The position numbers and the translations under genes were made by a program. Below are positions 1-64,000 of a DNA stretch of 64,000 nucleotides, in pieces. The number at the start of each line of letters is the position of its first letter. The first letter of the stretch is position 1. The notes under the pieces are model-generated. The model was not told the DNA's origin and did not search any database. It saw nothing but the letters and a program-made list of their open reading frames with translations. The DNA comes from Geodermatophilus marinus (GTDB lineage: Bacteria > Actinomycetota > Actinomycetes > Mycobacteriales > Geodermatophilaceae): positions 62,001 through 126,000 of the forward strand of contig NZ_QVQH01000009.1 in the NCBI RefSeq assembly GCF_003428645.1, read 5' to 3'.

Positions 1-1130
1 TCCAGCGCGACGGTGGGCCCGCCCTGCCGGGCGAAGATGCGCTGGCCCTCGTCGGAGAAGACGTACAGCGAGCCGGTCGCGGGGTCCCGCAGCGCGGCGA
101 GGACGGCGTCCCACCAGCTTGCGGCGAAGTCCTGCCCCTCGTCGACGACGATCGCGTCGAAGCGCTCGGCCTCGGGCAGGGCCCCGGCCAGCGACACCAT
201 CCGCGCGGGCAGGAACTCCTCCCAGTAGCGGCTCTCGTCGTCCGACCCCTCGGGCACGCCCCAGCCGATGCCGAGGTAGTGGAAGGTGCCCGCGTAGTCC
301 GGCCGCTGCCGCTTGGGCAGCTTCTCGACCCGGCGCCGGAGGAACTCGGCGAGGCCGCGCGAGTAGCACATGAGCGCCACGCGCTGCCCGTCTGCGGCCA
401 GGCGGCGGGCCTTCTCCACGGCCAGCCAGGTCTTGCCCGAGCCGGCGCCGCCGGTGATCTCCACCCGGTTCCGGCCGGCCAGCAGGTCGAGCACCCTGGC
501 CTGGTCGCGGGTGAGCAGGTCGCAGGCGGCCTCGCGCTCGGCGAGCCAGGCCACCAGGTGCTGCTGCGGGATCGCGGTGCCGGCCAGGCAGTCGACGAGG
601 TCCTCGACGTCGCGGGCGGTGGGCGGCTCGGGCTCGTCGCGGACCCGCTGCAGCGCCGCGCGGATCCGGGCGGCGGCGTGCGGGAGGTCGGTCCGGTCGA
701 GGGCCATCCACCGGGCGAGCCCCGGCGCCCGGAAGCCGGCGGGCAGCGTGGTCGCCGGCAGCGCGACCAGGTGCGCCGTCCGCGGCCGGCCCGCCGTCCA
801 GCGCGGGTGGTCGGCCAGGTAGTCGCACAGCAGGTGCTTGCAGGCGACGGCCTGGTCGACCGGGTGGATGACGCGGTCCACGCCGTCACCGACCTGGCGC
901 CACTCGCCCCGCTGCAGGGAGACGCTGCCGCCCTTGACCTCGACGACGGCGATGCCGACGCCGGGCCAGGCGACGACCACGTCGGCCTCGCGGTCCTCCC
1001 CGCCGTCGCTGAACCGCTGGTTGCAGAAGAGGACGGCGTCGTCCGGCAGCTGCTCCCGCAGGATCTGCACGAAGAGCTGCTCGGCCGCCGAGCCGAACGC
1101 GGGGTCGTCCGGGAACAACCGCGCCGTCAC
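1..1130 (-). CDS. NERD nuclease-like domain plus UvrD/AAA helicase, 3' end beyond window
   Basis: The gene reads leftward from GTG 1130 and leaves the window, so the C-terminal helicase half is missing; about 376 residues are visible. Residues about 15-130 look like a NERD (nuclease-related) domain: an acidic stretch with DREADVVV followed by VVEVKGG, the E-x-K pattern of the restriction-endonuclease fold. From about residue 225 a superfamily 1 ATPase begins, with Walker A GGAGSGKT and a later VDEGQDF (Walker B/DEXQ-like). Proteins of this build are common in defence islands and are thought to act on DNA. The GTG start is chosen because the NPAVTARLFPDDP context matches the usual N-terminus, but an in-frame upstream start cannot be fully excluded. 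The neighbours are toxin-antitoxin genes on the same strand. The assignment is by domain pattern; the activity is inferred. Confidence 0.8.
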   Translation of the reverse strand, partial: MTARLFPDDPAFGSAAEQLFVQILREQLPDDAVLFCNQRFSDGGEDREADVVVAWPGVGIAVVEVKGGSVSLQRGEWRQVGDGVDRVIHPVDQAVACKHLLCDYLADHPRWTAGRPRTAHLVALPATTLPAGFRAPGLARWMALDRTDLPHAAARIRAALQRVRDEPEPPTARDVEDLVDCLAGTAIPQQHLVAWLAEREAACDLLTRDQARVLDLLAGRNRVEITGGAGSGKTWLAVEKARRLAADGQRVALMCYSRGLAEFLRRRVEKLPKRQRPDYAGTFHYLGIGWGVPEGSDDESRYWEEFLPARMVSLAGALPEAERFDAIVVDEGQDFAASWWDAVLAALRDPATGSLYVFSDEGQRIFARQGGPTVAL

Positions 1131-1421
1131 GGCCGGGTTCCTCGAAGCCTCGTGTGCACAACGCCGGCGGTCACCGCGTCTGCCTCCGTCCTCGTACTGC
1201 CTCTGCGGCAGGTCGACCGGGCGACGGTCGCACACCGGTGCCCGCGCACTCGAGGGTTTCGACCGGGTCGGTCCCGCATCGGCCCCACCCGTCCCTCGGA
1301 CTCCCTCAGCTACACAGCGGGCCCGTCGGCGTCGCCACCCGGCCTGCAGGGATCGAGTACACGTCGAGCCTCCGGTCCGGAGGAGGTCCGTCGCCCGAGG
1401 CGCCATGCGAGGGGGCCGCAG

Positions 1422-1757
1422 TCAGTCCTCGTCCTCGGCCGCGAGCAGCCGACTGACGGCGTCTCGCAGGTGCGGCAGGTCCTGCGTCACGGTGCTGGCG
1501 ACGATCGCGTGGGTCGTGTCGAAGTAGCGGTGCGCCAATTGGTCGCGCATCCGTGCGATCTCGGACCAGGGCAGGTCGGGCTCCAGGGCGAGCAGCTCGC
1601 TCGGGAGCGCCTTGACCGCCTCACCGATCTCGATCAGTCGCACGCGGACGGCGTCGAACACCATGCCGTCCGACAGGTCGCCGCGTCGCACGTAGGAGTC
1701 GATCGCATCGAGAGCAGCCTGCACGTCCAGCAGGCGCTGGCGCCGATAGCGGGTCAC
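1422..1757 (-). CDS. hepT: HepT-like HEPN ribonuclease toxin (DUF86)
   Basis: This 111-residue protein has the size and all-helical look of the HepT/DUF86 HEPN family. Near its C-terminus it has the catalytic HEPN signature R-x4-H-x-Y (RDQLAHRY). HepT toxins are RNases. In the studied systems the partner MntA silences them by adding AMP units to the tyrosine of this motif, and that tyrosine is present here. The ATG overlaps the TGA of the upstream nucleotidyltransferase gene (ATGA at 1754-1757), so the two are translationally coupled. This is the antitoxin-then-toxin order of the family. The toxin appears intact. Confidence 0.9.
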   Translation of the reverse strand: MTRYRRQRLLDVQAALDAIDSYVRRGDLSDGMVFDAVRVRLIEIGEAVKALPSELLALEPDLPWSEIARMRDQLAHRYFDTTHAIVASTVTQDLPHLRDAVSRLLAAEDED

Positions 1758-2290
1758 AGGTCCACGAGCTCGGCAGCGATGCGCGCCGCGACGTCGGGCT
1801 TGAGCCCCTGCGCGGGCACCACGTCCACCGGGGCGTCGAGGAGCTCCTCGAGGTCGCGGCGAAGCCGGCCGAGCGTGAACAAGCCGGTGCCGTCGGGCAC
1901 GTCGACGACGAGGTCGATGTCGCTACCCGGCCGCTCGGTGCCCCGGGCGACGCTGCCGAAGACCCGCACCCTGCCCACCCCGTACCGAGTCGCGATGGCA
2001 GCGATCTCCCGGCGGTGCCGACGCACTCGCCGGCCGAGCACACCGGCGAGCGGCGCCGGATGCCCGGGCTCCCCGGGTACCAGCCGGGCGTCGACCGCGT
2101 GGCCGGTCGCGGCGATCAGTCGCAGCAGGACCGGCACGGTGGGCTCCCGCCGTCCGGACTCGTAGGCACTAACCACGCTCTGCGTGGTGCCGGCCCGTGC
2201 GGCCAGGTCGGCCTGCGTGATGCCCGCCCGGGCGCGCGCCTCCCGCAGCATCGTGCTGGCGGACTCGATGACCGGCACGGCCGGCAGCAT
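1754..2290 (-). CDS. mntA: HTH (XRE) - nucleotidyltransferase fusion, MntA-type antitoxin
   Basis: The 178-residue protein has two parts. Residues about 15-65 form an XRE/Cro helix-turn-helix (ITQADLAARAG, then SVVSAYESGRREP). Residues about 85-178 form a minimal nucleotidyltransferase with the exact G-S-x10-D-x-D signature (FGSVARG, then SDIDLVV). Minimal nucleotidyltransferases beside hepT act as antitoxins by AMPylating the HEPN toxin. The fused HTH probably adds direct autoregulation. ATG 2290 is chosen because it precedes the HTH; the reading frame stays open far upstream but the extension is low-complexity. An inverted repeat just upstream (2295-2314) is a likely operator. The gene is coupled to hepT by a 4-base overlap. 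Confidence 0.85.
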   Translation of the reverse strand: MLPAVPVIESASTMLREARARAGITQADLAARAGTTQSVVSAYESGRREPTVPVLLRLIAATGHAVDARLVPGEPGHPAPLAGVLGRRVRRHRREIAAIATRYGVGRVRVFGSVARGTERPGSDIDLVVDVPDGTGLFTLGRLRRDLEELLDAPVDVVPAQGLKPDVAARIAAELVDL

Positions 2291-2294
2291 AGCG

Positions 2295-2314
2295 GATCGT
2301 CGATATGGACGATC
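2295..2314. promoter_or_regulatory. Inverted repeat upstream of the HTH-MNT gene, probable autoregulatory operator
   Basis: GATCGTC and its reverse complement GACGATC (2295-2301 and 2308-2314) are separated by six bases, and the site ends five to six bases upstream of the ATG at 2290. A TAT-rich core sits in the spacer. A short symmetric site over the start region fits binding by the HTH part of the encoded protein. This is inference from position and symmetry. Confidence 0.5.
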
Positions 2315-2950
2315 GAGGGATATAGCCCAAAGCTCACAGGGCGGTTGCCCCGCGCGGTTATCGGGCGTCGGCCTCCGGGTTCTGCCGCGCGGCTGGCGCC
2401 GGCCGCTGCGGCCGGTGCCCGTAGTCGAAGCGCTGCTCTTCTCCGGCTCGTCCTCGTCCGCGGCGGCGTGCCGCGCGACCCGGGGCAGGGTGAACTCGGC
2501 CGTCTCGTCGAGCAGGTGCTTGCCCACGTTCCCGTCCGTCCGTGGTCGGTTTCGGCCGAGCGTACGGACGGCAAACCGGCCCGCCACGGGTTTCGCCGCG
2601 AAGGCCCCGGTGGCCTGGTAACGGCGGGACGACTGTGCCGGACGGGACTTCCGGTGGGACGTCGTCCACCCTGGTGCCCCGCCGCGGCCGCGGACACCCG
2701 CCCCGGTCCCGGGCGCAGGCGCCGGTGTCACCGACCCGTGATCCGCGTGATTGAGTCGGTGATCCGGCTGTGCCACCCGTCGGCCCCATGGGCACGGACG
2801 ACGGTGGTGACGTTCCCCGGAGTGGCGCCTGCGGAGCCGCGGAGGGGCTGCCATCGCGCCCTGCGACACGACATCGTCCACGCCCGGGTGCCCTCGGAGA
2901 GGCATTCTTCCCGGGGCGCTACGCGGCCTGTCCGCGGGAGAAGAGGCCGC
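2315..2950. other. Gene-poor spacer inside the defence island
   Basis: About 640 bases lie between the HTH-MNT promoter and the end of abiEii. Several reading frames stay open because of base composition, but none has a recognisable domain, a convincing start or good codon use. It may be the remains of degraded genes. I see no RNA gene or clear repeat in it. Confidence 0.4.
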
Positions 2951-3843
2951 TCACCCCCAGGTGCGCTGGTCGGGTTTCCACGAGCCATCGTCGACGCGGC
3001 CGGACAGGACCGGATCGGTGAAGTCGATGACCGCAGCGAGGAGGTCGCCGAACGCGGTCGGCAGCTCATCCCGGCGGTGCTTGCGCCGCCAGGCCGACCA
3101 GCGGGGCTGAGCGAGCAACGCGTAGCCGTCGAGGACGAGCTCGAGCGGTTGCAGCTCCACGCTGCGGTGACGGGCAACCTCCTCATCGCGGCGCGCAGCT
3201 CGGTCGCGGTCACCGGGTGCCTGCCGGACAAGACGTACACGTCACCGAAGTCCCGCCAGCGGGTGTTGGCCGCCCCGCGGCTGATCGCGGTGACGATCTT
3301 CTCGGCGTGCACCATCGGGACCGGGTAGCCGCCCAGCCGGATGCTGCCACCCAGCAGGCGAGGTACTTCGACCGGTTGCGGCGCCGGCCAGATCGGGTCA
3401 CCGACGTTGACGTCGACGTGGAAGGCGACCCGTGCTTGGGACAGCCGGGCGGTGAGGCTCACCCGCACGCCGGGGTACTCGTCCTCGTCGCGGATGACCT
3501 CGGCGGAGGCGTGCTGCGCGTCGAAGACCAGCCCGTCGTCGCCGTCGGGCGGCGACGTCGCAGCGATGTCGCGGACCAGGTGGAGAAGGGTGGCGGTGTC
3601 GTTGGGCAGCGCCTGGGCCTGGAGGTCGACGTCCCGGGTCGGACGGCGGGCGTCGAAGGCGGCGAGCAGGACACCTCCCTTGAGCACCAGCCTGTCGGCG
3701 TGAGCGGACGCCGACAGCCGCGCCAGGAAGCCCTCGAGCGCGTACAGCGCTTGCAGCTCGTCGGTGGGTCGCTTCTCCCGCCGGGCCATGTTCTGCAGGT
3801 CGAGGTAGGCCCGACCGTGGGCGGTGGCGCGAGTGGGCCTCAC
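2951..3843 (-). pseudogene. abiEii: AbiEii/AbiGii-family nucleotidyltransferase toxin, frameshifted near the C-terminus
   Basis: The gene starts at GTG 3843, which overlaps the abiEi stop (GTGA). The N-terminal part (AYLDLQN, then TDELQALYALEGFL) and the nucleotidyltransferase motif (LVLKGG, then RPTRDVDLQA) are intact. AbiEii toxins transfer nucleotides to tRNA or other RNA. Near 3175-3182 the frame breaks: AAMRR continues in a wrong frame, while the family-like continuation VARHRSVELQPL runs to the stop at 2951 in the next frame. The bases ATGAGGAGGTTGCC look as if one base was lost. About the last 70 residues are therefore out of frame. A sequencing error is the alternative. The antitoxin gene next to it is intact. 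Confidence 0.8.
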
Positions 3844-4442
3844 AGCAGGATCTGCAGCGAACGGCGCAGCGACGCCTCGGCCCGGGGTAGCTGCGCGGCC
3901 ATCTTCAGCAGGGCCGCCGGGGCGGAGCCCCGCCGGCGCAGCCAGCGGCGCAGGGCCTCGTTGCCGAGTTCGGGCCCCTCGTGACCGGCGAGCCGGAAGG
4001 CGTCGGCGATGCACCGCTCGGCGCTGTACAGGCCGATCGTGCGCCCAGCACCGAGCTCGATCTGCTCGCGGCCGAGGTCGAAGGTTGCCGCGTCGAAGTG
4101 GTGCCAGCTGAACGGGGCGTCCAGCGCCGGCGTCCGGGTGCCGCGCGGCAGTGCGATGTCGATGGCCGCGGGGATGTCGTCGATGAGGCCGTGGCGGGCC
4201 AGCGCCGAGCGCAGGCACAGCGTGGCCCGCGGCGCCCGGGTCGCGATGGCGAGCAAGTCGTGGTCGCCGTCGGCGAGGTCGGTACGTCCGTAGAGGCCGC
4301 GGCCCAGCGGTTCGATGAGGTGGTCGTCGCGCAGCCGGTACAGGGTCCAGTCGCTCAGCCCCAGTTGGCGCGCCTGTGCGTAGGTGAACGTCGCAGGCAG
4401 TCGTTCGAGGTAGTTCTGCCGGGCGGTCGTCACGACGGACAC
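3840..4442 (-). CDS. abiEi: AbiEi-family antitoxin, transcriptional regulator
   Basis: This 200-residue protein has the AbiEi layout: an N-terminal winged helix (TFTYAQARQLGLSDWTLYRL) followed by the antitoxin fold with SALARHGL and IDIALPRG. AbiEi represses its own operon and counters AbiEii (type IV toxin-antitoxin). GTG 4442 is preferred because a strong GGGAGGAGG ribosome-binding site lies six bases upstream. A longer frame from a GTG at 4472 would overlap the predicted promoter. The following gene starts at an overlapping GTGA, so the two genes form one operon. Confidence 0.85.
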   Translation of the reverse strand: MSVVTTARQNYLERLPATFTYAQARQLGLSDWTLYRLRDDHLIEPLGRGLYGRTDLADGDHDLLAIATRAPRATLCLRSALARHGLIDDIPAAIDIALPRGTRTPALDAPFSWHHFDAATFDLGREQIELGAGRTIGLYSAERCIADAFRLAGHEGPELGNEALRRWLRRRGSAPAALLKMAAQLPRAEASLRRSLQILL

Positions 4443-4463
4443 GATCCACCTCCTCCCGCAAGA

Positions 4464-4491
4464 ATCGTACACAGATGCCTCTGTCTGTCTA
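4464..4491 (-). promoter_or_regulatory. Predicted abiE promoter
   Basis: On the minus strand a TAGACA -35 element (4486-4491) and a TACGAT -10 element (4464-4469) are separated by 16 bases. They lie 22 bases upstream of the GTG at 4442, leaving a short leader that holds the GGGAGGAGG site. Position and fit to the housekeeping sigma consensus support it; it is untested. Confidence 0.5.
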
Positions 4492-4555
4492 CACTTCCCT
4501 CGGCAGGTTCACCGCGGACCTGAAGCCCACATGAGGACGCGGCCGAGCGTCACCG

Positions 4556-4909
4556 TCAGAGCCACTCGACCGCGCCGGCGATCTCGCGCTCCGTTTCCGC
4601 GGACGCGTTCCGGGCCGCGAGAAGTGCTCCGAGGGCTTGGACCAGCCGGGGCAGACCGCCTGTCGTGCGCGGCCACCGCCGCGCGTTGACGAGCACCAGG
4701 CCGGCGTGCTCGTCCGGTCCGAGCCGCGCGTAGTCGGCGACGTTCTCGGTGACGACGACGCGCCCGTCCTGCTGTCCCCGTCGCGCGACCTGGAGGTCAC
4801 TGCTGCCGACGAGTTCCGGGATCTCCACGACGGCGACGACGTCGTGGCCCTGTGCGCGCAGCTGCTCGGCCAGGCGCCGCGGGTACATCTCGTCGAGCAG
4901 CAGCCTCAC
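4556..4909 (-). CDS. DUF5615 PIN-like protein, probable toxin
   Basis: The 117-residue protein starts MRLLLDEMYP, typical of DUF5615 PIN-like proteins. It has further acidic/basic stretches (GHDVVAVVEI, then VVVTENVADYARL) that match the PIN-type active site D...E...D. These proteins are thought to be RNase toxins paired with small DNA-binding or DUF433-type proteins. The ATG overlaps the stop of the upstream gene (ATGA at 4906-4909), giving the usual antitoxin-toxin coupling. Toxicity is inferred. Confidence 0.8.
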   Translation of the reverse strand: MRLLLDEMYPRRLAEQLRAQGHDVVAVVEIPELVGSSDLQVARRGQQDGRVVVTENVADYARLGPDEHAGLVLVNARRWPRTTGGLPRLVQALGALLAARNASAETEREIAGAVEWL

Positions 4910-5340
4910 CGCGGCGTGCCGGCGACGATCTCCTGCTGCCGGCGCCAGGCCGCCTCCCGCTCGTCGGCGGCCCGCTGGTTGGCCGCGATCCGCTCGTCGA
5001 CCTCGGCGGTGTGGTCGGCGTAGTAGGCGACGGCTGCCCGCACCTGGGCCGTCGTGAGCGACGCCGCTTCGGCTGCCGCCGTGACGGCGTCCGCGGCCCC
5101 CTCCGCCTGCACCGCCCGAAGGGTGCGGATGACCTCGTCGACGTCCGGCCCGGCGACCAGGCCGGCCCGGCGACCGCTGGGCCCGTCCCGGAACGTGATC
5201 GCGGGGTGCGCTTCGCGCCGCAGCGCCTCGTCCAGCAGCCGCTCGATGGTGGCGGACACCGAGGCGCCGTTGCGCCGGGCGACGTCTGCCAGCCGGCGCA
5301 GGACGTCGTCAGGCAGCCGGACCGACCGCGGACTCGCCAT
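4906..5340 (-). CDS. Ribbon-helix-helix antitoxin with DUF433-like tail
   Basis: The 144-residue protein begins with a CopG-like ribbon-helix-helix (SVRLPDDVLRRLADVARRNG, then ATIERLLDEAL). Residues about 45-115 resemble DUF433 (HPAITFRDG, GPDVDEVI, LTTAQVRAAVAYYADH), which commonly partners DUF5615 toxins. It is likely the antitoxin and repressor of the pair. A TACGGT box lies six bases upstream of the ATG, suggesting a leaderless transcript and fixing the start. The C-terminus is charged and may contact the toxin. Confidence 0.75.
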   Translation of the reverse strand: MASPRSVRLPDDVLRRLADVARRNGASVSATIERLLDEALRREAHPAITFRDGPSGRRAGLVAGPDVDEVIRTLRAVQAEGAADAVTAAAEAASLTTAQVRAAVAYYADHTAEVDERIAANQRAADEREAAWRRQQEIVAGTPR

Positions 5341-5346
5341 GGCTAC

Positions 5347-5352
5347 ACCGTA
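5347..5352 (-). promoter_or_regulatory. Leaderless-type -10 box of the RHH/DUF5615 operon
   Basis: TACGGT on the minus strand ends six bases from ATG 5340. The same spacing recurs at other genes of this window (6383, 23749, 38560, 46871, 56150) and is the actinobacterial leaderless arrangement. Confidence 0.5.
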
Positions 5353-5363
5353 GTCACCTGAAG

Positions 5364-6275
5364 TCAGCCGAACCACAGGCGCCAGAGCGTCTGCCTCACC
5401 AGGAGCCGGCTCATCGACTCGAGTGTCGCCTCCCGCGGCGGATGCGGGAGGAGTACCTCGGGCTGCCAGAGCGCGTCCGGGCACAGCGCCGCCACCTCGG
5501 CGGCGACCCGCAGGGCGTCGTCGTCGGTCTCCGGCGGGCGGGTCACCAGCAGCGTGAGGGTGGCGAAGCCGAGGCCCACGACGATCGCGCCGAGCCGGTC
5601 CTCCCAGGACCGGAGCACCGCGGAGACCGTCGCCGGCTGCTGCCACACGTTGAGCGCCCCCAGCCAGCCCGCGACGCCGATGGCGTCGGCGGGACGCCGG
5701 CAGCTGACCAGTCCGATACGCGCGCCGCCCGTGGCCGGCACGAAAGTTTGCACTGGTGGCCCCGGCTGTGCCGGCGCGAGCCCGGGGAACGTGGGGTGGA
5801 ACGGCGCCAGCGGTCCGGTGCCGGGCGCCCAGGGGTCGTTGATCGGCACCAGACTGCCGCGCCACCCGTCCTCGAGCACCTGGCGGACGTCGATCGCCGC
5901 GATCTCGCCCTCGGTCGCGGGGTGGAATTCGCCGCTGTCCCACGGCCGCCCCGAGCCGTCGTACAACCCCTGCAGCAGGAGGGGCCACAGCCCGGTCTGC
6001 GGGAAATGGCCGGCCAGGGTGGCCCACGCCGCGACCGCGTCGGGCACCTCGGCGTCGGTCACCCACAGCACGGCGGGCGGCGGCTCGTCGTCCGTCGTCC
6101 TGCCGACGACCGGCCTGCCGGAGCCCGGCGCGACCGGGCCGAGCCGGAGCGGTCCGACGGGAGGCACGAGGCCGGGTTCATCGGCCCGCGGCGGCTCGAC
6201 GGGGAGGGCCACGCCGTCGCCGACCGGCCGGTCGCCCCAGGAGCCCGAGGGCGCCGGGGAGTAGCGAAGAGTCAC
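5364..6275 (-). CDS. DUF4253 domain protein
   Basis: This 303-residue soluble protein has a C-terminal half that matches DUF4253: IGLVSCRRPADAI, then VSAVLRSWEDRLGAIVVGLGF, then a Pro-rich LWQPEVLLPHPP segment. The N-terminal third is proline- and glycine-rich and probably poorly ordered. DUF4253 proteins are widespread in actinobacteria and have no firmly known function. It sits on the minus strand between the toxin-antitoxin pairs and the divergent helicase, so it may belong to the island or be a passenger. Confidence 0.8.
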   Translation of the reverse strand: MTLRYSPAPSGSWGDRPVGDGVALPVEPPRADEPGLVPPVGPLRLGPVAPGSGRPVVGRTTDDEPPPAVLWVTDAEVPDAVAAWATLAGHFPQTGLWPLLLQGLYDGSGRPWDSGEFHPATEGEIAAIDVRQVLEDGWRGSLVPINDPWAPGTGPLAPFHPTFPGLAPAQPGPPVQTFVPATGGARIGLVSCRRPADAIGVAGWLGALNVWQQPATVSAVLRSWEDRLGAIVVGLGFATLTLLVTRPPETDDDALRVAAEVAALCPDALWQPEVLLPHPPREATLESMSRLLVRQTLWRLWFG

Positions 6276-6382
6276 CGCGCCAGGCTGGCAGCGCGCGGCG
6301 ACCAGTCGCTCTCGTTGTCCACAGGCCGACCATCGCGAACCTCTGGCGACCTCAGGTCCGCAGGCTCGGGTAGCTACACAGT

Positions 6383-6388
6383 TACGGT
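6383..6388 (+). promoter_or_regulatory. Leaderless-type -10 box of the DUF3427 helicase gene
   Basis: TACGGT lies exactly six bases before ATG 6395, with no purine-rich ribosome-binding site between. This supports that ATG as the start of both transcript and protein. Confidence 0.55.
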
Positions 6389-6394
6389 CAGCTC

Positions 6395-9300
6395 ATGGGG
6401 GACGTGCCGGCCGGTGTCTACGAGCACCTGCTCACCACAAGGTTGACCGATCGACTGCGGCAGATCGACGACCTCCTGGTGCAGCACGAAGGTCTCGACC
6501 CGGCGGACGCGCACGAGTCGCTGACGAGGCACATCGCGGAGATCACCCGTCGCGCACTTCGCGGCGTGGGCGGCAGCGACGGGGCCTCGGTCACCCGGCA
6601 GGTCGAACTGGCCAACGGCATCGTCCAGGCCATCACCGCGCTCGCGCCCGGCGCGGCCACGGTCGAGGACGACGTCGTCCACCCGGCGCGCACGCTGCTC
6701 GCCGTCGCCGCACCCGGCGGCACCCCCGGGCCGCCGTCCTTCCCCGACCGGCCCGGGGTGCCGCTGTCGACCAGCGCCCTGCTGGTCAACGGGCGCGGCC
6801 AGCCGCGCATCGGCCACGAGGTCAACCGCGAGCTGGCCTCCGCCGATCGGGTCGACCTGCTGTGCGCGTTCATCAAGTGGCAGGGCCTGCGGGTCCTCGA
6901 GAAGGGCCTGGCCGACTTCCTCCGCCGCGGCGGGCGGCTGCGCGTCATCACCACGACCTACCTCGGCGCCACCGACCAGCGGGCCCTCGACCACCTCGTC
7001 GGCCTCGGCGCCGAGGTGAAGGTCTCCTACGAGACGCGGACGACGCGGCTGCACGCCAAGGCCTGGCTGTTCCACCGCGCCACAGGTCTGTCGACCGGCT
7101 ACGTCGGCTCGTCCAACCTCTCCGCACCGGCGCTGACCGACGGGCTGGAGTGGAACGTGCGGCTCTCGCACGTCGAGCAGGCGCACCTGCTGCAGACGTT
7201 CGCCGAGACGTTCGACAGCTACTGGGAGGACCCGTCCTTCGAGTCCTACGAGCCGGCCCACGACGGCGACCGGCTGCGGACGGCGCTCAGTGCCGAGCGT
7301 GGCGGCCCGCGTGACCTCCCGATCCAGATCTCGACCCTCGACGTCCGCCCGTTCCCCTACCAGCAGGAGATCCTCGACGAGCTCCGCGCTGAGCGGGAGA
7401 TCCACGGCCGCTGGCGGAACCTCGTCGTGATGGCCACCGGCACCGGCAAGACCGTCGTGTCGGCGCTCGACTACCGGCGCCTGCAGGCCGCCGGGACGGC
7501 GGAGACCCTCCTGTTCGTCGCCCACCGCAAGGAGCTACTGACACAGAGCCGGTCGACCTTCCGGCACGTGCTGCGTCGAGGCGACTTCGGCGAGCTCCTC
7601 GTCGACGGGGAGAAGCCGCGCGAGTGGCGCCACGTGTTCGCCTCGGTCCAGTCACTGGCCCAGCTGGACCTGACCACACTGCCGCCGGATCACTTCGACC
7701 TCGTGGTCGTCGACGAGTTCCACCACGCCATGGCCGCGACCTACCGCCGCCTGCTGGAAAACGTCCAGCCCAATGTGTTGCTCGGGCTCACCGCGACCCC
7801 GGAGCGAACCGACGGCGCGGACGTGCGGACCTGGTTCGACGGCCGCACCGCCGTTGACCTGCGGCTGTGGGAGGCGATCGACCGGGGCCTGCTCGCGCCG
7901 TTCCAGTACTTCGGCCTCCACGACGACGTCGCCCTCGACCGGCTGCAGTGGAAGCGCGGCCGCGGCTACGACGTCGCCGAGCTGAGCAACGTCTACACCG
8001 GGGACGACGCCCGCGTCCGGCTGATCCTGCAGGCGGTCACGGACAAGGTCGACGACGCCGGGCGCATGCGCGCGCTGGGCTTCTGCGTGAGCATCCAGCA
8101 CGCACAGTTCATGGCCGACCGCTTCAGCCGCGCCGGCATTCCCAGCCTGGCCATCACGTCACTGACCAGCCCGGCCGAGCGCGACGGCGCTCTGGCCGCC
8201 CTGCGCGACCGCACGGTCAACGTCCTGTTCACCGTCGACCTGTTCAACGAGGGCATCGACCTGCCCTCGATCGACACGGTGCTGTTCCTGCGGCCGACCG
8301 AGAGCGCGACGGTCTTCCTCCAGCAGCTCGGCCGCGGCCTGCGGCTGGCCGAGGACAAGCCGTGCCTGACCGTCCTGGACTTCATCGGCGCCCAGCACCG
8401 GGAGTTCCGGTTCGACCTGCGCTTCCGGGCGCTCACCGGGACGTCGCGCCGCGGCTTGCAGCGGGAGGTCGAGCAGGAGTTCCCCACGCTGCCGGCCGGC
8501 TGCCACGTCGAGCTCGACCGGGTCGCCCAGCGGATCGTGCTGGACAACATCAGGCAGTCGCTGTCGGTGGCGTGGAAGGGGCTGGTCGCCGAGGCCGCCC
8601 AGCAGGACCGGCCAACGCTGGCCCAGTTCCTCGAGGAGACCGGCATCGAACTCGAGGACCTCTACCGCGGCGCCGACCGCAGCTGGCTGGACCTGCGTCG
8701 GGCGGCCGGGTGGGACGACGGCGAGCCGGGGCCGGATGACAAGGCGCTGGGCGCGGCGATCAGCCGGATGCTCCACGTCGACGACCTCGAACGCCTGCAG
8801 TTCATCCGCGCGGTCACCTCGGCCGGGGTGGAAATCGACGAGACCCCGCGCCTCCGCCGGCTCGCGGCGATGCTGCACTTCTCGCTGTTCGGTGCGCGGA
8901 CGCCGTTCAGCGCCGTGGAGGCGAGCCTGTCCCGGTTGCTCGCCAACCGGGGCCGCGCCGCGGAACTGCGGGAACTGACCGGCGTCCTGCAGGACCGAAT
9001 CCACCGGGTGACGCCGGCAGTCGAGGTGGCCGGCGCTCGCCCCCTGCACGTGCACGCCCGGTACAGCCGCGAGGAGGCGCTCGCCGCCTTCGGGCTGGAG
9101 GACCTCAACGGCACGTGGGGCTCCGGGGTGCGCTGGGTGCCGGGCGACCGGGCCGACGTCTTCTTCGTGACGCTGGTGAAGACGGAGGCGCACTTTTCCC
9201 CCACCACCATGTACGCCGACCACGCGATCTCGCCGACGCTGTTCCAGTGGGAGTCGCAGAACTCGACTGCCGAGAAGTCACCGACCGGCCAGCGGTACGC

Positions 9301-9541
9301 CCACCACCGCGAGATGGGGACGACGGTGCACCTGTTCCTTCGCGAGACGAAGACCGCCGACGGCAGCCTCGGCACGCCGCCGTACCTCTACGCCGGACCG
9401 ATGAGCTACGTGTCGCACACCGGGGAGCGCCCGATGCGCATCCTCTGGCGGCTCGAGCACGCCCTGCCCGCGGACGTCTTCACGGCTGCCAAGTGTCAAC
9501 GACGCTCCAAAGTTGACCCCGTAGCGACGGCCGAAAATTGA
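6395..9541 (+). CDS. PLD-like / SF2 helicase / DUF3427 defence protein, tail altered by IS insertion
   Basis: This 1,048-residue protein has three parts. Residues about 120-300 hold a phospholipase-D-like nuclease domain with the H-x-K core (LHAKAWLF, then GYVGSSNLSAPAL). Residues about 310-660 are a DEAD/DEAH-type SF2 helicase: MATGTGKT (motif I), VVVDEFHH (II), LTATPER (III), FNEGIDLPSID and QQLGRGLRLA (VI). Residues about 680-1,040 are DUF3427, ending YVSHTGERPMRILWRLEHALP. Such proteins are typical of defence islands and are assumed to cut or remodel foreign DNA. An IS21-family element enters right after DVFTAAK and swaps the final two residues for 15 element-encoded ones. The protein should otherwise be intact. 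Confidence 0.9.
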   Translation: MGDVPAGVYEHLLTTRLTDRLRQIDDLLVQHEGLDPADAHESLTRHIAEITRRALRGVGGSDGASVTRQVELANGIVQAITALAPGAATVEDDVVHPARTLLAVAAPGGTPGPPSFPDRPGVPLSTSALLVNGRGQPRIGHEVNRELASADRVDLLCAFIKWQGLRVLEKGLADFLRRGGRLRVITTTYLGATDQRALDHLVGLGAEVKVSYETRTTRLHAKAWLFHRATGLSTGYVGSSNLSAPALTDGLEWNVRLSHVEQAHLLQTFAETFDSYWEDPSFESYEPAHDGDRLRTALSAERGGPRDLPIQISTLDVRPFPYQQEILDELRAEREIHGRWRNLVVMATGTGKTVVSALDYRRLQAAGTAETLLFVAHRKELLTQSRSTFRHVLRRGDFGELLVDGEKPREWRHVFASVQSLAQLDLTTLPPDHFDLVVVDEFHHAMAATYRRLLENVQPNVLLGLTATPERTDGADVRTWFDGRTAVDLRLWEAIDRGLLAPFQYFGLHDDVALDRLQWKRGRGYDVAELSNVYTGDDARVRLILQAVTDKVDDAGRMRALGFCVSIQHAQFMADRFSRAGIPSLAITSLTSPAERDGALAALRDRTVNVLFTVDLFNEGIDLPSIDTVLFLRPTESATVFLQQLGRGLRLAEDKPCLTVLDFIGAQHREFRFDLRFRALTGTSRRGLQREVEQEFPTLPAGCHVELDRVAQRIVLDNIRQSLSVAWKGLVAEAAQQDRPTLAQFLEETGIELEDLYRGADRSWLDLRRAAGWDDGEPGPDDKALGAAISRMLHVDDLERLQFIRAVTSAGVEIDETPRLRRLAAMLHFSLFGARTPFSAVEASLSRLLANRGRAAELRELTGVLQDRIHRVTPAVEVAGARPLHVHARYSREEALAAFGLEDLNGTWGSGVRWVPGDRADVFFVTLVKTEAHFSPTTMYADHAISPTLFQWESQNSTAEKSPTGQRYAHHREMGTTVHLFLRETKTADGSLGTPPYLYAGPMSYVSHTGERPMRILWRLEHALPADVFTAAKCQRRSKVDPVATAEN
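9489..9493. repeat. IS21 target-site duplication, left copy (CCAAG)
   Basis: CCAAG lies immediately left of the element and is repeated immediately right of it (11658-11662). A 5-bp duplication is within the usual IS21 range. Confidence 0.85.
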
Positions 9542-9552
9542 CCCCCTCGTGG

Positions 9553-10326
9553 TCATGCGTCTTCGGTGGCGGCCGCCGAGCGGCCGAGGTCTCGGTCCTT
9601 GAGCCGGTAGCTGTCGCCCTTGAGGGAGATCACCTCGGCGTGATGAACCAGCCGGTCGATCATGGCGGCGGCGACGACCTCGTCGCCGAAGACCTCGCCC
9701 CAGCGGCCGAAGAGCTTGTTGCTGGTCACGATCAGGCTGGCCCGCTCGTAGCGGCTGCTGACGAGCTGGAAGAACAGGTTGGCCGCCTCGGGCTCGAAGG
9801 GCACGTAGCCGACTTCGTCGACGACCAGCAGCGGGTAGCGGCCCAGCCGGCGCAGCTCGTCGTGCAGCCGGCCGGCGTGATGGGCCTCGGCCAGCCGGGT
9901 GACCCACTCGGTGGCGGTGGCGAACAGGACCCGGTGCCCGGCCTGGCAGGCGCGGATCGCCAGCCCGGTGGCCAGGTGGGTCTTGCCGGTGCCCGGTGGC
10001 CCGAGCAGCAGCACGTTCTCCCGCGCGGTGACGAAGTCCAGCGTGCCCAGGTGGGCGATCAGGTCGCGCTTGAGGCCGCGGGCGTGATCGAAGTCGAACT
10101 CCTCCAGGCTCTTCCGCGCCGGGAACCGGGCGGCGCGGATGCGGCCCTCACCGCCATGGGACTCCCGCGCGGAGACTTCCCGCTGCAGGCAGGCCACCAG
10201 GAACTCCTCGTGCGACCAGCCCTGCTCGCGGGCCCGTTCGGCCAGCCGCGGCACCGCCTCGCGCAAGGTCGGCGCCTTCAGCGCCCGGGTCAGGAACGCC
10301 ACCTCCGCGACCAGGTCCCGGCTCAT
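9553..10326 (-). CDS. istB: IS21 helper ATPase
   Basis: This 257-residue AAA+ protein starts at ATG 10326, overlapping the istA stop by four bases (ATGA). It shows Walker A LGPPGTGKTHLA, Walker B LLVVDEVGY and the family pattern ATEWVTRLAEAHHAGRL, with TSNKLFGRWGEVFGDEVVAAAMIDRLVHHAEV near the end split over the sensor region. IstB assembles on DNA and helps IstA choose and capture the target. The length is typical and there is no disruption. Confidence 0.95.
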   Translation of the reverse strand: MSRDLVAEVAFLTRALKAPTLREAVPRLAERAREQGWSHEEFLVACLQREVSARESHGGEGRIRAARFPARKSLEEFDFDHARGLKRDLIAHLGTLDFVTARENVLLLGPPGTGKTHLATGLAIRACQAGHRVLFATATEWVTRLAEAHHAGRLHDELRRLGRYPLLVVDEVGYVPFEPEAANLFFQLVSSRYERASLIVTSNKLFGRWGEVFGDEVVAAAMIDRLVHHAEVISLKGDSYRLKDRDLGRSAAATEDA

Positions 10327-11564
10327 GCCACGCCTCCGTCGGTGAGCCCGAGCGCGGTGTCGTAGTCGCTCAGTGGCCGGATCTCCACCTCTCCGGCGGG
10401 CGGAGCCGGGCGCAGCAGCCCGATCCGGGCCGCGCGCAGCGCCCGGGCGGCGGCCACGTGCTCCTCGGCGGAGATCGTCTGGTGGCGGGCCCAGGCCCGG
10501 TCGTGGTCGGCCACCAGCCGCCCGTCGCCGAGCACGCGCACCCGGGCCAGGTCGGCGACGACCTCGACCCGGCGGCCGATCACCGCCGGATGGACGGAGT
10601 AGTCGTTGCCGTCCAGCCGCACGTAGTGGTCCCGAGCCAGGCGCGTGCTGCTGCGCCAGCCGGTGGCCGGAGCGATCGGCGGCAGGGTGAGCATCCGCTC
10701 CCGGTCGGCGGCGATCCGGTCGGTCGGGGCGCACCCCAGCGCCCGCCGGGGACGGGTGTTCACCATGGCCAGCCAGGCGCCCAGTTGGGCGTTGAAGTCG
10801 GCCGGGCCGGTGAACGTCCGCCCGGGCAGGAACGAGCGCTCGAGGTAGTCGTGCAGCCGCTCGACCAGGCCCTTGGCCTCGGGATCGGCCGGCCGGCAGA
10901 TCAGCACCTTCGTGGCCAGCGTGCCGCGGAAGCCCTGGCAGTCGGCGGTGAGCTCGCTGCGGCCACCGCGCCAGCGACCGACCGCACCCTCACCGTCCCA
11001 GACCAGCACCCGCGGCACCGCCCCGAGGCCGGCGAGCAGCTGCCACCAGCCCGCAAACAGGTCCTCCGCGTTGCGCGAGGGGATCAGCACGCCGGCCGCC
11101 CACCGGGAGTAGCCGCAGACCATCGTCAGCACCGGCAACTGCTTGGCGGTGCGGCTCTGGCCGCAGCCGACCGGCAGCGTGATCGGCGGGAACCACAGGT
11201 CAAACTGGGCGATCTCGCCGGCCGCGTACTGCGTGCGCGACGCTGGATCGGGCGGCAGGTAGACCGGTCGCAGCTCGGCCACCCGCTTCTTGAGCACGGT
11301 CATCGACCGGCTCCAGCCGATCCGCTCGGCGATCACCGTCGCCGGCATCGTCGGGAACGCCTGCAGCAGCTCCCGGATCCGCGGCTCGACCTCATCGACG
11401 ATCGACCCCTGACCGACCCGCTCGTACTTCGGCGGCCGGTCGGCCCGCAGCGCCGTTCGCACCGTGTTCCGTGAGACGCCCAGCACCCGGGCGATCTGCT
11501 TGATCGGGATGCCCTCGGCCCGATGCAGCCGGCGGATCTCCGCCCAGTCCTCCACGGACAACAC
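10323..11564 (-). CDS. istA: IS21 transposase
   Basis: This 413-residue DDE transposase starts at GTG 11564. An N-terminal helix-turn-helix (IKQIARVLGVSRNTVRTAL) precedes the RNase-H-like catalytic core. The likely catalytic acids are D in AQFDLWFP, D in VLVWDGEGAVG and E in AKGLVERLHDYLE. A C-terminal beta-rich part (YVRLDGNDYSVHPAVIGRRV) is typical of IstA. It is translationally coupled to istB. A weak GACGAGG precedes the start. Confidence 0.93.
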   Translation of the reverse strand: MLSVEDWAEIRRLHRAEGIPIKQIARVLGVSRNTVRTALRADRPPKYERVGQGSIVDEVEPRIRELLQAFPTMPATVIAERIGWSRSMTVLKKRVAELRPVYLPPDPASRTQYAAGEIAQFDLWFPPITLPVGCGQSRTAKQLPVLTMVCGYSRWAAGVLIPSRNAEDLFAGWWQLLAGLGAVPRVLVWDGEGAVGRWRGGRSELTADCQGFRGTLATKVLICRPADPEAKGLVERLHDYLERSFLPGRTFTGPADFNAQLGAWLAMVNTRPRRALGCAPTDRIAADRERMLTLPPIAPATGWRSSTRLARDHYVRLDGNDYSVHPAVIGRRVEVVADLARVRVLGDGRLVADHDRAWARHQTISAEEHVAAARALRAARIGLLRPAPPAGEVEIRPLSDYDTALGLTDGGVA

Positions 11565-11657
11565 CTCGTCCCTCCCCGGCTCGGCTCGAGCCAGGGTCTC
11601 GGGAGGGGGTCAGTTTTCGAGTGTCGCGAGGGGGTCAGTTTTCAGGCGTCGTCGACA

Positions 11658-11662
11658 CCAAG
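11658..11662. repeat. IS21 target-site duplication, right copy (CCAAG)
   Basis: This matches 9489-9493. The bases that follow (GTGGCCTGA, 11663-11671) are the displaced natural Val-Ala-stop end of the DUF3427 helicase gene. Confidence 0.85.
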
Positions 11663-11671
11663 GTGGCCTGA
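11663..11671 (+). pseudogene. Displaced 3' end of the DUF3427 helicase gene
   Basis: GTG GCC TGA encodes Val-Ala-stop in the frame that follows GCT GCC AAG at the left junction. It is orphaned by the IS21 insertion. Confidence 0.8.
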
Positions 11672-11736
11672 GCGCCCGTAACGGATCCTGAGCAGCCCAG
11701 CCGGGGCTGTCGGCACGCGCTGGTACTCGTGACGAC

Positions 11737-12258
11737 ATGCCGGCCGATAGCCCCCGCTTGGACCCCGGCCCTCACCCTGGGGCCACGAGCGCCGAGATCT
11801 CCCGCCGCATGAGCCGGCTCAGAAGACGGGACAACCGACCGGAGATGGCTGTCAGGCGGCTGCTCTACGCCCGGGGGCTGCGCTACCGCGTGTGCTTCCG
11901 GATCCCGGGGCAGCGGAGACGGACGATCGACATCGTCTTCGTCGGGGCACGTCTGGCGGTCTACATCGACGGGTGCTTCTGGCACGGCTGCCCCGAGCAC
12001 CAGCACATGCCCAAGGCGAACACCTCGTGGTGGGTCCAGAAGATGGCCATGAACCGGGCTCGCGACGCAGCCGCCACGGCTCAGCTCGAAGGCCTGGGCT
12101 GGACGGTCCTGCGATTCTGGGAACACGAGGATCCCAAAGCCGTCGTCACGACGATCGTGGCTCGCCTGAACGACGAGACAGCGATCCAGCGGCTCACCTC
12201 CGAAGCGACATCGGAAGTCGCAGCTCACGCGGAGACGCCCGCGTGCGCACGGCGGTGA
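11737..12258 (+). CDS. vsr: Very-short-patch-repair (Vsr)-type endonuclease
   Basis: This 173-residue protein matches Vsr: ISRRMSRLRRRDNRPEMAVR at the start, the catalytic acid in RRTIDIVF, and the zinc/His cluster IDGCFWHGCPEH, followed by WTVLRFWEHED. Classical Vsr nicks T:G mismatches made by deamination at cytosine-methylation sites. No cytosine methyltransferase lies in this window. It sits inside the defence island downstream of the helicase and, without the IS21, would start about 65 bases after it, so it could belong to the same unit. A defence-nuclease role is possible. Confidence 0.92.
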   Translation: MPADSPRLDPGPHPGATSAEISRRMSRLRRRDNRPEMAVRRLLYARGLRYRVCFRIPGQRRRTIDIVFVGARLAVYIDGCFWHGCPEHQHMPKANTSWWVQKMAMNRARDAAATAQLEGLGWTVLRFWEHEDPKAVVTTIVARLNDETAIQRLTSEATSEVAAHAETPACARR

Positions 12259-12322
12259 CATGGAGATCCCTCGGCCAGGTCTGCCGTAGGCAACGCGGTT
12301 CAAGCGGTCGGGCAGATGGACC

Positions 12323-14053
12323 TCAATCGAGCCGTGCGACGGCCCCGAGCAACCATCCGCACGCGGCGTTGTGCTCCTCGAGGGCCGCCGGCGACGGTCG
12401 GCAAGGAGGCGATGCCGGTCGGCGCACCATCCGCTCGTCGAGCTCCGCGTACAGCGTCCCGTCCAGCTCCGGCGAGATGCGGATGCTCCCGACCGGCAGC
12501 ACGGTGAGCAGGTGCAGGTCGAACAGCGTGTGGATGTCCGCCCGCAGCAGCAGCCCGTTGGTCACCGTGTTGTGCAGCTGTCCCCGGTACGGGCGGATGT
12601 GCGCCGCCTCGAGCACAGCTTCTGCCGCCGTCCCCGTGACCGCGCACGCCCCCTCGTAGGCGGCGAGAAGGCCGTCCCGGAACGCCTTCTGGCCCCGCCG
12701 CTGGACGATGGCCCGGTGGGCCTTGTTCCGCTCGTCGTAGCCGGGCGGGATGGCTGGGTCCTCGAACTCCTCGTCGCCGGCCGGACGTCCGGACCCGTCG
12801 AGGTTTCGCACCGGCAGCGTGAGACGAGGCGGGGAGCCCGACACCGTGACGCCGGGGAGCGTGGCAAGGACCGCACCGACGAAGGAGCTGCGGTGCCCGA
12901 GGGTGGGGACGTCGACGGTCACGGCTCCGTCGCGCCGGATGAGGTCCAGCCCGCGCTGCACCATGGCGATCGGCACCGGCTGCCCCTCGGGTGATCGACC
13001 CGTGGCCACCAGGACCCTGGGCGGCTGCACCGCGAGGACCGTGTTCTCCTGACCCGTCGCCGTCGAGAGCGTCCGGCCGATGAGGCTCTCGAGCAAGCTC
13101 GTCACATCCGGGCCCGACTCCGGGGCCGCGGGGACGGCCAGCAGCCCGAGCGCCGCCAGGGTCCGGTCACGCGCCTCCGCATCGGCCAGCGCAGCGGCGA
13201 GCCTCTCCACCGCGCGCCGCCGGAACTCCGCGTCGCTTCGGACCCGTGCGTGGACCTCACGGGCCAGGCCGGCGACCGGGTCCTCGCGCCGGACGAAGTC
13301 CCGGCCACCGCGACCGACCGGGCCCGGCGGCAGCGGGGACAACTGCCACCACGCTGACCGGCGAAGGGCGAACCAAGGCAGTTCGGGATCGGGCTCGCTC
13401 TCACCGACGGCGAACGGCCGCAGCAGCGCACGCAGCTCGTTCCGGACCTCGGAGAAAGGCCGCAGCCGCTCGCGGCCACGCACGGCCGCCGAGATCGCCC
13501 ACAGCAGGACGAGCTGCTGGTAGGGAGCCGGCTTGCCGAGCTGCCGGTCGACCGTGAGGTCGCCCAGGCTCGCGAGCAGCGGGTCGGCTTCAGCATCGCT
13601 GCGCCCGGGGGTCGACGTCGTCCTCCGCTCCCCGTCGAGACGGAGGCCGGCGCCGGAGCTCTTCGCGAGCAAGTCAGCCAGGTGCTCCGCACGGCTCGGA
13701 TCGACGCGCGGGAACCGCGGCAGCTGGATGGTGCCGATCCCGACCGTGTCCTCGATCTCGCCGCCGGACATGTACAGCGGCTCGGCGGGTTCGTCGAGAA
13801 CCTCGATCGGGATCAGCGCAGTGTACCGCTCCGGCTCCGGCCAGGGGACCTCCTCGACGCCGCGGGGTCGACGCGCGTCAGCCGTCGCGCGGCAGCGCGC
13901 GAGCCACCCCCGCCGGGACCCCCAGATGAAGAGCTCATCACCTCGGCGAACGCCGAGCGCGGTGACGGTATTGGAGCCGAACAGCGACTCCCGCTTGCAG
14001 ATCTCCCAGTTGTCCCGCTGCTCGAAGGAGATCGATCCGACCCAATGCGTCAC
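12323..14053 (-). CDS. EVE-like / sulfur-binding-like / HNH restriction endonuclease (type IV)
   Basis: The 576-residue protein starts at GTG 14053. Residues about 1-90 (THWVGSISFEQRDNWEI, then RRGDELFIWGSRRGWLARC) look like an EVE/PUA-type modified-base reader. Residues about 170-250 (PAPYQQLVLLWAISAA, RLRPFSEVRNELRALLRPF) match the sulfur-binding domain of ScoMcrA-like enzymes that recognise phosphorothioate DNA. The C-terminal part is an HNH nuclease: CAVTGT, LEAAHIRPYRG, HNTVTNGLLLRADIHTLFD. Together these suggest an enzyme that cuts modified foreign DNA. The EVE assignment is less sure than the other two. Its target modification is unknown. Confidence 0.85.
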   Translation of the reverse strand: MTHWVGSISFEQRDNWEICKRESLFGSNTVTALGVRRGDELFIWGSRRGWLARCRATADARRPRGVEEVPWPEPERYTALIPIEVLDEPAEPLYMSGGEIEDTVGIGTIQLPRFPRVDPSRAEHLADLLAKSSGAGLRLDGERRTTSTPGRSDAEADPLLASLGDLTVDRQLGKPAPYQQLVLLWAISAAVRGRERLRPFSEVRNELRALLRPFAVGESEPDPELPWFALRRSAWWQLSPLPPGPVGRGGRDFVRREDPVAGLAREVHARVRSDAEFRRRAVERLAAALADAEARDRTLAALGLLAVPAAPESGPDVTSLLESLIGRTLSTATGQENTVLAVQPPRVLVATGRSPEGQPVPIAMVQRGLDLIRRDGAVTVDVPTLGHRSSFVGAVLATLPGVTVSGSPPRLTLPVRNLDGSGRPAGDEEFEDPAIPPGYDERNKAHRAIVQRRGQKAFRDGLLAAYEGACAVTGTAAEAVLEAAHIRPYRGQLHNTVTNGLLLRADIHTLFDLHLLTVLPVGSIRISPELDGTLYAELDERMVRRPASPPCRPSPAALEEHNAACGWLLGAVARLD

Positions 14054-14123
14054 TCATCCGCGCCGTCCGGTGTTCGCAGCGGGTGAGGGCATGTCCTGGT
14101 GGAAGCCCGTTGGGCCGTGCTCG

Positions 14124-14555
14124 CTACGCCGACGCGGTCCGCGCCGGCCGCCCCACTATGCGAGCGCGTCCGCGACGGCGGGGAGTGACACTCCGGATCG
14201 GGGCTCCTACGCCTTGGGAGGCGCCACGCTCCGATGGGCAAACCGGCGGGAAGCGGCGCTCGTTGGCCTCGAGCTTGTCCGCCGCCGCCTGAGCGAGGTC
14301 GACGCCGACGACGTCCGCCAGGCGCAGCAGGTACAGCAGGACGTCGGACATCTCCTCGGCCAGGCGACCGTTCAGCGGCTGCTCGCGGACCGCCGTCGCC
14401 TGCTCGTCGTGCTGGAGCCACTGCAGGAGCTCGGCCAGCTCCCCCACCTCGCCGACCAACGCGAGCGCCAGGGACTTGGGATCGTGGAACCGCGCCCAGT
14501 CGCGGGCCTCGGTGAAGGTGCGCATGCGACGAGTGAGGTCCGCGATGTCCGACAC
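14124..14555 (-). CDS. MazG-like nucleotide pyrophosphohydrolase
   Basis: This 143-residue all-alpha protein contains the MazG-like core: FHDPKSLALALVGEVGELAE with the E-x2-E metal pair, then RLAEEMSDVLLYLLRLADVVGVDL with the E-x2-D pair. It hydrolyses nucleoside triphosphates to monophosphates and pyrophosphate. The start is GTG 14555 (VSDIADLTRRM). The last 35 or so residues after NERRFP are low-complexity and basic, unlike relatives, so the natural 3' end may have been lost. It lies upstream of and parallel to the HNH enzyme. MazG-like enzymes often accompany DUF3427 helicases; that this one depletes nucleotides in defence is inference. Confidence 0.85.
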   Translation of the reverse strand: MSDIADLTRRMRTFTEARDWARFHDPKSLALALVGEVGELAELLQWLQHDEQATAVREQPLNGRLAEEMSDVLLYLLRLADVVGVDLAQAAADKLEANERRFPPVCPSERGASQGVGAPIRSVTPRRRGRARIVGRPARTASA

Positions 14556-14683
14556 GGGCCGAGTATCGGCACGGGACCGGCCGACCCGCCCCACTACTGT
14601 CGGGGGACGCGGCCCGACAGGCTTCCGCTCTCCGGACAGGCCTCCACCCGCACGAGTCGATTCGTGCTGCCCGGAGACTGTCC

Positions 14684-16588
14684 TTGCCCCTGCTGCGCAC
14701 CTCGGCGCGAGGCCTCGCCGACCTGGCCCGTGAGGGCCGCGTCGGCGCCGTCCTCGCCGAGCAGATGTCCTTCCAGATGAAGCGCCGGGCCTCGGCCGCG
14801 GAGGTGCGCTCCTGGGACGCCAGCCTCCGCGTCCTCGCCGACGACCTCCTCCAGGCCGGGCTCGACCGGGTCGAGGTCCTGCTCGAGTACCAGCTGCCGC
14901 TGAGCAGCAAGCGGATCGACGTCGTCCTGGCCGGCCGGCACCCGCGCCGCGACGCACCCTCCTACGTCCTCGTCGAGCTCAAGCAGTGGACCCAGGCGCA
15001 CGGGTTCGAGGACGACGCCGAGCTCGTCGTCCAGCCGTCGTACGGGCCGCGGCCGATCCTGCACCCTGTGGCCCAGGTGCGGTCCTACGCCGAGTACCTG
15101 CTCGACTTCACCGCCGTCCTGCACGGGACGACCGACGTCCTCGCCGGCGCCGCGTACCTGCACAACGCGACCACGGGCGGGGTCGGCGCGCTCTTCAACT
15201 ACCCGCAGGACGAGCTGGGCCGGCTGTTCACCGGGCAGAACCGCGGTGAGTGGCTCGACTTCCTGCGCGGCCGGCTCGCGCCGAGCGACGGCAGCGTCTC
15301 CGCCGACCGGCTGCTGCACTCGGCGATCGCGCCGAGCAAGCAGCTCATGGCGGTCGCCGCGGAGGAGGTCCGCCGGCGGGAGCAGTTCGTCCTGCTCGAC
15401 GAGCAGCGGGTGGCCTTCGAGCTGGTGATGCACGAGGTCGAGAAGGCCCGCGCCGGGGACCACAAGAGCGTGGTGATCGTGTCCGGCGGCCCGGGGAGCG
15501 GGAAGAGCGTCATCGCCCTGTCGCTGCTGGGTGAGCTGAACCGGCGCGGCCGGTCGGCGATCCACGCGACCGGGTCCCGCTCGTTCACCCAGACGCTCCG
15601 GAAGGTCGCCGGCCGGGGTTCGCGGCAGGTCCAGTCGCTGTTCAAGTACTTCAACAGCTTCATGGACGCCGACAGCAACGGCTTCGACGTCCTCATCGCC
15701 GACGAGGCGCACCGGCTCCGCGAGACGTCGGCGAACCGGTGGACCAAGGCCGAGCACCGCACCGGCAAGGCCCAGGTCGACGAGCTGATCGACGCCGCCC
15801 GGGTGCCGGTCTTCCTGCTGGACCAGAACCAGGTCGTACGACCCGGCGAGCTGGGCACCGTCGAGGACATCGAGAAGGCAGCGCGCGAGCGCGGGCTGGC
15901 GGTGCACCACGTCGACCTCAGCGCCCAGTACCGCTGCGGTGGATCCGAAGCGTACATCGACTGGGTCGAGCGGCTGCTCGGGCTCAAGCCCGGCGGCCCG
16001 GTGCCGTGGGACGGCGACCCCAACTTCGAGGTCCGGGTCGTCGACTCACCGTCGGCCATGGAGGTCGCGCTCGGCGCGAAGCTGGAGGAGCGCTACGGGG
16101 CTCGGATGGCCGCCGGCTACTGCTGGCCGTGGAGCGACCCGCGCAAGGACGGCTCGCTGGTGCCCGACGTGCAGATCGGCGACTGGGCGCGGCCGTGGAA
16201 CCTCAAAGGCGAGCGGTCGGTGGGCGGCGCTCCCCCGTCGGCGCTGTGGGCCAGCGAGCCGGCCGGCTTCAGCCAGGTCGGCTGCGTCTACACCGCGCAG
16301 GGCTTCGAGTACGACTGGAACGGCGTGCTCATGGGACCGGACCTGGTGTGGCGCACCGACCGGTGGGTCGCCGTCCGCTCGGCCAACCGCGACCCGGACT
16401 TCCGCAACACCAAGCGGGTGAGCGACCAGGAGTTCGACGCCCTGGTACGCAACGTCTACAAGGTCCTGCTCAGCCGCGGCATGCGAGGAACGCTCCTCTA
16501 CTCGACGGATGCGGAGACGCAGGACTTGCTCCACTCGCTCGTCGGCGGGACTCCTTCGTGGGCTGCAGCAGGTCCCGGCGTTCTGTAG
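14684..16588 (+). CDS. Nuclease-fold plus DUF2075 / Schlafen-group-3-like helicase
   Basis: This 634-residue protein is read from TTG 14684, with GGAGA seven bases upstream; no better ATG or GTG is in frame. Residues about 45-170 show an acidic/basic pattern (KRIDVVLAG, then YVLVELKQW), i.e. D...E-x-K of the restriction-endonuclease fold. Residues about 230-630 are DUF2075: Walker A GGPGSGKSVIA, IADEAHRLRE, VFLLDQNQVVRPGE, QYRCGGSEAYIDW and YTAQGFEYDWNGVL. It is probably an ATP-driven DNA or RNA nuclease. It is the last gene of the island before the truncated chromosomal gene. Confidence 0.87.
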   Translation: MPLLRTSARGLADLAREGRVGAVLAEQMSFQMKRRASAAEVRSWDASLRVLADDLLQAGLDRVEVLLEYQLPLSSKRIDVVLAGRHPRRDAPSYVLVELKQWTQAHGFEDDAELVVQPSYGPRPILHPVAQVRSYAEYLLDFTAVLHGTTDVLAGAAYLHNATTGGVGALFNYPQDELGRLFTGQNRGEWLDFLRGRLAPSDGSVSADRLLHSAIAPSKQLMAVAAEEVRRREQFVLLDEQRVAFELVMHEVEKARAGDHKSVVIVSGGPGSGKSVIALSLLGELNRRGRSAIHATGSRSFTQTLRKVAGRGSRQVQSLFKYFNSFMDADSNGFDVLIADEAHRLRETSANRWTKAEHRTGKAQVDELIDAARVPVFLLDQNQVVRPGELGTVEDIEKAARERGLAVHHVDLSAQYRCGGSEAYIDWVERLLGLKPGGPVPWDGDPNFEVRVVDSPSAMEVALGAKLEERYGARMAAGYCWPWSDPRKDGSLVPDVQIGDWARPWNLKGERSVGGAPPSALWASEPAGFSQVGCVYTAQGFEYDWNGVLMGPDLVWRTDRWVAVRSANRDPDFRNTKRVSDQEFDALVRNVYKVLLSRGMRGTLLYSTDAETQDLLHSLVGGTPSWAAAGPGVL

Positions 16589-16884
16589 TCCGCGGGCGAG
16601 AGGTGTACCGGATCGGCGCCGGTCACCGACCAAGACGGGATAGCCGAGTGAACCGTCCCATCGTCCCCCCGCCTGGTGATGTTGCGGCCGACGTGATCCT
16701 GTCGCTCTCCTCCCCCGCCGATGAGCGCGGTGAACCCGAAGCATCACCGAGAGATGGCGAGGAGCTGTAAGAGGAGCGGTCGGTGGGCACATGGACGCCA
16801 ACCGTGTAGCGGCCAAGGTCGCGAACGCTCCCCCACCAGGGCCTGGCCCCTGAATCTCGTCGCCGGAGGCGGTCAGCGACGACA
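16589..16884. other. Non-coding stretch at the island's right edge
   Basis: No convincing gene is visible in these 296 bases. The position matters: protein similarity to a NAD(P)-binding protein starts abruptly at about 16885, so the end of the inserted DNA is probably here. No integrase, tRNA or obvious direct repeat is visible. Confidence 0.5.
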
Positions 16885-17300
<416 letters not shown>

Positions 17301-17304
<4 letters not shown>

Positions 17305-18088
17305 CCGCGACGCTGACGGACGCCGCCCCGCCCGCGGCACCGCGGGAGCTGTCCCCGCAGCGGCTGGCCCGGCTCACCGGCGTCCTCTACCTGCTCCTCG
17401 TCGGCCTCGGGATGGCCGGCCCGCTCACCCTCGAGTCGCTCTCACCCCCGGCGACGCGGCCGGGACCGCCGCCGACGTGGCCGGGTCCGCGACCGCGTTC
17501 ACCCTCAGCATCGCCGCGTGGGTGGCCGTCGTCGCCGTCGACGTCGCCATCTCGCTGACCCTCTACCTGCTGCTCGAGCCGTTCGGCCGGGGGCTGGCGA
17601 TGGCCGCGGCCGCCTTCCGGCTGCTGTACTCGGCGACGGTGGCGGCGCTCCTGGTCGAGCTGTTCACCGCCCACCGGCTGCTCGTGCTCCCGAGCGGCGC
17701 CGAGGTCGGCCCCGGGTCGGCACAGCGCGGCCTCGACGCCCTGCAGACCTTCAGCGACGGCTTCCTGGTCGCGCTGGTCTTCTTCGGCGTCCACCTGGTC
17801 CTGCTCGGCGCCGCGCTGCACCGGTCGGGGTACGTGCCGCGGCTGCTGTGCTGGTTCGTGGTCGCCGCTGGCGCCGGGTACGTCGTCGACAGCCTGGCCG
17901 GCCTGCTCGTCGACGGCTACGGCGGCGCGGCCGCCGTCGTCGCGTTGACCCCCACCCTGATCGGGGAGATCGGCCTCACCCTCTGGTTCCTGGTCCGGGG
18001 CGTCCGGCGGCCCTCGGCGCCCGTGATCATGAAGCGCGGGAACCGACGTGCCGAGCCGGACCGGCGTGCCGCTTCCCGAACTTCATGA
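17301..18088 (+). pseudogene. DUF4386 membrane protein, frameshifted
   Basis: ATG 17301 begins a DUF4386-like N-terminus (QRLARLTGVLYLLLVGLGMAGPLTLES). Near 17440-17445 the frame changes: the expected TPGDAAGTAADVAGSATAF lies in the next frame and continues through several hydrophobic segments (SIAAWVAVVAVDVAISLTLYLLL; FLVALVFFGVHLVLLGAAL). A single missing base in GAGTCGCTCTCACC explains it. The 3' end runs into a 66-bp palindromic repeat that supplies the last 21 or so codons and the stop. DUF4386 proteins are membrane proteins of unknown function. A sequencing error is the alternative. Confidence 0.75.
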
Positions 18089-18090
18089 TC
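18025..18090. repeat. 66-bp GATCATG-ended palindromic repeat, copy 1
   Basis: The element starts GATCATGAAG and ends CTTCATGATC, and its arms pair imperfectly over almost the whole length (CGGGAA and CGTGCCG blocks on both sides). It overlaps the 3' end of the DUF4386 frame. It is closely related to the copy at 25738-25803. Confidence 0.8.
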
Positions 18091-18140
18091 GCGGCGGAGG
18101 TAGAGGGCCGCCCCGGGGCGCGCTGACCCCGCTCGGCGGC

Positions 18141-19751
18141 TCAGCTCCCGGCGGGTTGGCCGGGCAGGGTGAACAGCGGCTGCCAGGCCTGGTCCGACCG
18201 GACCGGGAACAGGGTGCCGGGGGCCTCGCTGCGGCTGGCCCAGCGCGCCTCGTAGGGCAGGCCGTCGAGCAGCACGCGGGCGCCCTTCTGGTAGAGGGTC
18301 TCGGGGTTCCAGACCTCGGTCACGCCGGTCACCGTCGGCACCGGCTCGGGGGCGGCCTCCGACGTGGTCACCGGGCCGAGCAGCGCCCACGGCGACGGGG
18401 TCGCGGCGGTGGCCGGCACGGAGGGGTCGATCCCCTCCGCGTACCAGCGCGCCTGGTACACCGAGCCGTGCCAGACCACCTTGTAGCCGGCCGGGTACTG
18501 CGCCTCGGACCGCCACACCGGGTACGGGCTGGTGGCCGGGTCGTCGACGACGGCCTGCCGGGTGGGGTCCTGGACGACGACGTCGCTGACCCGCGCCGCC
18601 GGGCCGTCGCCGAGCTCGGCGAAGGTCTGGACGAAGGCCAGCGGCTCCTGGTCGACGCCGCTGCAGGTGTTCGACAGGACGGCGACGTCGGCGAAGCTCG
18701 CGCTGCATGCGGTGTCCCGGTTCAGCGACCACAGCGACATCCGGCCCAGCCCGGTGTCCCGCGCGAATCCGGCCAGCGCCTCGGCGTCGGCCAGGGTGAA
18801 GACCTCGCCGTCGACGTCGTTCTGGCCGATCATCGGGGTCGCGCCGATGCGGGCCCAGGTCCGGGCGCCGCCCAGTTCCGTGCCGTGCTCCTCGTAGAGT
18901 TCTTCGACCTGCGCGGCCGTCGCCCGCAGGGCCTGCTCGGTGGCCGCCCGCATCGACTGCGTCGCGGCCCGGGCGGCGCCGTAGTTCATGGTCATCACGT
19001 TGACGCCGGTCAGCTCGACGCCCCCGGCCAGCGTGGCGCGCACCAGCTCGACCGCCTCGCCGGTCAGCCCGGTGGGGGCTACCGGCAGGGTGAGCCAGAC
19101 AGCGAGGGGGCTCCCCTCGGCGGCCCGCTCCCGCTGCAGGGCCGCGACGGCCTCGGCGCGCCGGGCGGCGGCGGCCCGGTCGGCGAGGGCCGGGCCCTCG
19201 ATGTCCAGGTCGATGGTGGCCAGGTCGTAGCGTTCCACCACGTCGCGGTAGGCGTCGGTGAGGTCGCCGGCGTCGGTGCAGGTGACCGCGAGCTCGTCGT
19301 TGGCCTGGCCGCCGAAGCTGACCAGGACGTCGCCGCCGGCGGAGCGCAGCTGCGCGATCCGGCGGTCCAGCTCCAGGTCGGTGCCGGCCTGCTCTGGGGA
19401 GTAGTACCCGCCCCAGCTCGGCGCGCAGCCGTCCTCGGGGTCGGCGACCACGAAGGCCAGGGCCACGGTGCGGGCCGGGTTCACCTCCGGGTCCTGGAAC
19501 TGGAAGGTCGGGGTGAGGGTCACGTCGACGTAGGGGACGCTCCACGACGCCACCGGAACCGCTCCTCGCTGGTCGGCCGCCCGGGTCACCGAGGCGAAGC
19601 CTCCGCCGCCGACCAGCGCGACGACCAGGACGAGCAGGCCCAGGCGGGTCCAGGAGAGCCGGCGGCGCGGCTGCTCGTCGTCCGCCGGCCCGCCGGGTGC
19701 CGCCTCGCCGGGTGCCGCCTCGCCGGGTGCCGCGGCGCGCGATCCGCCCAT
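18141..19751 (-). CDS. Secreted or membrane-anchored GH18-like chitinase with sugar-binding modules
   Basis: This 536-residue protein has a basic N-terminus, one hydrophobic segment (about residues 35-55, LGLLVLVVALVGGGG), then a GH18-type barrel. The chitinase signature is visible as YDLATIDLDIEGPAL (D-x2-D-x-D-x-E type), with SFGGQ upstream and NVMTMNYG later. Two C-terminal modules (PVWRSEAQYPAGYKVVWHGSVYQARW; EVWNPETLYQKGARVLLDGLPYEARW) resemble CBM5/12 chitin-binding repeats with aromatic residues. It probably acts on chitin-like polymers outside the cell. ATG 19751 has GAGGA upstream and is preferred over a longer frame rich in Arg. It is divergent from the glycosyltransferase gene. Confidence 0.85.
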   Translation of the reverse strand: MGGSRAAAPGEAAPGEAAPGGPADDEQPRRRLSWTRLGLLVLVVALVGGGGFASVTRAADQRGAVPVASWSVPYVDVTLTPTFQFQDPEVNPARTVALAFVVADPEDGCAPSWGGYYSPEQAGTDLELDRRIAQLRSAGGDVLVSFGGQANDELAVTCTDAGDLTDAYRDVVERYDLATIDLDIEGPALADRAAAARRAEAVAALQRERAAEGSPLAVWLTLPVAPTGLTGEAVELVRATLAGGVELTGVNVMTMNYGAARAATQSMRAATEQALRATAAQVEELYEEHGTELGGARTWARIGATPMIGQNDVDGEVFTLADAEALAGFARDTGLGRMSLWSLNRDTACSASFADVAVLSNTCSGVDQEPLAFVQTFAELGDGPAARVSDVVVQDPTRQAVVDDPATSPYPVWRSEAQYPAGYKVVWHGSVYQARWYAEGIDPSVPATAATPSPWALLGPVTTSEAAPEPVPTVTGVTEVWNPETLYQKGARVLLDGLPYEARWASRSEAPGTLFPVRSDQAWQPLFTLPGQPAGS

Positions 19752-19984
19752 GGGGAAGTCCTCGCTCTCGTCGACGCGGCGCCCGGGTCGGGGCCGCGGA
19801 TCTCTCCCGCAGACCGTCGGCCCGCCCCGCACCCGACTTGACCGGAGCCGCCGGACCCGCCGGGACCTCACCCCGCCGGGGGATCCCGGGCCGCGCCGGC
19901 TCAGGCCCGGCGGCGGCGCGCCGATGGTCGTCCTCGAGTGCAGGCGGACGCCTGGACCGGACGATCGCGAAGGCGGACCCCTCG

Positions 19985-22900
19985 ATGCGACGCACCACGC
20001 CCGATCCGCGCCTGCCGGACGTCCGGCGGCAGTGGGGCAGCGACCGGCGCCGGGAGCCGCTGCCGCTGGTCCCGCCGAAGGTCTCCGAGGGCCGGATGGC
20101 GATCGGTCGGCTGGCCATCGTGCTGACCGTCTCCGCGTGGGCGGTCTACGTGGCGTTCACGATCGAGCAGCAGTTCATCGAGGGCAAGGCCGACAGCGCC
20201 CGGCTGGTCATCGAGGCGATCGTCTACCTGCTGATGGTGACGGGGCTCGCGACCTCGGCGATGGCCTACCTGATCACCCGGATCGGCTTCTTCTACCGCA
20301 GCCGCGCCCACACCCGGGCCTCCCGCGCCGTCCTGGACGCCTTCTTCGACTCCCCCGCTCCCCCGCTGACCGTGCTCGTCCCCTCCTACCAGGAGGACGA
20401 GCGGGTCATCCGGACGACGCTGCTGTCCGCCGCCCTGCAGGAGTACCCGGCGCTGCACGTCGTCCTGCTCGTCGACGACCCGCAGCACCCGACGACGGCG
20501 CGGGCCCGCGCGCTGCTGGCCGACGCCCGGGCGCTGCCCGGCGCGATCGAGGCCGAGCTGGCGGTCCCCGCGGGCCGCTTCCGCGCCGCCCGGGACGCCT
20601 TCGAGCACGAGATCGGCGGCGACGGGGGCGGGCGCGCCCCGACGACCGAGGACGTCCGGGAGCTGGCCGGGCACTACCGCTTCGCCGTCGCCTGGCTGGA
20701 CGACCTGGCCGCCCGCCACGACGTCGTCGACCACACCGACCTCTTCTTCGTCGACCACGTGGTCGGCGCGCTGGCCCGCGACCTGGCCACGGTCGGCGAC
20801 GCGCTGGCCGGGGCGGCCGACGCGGGGGCCGTGCTGCCCGCCGAGCGGCTGCGGCAGCTGCACCGCCGGCTGGTCGCCACCTTCGCCGCCCGCGTGACCG
20901 GCTTCGAGCGCAAGCGCTACCGCTCGCTGTCGCACGAGCCGAACAAGGCGATGAACCTCAACAGCTACATCGGCCTGATGGGGGGCGCCTACCGCGAGGT
21001 GGACACCCCGGTGGGCCTGGCGCTGGTCCCCTCCTCGGCGCGGGCCGCCGACCTCGTCGTCGAGGACCCGGACTTCGTGCTCACCCTCGACGCCGACAGC
21101 ATGCTGCTGCCGGAGTACGCCGCGCGGATGGTGCACCTGCTCGCGCAGAGCGCGCACTCCCGGGTGGCCGTCGCGCAGACCCCGTACAGCTCGTTCCCCG
21201 GGTCGGCGACCCGCCTCGAACGCATCTCCGGCGCCTCCACCGACCTGCAGCACATCGTCCACCAGGGCATGACCCACTACGACGCCACGTTCTGGGTCGG
21301 CGCCAACGCGGTGCTGCGCAAGAAGGCGCTCGACGACATCGTCGAGATCGACTACGACGGCGACTTCGAGATCCGCCGCTACATCCAGGACCGCACGGTC
21401 ATCGAGGACACCGAGTCGACCATCGACCTCGGCACGCGGGGCTGGCAGCTGGTCAACTACCCCGAGCGGCTGGCCTACTCGGCCACCCCGCCGGACTTCG
21501 GCTCGCTGTGCATCCAGCGCCAGCGCTGGGCCAACGGCGGGCTGCTGATCCTGTCCAAGCTGCGCGAGCAGGTGAAGGCCCGCCGGGCGCGCGGCGAGCG
21601 CAACCGCTTCGGCGAGCTGTTCCTGCGGGTGAACTACATGGCGTCGATCGCCTGGAGCTCCGTCTGCCTGGTGATCATGCTCTGCTACCCGTTCAACTCC
21701 GAGCTGCTCAACCCGCTGCTGCTGCTGGTCTCGGTGCCCTACTTCCTGGTGATGGCCGGCGACCTGCGCACCACCGGGTACCGCCGGAGCGACGTGCTGC
21801 GGATCTACGGGTTCAACCTGATCCTGCTGCCGGTCAACCTGTCGGGCTCCTTCGCCTCGATCCTCCAGCTGATCACCGGGGAGAAGAGCGCCTTCCGGCG
21901 GACGCCGAAGGTCCGCGACCGCACGACCGCCGGGGCGCCGTTCCTCCTCGTCCCGCTGGCCCTGATCGGGCTGTGCGTCTACACCATCGTGGTCGACGTC
22001 CAGGAGCAGCGGTGGGTGAACCTGTTCTTCGCCGCGCTCAACGCCTCCCTGGCCACGTACGCGATGGTCGCGTTCGTCGGCATCGGCAACAGCCTCACCG
22101 ACCTGTGGGTGCACCTGCGCGACTGGCTGTACCGCCCGGTGGAGCCGCGGCGGCCGGCCGGCGGCCGACGGACGGCGGCCCCCCGCCCGGCGGCCGACCG
22201 CCGCCCGGCCCCGGCCGCGCCGACCCCCGACTGGGCGTCGGTGCTGCACTACGGCCTCCCGCGCGCCGCCGACGACGCGGCCGTGGCGGCCGCCGGCGGG
22301 CGGCACTCCCTGCCCGCCCCGCGGCCGGCAGCGGAGCTCGAGACCGCCGAGGACGGCGCCGTCGTGGCCGCCTTCCGCGACTTCATCTTCTTCACCGTCT
22401 TCCAGCCGATCGTCGACCTGGCGACCGGCGAGCCGGTGGGCTACGAGGCGCTGTGCCGCTTCGCCGACGGCCGGCCGCCGGAGGAGCGGCTCACCGCCGC
22501 CACCGACCGCGGCGTCGGCGTGGACCTCGACAGCGCGATGATGCGCGCCTCGCTGGCCGCCGCCGCCGGGCTGCCGGACGGCGCCTGGGTGTCGGTCAAC
22601 GTGTCGGCCGCGATGTGGGACGCGCGGCGCGAGCTGTTCTCCGTCGCGGCCCGGTCGCGCTGCCCGGTGGTCCTCGAGTCCGGGGCGCTGGCCGGCAGCC
22701 GTGAGCTGGACACCGCCGACCTGCCGGTGGGCATCCGGGTGGCGCTGGAGGACCCGCTGGTCGGGTACGACACCTTCAGCCGGGTCGAGCGGCACCGCCC
22801 GGCGTTCCTCAAGCTGGGCCGGGAGACCACGGCCGGCATCGAGCACGACCCGGCGCGGCAGGCCCTGCTCGCCGCCCTCGCCCCCTTCGCGGACGAGCGC

Positions 22901-23068
22901 GGCTGCCAGGTGATCGCCTCCGGCGTGGAGACCGCCGCGGAGCGGGACGCCTTGCGGTCCTGCGGGGTGCACCTGGGCCAGGGCTTCTTCCTCGGCCTGC
23001 CCGCTCCCGCCGGCCGCGGACCGGGCCGGCCCGCCGCCCCGACGGCCGCGGGTGCGGGCGTGGGCTGA
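19985..23068 (+). CDS. Family-2 glycosyltransferase fused to a degenerate EAL domain
   Basis: This 1,027-residue membrane protein starts at ATG 19985. After two N-terminal membrane segments it has a cellulose-synthase-like GT2 domain: LTVLVPSYQEDERVI, VLLVDD, VLTLDADSML (D-x-D), EDTESTIDLGTRGW and the Q-x2-R-W motif in IQRQRWANGG. Further membrane helices follow (about residues 560-700). After a Pro/Ala/Arg linker (about 715-790) an EAL fold runs to the end: FQPIVDLATGEPVGYEAL, VSVNVSAAMWD. Catalytic acids are changed (the DDFG region reads LEDPLVGY and EGVET reads SGVET), so it probably senses rather than cleaves c-di-GMP. A polysaccharide synthase with built-in control is likely. Confidence 0.88.
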   Translation: MRRTTPDPRLPDVRRQWGSDRRREPLPLVPPKVSEGRMAIGRLAIVLTVSAWAVYVAFTIEQQFIEGKADSARLVIEAIVYLLMVTGLATSAMAYLITRIGFFYRSRAHTRASRAVLDAFFDSPAPPLTVLVPSYQEDERVIRTTLLSAALQEYPALHVVLLVDDPQHPTTARARALLADARALPGAIEAELAVPAGRFRAARDAFEHEIGGDGGGRAPTTEDVRELAGHYRFAVAWLDDLAARHDVVDHTDLFFVDHVVGALARDLATVGDALAGAADAGAVLPAERLRQLHRRLVATFAARVTGFERKRYRSLSHEPNKAMNLNSYIGLMGGAYREVDTPVGLALVPSSARAADLVVEDPDFVLTLDADSMLLPEYAARMVHLLAQSAHSRVAVAQTPYSSFPGSATRLERISGASTDLQHIVHQGMTHYDATFWVGANAVLRKKALDDIVEIDYDGDFEIRRYIQDRTVIEDTESTIDLGTRGWQLVNYPERLAYSATPPDFGSLCIQRQRWANGGLLILSKLREQVKARRARGERNRFGELFLRVNYMASIAWSSVCLVIMLCYPFNSELLNPLLLLVSVPYFLVMAGDLRTTGYRRSDVLRIYGFNLILLPVNLSGSFASILQLITGEKSAFRRTPKVRDRTTAGAPFLLVPLALIGLCVYTIVVDVQEQRWVNLFFAALNASLATYAMVAFVGIGNSLTDLWVHLRDWLYRPVEPRRPAGGRRTAAPRPAADRRPAPAAPTPDWASVLHYGLPRAADDAAVAAAGGRHSLPAPRPAAELETAEDGAVVAAFRDFIFFTVFQPIVDLATGEPVGYEALCRFADGRPPEERLTAATDRGVGVDLDSAMMRASLAAAAGLPDGAWVSVNVSAAMWDARRELFSVAARSRCPVVLESGALAGSRELDTADLPVGIRVALEDPLVGYDTFSRVERHRPAFLKLGRETTAGIEHDPARQALLAALAPFADERGCQVIASGVETAAERDALRSCGVHLGQGFFLGLPAPAGRGPGRPAAPTAAGAGVG

Positions 23069-23108
23069 GCCCGCCCGCGACCGCACCGGGCGCCCTACGC
23101 TGCCCGGC

Positions 23109-23537
23109 GTGGTGGCTGACCGGCGGGCGCGGGTGGCGGACGTGCACGAGATCGCGCTCGGCCTGCCGCACGTCACCGTCGTCCGCGGGCGCAGCGGCAA
23201 CCCGGTCTACCAGGTGGGCGGGAAGTCCTTCGTCTTCTTCCGCACCCCGCGGCCGGACGCCGTCGACCCCGCCACCGGGAAGAAGCTGCCCGACGTGATC
23301 GTCCTCTGGGTCGAGTCGGACGCCGACAAGCAGGCGCTGGTGCAGGACCCGGCGACGCCGTTCTTCACCACCCCGCACTTCGACGGGCACGACTCGGTGC
23401 TCGTGCAGGCCAGCCGGCTCGGCGAGCTCGGCCGGCAGGAGCTGGCCGAGGTGGTGCAGGACGCCTGGCTCGCCCGGGCCTCCGCCCGCCGGCGGGCCGC
23501 CTGGCTCGCGGCGCACGGCAGCACCGCCCGAGCCTGA
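23109..23537 (+). CDS. MmcQ/YjbR-family protein
   Basis: This 142-residue protein of the MmcQ/YjbR (DUF419) double-wing type shows VHEIALGLPHV, PVYQVGGKSFVFFR, VIVLWV and FFTTPHFDGHDSVLVQ. Relatives have a fold that looks DNA-binding, but no firm role is known. GTG 23109 is favoured because a TACGCT box lies seven bases upstream, as at the other leaderless genes here; the following GTG 23112 is possible. It is downstream of the GT2-EAL gene and may have its own promoter. Confidence 0.8.
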   Translation: MVADRRARVADVHEIALGLPHVTVVRGRSGNPVYQVGGKSFVFFRTPRPDAVDPATGKKLPDVIVLWVESDADKQALVQDPATPFFTTPHFDGHDSVLVQASRLGELGRQELAEVVQDAWLARASARRRAAWLAAHGSTARA

Positions 23538-23748
23538 GCCGGGAGGACCGGGCGCCGCGGGAGCCCCGGCGGCGCCACCGCCCTCCGGAGCGAGCCCTGG
23601 GCGTCGACCACGGTCACCGTCCGGCTCGACCATCGATCGGCCTGCTGGCGGAGGCGGCGGGGGCGTCGCCGGCCAGCAGGGTGGATGCCATGACCGCAGA
23701 CACCGCCGCGGCCCCCACGCACGTGTCTGATCGGGCGCACGCGCGTGC

Positions 23749-23754
23749 TAGATT
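23749..23754 (+). promoter_or_regulatory. Leaderless-type -10 box of vapBC
   Basis: TAGATT ends six bases before ATG 23761. No ribosome-binding site is present, which fits a leaderless message. Confidence 0.5.
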
Positions 23755-23760
23755 CTCCGC

Positions 23761-23991
23761 ATGCGGACGACGGTGGAGTTCGACGACGACACCGCCCGGG
23801 CCATCGCTGCCCTGCGCCGCGACCGTGGCCTGGGCGTCTCCGAGGCGGTGAACGAGCTGATCCGCCGGGGCCTGCTCGCCCGGTCGGCCCGGCCGCCGTT
23901 CCGGCAGCGCACCGCCCCGCTCGGGGTGACCATCGACGTCTCCAGCGTCGCCGACGCCCTGGAGGTGCTCGACGGCGCGGCGACCCGCTGA
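23761..23991 (+). CDS. vapB: Ribbon-helix-helix antitoxin (VapB-like)
   Basis: This 76-residue protein begins MRTTVEFDDDTARAIAALRR and continues VSEAVNELIRRGLL, a ribbon-helix-helix DNA-binding domain. The tail (LGVTIDVSSVADALEVLDG) probably wraps around the toxin. It is coupled to the PIN toxin through an ATGA-type overlap at 23989-23993. It should repress its own promoter together with the toxin. Confidence 0.85.
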   Translation: MRTTVEFDDDTARAIAALRRDRGLGVSEAVNELIRRGLLARSARPPFRQRTAPLGVTIDVSSVADALEVLDGAATR

Positions 23992-24419
23992 TGCTCGTCG
24001 ACGCCAACGTCCTGCTCCACGCGGTCGACGAGCGGTCCCGCGCGCACGCCGCCGCCCGGAGCTGGCTCGAGGAGGCGCTGAACGGCTCGCGCCGGGTCGG
24101 GCTGCCCTGGCAGTCGCTCCTGGCCTTCGTGCGCATCGCCACCCACCCGCGGGCCATGTCGGCTCCGCTGCTCCCCGCCGACGCCTGGTCGTTCGTCACC
24201 GACTGGCTCGACGCCCCCGCGGCGTGGGTACCGCAACCGGGCCGCGGGTACGGCGACATCCTCGGCAGGCTGGTGCGCGACCTCGACCTGCGCGGCAACC
24301 TGGTCAGTGACGCGGCGCTCGCTGCCCTCGCCCTCGAGCACGGGTCGGCCGTCGTCAGCGCCGACTCTGATTTCGCCCGGTTCCCCGGGCTCACCTGGCT
24401 CAACCCCGTCGCGCCCTGA
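23991..24419 (+). CDS. vapC: PIN-domain RNase toxin (VapC-like)
   Basis: This 142-residue PIN protein has the first acid in MLVDANVLLHAVDE, the E/D positions in the middle (GDILGRLV) and LVSDAALAALALEHGSAVVSADSDFARF at the end, which contains the last acids. VapC toxins cut tRNA or rRNA. It is intact, so this pair should be functional. Confidence 0.88.
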   Translation: MLVDANVLLHAVDERSRAHAAARSWLEEALNGSRRVGLPWQSLLAFVRIATHPRAMSAPLLPADAWSFVTDWLDAPAAWVPQPGRGYGDILGRLVRDLDLRGNLVSDAALAALALEHGSAVVSADSDFARFPGLTWLNPVAP

Positions 24420-24506
24420 CCAGGCACCGGATCGCGCCTCCGTCGTCCGCGTCCGGTCACGAGGGCTGCCTCTCACCGTTTCCCCGCCGGCAGCGCGGAG
24501 CGCGGC

Positions 24507-25655
24507 TCACCGTCCCCCGCCGAGGAGGGCCGACAGCCGCTCGCCCACCGGGGCGACGGTGGGCAGCGGAGCCCGCGCGACGTGGTCCGGCTTGAGCGAG
24601 CGCAGCAGCTCCTCCCCGTCGCGGGCCCAGTCGAACCGCGGTCGCTTCATCAGCCGGCGGACGACGGTGCTCGCGGTCTCCGGGTCCCGGGCGGCCAGCC
24701 GGCGCAGCACCGTCGGCGCAACGGTGTCGTCGTGCAGGTAGCCCAGCACCGTCTCCCGGTGCCGCCGGCGACGCAGCAGGTCGGGGTTCGCGAACGCGTC
24801 GGCGACCAGCCCGAACTCGGCGAGGAAGTCCATCCCGTCGTCCTCGTCGTAGATGAACGCCACGGTCTCGCACTCGACCAGGTCCGGCGGGAGCTCGATG
24901 ACCGGGGCGGGCGCCCCACCCGGCCGGCGCGCCACCTCCGGGTGCTCCCGCAGGATCTCCTCCTGTCGAGCCCGGTAGAACTCGTCGAGCCGCTGCTGCG
25001 CCTGCTCCCCGGGCACGACCACCAGGTCGGTGCCGAAGAACCGGATGAACCGCTGCCGCTCCTCCCGCTGCACCTCCCACGCCCGGGCCAGCTTCTCCGG
25101 GTTGCGGAACGCCGCCTCCGGTGAGCGCAGCGACACGTCCAGCGCCACCTGGGCGGCCAGCGCACGCTCGGCGGGCCGCAGCACGCTCACCGGCCCGCTG
25201 AACACCCACTCGTCACCGACCGCGACCAGGCGGGCGAGCAGGAACGACCGCTTCGGCGTCCGGCGGAACACCGACCCGCCGCTGGTCGAGCGCACCCGGT
25301 AGGTCAGGTCGTCGACGAGGTTGAGCACGGTCAGCGCGTCCCGGTCGCGGCGCTCCACCTCGAACACGCCCGTGACGACGTCGCGCCAGCCGAGCAGCAT
25401 CTGCCGTTCCTCCGAAAGGAGGTCGGGGTGGGCGTCGACGAAGTGCTCGACGACGGTGCGGCCATCCTTGAGCCGGTGCTCGAGCAGGAAGGAGTCCCAC
25501 AGCAGCACGAGGCCGTTGTCGTCCACGGCCACGTCGGCCTCGTCCTGGTCGGCGAGCATGGCGCTGAACGCCCGGGCGTAGCGCGGCTGCTCCGAGAACT
25601 CCACCAGCTGCCGCTTGAGCTCACCGGCCCGCTCGACGAGGTCCTCTCCCACCAT
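24507..25655 (-). CDS. Conserved hypothetical protein, soluble, 382 residues
   Basis: I do not recognise the family. The protein is rich in charged residues with no signal peptide or membrane segment. It has an N-terminal part mentioning VVEHFVDAHPDL and LLGWRDVVTGVFEV, a middle region (FIRFFGTDLVVVPGEQAQQRLDEFYRARQEEIL) that looks helical, and a C-terminal region of repeated helical pairs (VLRRLAARDPETASTVVRRLM). Codon use is fully native. ATG 25655 is taken as start. The 3' neighbour is vapC, convergent. The role is unknown. Confidence 0.7.
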   Translation of the reverse strand: MVGEDLVERAGELKRQLVEFSEQPRYARAFSAMLADQDEADVAVDDNGLVLLWDSFLLEHRLKDGRTVVEHFVDAHPDLLSEERQMLLGWRDVVTGVFEVERRDRDALTVLNLVDDLTYRVRSTSGGSVFRRTPKRSFLLARLVAVGDEWVFSGPVSVLRPAERALAAQVALDVSLRSPEAAFRNPEKLARAWEVQREERQRFIRFFGTDLVVVPGEQAQQRLDEFYRARQEEILREHPEVARRPGGAPAPVIELPPDLVECETVAFIYDEDDGMDFLAEFGLVADAFANPDLLRRRRHRETVLGYLHDDTVAPTVLRRLAARDPETASTVVRRLMKRPRFDWARDGEELLRSLKPDHVARAPLPTVAPVGERLSALLGGGR

Positions 25656-25737
25656 GAGCAGCCTCCGCGCCGGGGACGTCCGCGGTCGCGCCCACCGTAG
25701 GCCCGACCGCCCCCGCTTCCCCGCCTCCCTTCCGCGC

Positions 25738-25803
25738 GATCATGAAGTCCGGGAACCGACATCCCGAGCGGGCCCGGCGTGTCGCCTCCCGGAGTTCATG
25801 ATC
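25738..25803. repeat. 66-bp GATCATG-ended palindromic repeat, copy 2
   Basis: It starts GATCATGAAG and ends GTTCATGATC; the arms share GTCCGGGAA/TCCCGGAG-type blocks and a central GGCGTGTCG. It lies in the spacer just upstream of the 382-residue hypothetical gene, again next to a gene end. Confidence 0.8.
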
Positions 25804-25906
25804 GAAGCGCGGTCGTGTTGCGACGTCGGCCAGGCGTGACGCGAAGTGGTCCTCCCCCGACCGGTGACCTGACGGCCTCTCCCGACCGCCTCCCGTGCCG
25901 GGAGGT

Positions 25907-26080
25907 TCAGCGCAGCAGCTCACGGACCCTGGCGCGCAAGGATGCCGGATCACCCCAGCGGTACCGCTCGTCTGCGTCGTAGAGCCGCCGATCACCTTCG
26001 GCGGCCAACTGTTCGAGCTTCTCGAGCAGTGCATCGAGCTCGAGCAGCGTCCGTCGCTCGGGCCGGATCGGGCCCGTCAC
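25907..26080 (-). CDS. Small protein (57 residues) coupled to a degenerate nucleotidyltransferase
   Basis: The gene begins at GTG 26080, whose last two bases overlap the TGA of the upstream gene (GTGA). It encodes a charged, probably helical protein (PERRTLLELDALLEKLEQLAAEG, with YDADERYRWGDP, ending RVRELLR) and stops at 25907. No family is recognised. The coupling and size suggest the second member of a toxin-antitoxin-like pair. Confidence 0.65.
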   Translation of the reverse strand: MTGPIRPERRTLLELDALLEKLEQLAAEGDRRLYDADERYRWGDPASLRARVRELLR

Positions 26081-26316
26081 AAGGAACGAGCGTTGAGCAG
26101 GTCAGCGGAGACGTTCGGCTTGCTCAGCACGGCATCGGACAGCAGCGACACCTCGGCGCCGAGCAGGTGCCCGGCCGCGACCGCGAACTCGGCCATGTCC
26201 AGGGCGTCGCGGTCGGGATCGACCCGGCCGAGCAGGCGACCGGGCGAGGCGAACCGCAGGTCGTGGATGCCGTGCTCGGCGGCCAGGGCGACGAGCTCCT
26301 GAGCGTGAGCGCGCAC
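26077..26316 (-). CDS. Degenerate nucleotidyltransferase-like small protein (MNT-type)
   Basis: This 79-residue protein from GTG 26316 keeps the order of a minimal nucleotidyltransferase: a helix (AQELVALAAEHGIHDLRF), then the place of the G-S-x-D-x-D motif, which here reads FASPGRLLGRVDPDRDALDM, then an LLGAEVSLLSDAVL segment like the usual LLGRPVDVV. The GS pair is missing, so catalysis is doubtful. The only in-frame start after the upstream stop is the GTG used. It is coupled to a 57-residue partner. It may be a relic or a structural antitoxin. Confidence 0.6.
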   Translation of the reverse strand: MRAHAQELVALAAEHGIHDLRFASPGRLLGRVDPDRDALDMAEFAVAAGHLLGAEVSLLSDAVLSKPNVSADLLNARSL

Positions 26317-26460
26317 CAGTTGCTCATCGGCGCCGACCGGCTCGGGCGCAGGGATGCCCGTGGGGGGACCGTACGTGTCACCTCAGCGGGAGAAGGGGGA
26401 GAACCTCGCCGACTCCCCCGGCTGACGCCCGCGGCGCCGCGTGGTTGCACCACCCGGAGA

Positions 26461-27213
26461 TCAGGCCGAGTCGAGCCGGTACAGCGCGGTGTGGTGGACC
26501 TGCAGCACCGGCTGGTCGCCGGCCAGCACCAGCGCGTCGTACCGGACCTCGTCATGGCGGCCGCGGCGACCGACGGCGGTGACCCGCCCGTGCGCGGTCA
26601 GCTCGGCCGGCAGCCGGGCGAGGCCGAGGAAGCGGCAGTCGCTGGACGTGTGGATCCACGGCCCCAGGGCGACGTTCTGCATGAGCAGCTCGTTGACCAG
26701 CCGCAGGAGCAGGCCGGGGTGGGCCAGCGCCTCCTCCCGGTACAGGTCCAGGGGCTCGCCGATCGCCGCCAGGTACCACTCGTTGCGCTCGACGGTGCCG
26801 GCCTCGCGGACGCCACCCAGCGGGCCGACGACCGGGTCGGCCACGAGCTCCGACGGCGCGGGCACCGGCCGGTAGCCGCTGAGGTCGGGACGGTCGGCCT
26901 CGGGATCGGCCGACCCGACGCAGCGCACCTCGCCGGACGGGGCGCTGACGGTCAGCCCACCGTCCTCCAGCTCGACCAGCAGCTCGTCGCCGTCGTAGGT
27001 GGGCCGCCGGAAGCGCAGGTCGATCCGGCCCCGGGAGAGCCAGTCGGCTCCCCAGGCCGCCACCAGCGGCGTGGTCGTCCGGGCGAACAGCTCGACGCCG
27101 GGGACCAGCGCCCCCGAGAAGCCGTACCGCCGGGCGACGTCGTCCTCGTGGATCTTGTTGGGTGACTCGTCGACGACGTGCGCGACGAAGCGATGGGGCT
27201 CGGGAGCGGTCAC
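26461..27213 (-). CDS. MaoC/hotdog-fold dehydratase-like protein
   Basis: This 250-residue protein from GTG 27213 begins FVAHVVDESPNKIHEDDVARRYGFSGALVPGVELF, the MaoC-type hydratase pattern with a hotdog core, and continues WLSRGRIDLRFRRPTYDGDEL. The C-terminal half (VGRRGRHDEVRYDALV, then LVHHTALYRLD-like) suggests a second hotdog. A longer frame (to 27339) is Arg/Gly-rich and unlikely. The substrate is probably an acyl thioester, but none is shown by the context. Confidence 0.75.
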   Translation of the reverse strand: MTAPEPHRFVAHVVDESPNKIHEDDVARRYGFSGALVPGVELFARTTTPLVAAWGADWLSRGRIDLRFRRPTYDGDELLVELEDGGLTVSAPSGEVRCVGSADPEADRPDLSGYRPVPAPSELVADPVVGPLGGVREAGTVERNEWYLAAIGEPLDLYREEALAHPGLLLRLVNELLMQNVALGPWIHTSSDCRFLGLARLPAELTAHGRVTAVGRRGRHDEVRYDALVLAGDQPVLQVHHTALYRLDSA

Positions 27214-27420
27214 GTCGCCGGATGCTGCCGTGCCGCTCCCCCGCTGTCGACGCCGGCCCGACTGCGGGTCGCCGGCCGGTCCCCCGCCGACCGGGATGGG
27301 CGGCGAGCGCCGGCGGTCCGACCACTCCACGAGCTGCACCGATCCGGCCGGACCGGTCCAGCCCGGTCGGCACAGGCCGTCCGGTCATGGCCGGGACCCG
27401 CGGAATTCGGTGCCGGCACC

Positions 27421-27672
27421 TCAGTCGCAGAATTCCTCCTGCTCGGGACCGACCACGATCGTGGGAAAGGCCAGCGGACCGGACGTCGCCGCAGAGGACG
27501 CCGTCGCGCCGAAGTCGCCACCGAGGGACGTCGCGAGGGAAGCGACGTGCGCGCCGAACGCCTGGCACCCCCCGGGAGGCGGGGGTGCCGGCGCGGCCGA
27601 CGCCGTCGCGGCCGGAGCCAGGACGAGACCGGTAGCAGCCAGGAGGACGACCAGTGCTCGTCGACGGTCCAT
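27421..27672 (-). CDS. Small secreted hypothetical protein
   Basis: This 83-residue protein has a clear signal peptide (MDRRRALVVLLAATGLVLAPAATASA, cleavage near ASA-AP). The mature part is short, with two Cys (GGCQAF and the final EEFCD) that could form a disulfide, and an Ala/Ser-rich middle. No family is recognised. Confidence 0.6.
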   Translation of the reverse strand: MDRRRALVVLLAATGLVLAPAATASAAPAPPPPGGCQAFGAHVASLATSLGGDFGATASSAATSGPLAFPTIVVGPEQEEFCD

Positions 27673-27777
27673 GACATCTCCCCACGTTCGCAGTCCGGGC
27701 GGTGGCGACGATCGTCGCGTCGCGGCCGTTCCCCGTCGATGACCCGGCCTCGCATCTGCGGCGCGACAGGCCGGGCG

Positions 27778-27972
27778 TCACGGCAGGTGACCGGGCGGAT
27801 CCCGGTTCACCGGCGCCCGGGCCTCGCCCCGCCCCTGGGGAGGGACAGCTCGGCCGGGAAACGGCATCAACGGTTGACCGGTCGCACGGGCCATCGCCGA
27901 GGAGAAGCAGCCGGCCGACGTCCAGCCGAGCCGGGTCGTCCACCCCCCTGCCGACGGGCTCGGTCGGTCCAC
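27778..27972 (-). pseudogene. VapC PIN-toxin relic downstream of vapB
   Basis: The frame holds only the last part of a VapC protein: TRLGWTSAGCFSSAMARATGQPLMPFPG aligns with the family end A-x-LN-x-GDCFSYALAR-x-x-GEPLLFKG. The aspartate of GDCF is replaced by Ala-Gly, and the N-terminal catalytic aspartate and the rest of the fold are missing. It begins about 30 bases after the vapB stop, where the full toxin gene should be. A large internal deletion is the simplest explanation. Confidence 0.65.
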
Positions 27973-28000
27973 CCAGCGCCTCGATGTACCGGTTGGCGTC

Positions 28001-28264
28001 TCACCGCGGCAGCCCGGCCTCGTCGTGGAGCAGGTCAGCGTGGTCGGCGCTGCGGTGGGGCTCGACCCACCGGCCCGCCGCGTCCCGTGCGATCGCCCGG
28101 AGCCGGGCTGCGCCCTCGGCCGCGACGACGTCCCCGCGATCCCGGACCCGGTCGAGCCGCTCCCGCGCGGCGATCGTCACCGCGCGGGTGACGCTCTCGC
28201 CCGTGGCGGCCGCGAGCTCGCGGGCGAGCGCCTCGAACTCCGCGTCCTGGATGGCGAGGCTCAC
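28001..28264 (-). CDS. vapB: VapB-type antitoxin (Rv0623 / psk-like), orphan
   Basis: This 87-residue protein from GTG 28264 reads SLAIQDAEFEALARELAAATGESVTRAVTIA, then RERLDRV and ends HADLLHDEAGLPR, the typical end of this VapB class (DLLYDEHGLP). Normally the PIN toxin follows at once; here only a relic is left (27778-27972), so the antitoxin seems to persist alone. It may still repress its own promoter or cross-neutralise another VapC. Confidence 0.85.
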   Translation of the reverse strand: MSLAIQDAEFEALARELAAATGESVTRAVTIAARERLDRVRDRGDVVAAEGAARLRAIARDAAGRWVEPHRSADHADLLHDEAGLPR

Positions 28265-28333
28265 GGCACAACCCTGCCCCTGCCCGCGCCCGGACCCGTT
28301 GACCACCCCGCGGCCGACGACGAACCTGCCGAC

Positions 28334-29473
28334 GTGGACGCCGATCCACGGACGACGATCGCCGGGCAGGCCCGGTCCATCGCGGCGGCCTGGTCCCCGC
28401 CGGACGCGCCGCCGAGCTGGTGGCTGACCGCCGCCACCTTCACCGCGATCGCCGAGGACGACGCCCTGCTCGACCTCGCCGCGACCATCCCCTTCGACCG
28501 GCTGCCGCCGCTGCTGCTCAGCGCCGCGATCCGGTACCACCTCGACGACCGCGGCCCGCCGGAGCTGCGCAGGTACTACCCGAGCCCCGGCGGCAGCCAG
28601 CGCCCGCCGGACGGCGGCTTCCGCCCCGCGCTGCGCGGATTCGCGAGCAGCGAGGCGAAGGCCCTGACAGACCTCTGCCGGCAGCACCGCTACCAGATGA
28701 CCGAGGTCGCCCGCTGCCTCGACCTGCTCCCCGCTCTGGCCACGATCGCGGCCGAGGACCCGCGGACGATCGCCCTCGTCGACCTCGGCACCGGCGCCGG
28801 ACTCGGCCTGCACCCCGACCGCTACCACTGCACCTACCGCCTCCCCGACGGCACCGCGCTCACCGCCGGCGACGAGCACTCCCCCGTCCACCTCTCCTGC
28901 GACGTGCGCGGCGCGCTGCCCCCACCCCGGGTCCCCGCGATCGCCGCCCGGCTCGGCGTCGACGTCGAGCCGCTCGACCTCGCCGACGAGCGCACCGCCC
29001 GGTGGCTGGCCGCCTGCGTCCCGCCCGAGGTGGACGCCGTCACCCGGTTCTCCGCCGCCGTCGACGTCGCCCGGCAGCACCCCGCCCCCACCCTGCGCGG
29101 CGACCTCGTCGACGTCCTGCCCGCCGTGGTGGAGCGCACCCCGCCCGGCGCGCTGCTCGTCCTGGTCGACACCTACGTGCACGTCTTCCTGCCGCCCGGC
29201 CGCCTCGCCGCCTTCCGCGCCGGGGTCGACCGCCTCGGCCGGCGCACAGACCTCGAGTGGGTCTCGGTCGACCCGCTCGTCCCCCTCGGTCCGGCCCCCA
29301 CCGGCACCGTGCAGGGCCTCGACGTCCCGCCGGGCTGGCTCGAGGAGGACCGCGTCTTCGGCGTCATCGGCCGGGTCGGGTACCGCGGCGGCGAGCGCCA
29401 CGAGCAGCTGCTGGGCCGCGCCCACCCCGGCGCGGCCTGGCTCGAGTGGACCCCCGACGGGAGGCAGCGATGA
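28334..29473 (+). CDS. DUF2332 domain protein
   Basis: This 379-residue protein from GTG 28334 matches DUF2332: WWLTAATFTAIAEDDALL, IRYHLDD, YYPSPGGSQRPPDGGFRPALRGF, VDLGTGAGLGLHPDRY and GGERHEQLLGRAHPGAAWLEW. A longer frame upstream runs antisense to vapB and is rejected. Relatives are found across actinobacteria with unknown function. The stop overlaps the start of the next gene (ATGA at 29470-29473). Confidence 0.85.
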   Translation: MDADPRTTIAGQARSIAAAWSPPDAPPSWWLTAATFTAIAEDDALLDLAATIPFDRLPPLLLSAAIRYHLDDRGPPELRRYYPSPGGSQRPPDGGFRPALRGFASSEAKALTDLCRQHRYQMTEVARCLDLLPALATIAAEDPRTIALVDLGTGAGLGLHPDRYHCTYRLPDGTALTAGDEHSPVHLSCDVRGALPPPRVPAIAARLGVDVEPLDLADERTARWLAACVPPEVDAVTRFSAAVDVARQHPAPTLRGDLVDVLPAVVERTPPGALLVLVDTYVHVFLPPGRLAAFRAGVDRLGRRTDLEWVSVDPLVPLGPAPTGTVQGLDVPPGWLEEDRVFGVIGRVGYRGGERHEQLLGRAHPGAAWLEWTPDGRQR

Positions 29474-29826
29474 CCGAGGCCCGCGAAGCGGTGGAGCGCT
29501 TCAACGAGGCGTTCGCCCGGCACGACGTGGACGCGGTCATGGCCGCCATGACCGAGGACTGCGTTTTCGAGTCCACCTCGCCACCCGACGGCGAGCGCCA
29601 CGAGGGCCAGGCGGCGGTCCGCACGGCCTGGGAGGAGCTGTTCACCTCCACCCCCGGCGGCCGGATCGACGCCGAGGAGGTGGTGCCGCTCGGCGACCGC
29701 GTCGTCGTCCGCTGGGTCTACCGGTGGCCGGCCGGCGACGGCGGGGAGGGGCACGTGCGCGGCATCGACCTGTTCCGCGTCCGCGACGGCCGCGTCGCCG
29801 AGAAGCTTTCCTACGTCAAGGGCTGA
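29470..29826 (+). CDS. SnoaL/NTF2-like small protein
   Basis: This 118-residue protein has the NTF2-like cone fold pattern: REAVERFNEAFARHDVDAVMAAMTEDCVFES, GQAAVRTAWEELF, VVRWVYRW and RGIDLFRVRDGRVAEKLSYVKG. The family includes isomerases and small-ligand binders; no catalytic set can be named. It is translationally coupled to the DUF2332 gene. Confidence 0.85.
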   Translation: MTEAREAVERFNEAFARHDVDAVMAAMTEDCVFESTSPPDGERHEGQAAVRTAWEELFTSTPGGRIDAEEVVPLGDRVVVRWVYRWPAGDGGEGHVRGIDLFRVRDGRVAEKLSYVKG

Positions 29827-29845
29827 CCCGGCCGGGCCGGCGTGC

Positions 29846-31492
29846 TCACCGCAGGGTCGGCGCGTCGGTCGTCCACCAGCGGTACATGACCGACGGCGAC
29901 CAGGTCGCGTCCTGCGCCAGCGCCAGCACCGCGTTCGCCGCCGAGCCCCAGAGGATCGTCGTGTCCCCGGCGCTGGACTCGTAGCAGCCCAGCGGCCCCT
30001 GCGTCACGCCCTCCAGCACCCAGGTGTTGCGGGCGTTCCCGATCGCGCAGTCCCCGGCCGGCAGGTCGCCGACGAACGCCTCGAAGGCGTCGCCCATCGC
30101 GGGCGCGCTCTCGAAGGCGAACAGCGTCAACCCGTCGGGCCGGTTCCCGCCGAGGGGGCACTCGATGGAGGCGACCAGCCCGGCCGCCGGGTCGGCGCCA
30201 CCGGCGGCGCAGCCGGCCCGCAGGTCCGGCGGCAGGAGGGCCAGCAGGAGCTCCTCCTCGGTCGGCACCGGAGCACCGCCGCCGGTGCCCTCACCACCGC
30301 CGTCCTCCCCGGCCTCGACGGCCTCGACGATGCCCCGGGCGACCGCGGAGTCGCGGAACACCGCACCCAGCACCAGCCCACCGACGAGCGCGGCCCCGGC
30401 GAGCGCGATCCCGACCAGCACCACCGCCGGGTGGGCCCGCCGCCGCGCGAGCGCGGTGAGGACGCGCTCGGCCTCGGGGTCGGCGCCGGCCAGCGGCGGC
30501 CGGTGGGCGGCGAACGCCGCGGGGGTCCACAGCCGCACGAAGGACAGCAGCTCCAGGTAGCGGGACGTGGCGTGCGGCGTCGGCCGGAGCAGCTGCGCGA
30601 ACCGCAGCAGCGGCCGGCGGCGCGCCTGGAGCGCCTGGGCGGTGAGGCCGTCGGCGCGGAGGTGCGGAGCGACGGTGGTGCCCACCAGCGCCCGGTACAC
30701 CGCCTGCAGGCTGACCTCGAGGTCCCCGCAGCAGGCATAGGCGATGCGGTCACCGGAGAACACCGTCGCCCGGTGGTACGGCAGCACGAACGGCGCCACG
30801 AACACCGTCAGCCCCGTCATCTGGAAGGCGGTGAAGATCGGCGACCACCACTGCCCGTACCGGGCCTTCAGCGCCCCGACGTACGTGGCCAGGGTGAAGA
30901 GCAGCTGCTCCCGCTCGTCCGGGTCGCCCGGATCGCCCAGCGCGTCCCCCTCGGCCACGAGGACGTGCACGCCGAAGTAGGTCGTGAGGCTGATCGGCGC
31001 GTCGTCGGCGGACAGCACGCGGCTGATCTTGTCGACGACGAAGAGGTCGACCCGGCGCGAGTACGACAGCCGCCCCCGGACCACGTCGACGACCGCCTGG
31101 ACCTCGGGCAGCGTCCGCTCCGACACCAGGACGGCGTCCCCCAGCAACCGGATCCGCCAGATCTGCACGAGGACCCAGATCAGCAGGACGGCGCCGGCGA
31201 TGCCGAGCACGATCGCGAGCAGGACCGTCGCCTGCCCCAGCGACACCAGGACGAAGACCGCGACCGCGGCCGCGACGGCCAGCGCCACGAGGGCCAGGGC
31301 GAACCGGGACGGCTCCGCCGGGTGGCGCAGCAGCGCGATCGGCGCGCCGGTCAGCGGCCCCGGGACGGGTGGCCAGACCCGCGTCGCGCCGGCCCCTGCG
31401 GCACCGGCCCCCACGGCACCGGCACCCGGCGGTGCCGGCCGGGGCGGCACGGGAACCGTGCGGGGGTCGTAGGGGGAACGGGTGGAGGCCAC
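29846..31492 (-). CDS. M48-like membrane protein lacking HExxH, with extracellular C-terminal domain
   Basis: This 548-residue protein starts at GTG 31492. After a Pro-rich N-terminus come membrane segments (ALVALAVAAAVAVFVLVSL; LLAIVLGIAGAVLLIWVLV). The middle (LVSERTLPEVQAVVDVV, ISLTTYFGVHVLV, FTLATYVGALKARYGQ) resembles an M48 metallopeptidase frame, but the zinc motif HExxH is replaced by LATYVG. Another pair of membrane segments and a Gly-rich linker lead to an extracellular domain with four or more Cys (LLPPDLRAGC; GDCAIGNARNTWV; LGCYESSAGDTTILWG), seen at the ends of actinobacterial receptor-like proteins. The longer upstream frame overlaps a divergent promoter. Confidence 0.6.
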   Translation of the reverse strand: MASTRSPYDPRTVPVPPRPAPPGAGAVGAGAAGAGATRVWPPVPGPLTGAPIALLRHPAEPSRFALALVALAVAAAVAVFVLVSLGQATVLLAIVLGIAGAVLLIWVLVQIWRIRLLGDAVLVSERTLPEVQAVVDVVRGRLSYSRRVDLFVVDKISRVLSADDAPISLTTYFGVHVLVAEGDALGDPGDPDEREQLLFTLATYVGALKARYGQWWSPIFTAFQMTGLTVFVAPFVLPYHRATVFSGDRIAYACCGDLEVSLQAVYRALVGTTVAPHLRADGLTAQALQARRRPLLRFAQLLRPTPHATSRYLELLSFVRLWTPAAFAAHRPPLAGADPEAERVLTALARRRAHPAVVLVGIALAGAALVGGLVLGAVFRDSAVARGIVEAVEAGEDGGGEGTGGGAPVPTEEELLLALLPPDLRAGCAAGGADPAAGLVASIECPLGGNRPDGLTLFAFESAPAMGDAFEAFVGDLPAGDCAIGNARNTWVLEGVTQGPLGCYESSAGDTTILWGSAANAVLALAQDATWSPSVMYRWWTTDAPTLR

Positions 31493-31697
31493 GGGATCCC
31501 TCCGTCCGGGGAACGGGTCAGCCAGCGCATGGTCGGGCGGGGACGGACAGCCCCACTCGACCGAGCCGTCACCCGGCTCCCTGATACCGGCCCGACCCGA
31601 TCCGGCCCGGCCGTTGTCCTCCGGGGGCCACCCGAGGAGTCTGGACGGTGCGGCGAGGCCGCCCGGGCGTCGCCGCCGACAGGAGAGGAGCGGTGGC

Positions 31698-32318
31698 ATG
31701 TACGCCCGATCCACCACCATCCGGGGCAACCCGTCGGCCATGGACGACGGCATCGCCTACATGCGCGACGAGGCCATGCCCGCCATCCAGGAGATGGACG
31801 GCTGCATCGGCCTGTCCATGCTCGTCGACCGCCGCGCCGGCCACTGCATCGCCACGTCGGCCTGGCGTGACGAGGAGGCCATGCGCGCCAGCGCCGAGCG
31901 CATCCACCCGATGCGCGAGCGCCTGGTGCAGACCTTCGGCGGCGAGCCGGAGGTGCAGGAGTGGGAGATCGCCGTCCTGCACCGGATGCACCCCACGGGG
32001 GACGGCGGCGGCGCGCGGCTCACCTGGGTGATCATGGACCCGTCGCGGATGGACGAGCTGGTCGACGGCTTCCGGATGAGCCTGATGCCGCGGCTCGAGG
32101 AGATGCCCGGCTTCCGCGGGACCAGCCTGATGGTCGACCGGCGCAACGGCCAGGCGGTCGGCACCGTCGCGTTCGAGAGCCCGGCGGCCATGGAGGCGAC
32201 CCGTGAGCGGGCCCGCGGCCTGCGCGGGGAGTTCACCGCGGCGATGCGCGCGGAGGTCACCGACGTCGCGGAGATGGAGGTGGCGCTGGCCCACCTGCGG
32301 GTCCCGGAAACGGTCTGA
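31698..32318 (+). CDS. ABM-like dimeric alpha-beta barrel protein, tandem repeat
   Basis: This 206-residue protein consists of two similar halves, each with the look of an antibiotic-biosynthesis-monooxygenase barrel: DEAMPAIQEMDGCIGLSMLVDRRAG in the first and MSLMPRLEEMPGFRGTSLMVDRRNGQAVGTVAFES in the second. Such domains usually form dimers; the fusion could make an intramolecular dimer. ATG 31698 has AGGAGAGGAG eight bases upstream. The function is unknown. It is divergent from the M48-like gene. Confidence 0.75.
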   Translation: MYARSTTIRGNPSAMDDGIAYMRDEAMPAIQEMDGCIGLSMLVDRRAGHCIATSAWRDEEAMRASAERIHPMRERLVQTFGGEPEVQEWEIAVLHRMHPTGDGGGARLTWVIMDPSRMDELVDGFRMSLMPRLEEMPGFRGTSLMVDRRNGQAVGTVAFESPAAMEATRERARGLRGEFTAAMRAEVTDVAEMEVALAHLRVPETV

Positions 32319-32600
32319 CGGACGGCGGCGGCCCGTCCGGTGCCCGATCCGGGACCGGACGGGCCGGACCTCCTGCGCCCGGACGCCGGCGTGGCCGCCG
32401 AGGCGGTAGCTGCCGAGCGCCGCGGCACCGGCGCGGATCGACGCGGAGACGCGGGCCCGGGGGCATTGATCCTCCGGCCGGGGGCGAGGACGCTTCGGGT
32501 CGGCCGGGCGACGTCGCCCGACGCCGCAGGGCTTCCCGCCGTCCGGGGGCGTGGTCCGGTCGTCTCAGGTCACCGATGCCGCACGAGGGAGGACCAGGCG
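32319..32600. other. Spacer upstream of the cupin gene
   Basis: About 280 bases with no convincing gene. The last 15 bases hold the GAGGGAGGACC ribosome-binding region of the following gene. No other structure is evident. Confidence 0.4.
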
Positions 32601-32963
32601 ATGGCCAGCATCGAGCGCAAGAACGTGGACCGTCCCGACGAGTCCCGCACCCCGGAGAAGACCCGGATGGACGTCGTCCAGCTGGGCGACGCCACCGTCG
32701 CCCGCATCACCCTGCAGCCCGGCTGGACCTGGTCGGACTGCATCCAGCCGATCGTGGGCACGGCGAGCTGCCAGGCCGCCCACCTGGGGTTCGTCGTGTC
32801 GGGCCGGATCCACATCAGGGCCGACGACGGCGCCGAGACCGACCTGGGCCCCGGTGACGTCTACCGGCTCGAGCCCGGCCACGACGCCTGGGTCGCCGGC
32901 GACGAGCCGGCCGTGGCGCTGGAGTTCGAGAGCAAGACGGCCGAGACCTACGCCCGGGCCTGA
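32601..32963 (+). CDS. Small cupin-domain protein
   Basis: This 120-residue protein has the cupin pattern: ITLQPGWTWSDCIQPIV, AAHLGFVVSGRIHIRADDG and ETDLGPGDVYRLEPGHDAWVAGDEPAVALEF. The metal-binding residues are partly kept (the His in the first motif and Glu/His in the second are not all conventional), so enzyme action is uncertain. ATG 32601 follows GAGGGAGGACC. It stands alone. Confidence 0.8.
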   Translation: MASIERKNVDRPDESRTPEKTRMDVVQLGDATVARITLQPGWTWSDCIQPIVGTASCQAAHLGFVVSGRIHIRADDGAETDLGPGDVYRLEPGHDAWVAGDEPAVALEFESKTAETYARA

Positions 32964-33027
32964 CGCCACACCCCGGCCGGCCGCGGCCGGCGCCGGGCCG
33001 GGGCGGCGGGCCCCGGCCCGGACGGCG

Positions 33028-33786
33028 TCAGCCCTGCGCCGACCGGCGCATCGACCACATCTGCGCCGGGCGCTCGAACTGGGAGGCGACCTCCCAGCTC
33101 ACCGCGCCGTTCACCGTCTCCCGGCGGAAGTTGCCCACCGCGACCCGGGCCAGCTCCGGGTCCGCGGCGGCCCGGGCGGCCAGCTCCAGCGCGCGGTCCT
33201 CGACGGCGTCGTCGTCCACGGCCTCCCAGGCCAGCCCCAGCTCGGCGGCGCGCGTCCCGTCGACCTCCTCGCCGAAGATCGCCATCGCCGCCGCGGCCTC
33301 CCGGCCGATCAGCCGGGAGAGGATCACGAAGTGCCCGCCGCCGGGGTGCATGCCGCGCTTGAGGAACCCGCACAGCAGCCGGGCGTCCCGCGCCACGATC
33401 CGCAGGTCGGTCGCCAGCAGCATGTTCATCCCGGCGCCGACCGCCGAGCCGCGGACCGCCGCGACCGTCGGCACCCGCACCTGCCCCAGCCGGTAGAAGG
33501 AGTCGTAGATCGACGACATCCCCTCGTAGGCGGCCGGCTCGGCCGGGTCCTTGCCGGCGGAGGTGAGCGTCCCGATGTCGCCGCCGGCGCAGAACGACCG
33601 CCCGACCGCCTTCACCACCAGGGCCCCGACGTCGGACCGGGCGTCGACCTCGTCGAAGAGCCCGATGAGCTCGCGGGCCATCCCCGGCGTCAGCGCGTTG
33701 CGGCGGTCGGGCGCGTTGAGCGTCACCACCGCGACGCCGCCGTCCACCTCGAGCAGCACCTCACCGGAACCGGAGCCAGCAGCCAC
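33028..33786 (-). CDS. Enoyl-CoA hydratase/isomerase family protein
   Basis: This 252-residue crotonase-fold protein from GTG 33786 shows VAVVTLNAPDRRNALTPGMARELI, then SFCAGGDIGTLTS (oxyanion-hole region), VPTVAAVRGSAVGAGMNMLLATDLRIVA (second oxyanion glycine) and FLKRGMHPGGGHFVILSRLIG. It probably hydrates or isomerises an acyl-CoA. One usual catalytic Glu position reads HPGGGHF here, so the exact reaction is open. Confidence 0.9.
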   Translation of the reverse strand: MAAGSGSGEVLLEVDGGVAVVTLNAPDRRNALTPGMARELIGLFDEVDARSDVGALVVKAVGRSFCAGGDIGTLTSAGKDPAEPAAYEGMSSIYDSFYRLGQVRVPTVAAVRGSAVGAGMNMLLATDLRIVARDARLLCGFLKRGMHPGGGHFVILSRLIGREAAAAMAIFGEEVDGTRAAELGLAWEAVDDDAVEDRALELAARAAADPELARVAVGNFRRETVNGAVSWEVASQFERPAQMWSMRRSAQG

Positions 33787-33927
33787 GCGCCCACCTCTCG
33801 TCGAGCGGCCGGCGCCGTCGCCGGCCGGCCGGGAACCATCCGCAGGCATCACACCACGCCCGCCGGAGCCGCGACCCACCGGCAGCCCGTTCCCCAGCCG
33901 TTCCGGTTCCGTTTGCCGGGGGTTCGG

Positions 33928-38490
<4,563 letters not shown>

Positions 38491-38546
38491 CCCGCCGGGC
38501 GGCGGCTGCAGGCGGCGGAACCGGACGACCGGCCACCCGCTGTTGC

Positions 38547-38571
38547 GCTACAGATGTGCTACGTTTGTAGC
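38547..38571. promoter_or_regulatory. Inverted repeat over the phd promoter (GCTACA...TGTAGC)
   Basis: GCTACA (38547-38552) and its complement TGTAGC (38566-38571) flank a TACGTT box (38560-38565), and a further GCTAC lies between. The repeat ends one base before GTG 38573. It is a likely operator for self-repression by the antitoxin-toxin complex, with a leaderless start. Confidence 0.6.
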
Positions 38572-38572
38572 C

Positions 38573-38827
38573 GTGAAGGTCGCCTCCCGGGAGCTGCGCA
38601 ACGACACCGCCGGTGTGCTGCGCCGCGCGGCCGCGGGCGAGTCCGTGCAAATCACGGTCAACGGCGAGCCGGTCGCAGAGCTCGGCCCGCTCCGCACCCA
38701 CCGTCCGCACTGGACGAGGAGTTCCCTCCTCGTCGAACGGCTCGGTGCCATCCAGGCCGATCCGGCTCTCGGCGACGAGTTGCGCGCGCTCTCCGGCGGA
38801 ACGGACGAGCTCGGGCCCATCGGGTGA
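38573..38827 (+). CDS. phd: Phd/YefM-type antitoxin
   Basis: This 84-residue protein from GTG 38573 begins KVASRELRNDTAGVLRRAAAGESVQITVNGEPVAELGPL, the Phd/YefM DNA-binding domain. The C-terminal part (LLVERLGAIQADPALGDELRALSGGTDEL) is toxin-binding. A TACGTT box seven bases upstream supports this start. It overlaps the toxin start (GTGA at 38824-38827). Confidence 0.88.
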   Translation: MKVASRELRNDTAGVLRRAAAGESVQITVNGEPVAELGPLRTHRPHWTRSSLLVERLGAIQADPALGDELRALSGGTDELGPIG

Positions 38828-39216
38828 CCCGCGGCCTGCTGGACACCAGCGTCTTCATCGCCCGTGAAGGCCGGGGCCTCGACGTCGCACGACTGCCCGA
38901 CGAGGTAGCCGTCTCCGTGATCACCTACGGGGAACTGCGCGCGGGCGTCCTGGCCGCTGCTGACCTGTCGGTGCGGTCGCGCCGGCTCACCACCCTGCAG
39001 ACCGTCGCCGACCTGAACCCCTTGCCGATCGACGCACCCGTTGCCGACGCTTGGGCGGAGCTCCGTCTGCGCCTCGCCCGGTCGGGCCGACGGATGAACG
39101 TCAACGACACGTGGATCGCCGCCACCGCACTCGCCCACGACGTGCCGGTCGTCAGCCAGGACGCCGACTTCGATGTGCTCGCCGACCTCAGCGGACTCCA
39201 CGTCGTCCGGGTCTGA
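38824..39216 (+). CDS. vapC: PIN-domain RNase toxin (VapC-like)
   Basis: This 130-residue PIN protein from GTG 38824 has the first Asp in TRGLLDTSVFIARE, Glu in ITYGELRAGV, then NVNDTWIAATALAHDVPVVSQDADFDVLADL with the last acids. All four acidic positions are present, so it should be an active RNase held by the antitoxin upstream. Confidence 0.9.
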   Translation: MTRGLLDTSVFIAREGRGLDVARLPDEVAVSVITYGELRAGVLAAADLSVRSRRLTTLQTVADLNPLPIDAPVADAWAELRLRLARSGRRMNVNDTWIAATALAHDVPVVSQDADFDVLADLSGLHVVRV

Positions 39217-39283
39217 GGCGCACTCCCCTGCCCCGTGTCTCGCGAGCCCGGTGCCGCCACCTGCGGGGCGCCGCCGACCGGGC

Positions 39284-42547
<3,264 letters not shown>

Positions 42548-42669
42548 GCCTCCGAGGCTAGGGCCACGGGCACGCCTTCGAACACTTGTCCACAGCCGGC
42601 GGCTGGGGTCGGGTGGTTCTCCGGCCGGTCCCCGCACGGTGACGGTGGGATGAGGCAGCCGACGTGCGG

Positions 42670-42954
42670 TCAGCGGTCAGGCTCGGTGTCCAGCGGCTTC
42701 AACGGCACGACCGACCCCGGCCGTACGTACCCGGGTTCCCGTAGCCGCCAGCCCCCACCGACCGGCTCGCGCTCCTCGGTCGGGCAGTCGGGGGAAGGCG
42801 TCAGGTAGCCGAGGCCACGCTGGACCAGGCGCGGGTAGGCGTACCGGTCGATGAACGGCGTGTGGAACCACAGGCGCAGCCACCAGGGTGCGGCGGCTAC
42901 GTCGACATCCGCGCCGTAGCCGAGGGGGATGTGATCCCAACCTTCCAACGCCAT
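42670..42954 (-). CDS. Hypothetical protein, aromatic-rich
   Basis: This 94-residue protein from ATG 42954 has a tryptophan-rich middle (PWWLRLWFHTPFIDRYAYPRLVQRGLGYLTP) and ends with EPGYVRPGSVVPLKPL. A GTG at 42960 is in frame just upstream. No family is recognised. It is divergent from the DUF222 gene. Confidence 0.55.
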   Translation of the reverse strand: MALEGWDHIPLGYGADVDVAAAPWWLRLWFHTPFIDRYAYPRLVQRGLGYLTPSPDCPTEEREPVGGGWRLREPGYVRPGSVVPLKPLDTEPDR

Positions 42955-43182
42955 ACGCACAGGGTGGCTGCCACCGGTTCGCCGGACCAGCGGTCATGCG
43001 GTTCCCACCGTTCCCTCACACGGCGGTACGAGGCCGGTGGGTCGGCGGGGTCGGGGGGTCCGCGGGCGGCAGCAGCGTCCGCCCGGCGCCTTTCGCGCGG
43101 TCGCGCGCGGGGGACGAGATCCGACCTCCCTACCCACGCTGACCTGCGCAGAACTGTCGGTGGTGCTGGTTGGCGTGCGGGC

Positions 43183-44857
43183 ATGGAGGACGGAGGGCTG
43201 CCGCGGCCGCCGGTGGAGGGTGAACCGGTGCCCGTCCTGCCCGCGGACGTGGTGTCGCGGGATTCGGGCGAGCTGGAGCTGGTCTGCGACATCTGGTCCG
43301 CCGACGCCCACGTGGCGCGCGAGCACGCCCGGCAGGCGGCAGCGATCGCGGAGCTGGCGCGCCGGCGCTCGGTCGAGCGCGACACCGCCCTCGGCCTGCG
43401 GGGCGGGCCGGGACCGGACTCCCGGGCGATGCGCCCGGCCGCGCTCACCGACGTCTCCGACGACGTCGTCACCGAGCTGGCCCTCATCCGCAACTGCTCG
43501 GAAGCCGAGGCCGGCCGGCTCGCCGCCGAGTCGCTGCTGCTCACCACCACACTCGCCGCGACCTGGTCGGAGCTGTACGCGGGGCGGTTGACCGTGCGCA
43601 AGGCGCGCATCCTTCTCGACCTCCTGGAGGACGCCGACGACGCGGTCGCCGCCGGGGTCCACGCCCGGGTGCTGCCCGGCGCCGAGCAGTGCCCGCCGGG
43701 CCGGCTGGCCGACCGGGCCCGCTACCACCTGTACCGGCTGGACGCCGAGGCCAAGGAGCGCCGCCGGAAGGAGGCCGAGCGCCGGGCCGACGTGCACGTC
43801 GAGCGCACCGCCGACGACCTCGGGCGGCTGGTGGTCGAGGGTCCGCTGCCCGCCGTGCACGCGGCCCGCGACGCGGTCGACCAGTACGCCCGGTGGATGC
43901 GCGCCGACGGGGACGACCGGCCGATGGGCGTGCTGCGCTCGGCAGCCGCGCTGGACCTCATCCTCCGCCCCTGGGACGCCAGCCGCCCGTCCGTGACCGC
44001 ACAGCTGCACATCCACGCCGCGCTGCCCTCGCTGCGGGCCGACGCGCCGGTCGGCGCGGCCCCGGCGGAGCTGGACGGGCAGTGGATCTCGGCCGCCCAG
44101 TGCCGCGAGCTGCTGGCCCAGCTGGCCGTGCTCGGCCTCGGCTCCGTCCCGACCGGCGGGGCCGTGCACGTCGCGATCGACGACCCGGCCACCGGGGAGA
44201 CGCTCGCGGTGGCCACCCGCGCCGCGCTCCGCCGCGCCGCCGGCCGCGGTCGCCGCATCCGCCGCCGGGACCGGCGGAGCAGCGGGGGCTGCCCGGGCCG
44301 GGGTCAGGAGGAGCGCACCCACCTGGAGGGGACGGGCGGGAAAGGCGGGAACCGACGACGGGATGGGCGGGAAGACGGGCACAGCGGGCAGAGCGGGCGA
44401 AGCAGGCAGAGCGGGCGAAGCAGGCAGAGCGGGTGAAGCAGGCAGAGCAGGCACCGCACACGGCGCGGGCGACGGGCCCGGCCTGCGGCGTCCGCCGCCG
44501 ACGCGTCGCTACCGGCCCACCGCCGCCCAGCGCCGCCTCGTCACCGCCCGCGACCGGCACTGCCGCATGCCCGGCTGCCGACGTCGACCCGGCCGCCACG
44601 ACCTCGACCACGGTCAGGCCCACTCCGCCGACGGGCCGACCGACTGCTGGAACCTCTGCTGCCTCTGCCGTCGGCACCACCGGATCAAGACCTTCGCGCG
44701 CGGCTGGTCCTTCACCCTGCTGCCGGACGGCCGGCTCGTCGTCCGCACACCGTCGGGGGTCTCCCGGACCACCCGCCCGCCCGGCTGGTGCCACGACGCC
44801 GAACCCGACCCGCCCTGGCTCGACGAGCTCGCGCCACCCGACCCGCTGCCCATCTGA
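43183..44857 (+). pseudogene. DUF222 / HNH endonuclease protein, frameshifted in the linker
   Basis: From ATG 43183 the DUF222 part is intact (ELVCDIWSADAHVAREHARQ; LAAESLLLTTTLAATWSELYAGRLTVRKARILLDLL; VHVAIDDPATGETLAVATR). The C-terminal HNH part (YRPTAAQRRLVTARDRHCRMPGCRRRPGRHDLDH, then CLCRRHHRIKT) lies in the next frame and runs to the stop at 44857. The switch lies in the GC-rich stretch near 44220-44260, since the second frame there already reads a plausible Ala/Pro linker. The intact frame would otherwise stop at 44436. An 18-bp triplicate repeat lies in the linker. A sequencing error in GC-rich DNA is possible. Confidence 0.75.
44393..44446. repeat. Three tandem 18-bp units in the DUF222-HNH linker
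   Basis: The unit GCGGGCGAAGCAGGCAGA occurs at 44393-44410, 44411-44428 and 44429-44446 (one C-to-T change in the third). In the HNH frame each unit encodes Ala-Gly-Glu-Ala-Gly-Arg. Confidence 0.85.
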
Positions 44858-44961
44858 GGACTCGTCCACCGGTCCGGCCGGCAGGTCGGCGGTGTGCCTT
44901 CACGGCGTGCCGCCGGAAACGCGCCGCAGCGCGCCGACGGGCCGCCGTCACAGCAAGGGGC

Positions 44962-44988
44962 TACCGTCCGGTAGGTGACCTAGGTCAC
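44962..44988. promoter_or_regulatory. Two adjacent palindromes upstream of phaZ
   Basis: TACCG and CGGTA (44962-44973, two-base spacer) are followed by the perfect 14-bp palindrome GTGACCTAGGTCAC at 44975-44988. They lie 33 to 59 bases before ATG 45021. Perfect symmetry of this type usually marks a dimeric regulator site. The regulator is not in the window. Confidence 0.6.
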
Positions 44989-45020
44989 TGGACAGATCCG
45001 ACTCCGCGACAGGCAGGACG

Positions 45021-46256
45021 ATGCTCTACACCGCCTACGAGATGAACCGCCGCGCCGGCGCACCCGTCGTCGCCGCGTCCGAACTGACCTCGCGGGCGCT
45101 GCACGCCCTGCCCGGGCCGCTGGCCCGCACCCCGGCCGTGCGGCACGTGCGGGCGGCGTGCGACATCCTCGCCAAGGCGCGCCCCACCCACGACCGCCCG
45201 GCGTTCGGCATCCCGACCGTGCCGGTGGCCGGCCGCGACGCCGAGGTCGTCGAGCGCCCGACGCGGACGACGCCGTTCAGCACGCTGCTGCACTTCGCCA
45301 AGCCGTCGGTCGTCGGCCAGCCCCGCGTGCTCGTCGTCGGCCCCATGTCGGGCCACTTCACCACGCTGATCCGGCCGACGATCCGCACGCTGCTCTCCGA
45401 GCACGACGTGCACGTCATCGACTGGCACAACGCCCGCGACGTCCCCGCCCACCACGGGCCCTTCGGCCTGGACGAGTACGTCGAGCACGTCGTGGACGCG
45501 CTGCGCCACCTCGGCCCCGGCACCCACGTCGTGGCCGTGTGCCAGCCCGCCGTCCCGGTGCTGGCCGCGGTCGCGCTGCTCGCCGCGGCGGGCGACCCGG
45601 CCGAGCCGGCCAGCGTCACCCTCATGGCCGGCCCGGTCGACACCCGGGTCAACCCCAACCGGGTCAACGCCTCGGCCGCCGGCAAGCCGCTGACCTGGTT
45701 CGAGCGCCGGGTCGTCGACACCGTGCCGCGCCGGTACCCCGGCGCCGGCCGGCGGGTCTACCCCGGCGTCGTGCAGCTGACCGCCTTCATGTCGATGAAC
45801 CCGAAGCGGCACGTGGGCGCGCACGCGCGCATGTACCGCGACCTGGTCACCGGCAACGAGGCCGCGGCGGCGACCACCCGGGCCTTCTACGACGAGTACG
45901 GCGCGGTCATGGACGTCCCCGCCGAGTTCTACCTGGAGACGGTCGGCCGCATCTTCCAGGAGCACCACTTCGCCACCGGGCGCTTCACCTGGCGGGGCCG
46001 GCCGGTGGACCCCGGAGCGATCCGCAACGCCGCGCTGCTCACCGTCGAGGGCGCCAACGACGACATCTGCTCCCCCGGCCAGACCGAGGCCGCCCATGCG
46101 CTGTGCACCGGGATCCCCGACGAGCGCAAGCGGCACCACCTGCAGCACGGCGTGGGCCACTACGGGGTCTTCAGCGGTTCCCGGTGGGAGGCCGAGGTCT
46201 ACCCCGTCGTCCGGGCCCACATCGCGCAGGCGGCCGCGGCCGAGCGGACGGCGTAG
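45021..46256 (+). CDS. phaZ: Intracellular poly(3-hydroxybutyrate) depolymerase
   Basis: This 411-residue protein matches the intracellular PhaZ family: MLYTAYEMNRR at the start (typical L-Y-x2-YE), VLVVGPMSGHFTTLIRPTIRTLL, HVIDWHNARDVP and the GPFGLDEYVEHVVDAL region. The nucleophile elbow region reads VVAVCQPAVPVLAAV, i.e. Cys, as in short-chain-length intracellular PhaZ, and the C-terminus has VEGANDDICSPGQT and HHLQHGVGHYGVFSG with the catalytic Asp and His. It releases hydroxybutyrate monomers or oligomers from storage granules. Two palindromes lie upstream. Confidence 0.93.
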   Translation: MLYTAYEMNRRAGAPVVAASELTSRALHALPGPLARTPAVRHVRAACDILAKARPTHDRPAFGIPTVPVAGRDAEVVERPTRTTPFSTLLHFAKPSVVGQPRVLVVGPMSGHFTTLIRPTIRTLLSEHDVHVIDWHNARDVPAHHGPFGLDEYVEHVVDALRHLGPGTHVVAVCQPAVPVLAAVALLAAAGDPAEPASVTLMAGPVDTRVNPNRVNASAAGKPLTWFERRVVDTVPRRYPGAGRRVYPGVVQLTAFMSMNPKRHVGAHARMYRDLVTGNEAAAATTRAFYDEYGAVMDVPAEFYLETVGRIFQEHHFATGRFTWRGRPVDPGAIRNAALLTVEGANDDICSPGQTEAAHALCTGIPDERKRHHLQHGVGHYGVFSGSRWEAEVYPVVRAHIAQAAAAERTA

Positions 46257-46379
46257 CCAGCGCATCCCCTCCGCCCGTCCGGCCCTCGACCGAGGTCGAG
46301 GGCCGGACGACCCTGGCGCCCCGCAGCGCCCCGAGGACCATCGGGGACGCCACGGGCACCCGAGGTGAGGAGGCGCGCC

Positions 46380-46841
46380 ATGACCGGGACCACCAGCGCA
46401 GCGATCACGAAGGACCGGGCCCGCCAGGCGATGACCCGCTTCGTCGCCGCCTGGGAGCAGGGCGACCTGGCGGCGGTGGACGAGCTCTTCGCCGAGGACG
46501 TCGTCTACCACGCGCCCCCGTTCCCCGACATGGGCCGCGCCGAGCTGCGGGAGTTCATCGCCGCCTTCCGGACCGGCTTCTCGGGGATGCACGTCCAGGT
46601 GCAGGAGGACCTCGTCGACGGGACGACCTCGGTGCACCGGTGGACGGTCGAGGCGGTCCTCTCCGGGACGACGGACCTGCTGCCCGGCGTGGAGCCGACG
46701 GGCAACGCCACCACCGCCCAGGGAAATCACGTCCTGCACTGGTCCGGCGACCGGGTCTCCGAGGCCTGGCACTTCGGGGACTGGCTGGGCTGGCTGACGA
46801 AGGCCGGCGCCCTGCCCCCCATGCCGGGTACCGGCGCCTGA
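46380..46841 (+). CDS. SnoaL-like ester-cyclase-type protein
   Basis: This 153-residue protein from ATG 46380 has a GAGGAGG ribosome-binding site. Its fold pattern is SnoaL-like: ARQAMTRFVAAWEQGDLAAVDELFAEDVVYHAPPFPDMG, then FRTGFSGMHVQVQEDLVDGTTSVHRWTVEAV and the ending ISEAWHFGDWLGW-like segment. The family includes polyketide cyclases and many small-ligand proteins; the substrate is unknown. Confidence 0.85.
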   Translation: MTGTTSAAITKDRARQAMTRFVAAWEQGDLAAVDELFAEDVVYHAPPFPDMGRAELREFIAAFRTGFSGMHVQVQEDLVDGTTSVHRWTVEAVLSGTTDLLPGVEPTGNATTAQGNHVLHWSGDRVSEAWHFGDWLGWLTKAGALPPMPGTGA

Positions 46842-46870
46842 GGGCCGCGGCGGAGGGCGCACCCGGGCGC

Positions 46871-46876
46871 TACCGT
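46871..46876 (+). promoter_or_regulatory. Leaderless-type -10 box of the ABC1 kinase gene
   Basis: TACCGT lies seven bases before ATG 46884, with no ribosome-binding site between. Confidence 0.45.
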
Positions 46877-46883
46877 CCGCCGC

Positions 46884-48215
46884 ATGCCCCCCGAGGCCGC
46901 CGGCCGCCCGTCCCGCAGCCGGATCGCCCGCACCGCCCGGCTGGCCGTGCTCCCGGCCAGCTTCGCCGGCCGCACCGCCGTCGGCCTCGGCCGGCGGATC
47001 GGCGGCCGACCCGCCGAGGCCGTCGCGGCCCAGGTGCAGCAGCGCACCGCCCAGCAGCTGTTCGCCACCCTCGGCGAACTCAAGGGCGGCGCGATGAAGG
47101 TCGGCCAGGCGATGTCGGCGATGGAGGCCGCCCTGCCCGAGGCGCTGGCCGGCCCGTACCGCGAGGCGCTCGTGCAGCTGCAGGAGGCCGCACCCCCGAT
47201 GCCGGCGGCGCTGGTGCACCAGCAGCTCGCGGCCGCCCTCGGCGGGGACTGGCGGACGCGGTTCCGCGAGTTCGGCGACCGGCCGGTCGCCGCGGCCAGC
47301 GTCGGCCAGGTGCACCGGGCGGTGTGGGACGACGGCACCGCCGCGGGCACCCCGGTCGCGGTCAAGGTCCAGTACCCCGGCGCCGGGGACGCGCTGGTCG
47401 CCGACCTCGGCGTGCTGCAGACGGTGGTGCCGCTCATGCGGGCGGCCGCGCCCGGCATGGACGCCCGCGCGCTGGTCGCCGAGCTCCGGGCGCGGGTGGT
47501 CGAGGAGGTCGACTACCCGCACGAGGCCGCCGCCCAGACCGCCTTCGCCGACGCCTACGCGGGCGACCCGGACATCGCCGTCCCGGAGGTGCTGGCCGTC
47601 GAGCCCGGAGTGCTGGTGACGCGGTGGGTCGGCGGGACGCCGCTGTCCCGGGTCATCGCCGAGGGCGGCACCGCCGACCGCGACCGCGCCGGGCTGCTGC
47701 TGCTGCGGCTGTTCGCCTCCGCCCCCGTGCGCGCGGGCAAGCTGCACGGCGACCCGCACCCGGGCAACTTCCGGCTGCTGGACGACGGCCGGCTCGCCGT
47801 CCTCGACTTCGGCGCCACCGAGGACCTGCCCGCCGGCTGGCCGACGCGGCTCGGCCCGTTGCTCGCCGCCGGGCGGGACGGCGACGCCGCCACGATGCAC
47901 CACCTGGCCGGGGCGGCGGGGCTCCTCCAGCCGGGCGCCGTCTCCCCCGGCGCGCTGGCGGCCCTGCTCGACCCCTACCTCGAGCCGCTGCGGACGCCGT
48001 CCTACCGCTTCACGCGGGGCTGGATGCAGGAGCAGACCCGCCGGGCCTCCGACCCGCTGGGCGCGGCGTCCCGCACCCAGCGGCGCATGTCGATCCCGCC
48101 GCGGCACCTGCTGCTGCAGCGGGTGGCCGTCGGGCTGGTCGGCGTCCTCTGCTCGCTGGGCGCCACCGTGGCCGTGGACGCCGAGGTCCGGCGCTGGCTG
48201 CCGGGCTACCGCTGA
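46884..48215 (+). CDS. ABC1/AarF/UbiB-family atypical kinase
   Basis: This 443-residue protein has the ABC1 signature: the K-x-G-Q motif in LKGGAMKVGQAMS, AAASVGQVH (Ala-rich nucleotide loop), VAVKVQYPG (active Lys), then GKLHGDPHPGNF (catalytic loop) and LDFGATEDL (metal-binding DFG). Family members bind ATP and are linked to coenzyme Q or other lipid processes. A hydrophobic segment closes the protein (LVGVLCSLGATVAV). Confidence 0.92.
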   Translation: MPPEAAGRPSRSRIARTARLAVLPASFAGRTAVGLGRRIGGRPAEAVAAQVQQRTAQQLFATLGELKGGAMKVGQAMSAMEAALPEALAGPYREALVQLQEAAPPMPAALVHQQLAAALGGDWRTRFREFGDRPVAAASVGQVHRAVWDDGTAAGTPVAVKVQYPGAGDALVADLGVLQTVVPLMRAAAPGMDARALVAELRARVVEEVDYPHEAAAQTAFADAYAGDPDIAVPEVLAVEPGVLVTRWVGGTPLSRVIAEGGTADRDRAGLLLLRLFASAPVRAGKLHGDPHPGNFRLLDDGRLAVLDFGATEDLPAGWPTRLGPLLAAGRDGDAATMHHLAGAAGLLQPGAVSPGALAALLDPYLEPLRTPSYRFTRGWMQEQTRRASDPLGAASRTQRRMSIPPRHLLLQRVAVGLVGVLCSLGATVAVDAEVRRWLPGYR

Positions 48216-48355
48216 CGGCCGTGCGGCCCGGCTCACGGAGGGTCAGGGAACGCGGGGCGCCGCCGTCCGGGCCCCGCACCGTCTTCAGCGACGGTCCGCG
48301 CCCCCGCGCCGCTCACTACCGTCGCCCTCCTTCCCCAATCCCGGAGGAGGTCGCC

Positions 48356-48769
48356 ATGACGCAGACCGTCAGCAGCAACGTCGAGGTGATGAAGGACCTC
48401 TACGAGGCCTTCGCCCGCGGGGACATCGAAACGGTGCTCGCCCGGATGGCCGACGACATCGAGTGGTACGAGGCCGAGGGCAACCCCTGGCATCCGGGCC
48501 GCGCGTTCCGCGGCCGGCAGGAGGTCGTCGACGGGGTGATCCAGCGGATCGCCGAAGAGTACGAGGGCTTCCAGGTCCTGCCGCACCGCTTCATCGCCGG
48601 AGGGGACACCGTGGTCGTCGAGGCCCGCTACGCCGCGCCACGGTGCCGGGCGACCGGCAAGGCGTTGGACGCCCAGGTCGCGCATGTGTGGGACCTCCGG
48701 GACGGCAAGGTGGTCCGCTTCCAGCAGTACGTCGACACCCGCCACCTCGCCGACGTGCTCGGCGCCTGA
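48356..48769 (+). CDS. SnoaL/NTF2-like small protein
   Basis: This 137-residue protein from ATG 48356 has CGGAGGAGG upstream. It shows EVMKDLYEAFARGDIETVLARMADDIEWYEAEGNPWHPG, FRGRQEVVDGV, and ends with a VWDLRDGKVVRFQQYVDT pattern typical of NTF2-like ketosteroid-isomerase folds. The catalytic activity is unknown. It is followed by a strong hairpin terminator. Confidence 0.88.
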   Translation: MTQTVSSNVEVMKDLYEAFARGDIETVLARMADDIEWYEAEGNPWHPGRAFRGRQEVVDGVIQRIAEEYEGFQVLPHRFIAGGDTVVVEARYAAPRCRATGKALDAQVAHVWDLRDGKVVRFQQYVDTRHLADVLGA

Positions 48770-48774
48770 GAACG

Positions 48775-48822
48775 CCACCGGCCCGGCCGGGGTGCTCGGT
48801 TGCACCCCGGCCGGGCCGGTGG
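48775..48822. terminator. 20-bp perfect hairpin, bidirectional terminator
   Basis: The arms 48775-48794 and 48803-48822 are perfect complements (20 bp, almost all G/C, ending GGGGTG/CACCCC) with an 8-base loop. It sits between the convergent SnoaL gene (ends 48769) and DUF4407 gene (ends 48837), so it can serve both strands. There is no U-tract, as usual in GC-rich actinobacteria. Confidence 0.85.
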
Positions 48823-48836
48823 CCCGCAGGGACGGC

Positions 48837-50234
48837 TCAGACCGCGACGCGGCCGGGCGGCCGGCGGCGGACGGTCCGCACGGTGCGGACGGCGGCGTTG
48901 CGGGCGGCGGTGAGGATCGGGCCGGTGTCCCAGGGCTGCCGCGGCTCGGGCACCTCCGGGTCGCCCGGGGCCGGCGGGACCACGGGGGCCGCCGCCGCAG
49001 CGGGCGCCGGAGCCGGGGCGGGGGCGGGACGGCGGCGGGCCAGGATGGCCTCCTTGCGCCGCTCGATGCGGTCCTTCTCGGCCAGCACCAGCAGCTCCTC
49101 GTTCGCGCGGGCCACCTCCAGCCGGGACTCCTTCTGCAGCTCCTCGATCTCCACGTCCCCGGAGTCGCGCAGCGCGGCCAGCCGGTCGTAGGTGCTCGGC
49201 GGGCCGAAGTTGAGCAGCAGCTTCATGAGGACCGGCAGGATCTCCACGCACATGAACAGCAGCGAGAGCATCGTCTTGGCCGCCCACAGGGTGGTGTTGC
49301 GGTCGCTGAGCCGGTCCAGCGCCTCCAGCCGCATGAGGATCCCACCGGACCCCTCGTTGGTGGCGTCGAAGGCCGCCTGCAGCCGGTCCTGCTCGGCGGT
49401 CAGCCGGGCCAGCTCGGCCTGGTCGGTCTCCAGCGAGGAGGCGGCCTGGCCGGCGCTGCGCGCCTCGGCGGCCGAGGCGGCGGCGAGCGCGGCGTCGAGC
49501 TCGGTGCGGGCGCCGGTGACGGCCGCGGCGGCGGCGTCCGCGGCCGCGCGGGCCTGCTGGTAGGCCGCCCCGGTGCCGGCGTCGCCGGTGCCGCAGGTGC
49601 CGTCCAGCTCGCACTGGGCCCTGGCCTCGAGCTCGCGGGCGGAGGCGACGGCGGCGTCGTGGGCGGCCTGCGCGGCGGAGGCCTGGGCGTGCACGGCGGC
49701 CAGGCCCTCGTCGCTGCGCCCGCCCGAGGCCACGACCTCCTGGTCGGTGGCGATCCGCGCCCGCAGCTCGGGGAGGCCGGCGAAGCGGGCGTCGGACTCC
49801 AGCGAGGTCCGGTAGGCGTCGGCGGCCTCGGCCTGCATCGTGACGATCTCGGTGTCGATCTCCTTGTGGAACACCTGCAGCGTCAGCGGCGTCGCCACCA
49901 CCACGCCCAGGACCAGCGCCAGCCCGACCCGCGGCACGGCCATGGCCAGGTTCCGCTGCCACGAGCCGTCGTGCGCCATCCCGACCAGCAGCATCCGGTC
50001 GAGGTTGACGATCACCGCGCCCCAGAACAGGCCGACCAGCAGCGCGAACGGCCACCACATCCCGATCGCCATGTGCACGGCGAACGCCGCCGACAGCACC
50101 GCGAGCCCGCCGGTGCTCAGCAGCACCCCGCCGAGCGCGACGAACTTCGGCCGGGCCCCGGGCGCGGCCGCCAGCAGGTCGGGACGCGCCCCGCCGAGCA
50201 CGGCCAGGCCGTCCCCGATCCGCTCTCGAGCCAT
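48837..50234 (-). CDS. DUF4407 membrane protein
   Basis: This 465-residue protein from ATG 50234 has four or so membrane segments (VALGGVLLSTGGLAVLSAAFAV; PFALLVGLFWGAVIVNLD; VGLALVLGVVVATPLTLQVF; then TLWAAKTMLSLLFMCVEILPVLMKLLL) flanking a long Ala-rich coiled-coil region (about residues 135-285). It ends in a charged, Pro/Ala-rich cytoplasmic tail. The pattern INLDRML and the helical central domain match DUF4407. The function is unknown. It is preceded by its own divergent spacer. Confidence 0.85.
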   Translation of the reverse strand: MARERIGDGLAVLGGARPDLLAAAPGARPKFVALGGVLLSTGGLAVLSAAFAVHMAIGMWWPFALLVGLFWGAVIVNLDRMLLVGMAHDGSWQRNLAMAVPRVGLALVLGVVVATPLTLQVFHKEIDTEIVTMQAEAADAYRTSLESDARFAGLPELRARIATDQEVVASGGRSDEGLAAVHAQASAAQAAHDAAVASARELEARAQCELDGTCGTGDAGTGAAYQQARAAADAAAAAVTGARTELDAALAAASAAEARSAGQAASSLETDQAELARLTAEQDRLQAAFDATNEGSGGILMRLEALDRLSDRNTTLWAAKTMLSLLFMCVEILPVLMKLLLNFGPPSTYDRLAALRDSGDVEIEELQKESRLEVARANEELLVLAEKDRIERRKEAILARRRPAPAPAPAPAAAAAPVVPPAPGDPEVPEPRQPWDTGPILTAARNAAVRTVRTVRRRPPGRVAV

Positions 50235-50406
50235 GTCGCACGCACCCCCGGGCGACGGGGGTCGTGGGTCTCCGCCGCCTCGCCCCCTCTCATCGGCAGT
50301 CCCGGCGGGTCACGGCACGGTCTCGGGCGTGATCGGCGTCGCGTCCCCCGCTTGCCCGCTCCGGCCGGACGGCGGGAGGCTCGGGTTCCCCTGCCCCGGA
50401 GCCGAC

Positions 50407-51480
50407 ATGCCCACCGCCCGCCGCACCGCCGCGGCCCTGCTCGCCGCCGTGCCGCTCGGGGTGGCGCTGGTGACCGGCTGCACGGCCACCGGCGGGGACG
50501 GCGACCCCGCGCCCGCCCCGCCGTCGTGGACGCGCGCCGGCACGATCGACCTCGACACGACCGTCAACGCCGACGTCCGCCCGCACGACCTCGCGGCCGA
50601 CCCGACCGGCGGTGTCGTCGCCCTCGTCGGCAGCTCCGACCGCAGCTGGCTGGTGCACCTCGGCGACGACGGGTCGACGGTCCGCCGGGAGATCCCCGCG
50701 GCCGGCCCCGACGCCGAGGTGGCGGTGACCCCCGACGGCACCGCGGTCGTCGCCGGCATCCGGGACGGCGTGCTCACCGTGCTCACCGTGCCCCCCGGCG
50801 ACGCCGAGCCGACCCCCACCACCGTCGCGACGGCGGCGACCCGCAGCACGCTCGCCCTCTCCCCCGACGGCGGCACCCTGGTCGCCGCGCTCCCCGCGGA
50901 GGCCGGCCCGGCCGAGCTGGTCGCCGTGGACGTCGCGACCGGGCAGGTCGCCGCCCGGACCGCGGCCGACGTCTCCCCCACCCACCTCGTGACCGGCGCC
51001 GACGGCCTCACCGCGCTCGCGGTGCGCGACGGGCAGCCGGTGCTGGCCCGGTTCACCGCCGACCTGCGCCCGGCGGGCGACCCCGTCGTCCTCCCCGGGG
51101 CGCCGGCGGCCCCGGCCGGGCTGGCCCTGACCGCGGACGGTCGCGCGGTGGCCAGCGTCGCCGGGCCGACCTCCGGCCGGCTGGTCGTCGTCGACGGGGC
51201 CGAGGTGACCACGGAGGTGGAACTGAGCGGCACCGAGGACTCCGGGCTCGACCTGGCCGTCGACGCCGACGGCCGGTACGCCTACGTGCCGCTGGCCGCC
51301 TACCAGGTGGAGCCCGGCATCGTCACCGTGGACCTGGCGACCGGCGAGCGGATCGGCCGCACCGTGCTGTGCCCCGGCGCCGGCAGCCTCGGCGCGATCG
51401 CCGCGTCGGGCGACACGCTGGTCGCCACCGGCGTCTGCCTCGGCAGCGGCCTGACGACGACCGCCTTCCTGCTGCGCTGA
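50407..51480 (+). CDS. Lipoprotein with beta-propeller (PQQ/NHL-like repeats)
   Basis: This 357-residue protein starts with a lipoprotein signal (MPTARRTAAALLAAVPLGVALVTGC; lipobox L-V-T-G-C region). The mature part shows repeating blades (VAVTPDGTAVVAGIRDG; LALSPDGGTLVAALP; LALTADGRAVASVAG; LAVDADGRYAYVPLA), typical of a seven-bladed propeller. The extracellular function is unknown. ATG 50407 follows CGGAG. Confidence 0.8.
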   Translation: MPTARRTAAALLAAVPLGVALVTGCTATGGDGDPAPAPPSWTRAGTIDLDTTVNADVRPHDLAADPTGGVVALVGSSDRSWLVHLGDDGSTVRREIPAAGPDAEVAVTPDGTAVVAGIRDGVLTVLTVPPGDAEPTPTTVATAATRSTLALSPDGGTLVAALPAEAGPAELVAVDVATGQVAARTAADVSPTHLVTGADGLTALAVRDGQPVLARFTADLRPAGDPVVLPGAPAAPAGLALTADGRAVASVAGPTSGRLVVVDGAEVTTEVELSGTEDSGLDLAVDADGRYAYVPLAAYQVEPGIVTVDLATGERIGRTVLCPGAGSLGAIAASGDTLVATGVCLGSGLTTTAFLLR

Positions 51481-51497
51481 CCGGGTGCGTCGCGGGG

Positions 51498-51899
51498 TCA
51501 GCCGGTGGCGACGCTGGAGTTCCAGATGTCGATGGCCCACCTCCAGCTGCCGTCCCCCAGCCGCCGGTGGAGGACGACGTACTTCCCGCGGTCGATCGTC
51601 TCGTCCCCGGCTCGCAGCTCGTAGCGGCCCTCCTCCACGGCGAGGTCGCCGGACTCCTCGAGCGACACGGTCTCCAAGGTCCCGCCGGTGACCCCCTGGT
51701 CGATCGCGCCGCGCCAGAAGTGCTCGATGCCGGCTCCGGTCTGCGGCTCGGCGCCCGGGGGCAGCAGTCGCGCGTCCGGCGTGTAGACCGACGCCATCGC
51801 CGCGGCGTCCCCCCTCTCCAGCGCCTGGACGAAGGTGGCGACGGTGGCGTCGACGTCACCGCGGGCCGTGCCGGTGCTCACCGTGTCACTGCGGGTCAT
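51498..51899 (-). CDS. SnoaL/NTF2-like protein (DUF4440-type)
   Basis: This 133-residue protein from ATG 51899 has GGGGAGG upstream. It shows ATVATFVQALERGDAAAMASVYTPDARLLPPGAEPQTG, GGTLETVSLEESGDLAVEEGRYEL and DGSWRWAIDIWNSSV, the DUF4440-type NTF2-like form. The function is unknown. The gene converges with the propeller lipoprotein gene. Confidence 0.88.
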   Translation of the reverse strand: MTRSDTVSTGTARGDVDATVATFVQALERGDAAAMASVYTPDARLLPPGAEPQTGAGIEHFWRGAIDQGVTGGTLETVSLEESGDLAVEEGRYELRAGDETIDRGKYVVLHRRLGDGSWRWAIDIWNSSVATG

Positions 51900-52149
51900 G
51901 GCGACCTCCCCTGGTCGGTGGCGCCCAGGGTCGGGCGCTGCCGGAGGTCCGGGCAACGTGCTGGGCCGCGGCAACGCGCCGGGCGGCCGGCACCGGCACG
52001 CTCCGCGACCGCTGCCTCACGAGGTGGTCCCCGCGCCGGAGGCCGCCGGCGGGCGCGCACCCGTCCCGGGGTCCTCGTGCTCTGCGTGCGGGGGGCACGG
52101 GGAGCGGGGAGGCGACGTGCCGGCTCTCGGGCAGGGAGGATCGGGCGTC

Positions 52150-53430
52150 GTGACGGGGACGACGGCGGGCACGCCGCTGCGCAACTGGGCCGGCAACCAC
52201 ACCTACGCCGCGCGGGTGGTGCACCGGCCGGCCACCCTCGAGCAGGTGCAGGAGCTGGTGGCCGGCGCCGGGCGGATCGGCGTCCTGGGTTCCCGGCACT
52301 CGTTCACCGCGATCGCCGACTCCACCGAGCTGCTCAGCCTGGAGCCGCTCGCCGACGGGACCGGCTACCCGGCCGACGTCGTCGTCGACCCCGGCGCCGG
52401 CACCGTCTCGCTGGGTGGTGGGGTCACCTACGGGCGGCTGGCCGAGGCGCTGGCACCGCACGGCGTCGCGCTGCACAACCTCGCCTCGCTGCCGCACATC
52501 TCCGTCGCGGGCGCGGTCGCCACGGCCACGCACGGCTCCGGCGTCGGCAACGGCAACCTGGCCACCGCGGTGGCCGCGCTGGAGCTGGTCACCTCCGACG
52601 GCGCGGTGCGGCACGCCCGGCGCGGGGACGCCGACTTCGACGGCCTGGTCGTCGGTCTCGGGGCGCTCGGCGTGGTCACCCGGCTCACCCTCGACGTCGA
52701 GCCCGCCTACGAGGTCCGGCAGCGGGTCTACGAGGGCCTGTCGTGGGAGACGCTGCAGGCCGACCCGGACGCCGTCCTGTCCTGCGGCTACAGCGTCAGC
52801 CTGTTCACCACCTGGGGCCGCGACGTCGACCTGCTCTGGGTCAAGTCCCGCACCGACGAGCCCGACCCCGGGGACGGCGAGCTGTTCGGGGCCACCCCCG
52901 CCCCCGTCGACCGGCACCCCATCCCCGCGCTCGACCCCGCACCGTGCACCCCGCAGCTCGGCGTGCCCGGCCCCTGGTCGGACCGGCTGCCGCACTTCCG
53001 GACGGGCTTCACCCCCAGCGCCGGGGACGAGCTGCAGTCGGAGTACCTCGTGCCGCGCCGGCACGCCGCGGCCGCGCTGGAGGCGGTGCGCCCGCTGGCC
53101 CCCCGCATCCGGCCGCTGCTGCAGGTGTGCGAGATCCGCGCGGTGGCCGCCGACCGGCTCTGGCTGAGCACCGCCCACGGCGAGCCGGCGCTGGCGCTGC
53201 ACTTCACCTGGCGGCCCCGGGAGGACGACGTCCGCGCGCTGCTGGCGGACCTGGAGGCGGCCCTCGAGCCGTTCGGCCCGCGCCCGCACTGGGGCAAGCT
53301 GTTCCGCGCCGGCGCCGCCGAGCTCAGCGCCCGCTACCCGCGGCACGCCGACTTCGTCGCCCTCGCCGAGCGGCTCGACCCGCGCGGTGCCTTCCGCAAC
53401 GACTGGCTGGAGGAGCACGTCCTGGGCTGA
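52150..53430 (+). CDS. FAD-dependent alditol-oxidase-like enzyme
   Basis: This 426-residue protein from GTG 52150 is a VAO-type flavoprotein: RNWAGNHTYAARVVHRPATLEQVQELV, GSRHSFTAIADS (the His that is covalently attached to FAD in AldO), GAGTVSLGGGVTYGRLAEAL and ISVAGAVATATHGSG. The C-terminus (EDDVRALLADLEAALEPFGPRPHWGKLF, then FRNDWLEEHVLG) matches alditol/xylitol oxidases. It probably oxidises a polyol and makes hydrogen peroxide; the substrate is unproven. Confidence 0.9.
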   Translation: MTGTTAGTPLRNWAGNHTYAARVVHRPATLEQVQELVAGAGRIGVLGSRHSFTAIADSTELLSLEPLADGTGYPADVVVDPGAGTVSLGGGVTYGRLAEALAPHGVALHNLASLPHISVAGAVATATHGSGVGNGNLATAVAALELVTSDGAVRHARRGDADFDGLVVGLGALGVVTRLTLDVEPAYEVRQRVYEGLSWETLQADPDAVLSCGYSVSLFTTWGRDVDLLWVKSRTDEPDPGDGELFGATPAPVDRHPIPALDPAPCTPQLGVPGPWSDRLPHFRTGFTPSAGDELQSEYLVPRRHAAAALEAVRPLAPRIRPLLQVCEIRAVAADRLWLSTAHGEPALALHFTWRPREDDVRALLADLEAALEPFGPRPHWGKLFRAGAAELSARYPRHADFVALAERLDPRGAFRNDWLEEHVLG

Positions 53431-53469
53431 TCACCCTCGGTCGGGGGCGCCGGCCCCCCTCTTGGCGGT

Positions 53470-53535
53470 GATCATGGGCTTCCGGCCGGCCGCCGCGGCG
53501 TGTCGGCCCGTGTCGCGTGCCAGAACCCCATGATC
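53470..53535. repeat. 66-bp GATCATG-ended palindromic repeat, copy 3
   Basis: It starts GATCATGGG and ends CCCATGATC. From 53490 the sequence is identical for 68 bases, to 53557, with 55990-56057, exactly 2,500 bases away. It lies just after the alditol-oxidase gene. Confidence 0.8.
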
Positions 53536-53657
53536 ACCACGGGGGGCCGGAGGTCCGGGGGCCGGGGGCCGGGCTGCGGGTCGGTGCTGCGGGTCGGTGC
53601 TGCGGCCCTGCGCCGCCGCCCCTTCCGCCGGGCCCGGCCACCCGCCAGGCTGGGCAC

Positions 53658-54692
53658 GTGCCGGACGCCCCGGCCGTGGACCGCACGGCCCTCGACCGCA
53701 CGGCCCTGGACGACACGGCCCTGGACGACACGGCCCTGGACGGCATGGCCCTCGCACTGCGCCTTGCGACGGCGGCCTCGTCGGCGGCGACGCCCGAGAC
53801 CGCCGCCGGCGACGTGCTGGGAGAGCTGTGCGGCCTGCCGGAGGTCGTGGCTGCCGCGCTGGCCACCCGCGAACCGCTCTCCGGCCGGTCCACGGCGCTG
53901 GCCTGCTCCGGCTACCCGGCGCCGGTGCTGGCGCACCTCACCGGCCCGGGGTTCCTGGTGGCCGACGTCGGTTACCGCCTGCTGGTCACCGACCCCGGCC
54001 GCCGCGCGCGCGGATGGCGGGACGTCGACGGCTACACGGCCACCCCGTCGGTCCGGGAGGTGTTCTCCCCCGCCGGTTACTGCGGCGGCGCGACCGCCCG
54101 GCTGGTCACCACCGACGGCCGCTGGACCGGCGACCTGCACGTCAGCACGACCACCGACGGAGCGCCCGGCCCCGACGTCGTCGCGGCGATGCACCACGCG
54201 GCCCCCGCGCTGGCGGCCGCGGTGGACGCCACCCGCCGGTTCAGCGCGCTCGCCGCCGCCCTCGCGCCGGACGAGGCGGCGTCCGTGGTCACCCCCGACG
54301 GGCGGCTGGTGCCCCTCCCGGGCCGTCCGCCGCTGCTGCCCGACGACCCCGCCCTGCTCGCCGCCGTCGTGAGCCGGCGCGGGGAGGGAGCCTGGTGCTG
54401 GCACGGCCCGGCGGGCTGGACCCGCATCCGGCTGGTGGCGGTCGCCGGCGGCATCCTCGTCGTCGGCCGGCCCTGCGACCCGCCGCACGGTCTGTCGGCC
54501 CGGGAGCTCGAGGTCCTCACGCTGCTGGCCGAGGGGCTGTCCAACCACGCGCTCGCCCGCCGGCTGGGCATCAGCGAGCGGACCGCCGCCCACCACGTCG
54601 AGCACGTGCTGGCCAAGTGCGGAGCCCCCAGCCGCGCCGCGGCAGCGGTACGGGCGGTCCAGGAGGGCTGGCGGCTGCTGCCGGGGCGGTGA
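53658..54692 (+). CDS. LuxR-type regulator with N-terminal GAF-like part and DxTAL repeats
   Basis: This 344-residue protein from GTG 53658 ends in a LuxR/NarL HTH: LSARELEVLTLLAEGLSNHALARRLGISERTAAHHVEHVLAK. The middle resembles a GAF/PAS-type sensor (TPSVREVFSPAGYCGGATARLVTTDGRWTGDLHVSTTTDG). At the N-terminus a 15-base unit is repeated five times, giving DRTAL, DRTAL, DDTAL, DDTAL and DGMAL. A paralogue lies at the right end of the window. The targets are unknown. Confidence 0.88.
   Translation: MPDAPAVDRTALDRTALDDTALDDTALDGMALALRLATAASSAATPETAAGDVLGELCGLPEVVAAALATREPLSGRSTALACSGYPAPVLAHLTGPGFLVADVGYRLLVTDPGRRARGWRDVDGYTATPSVREVFSPAGYCGGATARLVTTDGRWTGDLHVSTTTDGAPGPDVVAAMHHAAPALAAAVDATRRFSALAAALAPDEAASVVTPDGRLVPLPGRPPLLPDDPALLAAVVSRRGEGAWCWHGPAGWTRIRLVAVAGGILVVGRPCDPPHGLSARELEVLTLLAEGLSNHALARRLGISERTAAHHVEHVLAKCGAPSRAAAAVRAVQEGWRLLPGR
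53679..53753. repeat. Five tandem 15-bp units in the luxR 5' end
   Basis: Units of GAC-x-x-CACGGCCCT(G/C) run from 53679 to 53753 in frame, giving Asp-x-Thr-Ala-Leu repeats. Slippage in such arrays can change the N-terminal length. Confidence 0.85.
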
Positions 54693-54749
54693 CTCGACCG
54701 GCGGTGACCGGCCGGCCCCGGTGCGCGGGCCGGCCGGTCACCGGCGCCG

Positions 54750-55856
54750 TCAGGCCCCGGGCACCCCGTCGACGAGCGGGCGCAGCGCGTCCACGACGTC
54801 CTTCTGGTGCGGCTGCAGGTCCATGCCGCCGATCGCCGACAGGAAGTCCAGGAACGGGTCCTCGACCTCGGTCCGGACGCCGCTGAGCTGCTCGATCGTG
54901 GCCAGTCCGCAGAAGGGCACGTAGGCCGCGCTGTAGCCGCCCTCGTGCACGATCAGCAGCCGGCCGCCGGCCGTCTCGGCCGCCACGTCGCCGATCATCC
55001 GGGTCATCTCCCGGTAGGCGCCGGAGTGCAGCATCTGCCGGCCCAGCGGGTCCAGCGCACTGCTGTCGAACCCGGAGGCCACGAACACGAAGTCCGGGGC
55101 GAAGCGCCGCAGCGCCGGGAGCACGACCGTCTCCATGGCGTAGAGGTAGCCGCCGACACCCGTGCCCGGGGGCAGTGGGACGTTGATGTTCGCGCCGGCC
55201 CCCACCCCCTCCCCGGTCTCCTCGGCGGCGCCGCTCTCGTGCGGGTAGTAGGAGTCCTGGTGCAGGGAGACGGTCAGGACGTCGGCGTCCCCGTAGAACG
55301 CCTGCTGGGTGCCGTTGCCGTGGTGGACGTCCCAATCCACGACCGCGATGCGCCGGACGCCGTGCGCCGCCTGCAGGTGGCGGGCGGCGATGGCCACGTT
55401 GCCGAACATGCAGAAGCCGCGGCCGCGGTCGCGCTCGGCGTGGTGGCCGGGTGGGCGGGTGAGCGCGTAGGCGTTGTCGACCGTGCGGGTGTGGACCGCC
55501 TCGGCCGCGACGATCGCGCCGCCGGCGGCCAGCACGGCGATCTCGTAGCCGCCCGGCCCGAAGGGCACCAGCTCCCCGGCGTCCCCGCCGCCGGAGTCGG
55601 ACATCGCCTTCATGGCGTGCACGTACGCCTCGTCGTGCACCCGGCAGAGCTCCTCGACCGTGGCCGGGCGGGCGTCGAGCCACTGCAGCTGCTTGGACAG
55701 CCCGGAGGCGTCGAGCAGGTTCTTCAGCCGGCGCTTGGTGCGCGGGTTCTCCGCGTGCTCGTCGGGCTCGATCCAGCCGCCGGCGGGGATGAACGCCCCG
55801 GCCGAACGCGTGTCCCACCACATGTACCGCTCGTCCCACAGTGCCCCGGTCGCCAT
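54750..55856 (-). CDS. Histone-deacetylase-family (class II-like) deacetylase
   Basis: This 368-residue protein from ATG 55856 shows the arginase/deacetylase motifs: LTRPPGHHAERDRGRGFCMFGNVAIAARHL, IAVVDWDVHHGNGTQQAFYGDADVLTVSLHQ (zinc Asp and His), VASGFDSSALDPLG (second zinc Asp) and VHEGGYSAAYVP (transition-state region). Bacterial members act on acetylated polyamines or small amides. The length is typical of class II-like bacterial enzymes. Confidence 0.92.
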   Translation of the reverse strand: MATGALWDERYMWWDTRSAGAFIPAGGWIEPDEHAENPRTKRRLKNLLDASGLSKQLQWLDARPATVEELCRVHDEAYVHAMKAMSDSGGGDAGELVPFGPGGYEIAVLAAGGAIVAAEAVHTRTVDNAYALTRPPGHHAERDRGRGFCMFGNVAIAARHLQAAHGVRRIAVVDWDVHHGNGTQQAFYGDADVLTVSLHQDSYYPHESGAAEETGEGVGAGANINVPLPPGTGVGGYLYAMETVVLPALRRFAPDFVFVASGFDSSALDPLGRQMLHSGAYREMTRMIGDVAAETAGGRLLIVHEGGYSAAYVPFCGLATIEQLSGVRTEVEDPFLDFLSAIGGMDLQPHQKDVVDALRPLVDGVPGA

Positions 55857-55969
55857 CGCCGTCCTCCCTCACGGATGCCTGGTGCCGGTAGGCAACCGCG
55901 CGGCGGCGCCCGGGCTCAATGGGCGCTTCTGCCCATCGGCACGGACGTCGGCCCGGCCCTCTCGCGGGT

Positions 55970-56035
55970 GATCATGGGGATGTGACCGCCCGCCGCGGCG
56001 TGTCGGCCCGTGTCGCGTGCCAGAACCCCATGATC
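55970..56035. repeat. 66-bp GATCATG-ended palindromic repeat, copy 4
   Basis: It starts GATCATGGGG and ends CCCATGATC. With the following bases it shares an exact 68-base stretch with copy 3. It lies between the deacetylase gene and the DUF1330-like gene. Confidence 0.8.
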
Positions 56036-56149
56036 ACCACGGGGGGCCGGAGGTCCGCGCCGGCGACCCGTAGCGGTGCCGGGGACGGCTCGGCTCGCCG
56101 TCCCCGGCAGTCGACCAGCGACCTCACCGGCCCGCACCTGCGTCGTTGC

Positions 56150-56155
56150 TAGCGT
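56150..56155 (+). promoter_or_regulatory. Leaderless-type -10 box of the DUF1330-like gene
   Basis: TAGCGT lies seven bases before ATG 56163, with no ribosome-binding site between. Confidence 0.45.
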
Positions 56156-56162
56156 GCTGGGC

Positions 56163-56525
56163 ATGGCTGTCGACCCCCGCGGTGCCGATCTCAAGCGCTA
56201 CCTCCAGGAGGACCCGGGCGGTCCGGTCGTGATGCTCAACCTGCTGCGGTTCGCCGAGGGCGGCCGGGAGTCCTACGCGCGGTACGCGAAGGCCCTCTCC
56301 GAGACGTTCCTGCCGCGCTACGGCGGGGAGGTGCTCTACGCCGGGGACGGCGGTACCCCGCTGGTCGCCGAGCAGGGGCAGGACTGGGACGCCGTGCTGC
56401 TGGTCCGCTACCCCTCGCGCGAGGCGTTCAGCCGGATGGTGGCCGACCCCGAGTACCAGCAGGTCACCCACCTGCGCACCGAGGCGCTCACCGAGGCCGT
56501 GCTGCAACCGACCCGTTCCTGGTAG
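56163..56525 (+). CDS. DUF1330-like small protein
   Basis: This 120-residue protein has the dimeric alpha-beta barrel pattern: GGPVVMLNLLRFAEGGRESYARYAKAL, EVLYAGDGGTPLV, DWDAVLLVRYPSREAFSRMVADPEYQQVTHLRTEAL. It matches DUF1330-type proteins, whose activity is not known. A leaderless-type box precedes ATG 56163. Confidence 0.85.
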   Translation: MAVDPRGADLKRYLQEDPGGPVVMLNLLRFAEGGRESYARYAKALSETFLPRYGGEVLYAGDGGTPLVAEQGQDWDAVLLVRYPSREAFSRMVADPEYQQVTHLRTEALTEAVLQPTRSW

Positions 56526-56579
56526 GTGCCGCCCGGGGTCGGCCGGCGAGGACCGAACGGGCGGCCGCGGTGAGCGGGG

Positions 56580-57152
56580 TCAGCGCGGGCGCCACCCCGG
56601 GTCGCGGCCGGTGAGCCCGAGCAGCCGGGCCAGCGGCGGGGCGTCGTCGGGCACGGGCACCGGCGGGCCGAACAGGCCGGGCTGCGGGTCGGCGGCGGAC
56701 TCGGCCGCGAACGGCAGGCACGCCTGCACCGCGGCCGGGTCGGGGTCGTAGGGCTGCCCGGTGGCGACGGCGAGGTCCCAGCCGTGCACCAGCACCTCGT
56801 CGAGGGCCACGAGCCCGGCCACCGCGCCGGGCATCTCCACCCCGCCGGCCGCGGTCTGCCCATCCCAGGCCGCGGGGTCGCGCCAGGCCGCCGCCAGCGC
56901 GTCGAGCCGCGCGGGGACCTCGTCGCGCCAGTCCGGGGGCAGGGCCGCGGCGTCCGCCCTGGGCCCGCCCTCGGCCGGCCGCTTCCCCGCGGCGAGCCGG
57001 AAGGCCACGGCCAGCCCCGCCAGGTGGTCGAGCAGCCCCGCCACGGACGTGCCCGCGCAGGGCGTCGGGCCAGTCAGCTGGTCCTCGCGCACACCGGCCA
57101 CGACGCGGGCCACGGAGGCCGCCGTCGGGCCGAGGTCGATCGTCGTCTCCAC
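56580..57152 (-). CDS. TIGR03086 / mycothiol-type maleylpyruvate-isomerase-N-like protein
   Basis: This 190-residue protein from GTG 57152 has the DinB-type helical pattern: PCAGTSVAGLLDHLAGLAVAFRLA, with His in a metal site, then DEVLVHGWDLAVATGQPYDPDPAAVQACL and a short DPGW end. TIGR03086 proteins are actinobacterial and resemble mycothiol-dependent enzymes. The metal and thiol use are inferred. It is divergent from the transglycosylase gene. Confidence 0.88.
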   Translation of the reverse strand: METTIDLGPTAASVARVVAGVREDQLTGPTPCAGTSVAGLLDHLAGLAVAFRLAAGKRPAEGGPRADAAALPPDWRDEVPARLDALAAAWRDPAAWDGQTAAGGVEMPGAVAGLVALDEVLVHGWDLAVATGQPYDPDPAAVQACLPFAAESAADPQPGLFGPPVPVPDDAPPLARLLGLTGRDPGWRPR

Positions 57153-57205
57153 GGCAGGGCAGACCCCCGCCGGCCCGGGAAGTGAGTGCTGACCGACCGT
57201 CTTCG

Positions 57206-57211
57206 TATGAT
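57206..57211 (+). promoter_or_regulatory. Predicted -10 box of the GT51 gene
   Basis: TATGAT lies 32 bases before ATG 57244, in the 91-base divergent spacer, followed by a GGGGAGAG ribosome-binding region. No clear -35 is visible. Confidence 0.4.
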
Positions 57212-57243
57212 GACGGTCCGCACACAGGGGAGAGCGCAGCACC

Positions 57244-58236
57244 ATGTCCGAGTACCAGCCGGACCCGTGGGCCGACGCGCGCGTGCCCGGGCCGGCCGAC
57301 GCGCGCGGGCGCTGGGCGACCGGCGTCCGCGGGCGCTGGGCGGCCGACCCCCGGCAGCAGCCCTGGGTCCCCGCACCCCCGCCGGGTGGCGACGCCGTCC
57401 CCGGCGACCCGGAGCGGCGCGGCCGGCGCGGGCGCCGCGGGCTGCGGCTGCTCGCCCGCACCCTCGCCGCCGTCCTCGTGCTGCAGGCCCTGGTGGTCCT
57501 CGCGCTGCGCTGGGTGGACCCGCCGACGACGGCCTTCATGGCGGCCAACCCGGGCGGCGCCGTCCAGCAGTCCGTCCCGGTCGAGCACGTGTCGCGCAAC
57601 TTCCTGGCCGCGGTGATCGCCCACGAGGACCAGCCGCTGCCCTACCGCTCCGGCGCCTTCGAGTGGGACCGGCTGGTCGAGCGGGCGCAGGCCCACCTCT
57701 CCGGCCAGGAGGACCCGCACGGCTCCACCATCCCGCAGCAGGTGGCCAAGAACCTCTTCCTCACCCAGGGCATGAGCGCCTGGCGCAAGGCGGTCGAGGC
57801 CGGGCTGGCCGCGGAGCTGGCCCTCGCGCTCGACGACCGCCGGATGCTCGAGCTCTACGTCAACTACGCCCAGTTCGGGCCCACCCTCTACGGGGTCTGC
57901 GCGGCCAGCTGGTACTACTTCGACACCCCGCCGTCCGACCTGCCGGTCGACGACGCGGTGCGGCTGGTCGGCCTGCTCCCCTCGCCCGGGCACGTGCAGC
58001 GCGCACCCGGCGGCGGGATGGACTTCGAGGTGGCCGACGGCATGGGCTGGCTGTCCCGCTCACACGTGGTCAACGCCCAGAACCGGGTGCCGCGGCACAT
58101 CGCGGCGCGCGGTTTCCAGCCGGTCGAGGACGCCGGCATCACGGGGCTGGCCGCCGACCAGCCGGCCGCCGCCGACGACTGCTCGCAGCGGCCGCAGGCG
58201 GTCGCCGACCTCATCGCCGCCGAGGGCACCGCCTGA
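57244..58236 (+). CDS. Monofunctional biosynthetic peptidoglycan transglycosylase (GT51)
   Basis: This 330-residue protein has a Pro/Arg-rich cytoplasmic N-terminus, one membrane helix (LAAVLVLQALVVLALRWV, about residues 74-91), and a GT51 domain with HEDQPLPYRSGAFEWDRL (catalytic Glu region), STIPQQVAKNLFL, and ELYVNYAQFGPTLYG. It polymerises lipid II into glycan strands. The lack of a penicillin-binding transpeptidase part makes it MtgA-like. Ends normally. Confidence 0.88.
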   Translation: MSEYQPDPWADARVPGPADARGRWATGVRGRWAADPRQQPWVPAPPPGGDAVPGDPERRGRRGRRGLRLLARTLAAVLVLQALVVLALRWVDPPTTAFMAANPGGAVQQSVPVEHVSRNFLAAVIAHEDQPLPYRSGAFEWDRLVERAQAHLSGQEDPHGSTIPQQVAKNLFLTQGMSAWRKAVEAGLAAELALALDDRRMLELYVNYAQFGPTLYGVCAASWYYFDTPPSDLPVDDAVRLVGLLPSPGHVQRAPGGGMDFEVADGMGWLSRSHVVNAQNRVPRHIAARGFQPVEDAGITGLAADQPAAADDCSQRPQAVADLIAAEGTA

Positions 58237-58252
58237 CGGCACCGCCCGGGGG

Positions 58253-58792
58253 TCAGTACCGCTCGCCGCCGGCCGCCGGCGGCGGACCGGCGCAGCGGAA
58301 CCGGCCGGGTGCGGTCCCGGCGCGGACCTCGGCCAGCAGCCCGCGCAGGAAGTCCTGGTAGGCCGCGGGCAGGTCCAGCGCGCGGGCGGCGGTGACCATC
58401 CGCTGCAGGTAGTCCGGCCGCGGCACCTGCTCGACCGGCGCCGGCTCGACGACGACGTAGGTGAGCGCCTCCCCCGCCCCGCTGCCGGCCCGCACCGGCA
58501 CGACCGCCCGGCGGTACCAGCCGTGCGCCACGCCCTCCTTGGCGTCGAGGAAGGCCAGCGCAGCCTCGTCCACCTCCAGCAGCTCGCCCCAGACCGTGCA
58601 GCCGGCGGCCGGGACGACGTCGGCCGCGCCGGCCTGCCAGCGCAGCGACGCGCGGCCGAAGCGCAGCCGGTGGCCGGGCACCGCCGCCGCACCCAGGCTG
58701 CGCACGCCGGGCAGGCCCCGCAGCGCCGGGTTGGCCATGTTGCTGCCGTAGGCCAGGTAGCGCCCCGGCGCGCGCACGGTCCTCCGGCCCAT
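58253..58792 (-). CDS. Gamma-glutamylcyclotransferase-like protein
   Basis: This 179-residue protein from ATG 58792 has the GGCT-like barrel: YLAYGSNMANPALRG (the YGSN substrate-binding loop), VPGHRLRFGR, VWGELLEVDEAALAFLDAKEG (the catalytic Glu region) and GWYRRAVVPV. It may split gamma-glutamyl or related amides. It is downstream of and codirectional with the AraC gene, 66 bases away. Confidence 0.88.
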   Translation of the reverse strand: MGRRTVRAPGRYLAYGSNMANPALRGLPGVRSLGAAAVPGHRLRFGRASLRWQAGAADVVPAAGCTVWGELLEVDEAALAFLDAKEGVAHGWYRRAVVPVRAGSGAGEALTYVVVEPAPVEQVPRPDYLQRMVTAARALDLPAAYQDFLRGLLAEVRAGTAPGRFRCAGPPPAAGGERY

Positions 58793-58858
58793 CGCCGCAC
58801 CCCCTCCCCGGTGCCCCTCCTCCCTGCCCCGGCCGGCACGGGGGGACACACCGGCGGG

Positions 58859-59764
58859 TCAGCCCTGCCCGCGGCGCACCTGGTCCGGCGTGCACCCGAA
58901 CGCGGTGCGGAAGCCGCGGCCGAAGGTGGCGGTGTCGCCGAACCCCCAGGCGTGCGCGACCGCGGCGACCGTGGCCGCCGTCCCCCGCCGCGCGAGCTCG
59001 CGGCGCGCCCCCTCCAGCCGCAGCCGGCGCACGTAGCCGGCCGGGGTGGTGCCGCGGGCGGCGCACAGGGCGTAGAGCGAGCGCTCGGAGACGTAGGCCG
59101 CCGCGGCGATCGAGGCCGGGGTGAGATCCGCGTCGCGCAGGTGGGCGGCGACGTGCGCGACCACGCGCGCCCAGGCGGCGTCGTCCGGCGGCGGTGGGGT
59201 GAGCGCCCCGGCCAGCAGGTCGACCAGGGCGTCGGCCAGCGACCCGCCGAGCCGCGCGTCGAGGGTGCCGGCGGCGCCCAGCGCCGTCCCCACCAGGCCG
59301 GCCAGCAGGGCGGCGGCGGCCGGGTCGAGCAGGCCGTCCGGGACGTCCTCGGGGAGCCGGGACGCCGGGACCAGCAGGGTCCACTTGTGCAGCCGCCCGG
59401 GCACGTGGAAGCGCGCCGGCCGGTCCGCCCGCCACACCAGCGCCGCCCCGGCCGGGACGACGACCCGCCTCTCCCCCAGCTGCACCAGCTCGCTGCCCTC
59501 GCGGACGAGCAGCACCCCCACCCGGTCGCCGTCGGTGGCGGCGAGCTGGGCGCGGCCGCGGGAGCCCGCGCACGGCCCGCACCGGCAGTCGACGAGGGCG
59601 AGGTCGCCGACCCGGTAGCGGGCCAGCTCCACCGGCCCCGGCGCCGGCTCACCCGGGGTGAGCGACCAGGGCAGGTGGGTCTCGCTGACCGCGGCGCGGA
59701 AGGCCTCGACCCGCTCGGCGGCCGGTACGTCGGCGGGGCTCCAGCGCTCGGCGACCAGTGGCAT
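58859..59764 (-). CDS. AraC-family transcriptional regulator
   Basis: This 301-residue protein from ATG 59764 has an N-terminal cupin-like effector part (VGDLALVDCRCGPC, VLLVREGSELVQLGERRVVVPAG) and a C-terminal double helix-turn-helix (LTPASIAAAAYVSERSLYALC; AAVAHAWGFGDTATFGRGFRTAFGCTPDQVR). It is divergent from the alpha/beta hydrolase gene and may control it. A longer upstream frame is rejected because it reaches into the hydrolase coding region. Confidence 0.9.
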   Translation of the reverse strand: MPLVAERWSPADVPAAERVEAFRAAVSETHLPWSLTPGEPAPGPVELARYRVGDLALVDCRCGPCAGSRGRAQLAATDGDRVGVLLVREGSELVQLGERRVVVPAGAALVWRADRPARFHVPGRLHKWTLLVPASRLPEDVPDGLLDPAAAALLAGLVGTALGAAGTLDARLGGSLADALVDLLAGALTPPPPDDAAWARVVAHVAAHLRDADLTPASIAAAAYVSERSLYALCAARGTTPAGYVRRLRLEGARRELARRGTAATVAAVAHAWGFGDTATFGRGFRTAFGCTPDQVRRGQG

Positions 59765-59885
59765 GGGGACCTCCCGCCGCGGAGCCAACCCCGCGGGGTG
59801 GCGGCGGGCAAGGGGTGCGGGCACCGCCGCACGTCGTGCGGGGATCGCCGCGACCGGCCGGTGCCCGCACGGCGACGGTCGGGGC

Positions 59886-60788
59886 ATGCGAGAGGACATC
59901 GAGTTCGCGACCGAGGACGGCGTCACCCTGCGCGGGTGGCACTACCCGGCGGAGGGGGTGGACGGCCCGGCCCCGCTGGTCGTCATGGCCCACGGCTTCT
60001 CCGCCGTCAAGGAGATGCACCTGGACGACTTCGCGGCGCGCTTCGCCGCCGGCGGCCTGGGCGTGCTGGTCTACGACAACCGGAACCTCGGTGCCTCGGA
60101 CGGGACCCCGCGCGGCGAGATCGACCCGTGGCAGCAGGTCCGGGACTACCGGGACGCGATCACCTGGGCGCAGGGGCAGCCGTGGTGCGACGCCGGCCGC
60201 ATCGGCATCTGGGGGTCGAGCTACAGCGGGGGGCACGTGCTCGTCGTGGCGGCGATCGACCGGCGGGTGCGCTGCGTGGTGTCCCAGGTGCCGCTGGTCA
60301 GCGGCCTGGCCAACGCCCGCCGGCTCATCCGCGCGGACGTCTTCGCCGAGCTCCGGCAGATGTTCGACGCCGACCGCGTGGCCCGGTACGCCGGCGGTGA
60401 CCCGGCGATGATCCAGGTGGCGTGGGAGAAGGAGCCCGACGAGCCCTGCGCGCTGCCCACCGCGGACACCCACGACTTCTTCCTCGGCCCGATCCTGGAC
60501 CGGGCGCCGTCCTGGCGGAACGAGGTCACGCTGCGCTCGGTGGAGATGTTCGTCGAGTACGAGCCGGGGGCCTACATCGCCGACATCGCCCCGACGCCGC
60601 TGATGGTGGTGGTCGCGGCGCAGGACCACCTCACCGTCGCCGACCTGACGCTCGAGTACTTCGAGCGGGCCCGCCACCCCAAGGAGCTGCTGGTGCTGCC
60701 GGTCGGCCACTTCGAGGCCTACGTGGACGGGGCGTTCGAGCGGTCCGCGCCGGCGCAGCTGGCCTGGTTCCGGCAGCACCTGGCCTGA
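59886..60788 (+). CDS. Alpha/beta hydrolase (CocE/peptidase-S15-like)
   Basis: This 300-residue protein from ATG 59886 shows EFATEDGVTLRGWHYPAEG, VVMAHGFSAVKEMHLDDFAARFAAGGLGVLVYDNRNLGASDG, GIWGSSYSGGHVLVVAA (nucleophile elbow G-x-S-x-S-G) and HPKELLVLPVGHFEAYVDG (late His). It is likely an esterase; the substrate is unknown. It diverges from the AraC gene across a 121-base spacer. Confidence 0.87.
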   Translation: MREDIEFATEDGVTLRGWHYPAEGVDGPAPLVVMAHGFSAVKEMHLDDFAARFAAGGLGVLVYDNRNLGASDGTPRGEIDPWQQVRDYRDAITWAQGQPWCDAGRIGIWGSSYSGGHVLVVAAIDRRVRCVVSQVPLVSGLANARRLIRADVFAELRQMFDADRVARYAGGDPAMIQVAWEKEPDEPCALPTADTHDFFLGPILDRAPSWRNEVTLRSVEMFVEYEPGAYIADIAPTPLMVVVAAQDHLTVADLTLEYFERARHPKELLVLPVGHFEAYVDGAFERSAPAQLAWFRQHLA

Positions 60789-60884
60789 GGACGCCGATCC
60801 CCCGGCCGGACCCGTCGTCCACAGCCCCGGCGGGCCTGTGGACGACGGCGGCCGAGGTCCGCGCGGGCTGCCACGGTGGCCGCC

Positions 60885-61337
60885 ATGTCGATGCCCGCGC
60901 TCACCGCCGTCCCCGTCCGCTCCGGCCTGGCCCTCACCCGCCGCTGGGTCGCCCTGCTCGCACCGCCGGTCTTCGGCGCGCGCAGCCTGTGGCTGACCTG
61001 GTTCGGCACCGACGACCGGCAGCTGCCCGTCGTCGTCCCGGTCGACGACCTGCCCGACCTGCCCGAGCCGCCGCTGCTCACCGGGCTGCTCGACCTGCAC
61101 ACCGGCGTCACGGCCGACTCCGCCGGCGGGCCCTGCCTGCTGGCGATGGCGCTCTGCCGCCCGGGCGACCCCGCTCCCACGGCCGACGACGAGCGGTGGG
61201 CCACCGCGCTGCGGGAGGTGCTCGACGGCGCGGTGCCCTGGAGCCTGCACCTGGCCGCCGGTGGCCGGGTCCGGCCGCTGGTGGAGGCCGCGCACCTGCC
61301 CCCGCTGAGCGGGTGCGCCCTGACCGCGGGGACCTGA
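60885..61337 (+). CDS. Conserved hypothetical protein
   Basis: This 150-residue protein from ATG 60885 (an ATG at 60891 or GTG 60876 are alternatives) shows WVALLAPPVFGARSLWLTWFGTDDRQLPVVVPVDDLPDLPE, a segment (LLAMALCRPGDPAPTADDERWATALREVLDG) and HLAAGGRVRPLVEA. I recognise no named domain, but the layout suggests a small conserved actinobacterial protein. It follows the alpha/beta hydrolase by about 95 bases. Confidence 0.6.
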   Translation: MSMPALTAVPVRSGLALTRRWVALLAPPVFGARSLWLTWFGTDDRQLPVVVPVDDLPDLPEPPLLTGLLDLHTGVTADSAGGPCLLAMALCRPGDPAPTADDERWATALREVLDGAVPWSLHLAAGGRVRPLVEAAHLPPLSGCALTAGT

Positions 61338-61419
61338 CGGCGCGGGGACCTCCGCCCCTGGTCCGGCATCCCCCGCGCGGCGAGCGTGAGCCACCCCACA
61401 CCCGCCACGGAGGTGCCCC

Positions 61420-62964
61420 GTGTACCTGACCCAGGGCCTGCACCGCGCGGTGCAGCAGCGACCCGACGCGCCCGCGACGATCGACGGCTCGCGCACCCGC
61501 ACCCACGCGGAGTCGGTGGACCGGATCGCCCGGCTCGCCGGGGCGCTGCGCGGCCTCGGGGTCGAGGACGGCGCCCGGGCGGCGGTGCTGGCCCTGAACT
61601 CCGACCGCTACCACGAGTGGCTCGCCGCGACGCTGTGGGCGGGCGGGGTGGTCGTCCCCGTGAACTTCCGCTGGAGCGTCCCGGAGATCGCCGACTCGCT
61701 CGACGAGGTCGGCGCCACGGTGCTCGCGGTCGACGACCTGTTCGCGCCGATGGTGCCGGCGCTGCGGCAGACCGTCCCCGGGCTGGCGCACGTCGTCCAC
61801 CTCGGTGACGGCGCGACCCCCGAGGGCACCCGCCCCGTCGAGGAGCTGCTGGGCGGGTCCGGGCCGGTGGAGGACGCCCGGCGCGGCGGCGAGGACCTGG
61901 CCGGTGTCTTCTACACCGGCGGGACGACGGGCCGCTCCAAGGGCGTCATGCTCAGCCATCGCAACCTGCTCACCGCGATCATGGGCGGGCTGGCCATCTC
62001 GGAGCCGGTGGAGACCAGCGTGTACCTGCACGCCGCGCCGATGTTCCACCTCGCCGACTTCAGCATGTGGGTGACCGAGGTCGTGGCCGGCGGCACCCAC
62101 GTCATGATCCCGGCGTTCGACCCGGTCGCGGTGATGCAGGCCGTCCAGGCGCACGGCGTCACCGACCTGCTGCTCGTCCCGACGATGGTCCAGCTCGTCG
62201 TGGACCACCCCGCGCTCGACGAGCACGACCTGACCAGCGTGCGGCGCGTGCTCTACGGGGCCTCACCCATGTCCGAGGCGCTGCTCGGCCGGGCGATGAA
62301 GGCCCTGCCGAACGCCCGGTTCCTGCAGGCCTACGGGATGACCGAGCTGGCCCCCTCGGCGACCCTGCTGACGCCGACCGACCACGAGCACCCCGTGCAC
62401 CGCCGCTCCGTGGGCCGGGCCGCCCCGCACACCGAGGTGCGCATCGTCGGACCCGACGACCGGGAGCTGCCGCGCGGCGAGGTCGGGGAGATCGTCGTCA
62501 GCGGCGGCAACGTGATGCTCGGCTACTGGCACCGCCCCGAGCAGACCGCCGAGGCGCTGCGCGGCGGCTGGATGCACACCGGGGACGCCGGCTGGATGGA
62601 CGACGAGGGCTACGTGTACCTCACCGACCGGATCAAGGACATGATCATCTCGGGCGGGGAGAACGTGTACTCGGTGGAGGTGGAGAGCGTGCTGGCCCAA
62701 CACCCGTCGGTGGCCACCTGCGCGGTGATCGGGGTGCCGGACGAGACGTGGGGCGAGCGCGTGCACGCCGTCGTCGTCCCGGTGCCCGGTGCGACCCCCA
62801 CGCTGCAGGAGCTGCACGACTTCTGCACCGAGCGGATCGCCGGCTACAAGGTGCCCCGGTCGGTGGAGGTCGTCGACGGGTTGCCCCTGTCGGCGGCCGG
62901 CAAGGTGCTCAAGCGCGAGCTGCGCCGGCCCTACTGGGAGGGGCACGAGCGGGCCGTGCACTGA
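61420..62964 (+). CDS. AMP-dependent acyl-CoA synthetase (FadD-like)
   Basis: This 514-residue protein from GTG 61420 has the ANL signatures: FYTGGTTGRSKGVMLSHRNL (P-loop), AYGMTELAPSATLL, GWMHTGDAGWMDDEGYVYLTDRIKDMIISGGENVYSVEVE (hinge and ribose Asp), and GKVLKREL (catalytic Lys). It activates a carboxylic acid as acyl-AMP and then acyl-CoA. A GGAGGTG site lies just upstream. A strong hairpin follows. Confidence 0.92.
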   Translation: MYLTQGLHRAVQQRPDAPATIDGSRTRTHAESVDRIARLAGALRGLGVEDGARAAVLALNSDRYHEWLAATLWAGGVVVPVNFRWSVPEIADSLDEVGATVLAVDDLFAPMVPALRQTVPGLAHVVHLGDGATPEGTRPVEELLGGSGPVEDARRGGEDLAGVFYTGGTTGRSKGVMLSHRNLLTAIMGGLAISEPVETSVYLHAAPMFHLADFSMWVTEVVAGGTHVMIPAFDPVAVMQAVQAHGVTDLLLVPTMVQLVVDHPALDEHDLTSVRRVLYGASPMSEALLGRAMKALPNARFLQAYGMTELAPSATLLTPTDHEHPVHRRSVGRAAPHTEVRIVGPDDRELPRGEVGEIVVSGGNVMLGYWHRPEQTAEALRGGWMHTGDAGWMDDEGYVYLTDRIKDMIISGGENVYSVEVESVLAQHPSVATCAVIGVPDETWGERVHAVVVPVPGATPTLQELHDFCTERIAGYKVPRSVEVVDGLPLSAAGKVLKRELRRPYWEGHERAVH

Positions 62965-63029
62965 GGCGACCGCCGGCGGCACCGTTCCGCGGCGCGGGCG
63001 CGGCGGGCCCCTGGGGTCCCACCCCGGGG

Positions 63030-63067
63030 CCTACGTCTGTGAGTGCTGTGGCACTCACAGACGTAGG
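63030..63067. terminator. 17-bp perfect hairpin terminator
   Basis: The arms 63030-63046 and 63051-63067 are perfect complements (17 bp) with a 4-base loop. It lies 66 bases after the acyl-CoA synthetase stop and before the convergent LuxR gene (ends 63111). It has no U-run. Confidence 0.85.
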
Positions 63068-63110
63068 CGACCGGACCCCTCCCACCACCGGCGGCGCACG
63101 GCCCCGTGGC

Positions 63111-64000
63111 TCAGGCCGGCACGCGGACCAGCCCGGCGCCCACCGCGGACGCCGCCGCGGCCGCGCGGTTGCCGACGCCGAGCTTGGTCAGCAGGTGCTC
63201 GACGTGGGTGGCCACCGTCCGCTCGGTGACGCCCAGCGCCCGGGCCGCCATCCGGTTGGTCGCCCCGAGCGCCAGCTCGCAGAGCACCTCCAGCTCGCGC
63301 ACCGACAGGCCGCCGGGCGACGGGGCGGGCCCGTGCTCGACCACCACCCAGCGACCGGCCGGGCGGGCCTCCACGGCCAGCAGCGCCGATCCGCGCAGCA
63401 CCAGCAGGTGCCGGCCCAGCCGGGACGGCCAGCCGGCCGGGTGCAGCAACCCGGCCAGCGCGCCGGTGAGCAGTTCCGGGCGGGCGGACGGCGACAGCGC
63501 GAGCAGCCGCCCGTCGTCCGGCGCCCACGCCAGCACGCCGGCCGCCCCGTCGGAGGACGGCAGCGCCAGCCCGCCGAGCGGGTCGACCAGGCTCACCAGG
63601 TCCTCGCGCAGCACCCGCAGCCAGCCGACCGCCTCGTCGTCCACACCCCCGCCGAGGGTGCTGGCGTGCAGGCAACCGACGTACCGGCCGCCGGTGGTGA
63701 GGCACAGGCTCACGCCGTCGGTGAACCGCAGCGGCGTGATGACCCGCTCGAACATCGGCCCGCGCCGGCCCGCCGGGGGGATGTCGCGCACCCGGAGCGG
63801 GCGGCCGGAGTCGCGGACCGCCGGGAACAGCGGGTCCTCGTGGAAGGCCGACTCCATCGCGGCCAGCGCGTCGTCGACGTAGCCGGTGCTGGCCAGGGTC
63901 TCGTGCCGGCCGCGCAGCGGGTCCCAGCGCGCCACCGCGGCCGCGCAGGTCGACAGCGCACCGAGGGCGTCGAGGACGGCGGCGGCCCGGTCGGTCTCCG
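63111..64000 (-). CDS. LuxR-type regulator, 5' end beyond window
   Basis: The gene enters from the right edge and stops at 63111; about 296 residues are visible. It is paralogous to the regulator at 53658: GAF-like middle (FERVITPLRFTDGVSLCLTTGGRYVGCLHAST), then a LuxR HTH (LSVRELEVLCELALGATNRMAARALGVTERTVATHVEHLLTK). The frame stays open to 64000 (RAAAVLDALGALSTC), so the true start is outside. A hairpin terminator lies beyond its stop. Confidence 0.87.
   Translation of the reverse strand, partial: ETDRAAAVLDALGALSTCAAAVARWDPLRGRHETLASTGYVDDALAAMESAFHEDPLFPAVRDSGRPLRVRDIPPAGRRGPMFERVITPLRFTDGVSLCLTTGGRYVGCLHASTLGGGVDDEAVGWLRVLREDLVSLVDPLGGLALPSSDGAAGVLAWAPDDGRLLALSPSARPELLTGALAGLLHPAGWPSRLGRHLLVLRGSALLAVEARPAGRWVVVEHGPAPSPGGLSVRELEVLCELALGATNRMAARALGVTERTVATHVEHLLTKLGVGNRAAAAASAVGAGLVRVPA

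Follow-up and report, generated by a model that had tools for sequence, protein, structure and literature searches.

A putative modular type IV restriction gene cluster containing a recurrent DUF2075 helicase-MazG pair in Geodermatophilus marinus

Genes for a SauUSI-like helicase, an EVE-SBD-HNH protein, a MazG-like pyrophosphohydrolase and a DUF2075 helicase, which we designated D20, may form a modular type IV restriction gene cluster, in which interchangeable nucleases acting on modified DNA are attached to a recurrent D20-MazG pair. We give this reading a probability of about 0.5. The gene identities, domain make-up, IS insertion and co-localisation described below are supported by observation. 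The genes are located in the window, a 64,000-nucleotide stretch of contig NZ_QVQH01000009.1 (positions 62,001 to 126,000) from this soil actinobacterium.

Gene content of the cluster

All five genes named in a preliminary description of the window are present (PLD-SF2-DUF3427 helicase, Vsr, HNH, MazG-like and DUF2075 helicase), with matches far above chance (Table 1). The close spacing claimed for them does not hold, as a complete IS21 element, overlooked in that description, splits the PLD-helicase gene from vsr. The order of strands indicated that the five genes do not form one operon, and a single five-gene operon was ruled out by the strands, the IS21 element and the co-localisation counts in relatives. 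Just upstream lie other defence-type genes (NERD-UvrD, HepT/MNT, AbiE and DUF5615/RHH).

Table 1 Features of the gene cluster (positions in the window)
Feature	Position	Strand	Basis
SauUSI-like PLD-helicase-DUF3427 gene	6395..9541	+	Pfam, PADLOC, PDB matches
IS21 element, 2,164 bp	9494..11657		istA/istB, inverted ends, CCAAG duplications
istB, helper ATPase of IS21	9553..10326	-	NF038214
istA, transposase of IS21	10323..11564	-	NF033546
Orphan Vsr-type endonuclease	11737..12258	+	TIGR00632
EVE/YTH-like + sulfur-binding-like + middle part + HNH protein, 576 aa	12323..14053	-	Pfam, PDB, Foldseek
EVE/YTH-like sensor domain (putative), residues about 1-135 of HNH protein	13649..14053	-	AF2, Foldseek
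Sulfur-binding-like domain, residues 159-286 of HNH protein	13196..13579	-	PDB SBD match
MazG-like NTP pyrophosphohydrolase, DCTPP1/RS21-C6 type, GTG start	14124..14555	-	PF03819, PDB
Divergent intergenic region, MazG/D20	14556..14683		Between MazG and D20 starts
D20, PD-(D/E)XK-like N-terminal part + SF1 helicase (DUF2075/SLFN-g3)	14684..16588	+	Pfam

The helicase joins a PLD nuclease, an SF2 helicase and a C-terminal DUF3427/TRD in a single chain, with Pfam matches to PLDc_2 (residues 170-277), ResIII (318-471), Helicase_C (554-651) and DUF3427 (877-1030), and the motifs HAK at 220, TGTGKT at 348 and DEFH at 440. It matched the PADLOC model mREase_IV (PDLC03659) over residues 113-1032 (E = 5.7e-288) and SauUSI (PDB 7clg_A) over residues 126-674 (E = 4.7e-78), with an additional weak C-terminal match. 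SauUSI has the same order of PLD nuclease, SF2 ATPase and C-terminal target-recognition region, whereas the N-terminus of the window helicase is about 100 residues longer, its C-terminal domain is weakly alike, and helicases of its type adjoin D20 in some relatives. By family, it is a putative SauUSI-like type IV restriction enzyme, an enzyme of known kind that is often found without the other families.

The IS21 element contains istA and istB, both of which exceeded their NCBIfam cut-offs, has inverted ends, and is flanked by 5-bp target duplications at 9489-9493 and 11658-11662. A second copy, 92% identical, is located elsewhere in the genome (C17:12801-14909). The native helicase codons continue up to 9493, and the final 15 residues are read from the element, which displaced the last two helicase codons only; disruption of the helicase was thereby ruled out. 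Without the element, the helicase would end in AAKVA and a stop codon, 65 bp upstream of the Vsr ATG. The IS21 element is a later insertion.

The Vsr protein scored 104.4 bits against the mismatch endonuclease model TIGR00632 (cut-off 97.85). It was correctly described as lacking a methyltransferase, at least locally: the genome yielded a single C5 methyltransferase (PF00145), at C2:118840-120000, next to a second Vsr. Several of the closest relatives of the window Vsr are convergent with a C5 methyltransferase.

The HNH protein has a C-terminal Pfam HNH_2 match and matched, in the PDB, the SBD of SprMcrA (7ccj, E = 7e-9), ScoMcrA (E = 1e-4) and the HNH domain of VcaM4I (6yex, E = 1.2e-4). Foldseek analysis of its AF2 model returned VcaM4I as the best match (E = 3.6e-5), followed by YTH domains. 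An EVE/PUA-type fold lies at the N-terminus and the HNH domain at the C-terminus, in a whole model of pTM 0.34; the EVE/YTH-like part was modelled with a pLDDT of 72-96 in ten-residue blocks to residue 130, and the SBD region was poorly modelled. VcaM4I, whose base pocket residues are P24, W82 and Y130, has the same EVE-type N-terminus and HNH C-terminus, whereas the window protein carries a sulfur-binding-like domain and another part between them. It differs from SprMcrA (SBD-HNH) and ScoMcrA (SBD-SRA-HNH), whose SBD it matches, in having an EVE-like domain in front, no SRA, and a leucine in place of pocket Tyr78. The other four of the five sulfur pocket residues listed in the relevant part of PMC7470945 (Y31, Q32, P79 and A82) appear to be kept, by a manual alignment count in this poorly modelled region. 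The protein scored 67.4 bits against the NCBIfam model PT-DNA_restrict (NF045808), below the curated cut-off of 180. The earlier suggestion that this enzyme probably reads modified DNA is supported by the SBD and VcaM4I matches, and we consider it a putative modification-dependent endonuclease. Its siblings at loci L110 and L088 also carry an SRA, and elsewhere the same slot holds EVE-HNH, SBD-HNH or EVE-SBD-SRA-HNH proteins. A term search of PMC7461809, a screen of SBD/SRA-HNH enzymes, did not return the word EVE, and PMC10853773, on phosphorothioate systems, makes no mention of MazG, Schlafen, EVE, DUF2075 or DUF3427. A DndE search for host phosphorothioate modification gave no match, nor did its control. 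The GIY-YIG type IV enzyme, as presented in part of PMC12923530, was set aside as different from this system.

MazG scored 28.2 bits against PF03819 (cut-off 22) and matched DCTPP1/RS21-C6 dCTP pyrophosphatase in the PDB (E = 2.4e-22). It keeps the catalytic acids E63, E66, E95 and D98 along with W47, W73 and Y102, and differs from DCTPP1 in having Met at H38 and in being a bacterial protein whose gene lies next to restriction genes. For DCTPP1, modelling placed W47 and W73 in contact with the methylated cytosine of 5-methyl-dCTP (PMC4491611, in part). These three residues and the four acids are kept in 38-39 of 40 D20-linked MazG sequences (some genomes counted twice), and equally in 4 D20-distant sequences, so pocket conservation does not discriminate between them. 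The window MazG is DCTPP1-like, with a predicted 5-methyl-dCTP pocket that is kept.

D20 starts at TTG 14684 or ATG 14765. It had been described as a nuclease-helicase; the helicase was confirmed (Pfam SLFN-g3_helicase, E = 1.6e-90), and the nuclease part amounts to a conserved D...ExK pattern, which resembles a PD-(D/E)XK nuclease motif. Its residues D51, E70 and K72 (residue 1 = codon 14768) are invariant in 22 D20 sequences, and no nuclease profile in Pfam, PADLOC or NCBIfam matched the N-terminal part. Pfam detected the SLFN-g3 helicase and other NTPase profiles, and no Schlafen core (AlbA-like) RNase domain. The AF2 model had a mean pLDDT of 80, and Foldseek of the whole chain gave partial matches to RecD2, SLFN11 and Dna2; no PDB sequence matched at 0.01. 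The PADLOC candidate PDC-S41 (E = 1.2e-18), Nhi (2e-8) and AbiO (2.7e-7) matched weakly and partially, mostly in the helicase part, whereas D20 has the PD-(D/E)XK-like motif in front and is often paired with MazG. These matches suggest a RecD2/Schlafen-like helicase with a PD-(D/E)XK-like motif and a putative nuclease part. A literature search did not find DUF2075 joined with MazG or with "defense".

Co-localisation of the gene families in relatives

Co-localisation, defined as lying within 2 kb, was assessed in 146 relatives, with the genomes holding both genes as denominators and the window's own genome excluded. D20 and MazG co-localised in 18/22 relatives, D20 and HNH in 7/9, MazG and HNH in 7/9, and helicase and HNH in 3/6; helicase and D20 did so in 8/19 and lay apart in 11/19. 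In a class-wide sample of 296 genomes, D20 and MazG co-localised in 15/28. Four of the five families thus co-localise elsewhere, and the refuting outcome of no co-conservation beyond this strain is not borne out, with Vsr as the exception. All five together were found in the window and in none of the 146 relatives searched. The interpretation in the preliminary description, one multi-layer system or several separate ones, is supported in part.

Helicase rows were left out for 12 of 48 genomes as fragments or other helicases (G005, G009, G014, G019, G042, G050, G051, G094, G099, G100, G112 and G117), D20 rows for 1 of 37 (G007, a 43-residue piece) and MazG rows for 4 of 36 as weak matches (G005, G050, G074 and G083); none were left out for HNH (19 genomes) or Vsr (84), and additional rows from retained genomes were either merged or omitted. 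With the dropped helicase, D20 and MazG rows restored, the counts were 8/22 for helicase-D20, 3/15 for helicase-MazG and 18/22 for D20-MazG.

Vsr, found in 84/146 relatives, served as a control. Among relatives holding both genes, it lay within 2 kb of the helicase in 0/21, D20 in 1/22 (G001), MazG in 0/18 and HNH in 1/11 (G036). These counts ruled out Vsr as a cluster member, and it is a bystander. Restoring the dropped rows raised helicase-Vsr to 5/33 (21 + 12 genomes). Each of the five restored helicases involved (those of G019, G042, G050 and G094, plus a further helicase of G130) has a Vsr at a distance of 0.8-1.1 kb, is 33-36% identical in the helicase part only, and has a shorter frame; we read them as another helicase family, and the 0/21 control is valid for the SauUSI-like helicase only.

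Neighbour clustering of 1,152 called genes around 80 named D20 loci and the window gave MazG (25 loci), SauUSI-like helicase (10) and EVE-HNH (8) as the commonest neighbours of D20, followed by a next best of 6. No MazG, HNH or helicase lay within 2 kb in 41/80 named loci. Association of MazG with a nuclease partner across the 80 loci, which are not independent, was not significant (Fisher p of 0.12; 0.07 with locus L108 added). Among 109 nearest neighbours, drawn from 194 unlabelled ones and kept if at most 1,000 aa and within 1.5 kb, no Pfam family occurred more than three times and no PADLOC model more than once as a further partner.

Gene orders vary (helicase-MazG-D20; MazG-D20-helicase; D20-EVE-HNH-MazG), which argues against one inherited block. 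One 1.38-Mb genome carries MrcB_N-NOV_C in divergent orientation to a D20 of 33% identity, which MazG follows. In the closest locus (G016; D20 94% and HNH 79% identical), the helicase is followed by HNH after ~250 bp, leaving no room for Vsr.

Possible workings and rival explanations

In the modular cluster, the attached nucleases would be the SauUSI-like translocating nuclease and the EVE-SBD-HNH enzyme. The EVE, SBD and DUF3427 sensors would recognise incoming DNA that has a modified base or backbone, and the HNH and PLD nucleases, by analogy with their relatives, would cut it; D20 may then unwind and degrade cut or single-stranded DNA. MazG may hydrolyse modified dCTP, thereby keeping host DNA free of the attacked marks, starving phages of modified dCTP, or both. 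What protects the host from type IV restriction enzymes is only that its own DNA lacks the mark they read. A bolder version is two-tier immunity, in which EVE, SBD, SRA, MrcB_N or DUF3427 sensors destroy modified DNA, MazG removes 5-modified dCTP and so prevents self-marking and self-cutting, and D20 clears fragments, so that MazG would serve type IV restriction as a nucleotide-pool "antitoxin"; we hold this tentatively and with considerable doubt. Several observations count against the modular cluster: the 41/80 D20 loci with none of the three partners nearby, the non-significant association of MazG with a nuclease partner, the 11/19 relatives in which helicase and D20 lie apart, the MazG pocket that does not discriminate, the low-confidence HNH model, and the genome's own C5 methyltransferase, since some 5mC contexts must be tolerated. 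Insertion sites used in common may also account for part of the clustering.

Separate one- or two-gene systems (SauUSI-like, EVE-SBD-HNH, D20-MazG and orphan Vsr) may instead have accumulated in a shared hotspot and act without cooperation, a possible though somewhat unlikely explanation. The upstream defence-type genes fit such an island, as do the helicase and D20 often standing alone, single D20 neighbours matching various PADLOC defence models, and ECH, ABM and RNase_H_2/AAA helicase families recurring round these loci, which suggest hotspots. Yet Vsr, a common defence-associated gene, is rarely near the other families, MazG, helicase and EVE-HNH rank top among D20 neighbours, and partners stay while gene orders differ between taxa. 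A five-gene anti-phage system including Vsr is highly improbable: the former 65-bp, same-strand spacing of helicase and Vsr speaks for it, but the G016 arrangement and the near absence of Vsr around the other families mostly refute it.

D20-MazG is the tightest pair, forms a tandem with 48-50 bp between the genes in three genomes of 1.3-1.5 Mb, and in 14/80 D20 loci lacks any HNH or helicase neighbour within 2 kb; DefensePredictor also includes MazG in its list of defence domains that are predicted and unvalidated (PMC13092281). The pair could thus be a stand-alone defence in which MazG depletes dCTP on infection and replicating phage DNA is the target of D20, with modification-dependent nucleases as no more than frequent neighbours. 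We consider this unlikely, because HNH and helicase families are over-represented near D20 and even a distant tandem pair, at L189, adjoins an MrcB_N-NOV_C gene. A housekeeping role in nucleotide sanitation and DNA repair would suit the presence of the pair in small genomes and the description of MazG enzymes as house-cleaners (PMC3855555 and PMC4491611, each in part). It is improbable given the patchy distribution of D20 (38/296 genomes class-wide and 37/146 relatives, own genome included) and its homologues in 38/72,556 plasmid and 4/50,697 phage records.

The modular cluster reading bears on how cells deal with modified nucleotides that come from salvage or from lysed phage. Because modified-DNA nucleases recur together with a pyrophosphohydrolase that has a predicted 5-methyl-dCTP pocket, a few genes would suffice to put this question to the test. 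The link also places DUF2075, a term that occurs in 5 of 5.39 million papers searched, in a genomic context for the first time. The recurrence of these families in other actinobacteria hints at a layered defence arrangement.

Gene order and an IS21 insertion at the locus

The window corresponds to G000:C71:62001-126000 (G000, the own genome, 5.2 Mb; C, contig). The preliminary description had grouped five genes here as one composite defence unit or several separate systems, and all five were present and mapped. These encode a SauUSI-like protein with PLD, SF2 helicase and DUF3427 parts (the helicase), a Vsr-type endonuclease, a protein with predicted EVE/YTH-like, sulfur-binding-like (SBD) and HNH parts (the HNH protein), a DCTPP1-like pyrophosphohydrolase (MazG), and a DUF2075/SLFN-g3 helicase (D20).

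Coordinates of the five genes and the insertion element in the window
Feature	Position	Strand	Remark
SauUSI-like helicase gene	6395-9541	+	gene 1 of five
Complete IS21 element	9494-11657		between helicase and Vsr genes; istA/istB, ends and target duplication
Vsr gene	11737-12258	+	gene 2 of five
HNH gene	12323-14053	-	gene 3 of five
MazG gene	14124-14555	-	gene 4 of five
D20 gene	14684-16588	+	gene 5 of five

The istB and istA genes scored above the NCBIfam cut-offs, inverted repeats form both ends of the element, and the target duplication is CCAAG. A second copy, 92% identical, lies on contig C17 of the same genome. The window helicase ends in ...AAK followed by 15 IS-derived residues; when the flanks were rejoined, the protein ended ...AAKVA*, with the stop 65 bp ahead of the Vsr start. 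Among 26 helicase C-termini listed from relatives (one gene twice), 16 read AKVA and six more read ARVA, AKIA or ARLA. Upstream, on the - strand (window 3-6275), are other defence-type genes: a NERD-UvrD-like helicase, a HepT/MNT pair, an AbiEii/AbiEi pair, DUF5615 with an RHH protein, and DUF4253.

Co-localisation in relatives and across D20 loci

Each family was searched in 146 relatives, and at the thresholds applied the helicase was found in 48 genomes, HNH in 19, Vsr in 84, D20 in 37 and MazG in 36 (own genome included). Pairs were counted in genomes holding both genes, with the own genome excluded and fragment, weak and other-helicase rows dropped. D20 and MazG lay within 2 kb of each other in 18 of 22 relatives, D20 and HNH in 7/9, and MazG and HNH in 7/9. 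The helicase was within 2 kb of D20 in 8 of 19 relatives (11/19 within 10 kb), of HNH in 3/6 and of MazG in 3/10. Vsr, a frequent defence-type gene, served as the control and was within 2 kb of the helicase in 0/21, D20 in 1/22, MazG in 0/18 and HNH in 1/11. Fisher tests against the Vsr controls gave p values from 2e-7 (D20-MazG) to 0.03 (helicase-MazG), which are guides only because the genomes are related. Thus co-conservation beyond this strain, the lack of which would have refuted the preliminary description, held for pairs among D20, MazG, HNH and the helicase across the 146 relatives, but not for Vsr, which was rarely near.

Restoring the dropped helicase, D20 and MazG rows gave 8/22 for helicase-D20, 3/15 for helicase-MazG and 18/22 for D20-MazG within 2 kb, and weakened the helicase-Vsr control, with five shorter helicases 0.8-1.1 kb from Vsr. 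These are 33-36% identical to the window helicase, over the helicase part only, and are probably a different helicase family. The shorter helicase and Vsr form a recurrent pair of their own (G019:C12, G042:C41, G050:C3, G094:C46 and G130:C1:1484903-1487198). Among 296 genomes drawn from the whole class (own included), D20 was found in 38 and MazG in 74; with the own genome excluded, both were held by 28 genomes and lay within 2 kb in 15 of these.

The 80 named actinobacterial D20 loci were the best 80 of 309 confirmed. When the 1,152 genes called in these loci and the window were clustered without labels, the commonest families after D20 were MazG, in 25 loci, the SauUSI-like helicase, in 10, and EVE-HNH, in 8; the less common families occurred in at most 6 loci each, SBD-HNH in 5 and Vsr in 4. 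Within 2 kb of D20 in these best 80 of 309 loci were MazG (25/80), HNH (16), the helicase (9) and Vsr (1). Among the 109 other nearest neighbours no Pfam family recurred more than 3 times; one of these neighbours, at L108, is a further type IV enzyme (PADLOC), outside the initial gene labels. Gene order varied: helicase-MazG-D20 (G022, G044), helicase-D20 (G013, G021, G033, G069), MazG-D20-helicase (G086, G113, Kribbella L117), and D20 then EVE-HNH in Janibacter, Humibacillus, Ornithinimicrobium, Serinicoccus, Gordonia and Rhodococcus. Three genomes of 1.3-1.5 Mb carry D20 (31-33% identical) and MazG in tandem, and in one of these, L189, viewed in full, a divergent MrcB_N-NOV_C gene lies 75 bp upstream. 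In this stretch (L189:7150-11397, from a 1.38-Mb genome, 47% GC in the stretch itself), the tandem is followed by a 282-aa gene.

Domains of the encoded proteins

PADLOC's type IV restriction model matched residues 113-1032 of the helicase (E 5.7e-288), and SauUSI (7clg) matched residues 126-674 (E 4.7e-78). SauUSI is described in passages of PMC7913695 as a dimer and ATP-driven translocating nuclease whose recognition domain has an SRA fold, and modified-DNA binding by DUF3427 is an earlier prediction (passage in PMC7159879). Three homologues are split over two frames and are probably broken copies (G007:C6:42004-45098, G017:C1:2685448-2688539 and G031:C11:564624-567717). At L071:9039-10576 and L078:4174-5718, an SBD-HNH gene lies beside a GIY-YIG_2-type gene, adjoining a SauUSI-like helicase.

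HNH_2 was the sole Pfam match of the HNH protein. Residues 159-286 matched the SprMcrA sulfur-binding domain (E 7e-9), with 4 of 5 sulfur-pocket residues kept as counted by hand on the alignment of this poorly modelled part, and the HNH part matched VcaM4I (E 1.2e-4). The AF2 model, built from 15 sequences with a mean pLDDT of 67 and pTM 0.34, was confident to about residue 130 and in the HNH part, and poor in the SBD part. Foldseek ranked VcaM4I best (E 3.6e-5) and YTH domains next, and so the modelled N-terminus is EVE/YTH-like. Siblings in Blastococcus (L110, E 6.5e-49) and G018 (L088, E 3.6e-47) have an extra SRA domain; these EVE-SBD-SRA-HNH proteins, 731 and 741 aa long (L110:7100-9292, L088:8964-11186), carry three modification sensors per chain.

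MazG matched DCTPP1/RS21-C6 (E 2.4e-22) and, in comparison with DCTPP1, keeps the four acids, W47, W73 and Y102. Human DCTPP1 is stated to prefer 5-methyl-dCTP over dCTP, with W47 and W73 contacting the methylated base by modelling (passages in PMC4491611). MazG is also on the DefensePredictor list of defence domains that are predicted and unvalidated (PMC13092281, section 8).

D20 carries an SLFN-g3/DUF2075 helicase and a D...ExK motif, invariant in 22 sequences, which we take to be a nuclease motif; the putative nuclease label rests on this motif, since no nuclease profile matched the region. The AF2 model (mean pLDDT 80, pTM 0.76) resembled RecD2, SLFN11 and Dna2, with low whole-chain TM-scores, and a Schlafen RNase core was not found by Pfam search. 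Paired adjacent D20-type genes occur in G214, G229, G320, G362, G371 and G413 and are possibly a two-subunit form; identity to the query is 59-61% for the first gene and 41-43% for the second. A further homologue, 63% identical, comes from a gut record of 9 kb that carries the label Bacteriophage sp. (MT836681.1:2154-3935).

A proposed modular cluster with Vsr as a probable bystander

Among 11 genomes with a Vsr match at least 64% identical, five (G009, G075, G027, G064, G045) have a convergent C5 methyltransferase within 0.7 kb of Vsr. In G057 it is 1.4 kb away, and in G038 it is only found about 9 kb off, beside another Vsr; none was found in G008, G028, G051 and G068. In the window, the convergent position is taken by the HNH gene, and in the closest locus, G016, the helicase-HNH gap leaves no room for Vsr. 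The best reading of the window's Vsr is that of a leftover or a passenger gene. In the own genome a single C5 methyltransferase was found; it has its own Vsr 85 bp away, and the two span G000:C2:118840-120447.

The other four genes are read overall as a modular, modification-directed restriction cluster built on the D20-MazG pair, and several observations count against this. Some 5mC must be tolerated by a host with that C5 methyltransferase. The MazG pocket is also conserved in 4/4 D20-distant sequences, and neighbouring D20 copies, mainly in Streptomyces loci, mostly occur without MazG nearby. In 41 of the best 80 of 309 loci, none of MazG, HNH or the helicase lay within 2 kb of D20. The association of MazG with a nuclease partner in the best 80 of 309 loci gave p = 0.12, or 0.07 with L108, and was not significant. 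Gene families recur around these loci, and together with the defence-type genes upstream in the window this indicates that island effects contribute to the clustering.

The domains, motifs and recurrent neighbours of the cluster are supported. By analogy with relatives, the helicase-nuclease and the HNH enzyme would cut modified DNA. D20 may then clear DNA fragments, and MazG may remove modified dCTP, the step of most interest and least proof.

EVE-HNH enzymes are reported in passages of an EVE context survey (PMC7641849), from which MazG, Schlafen and DUF2075 were absent by term search. Bacterial Schlafens are the subject of a 2025 preprint cited in PMC12839542. Literature searches found no paper on DUF2075 with MazG or with 'defense', very little naming DUF2075 by itself, and none by title on pairs among MazG, type IV restriction, nuclease-helicase and Schlafen. 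Taken one by one, the enzymes belong to known kinds or vary little from them; as a recurrent group, a DCTPP1-like MazG and a putative DUF2075 nuclease-helicase together with varied modified-DNA nucleases are undescribed so far as the literature was searched.
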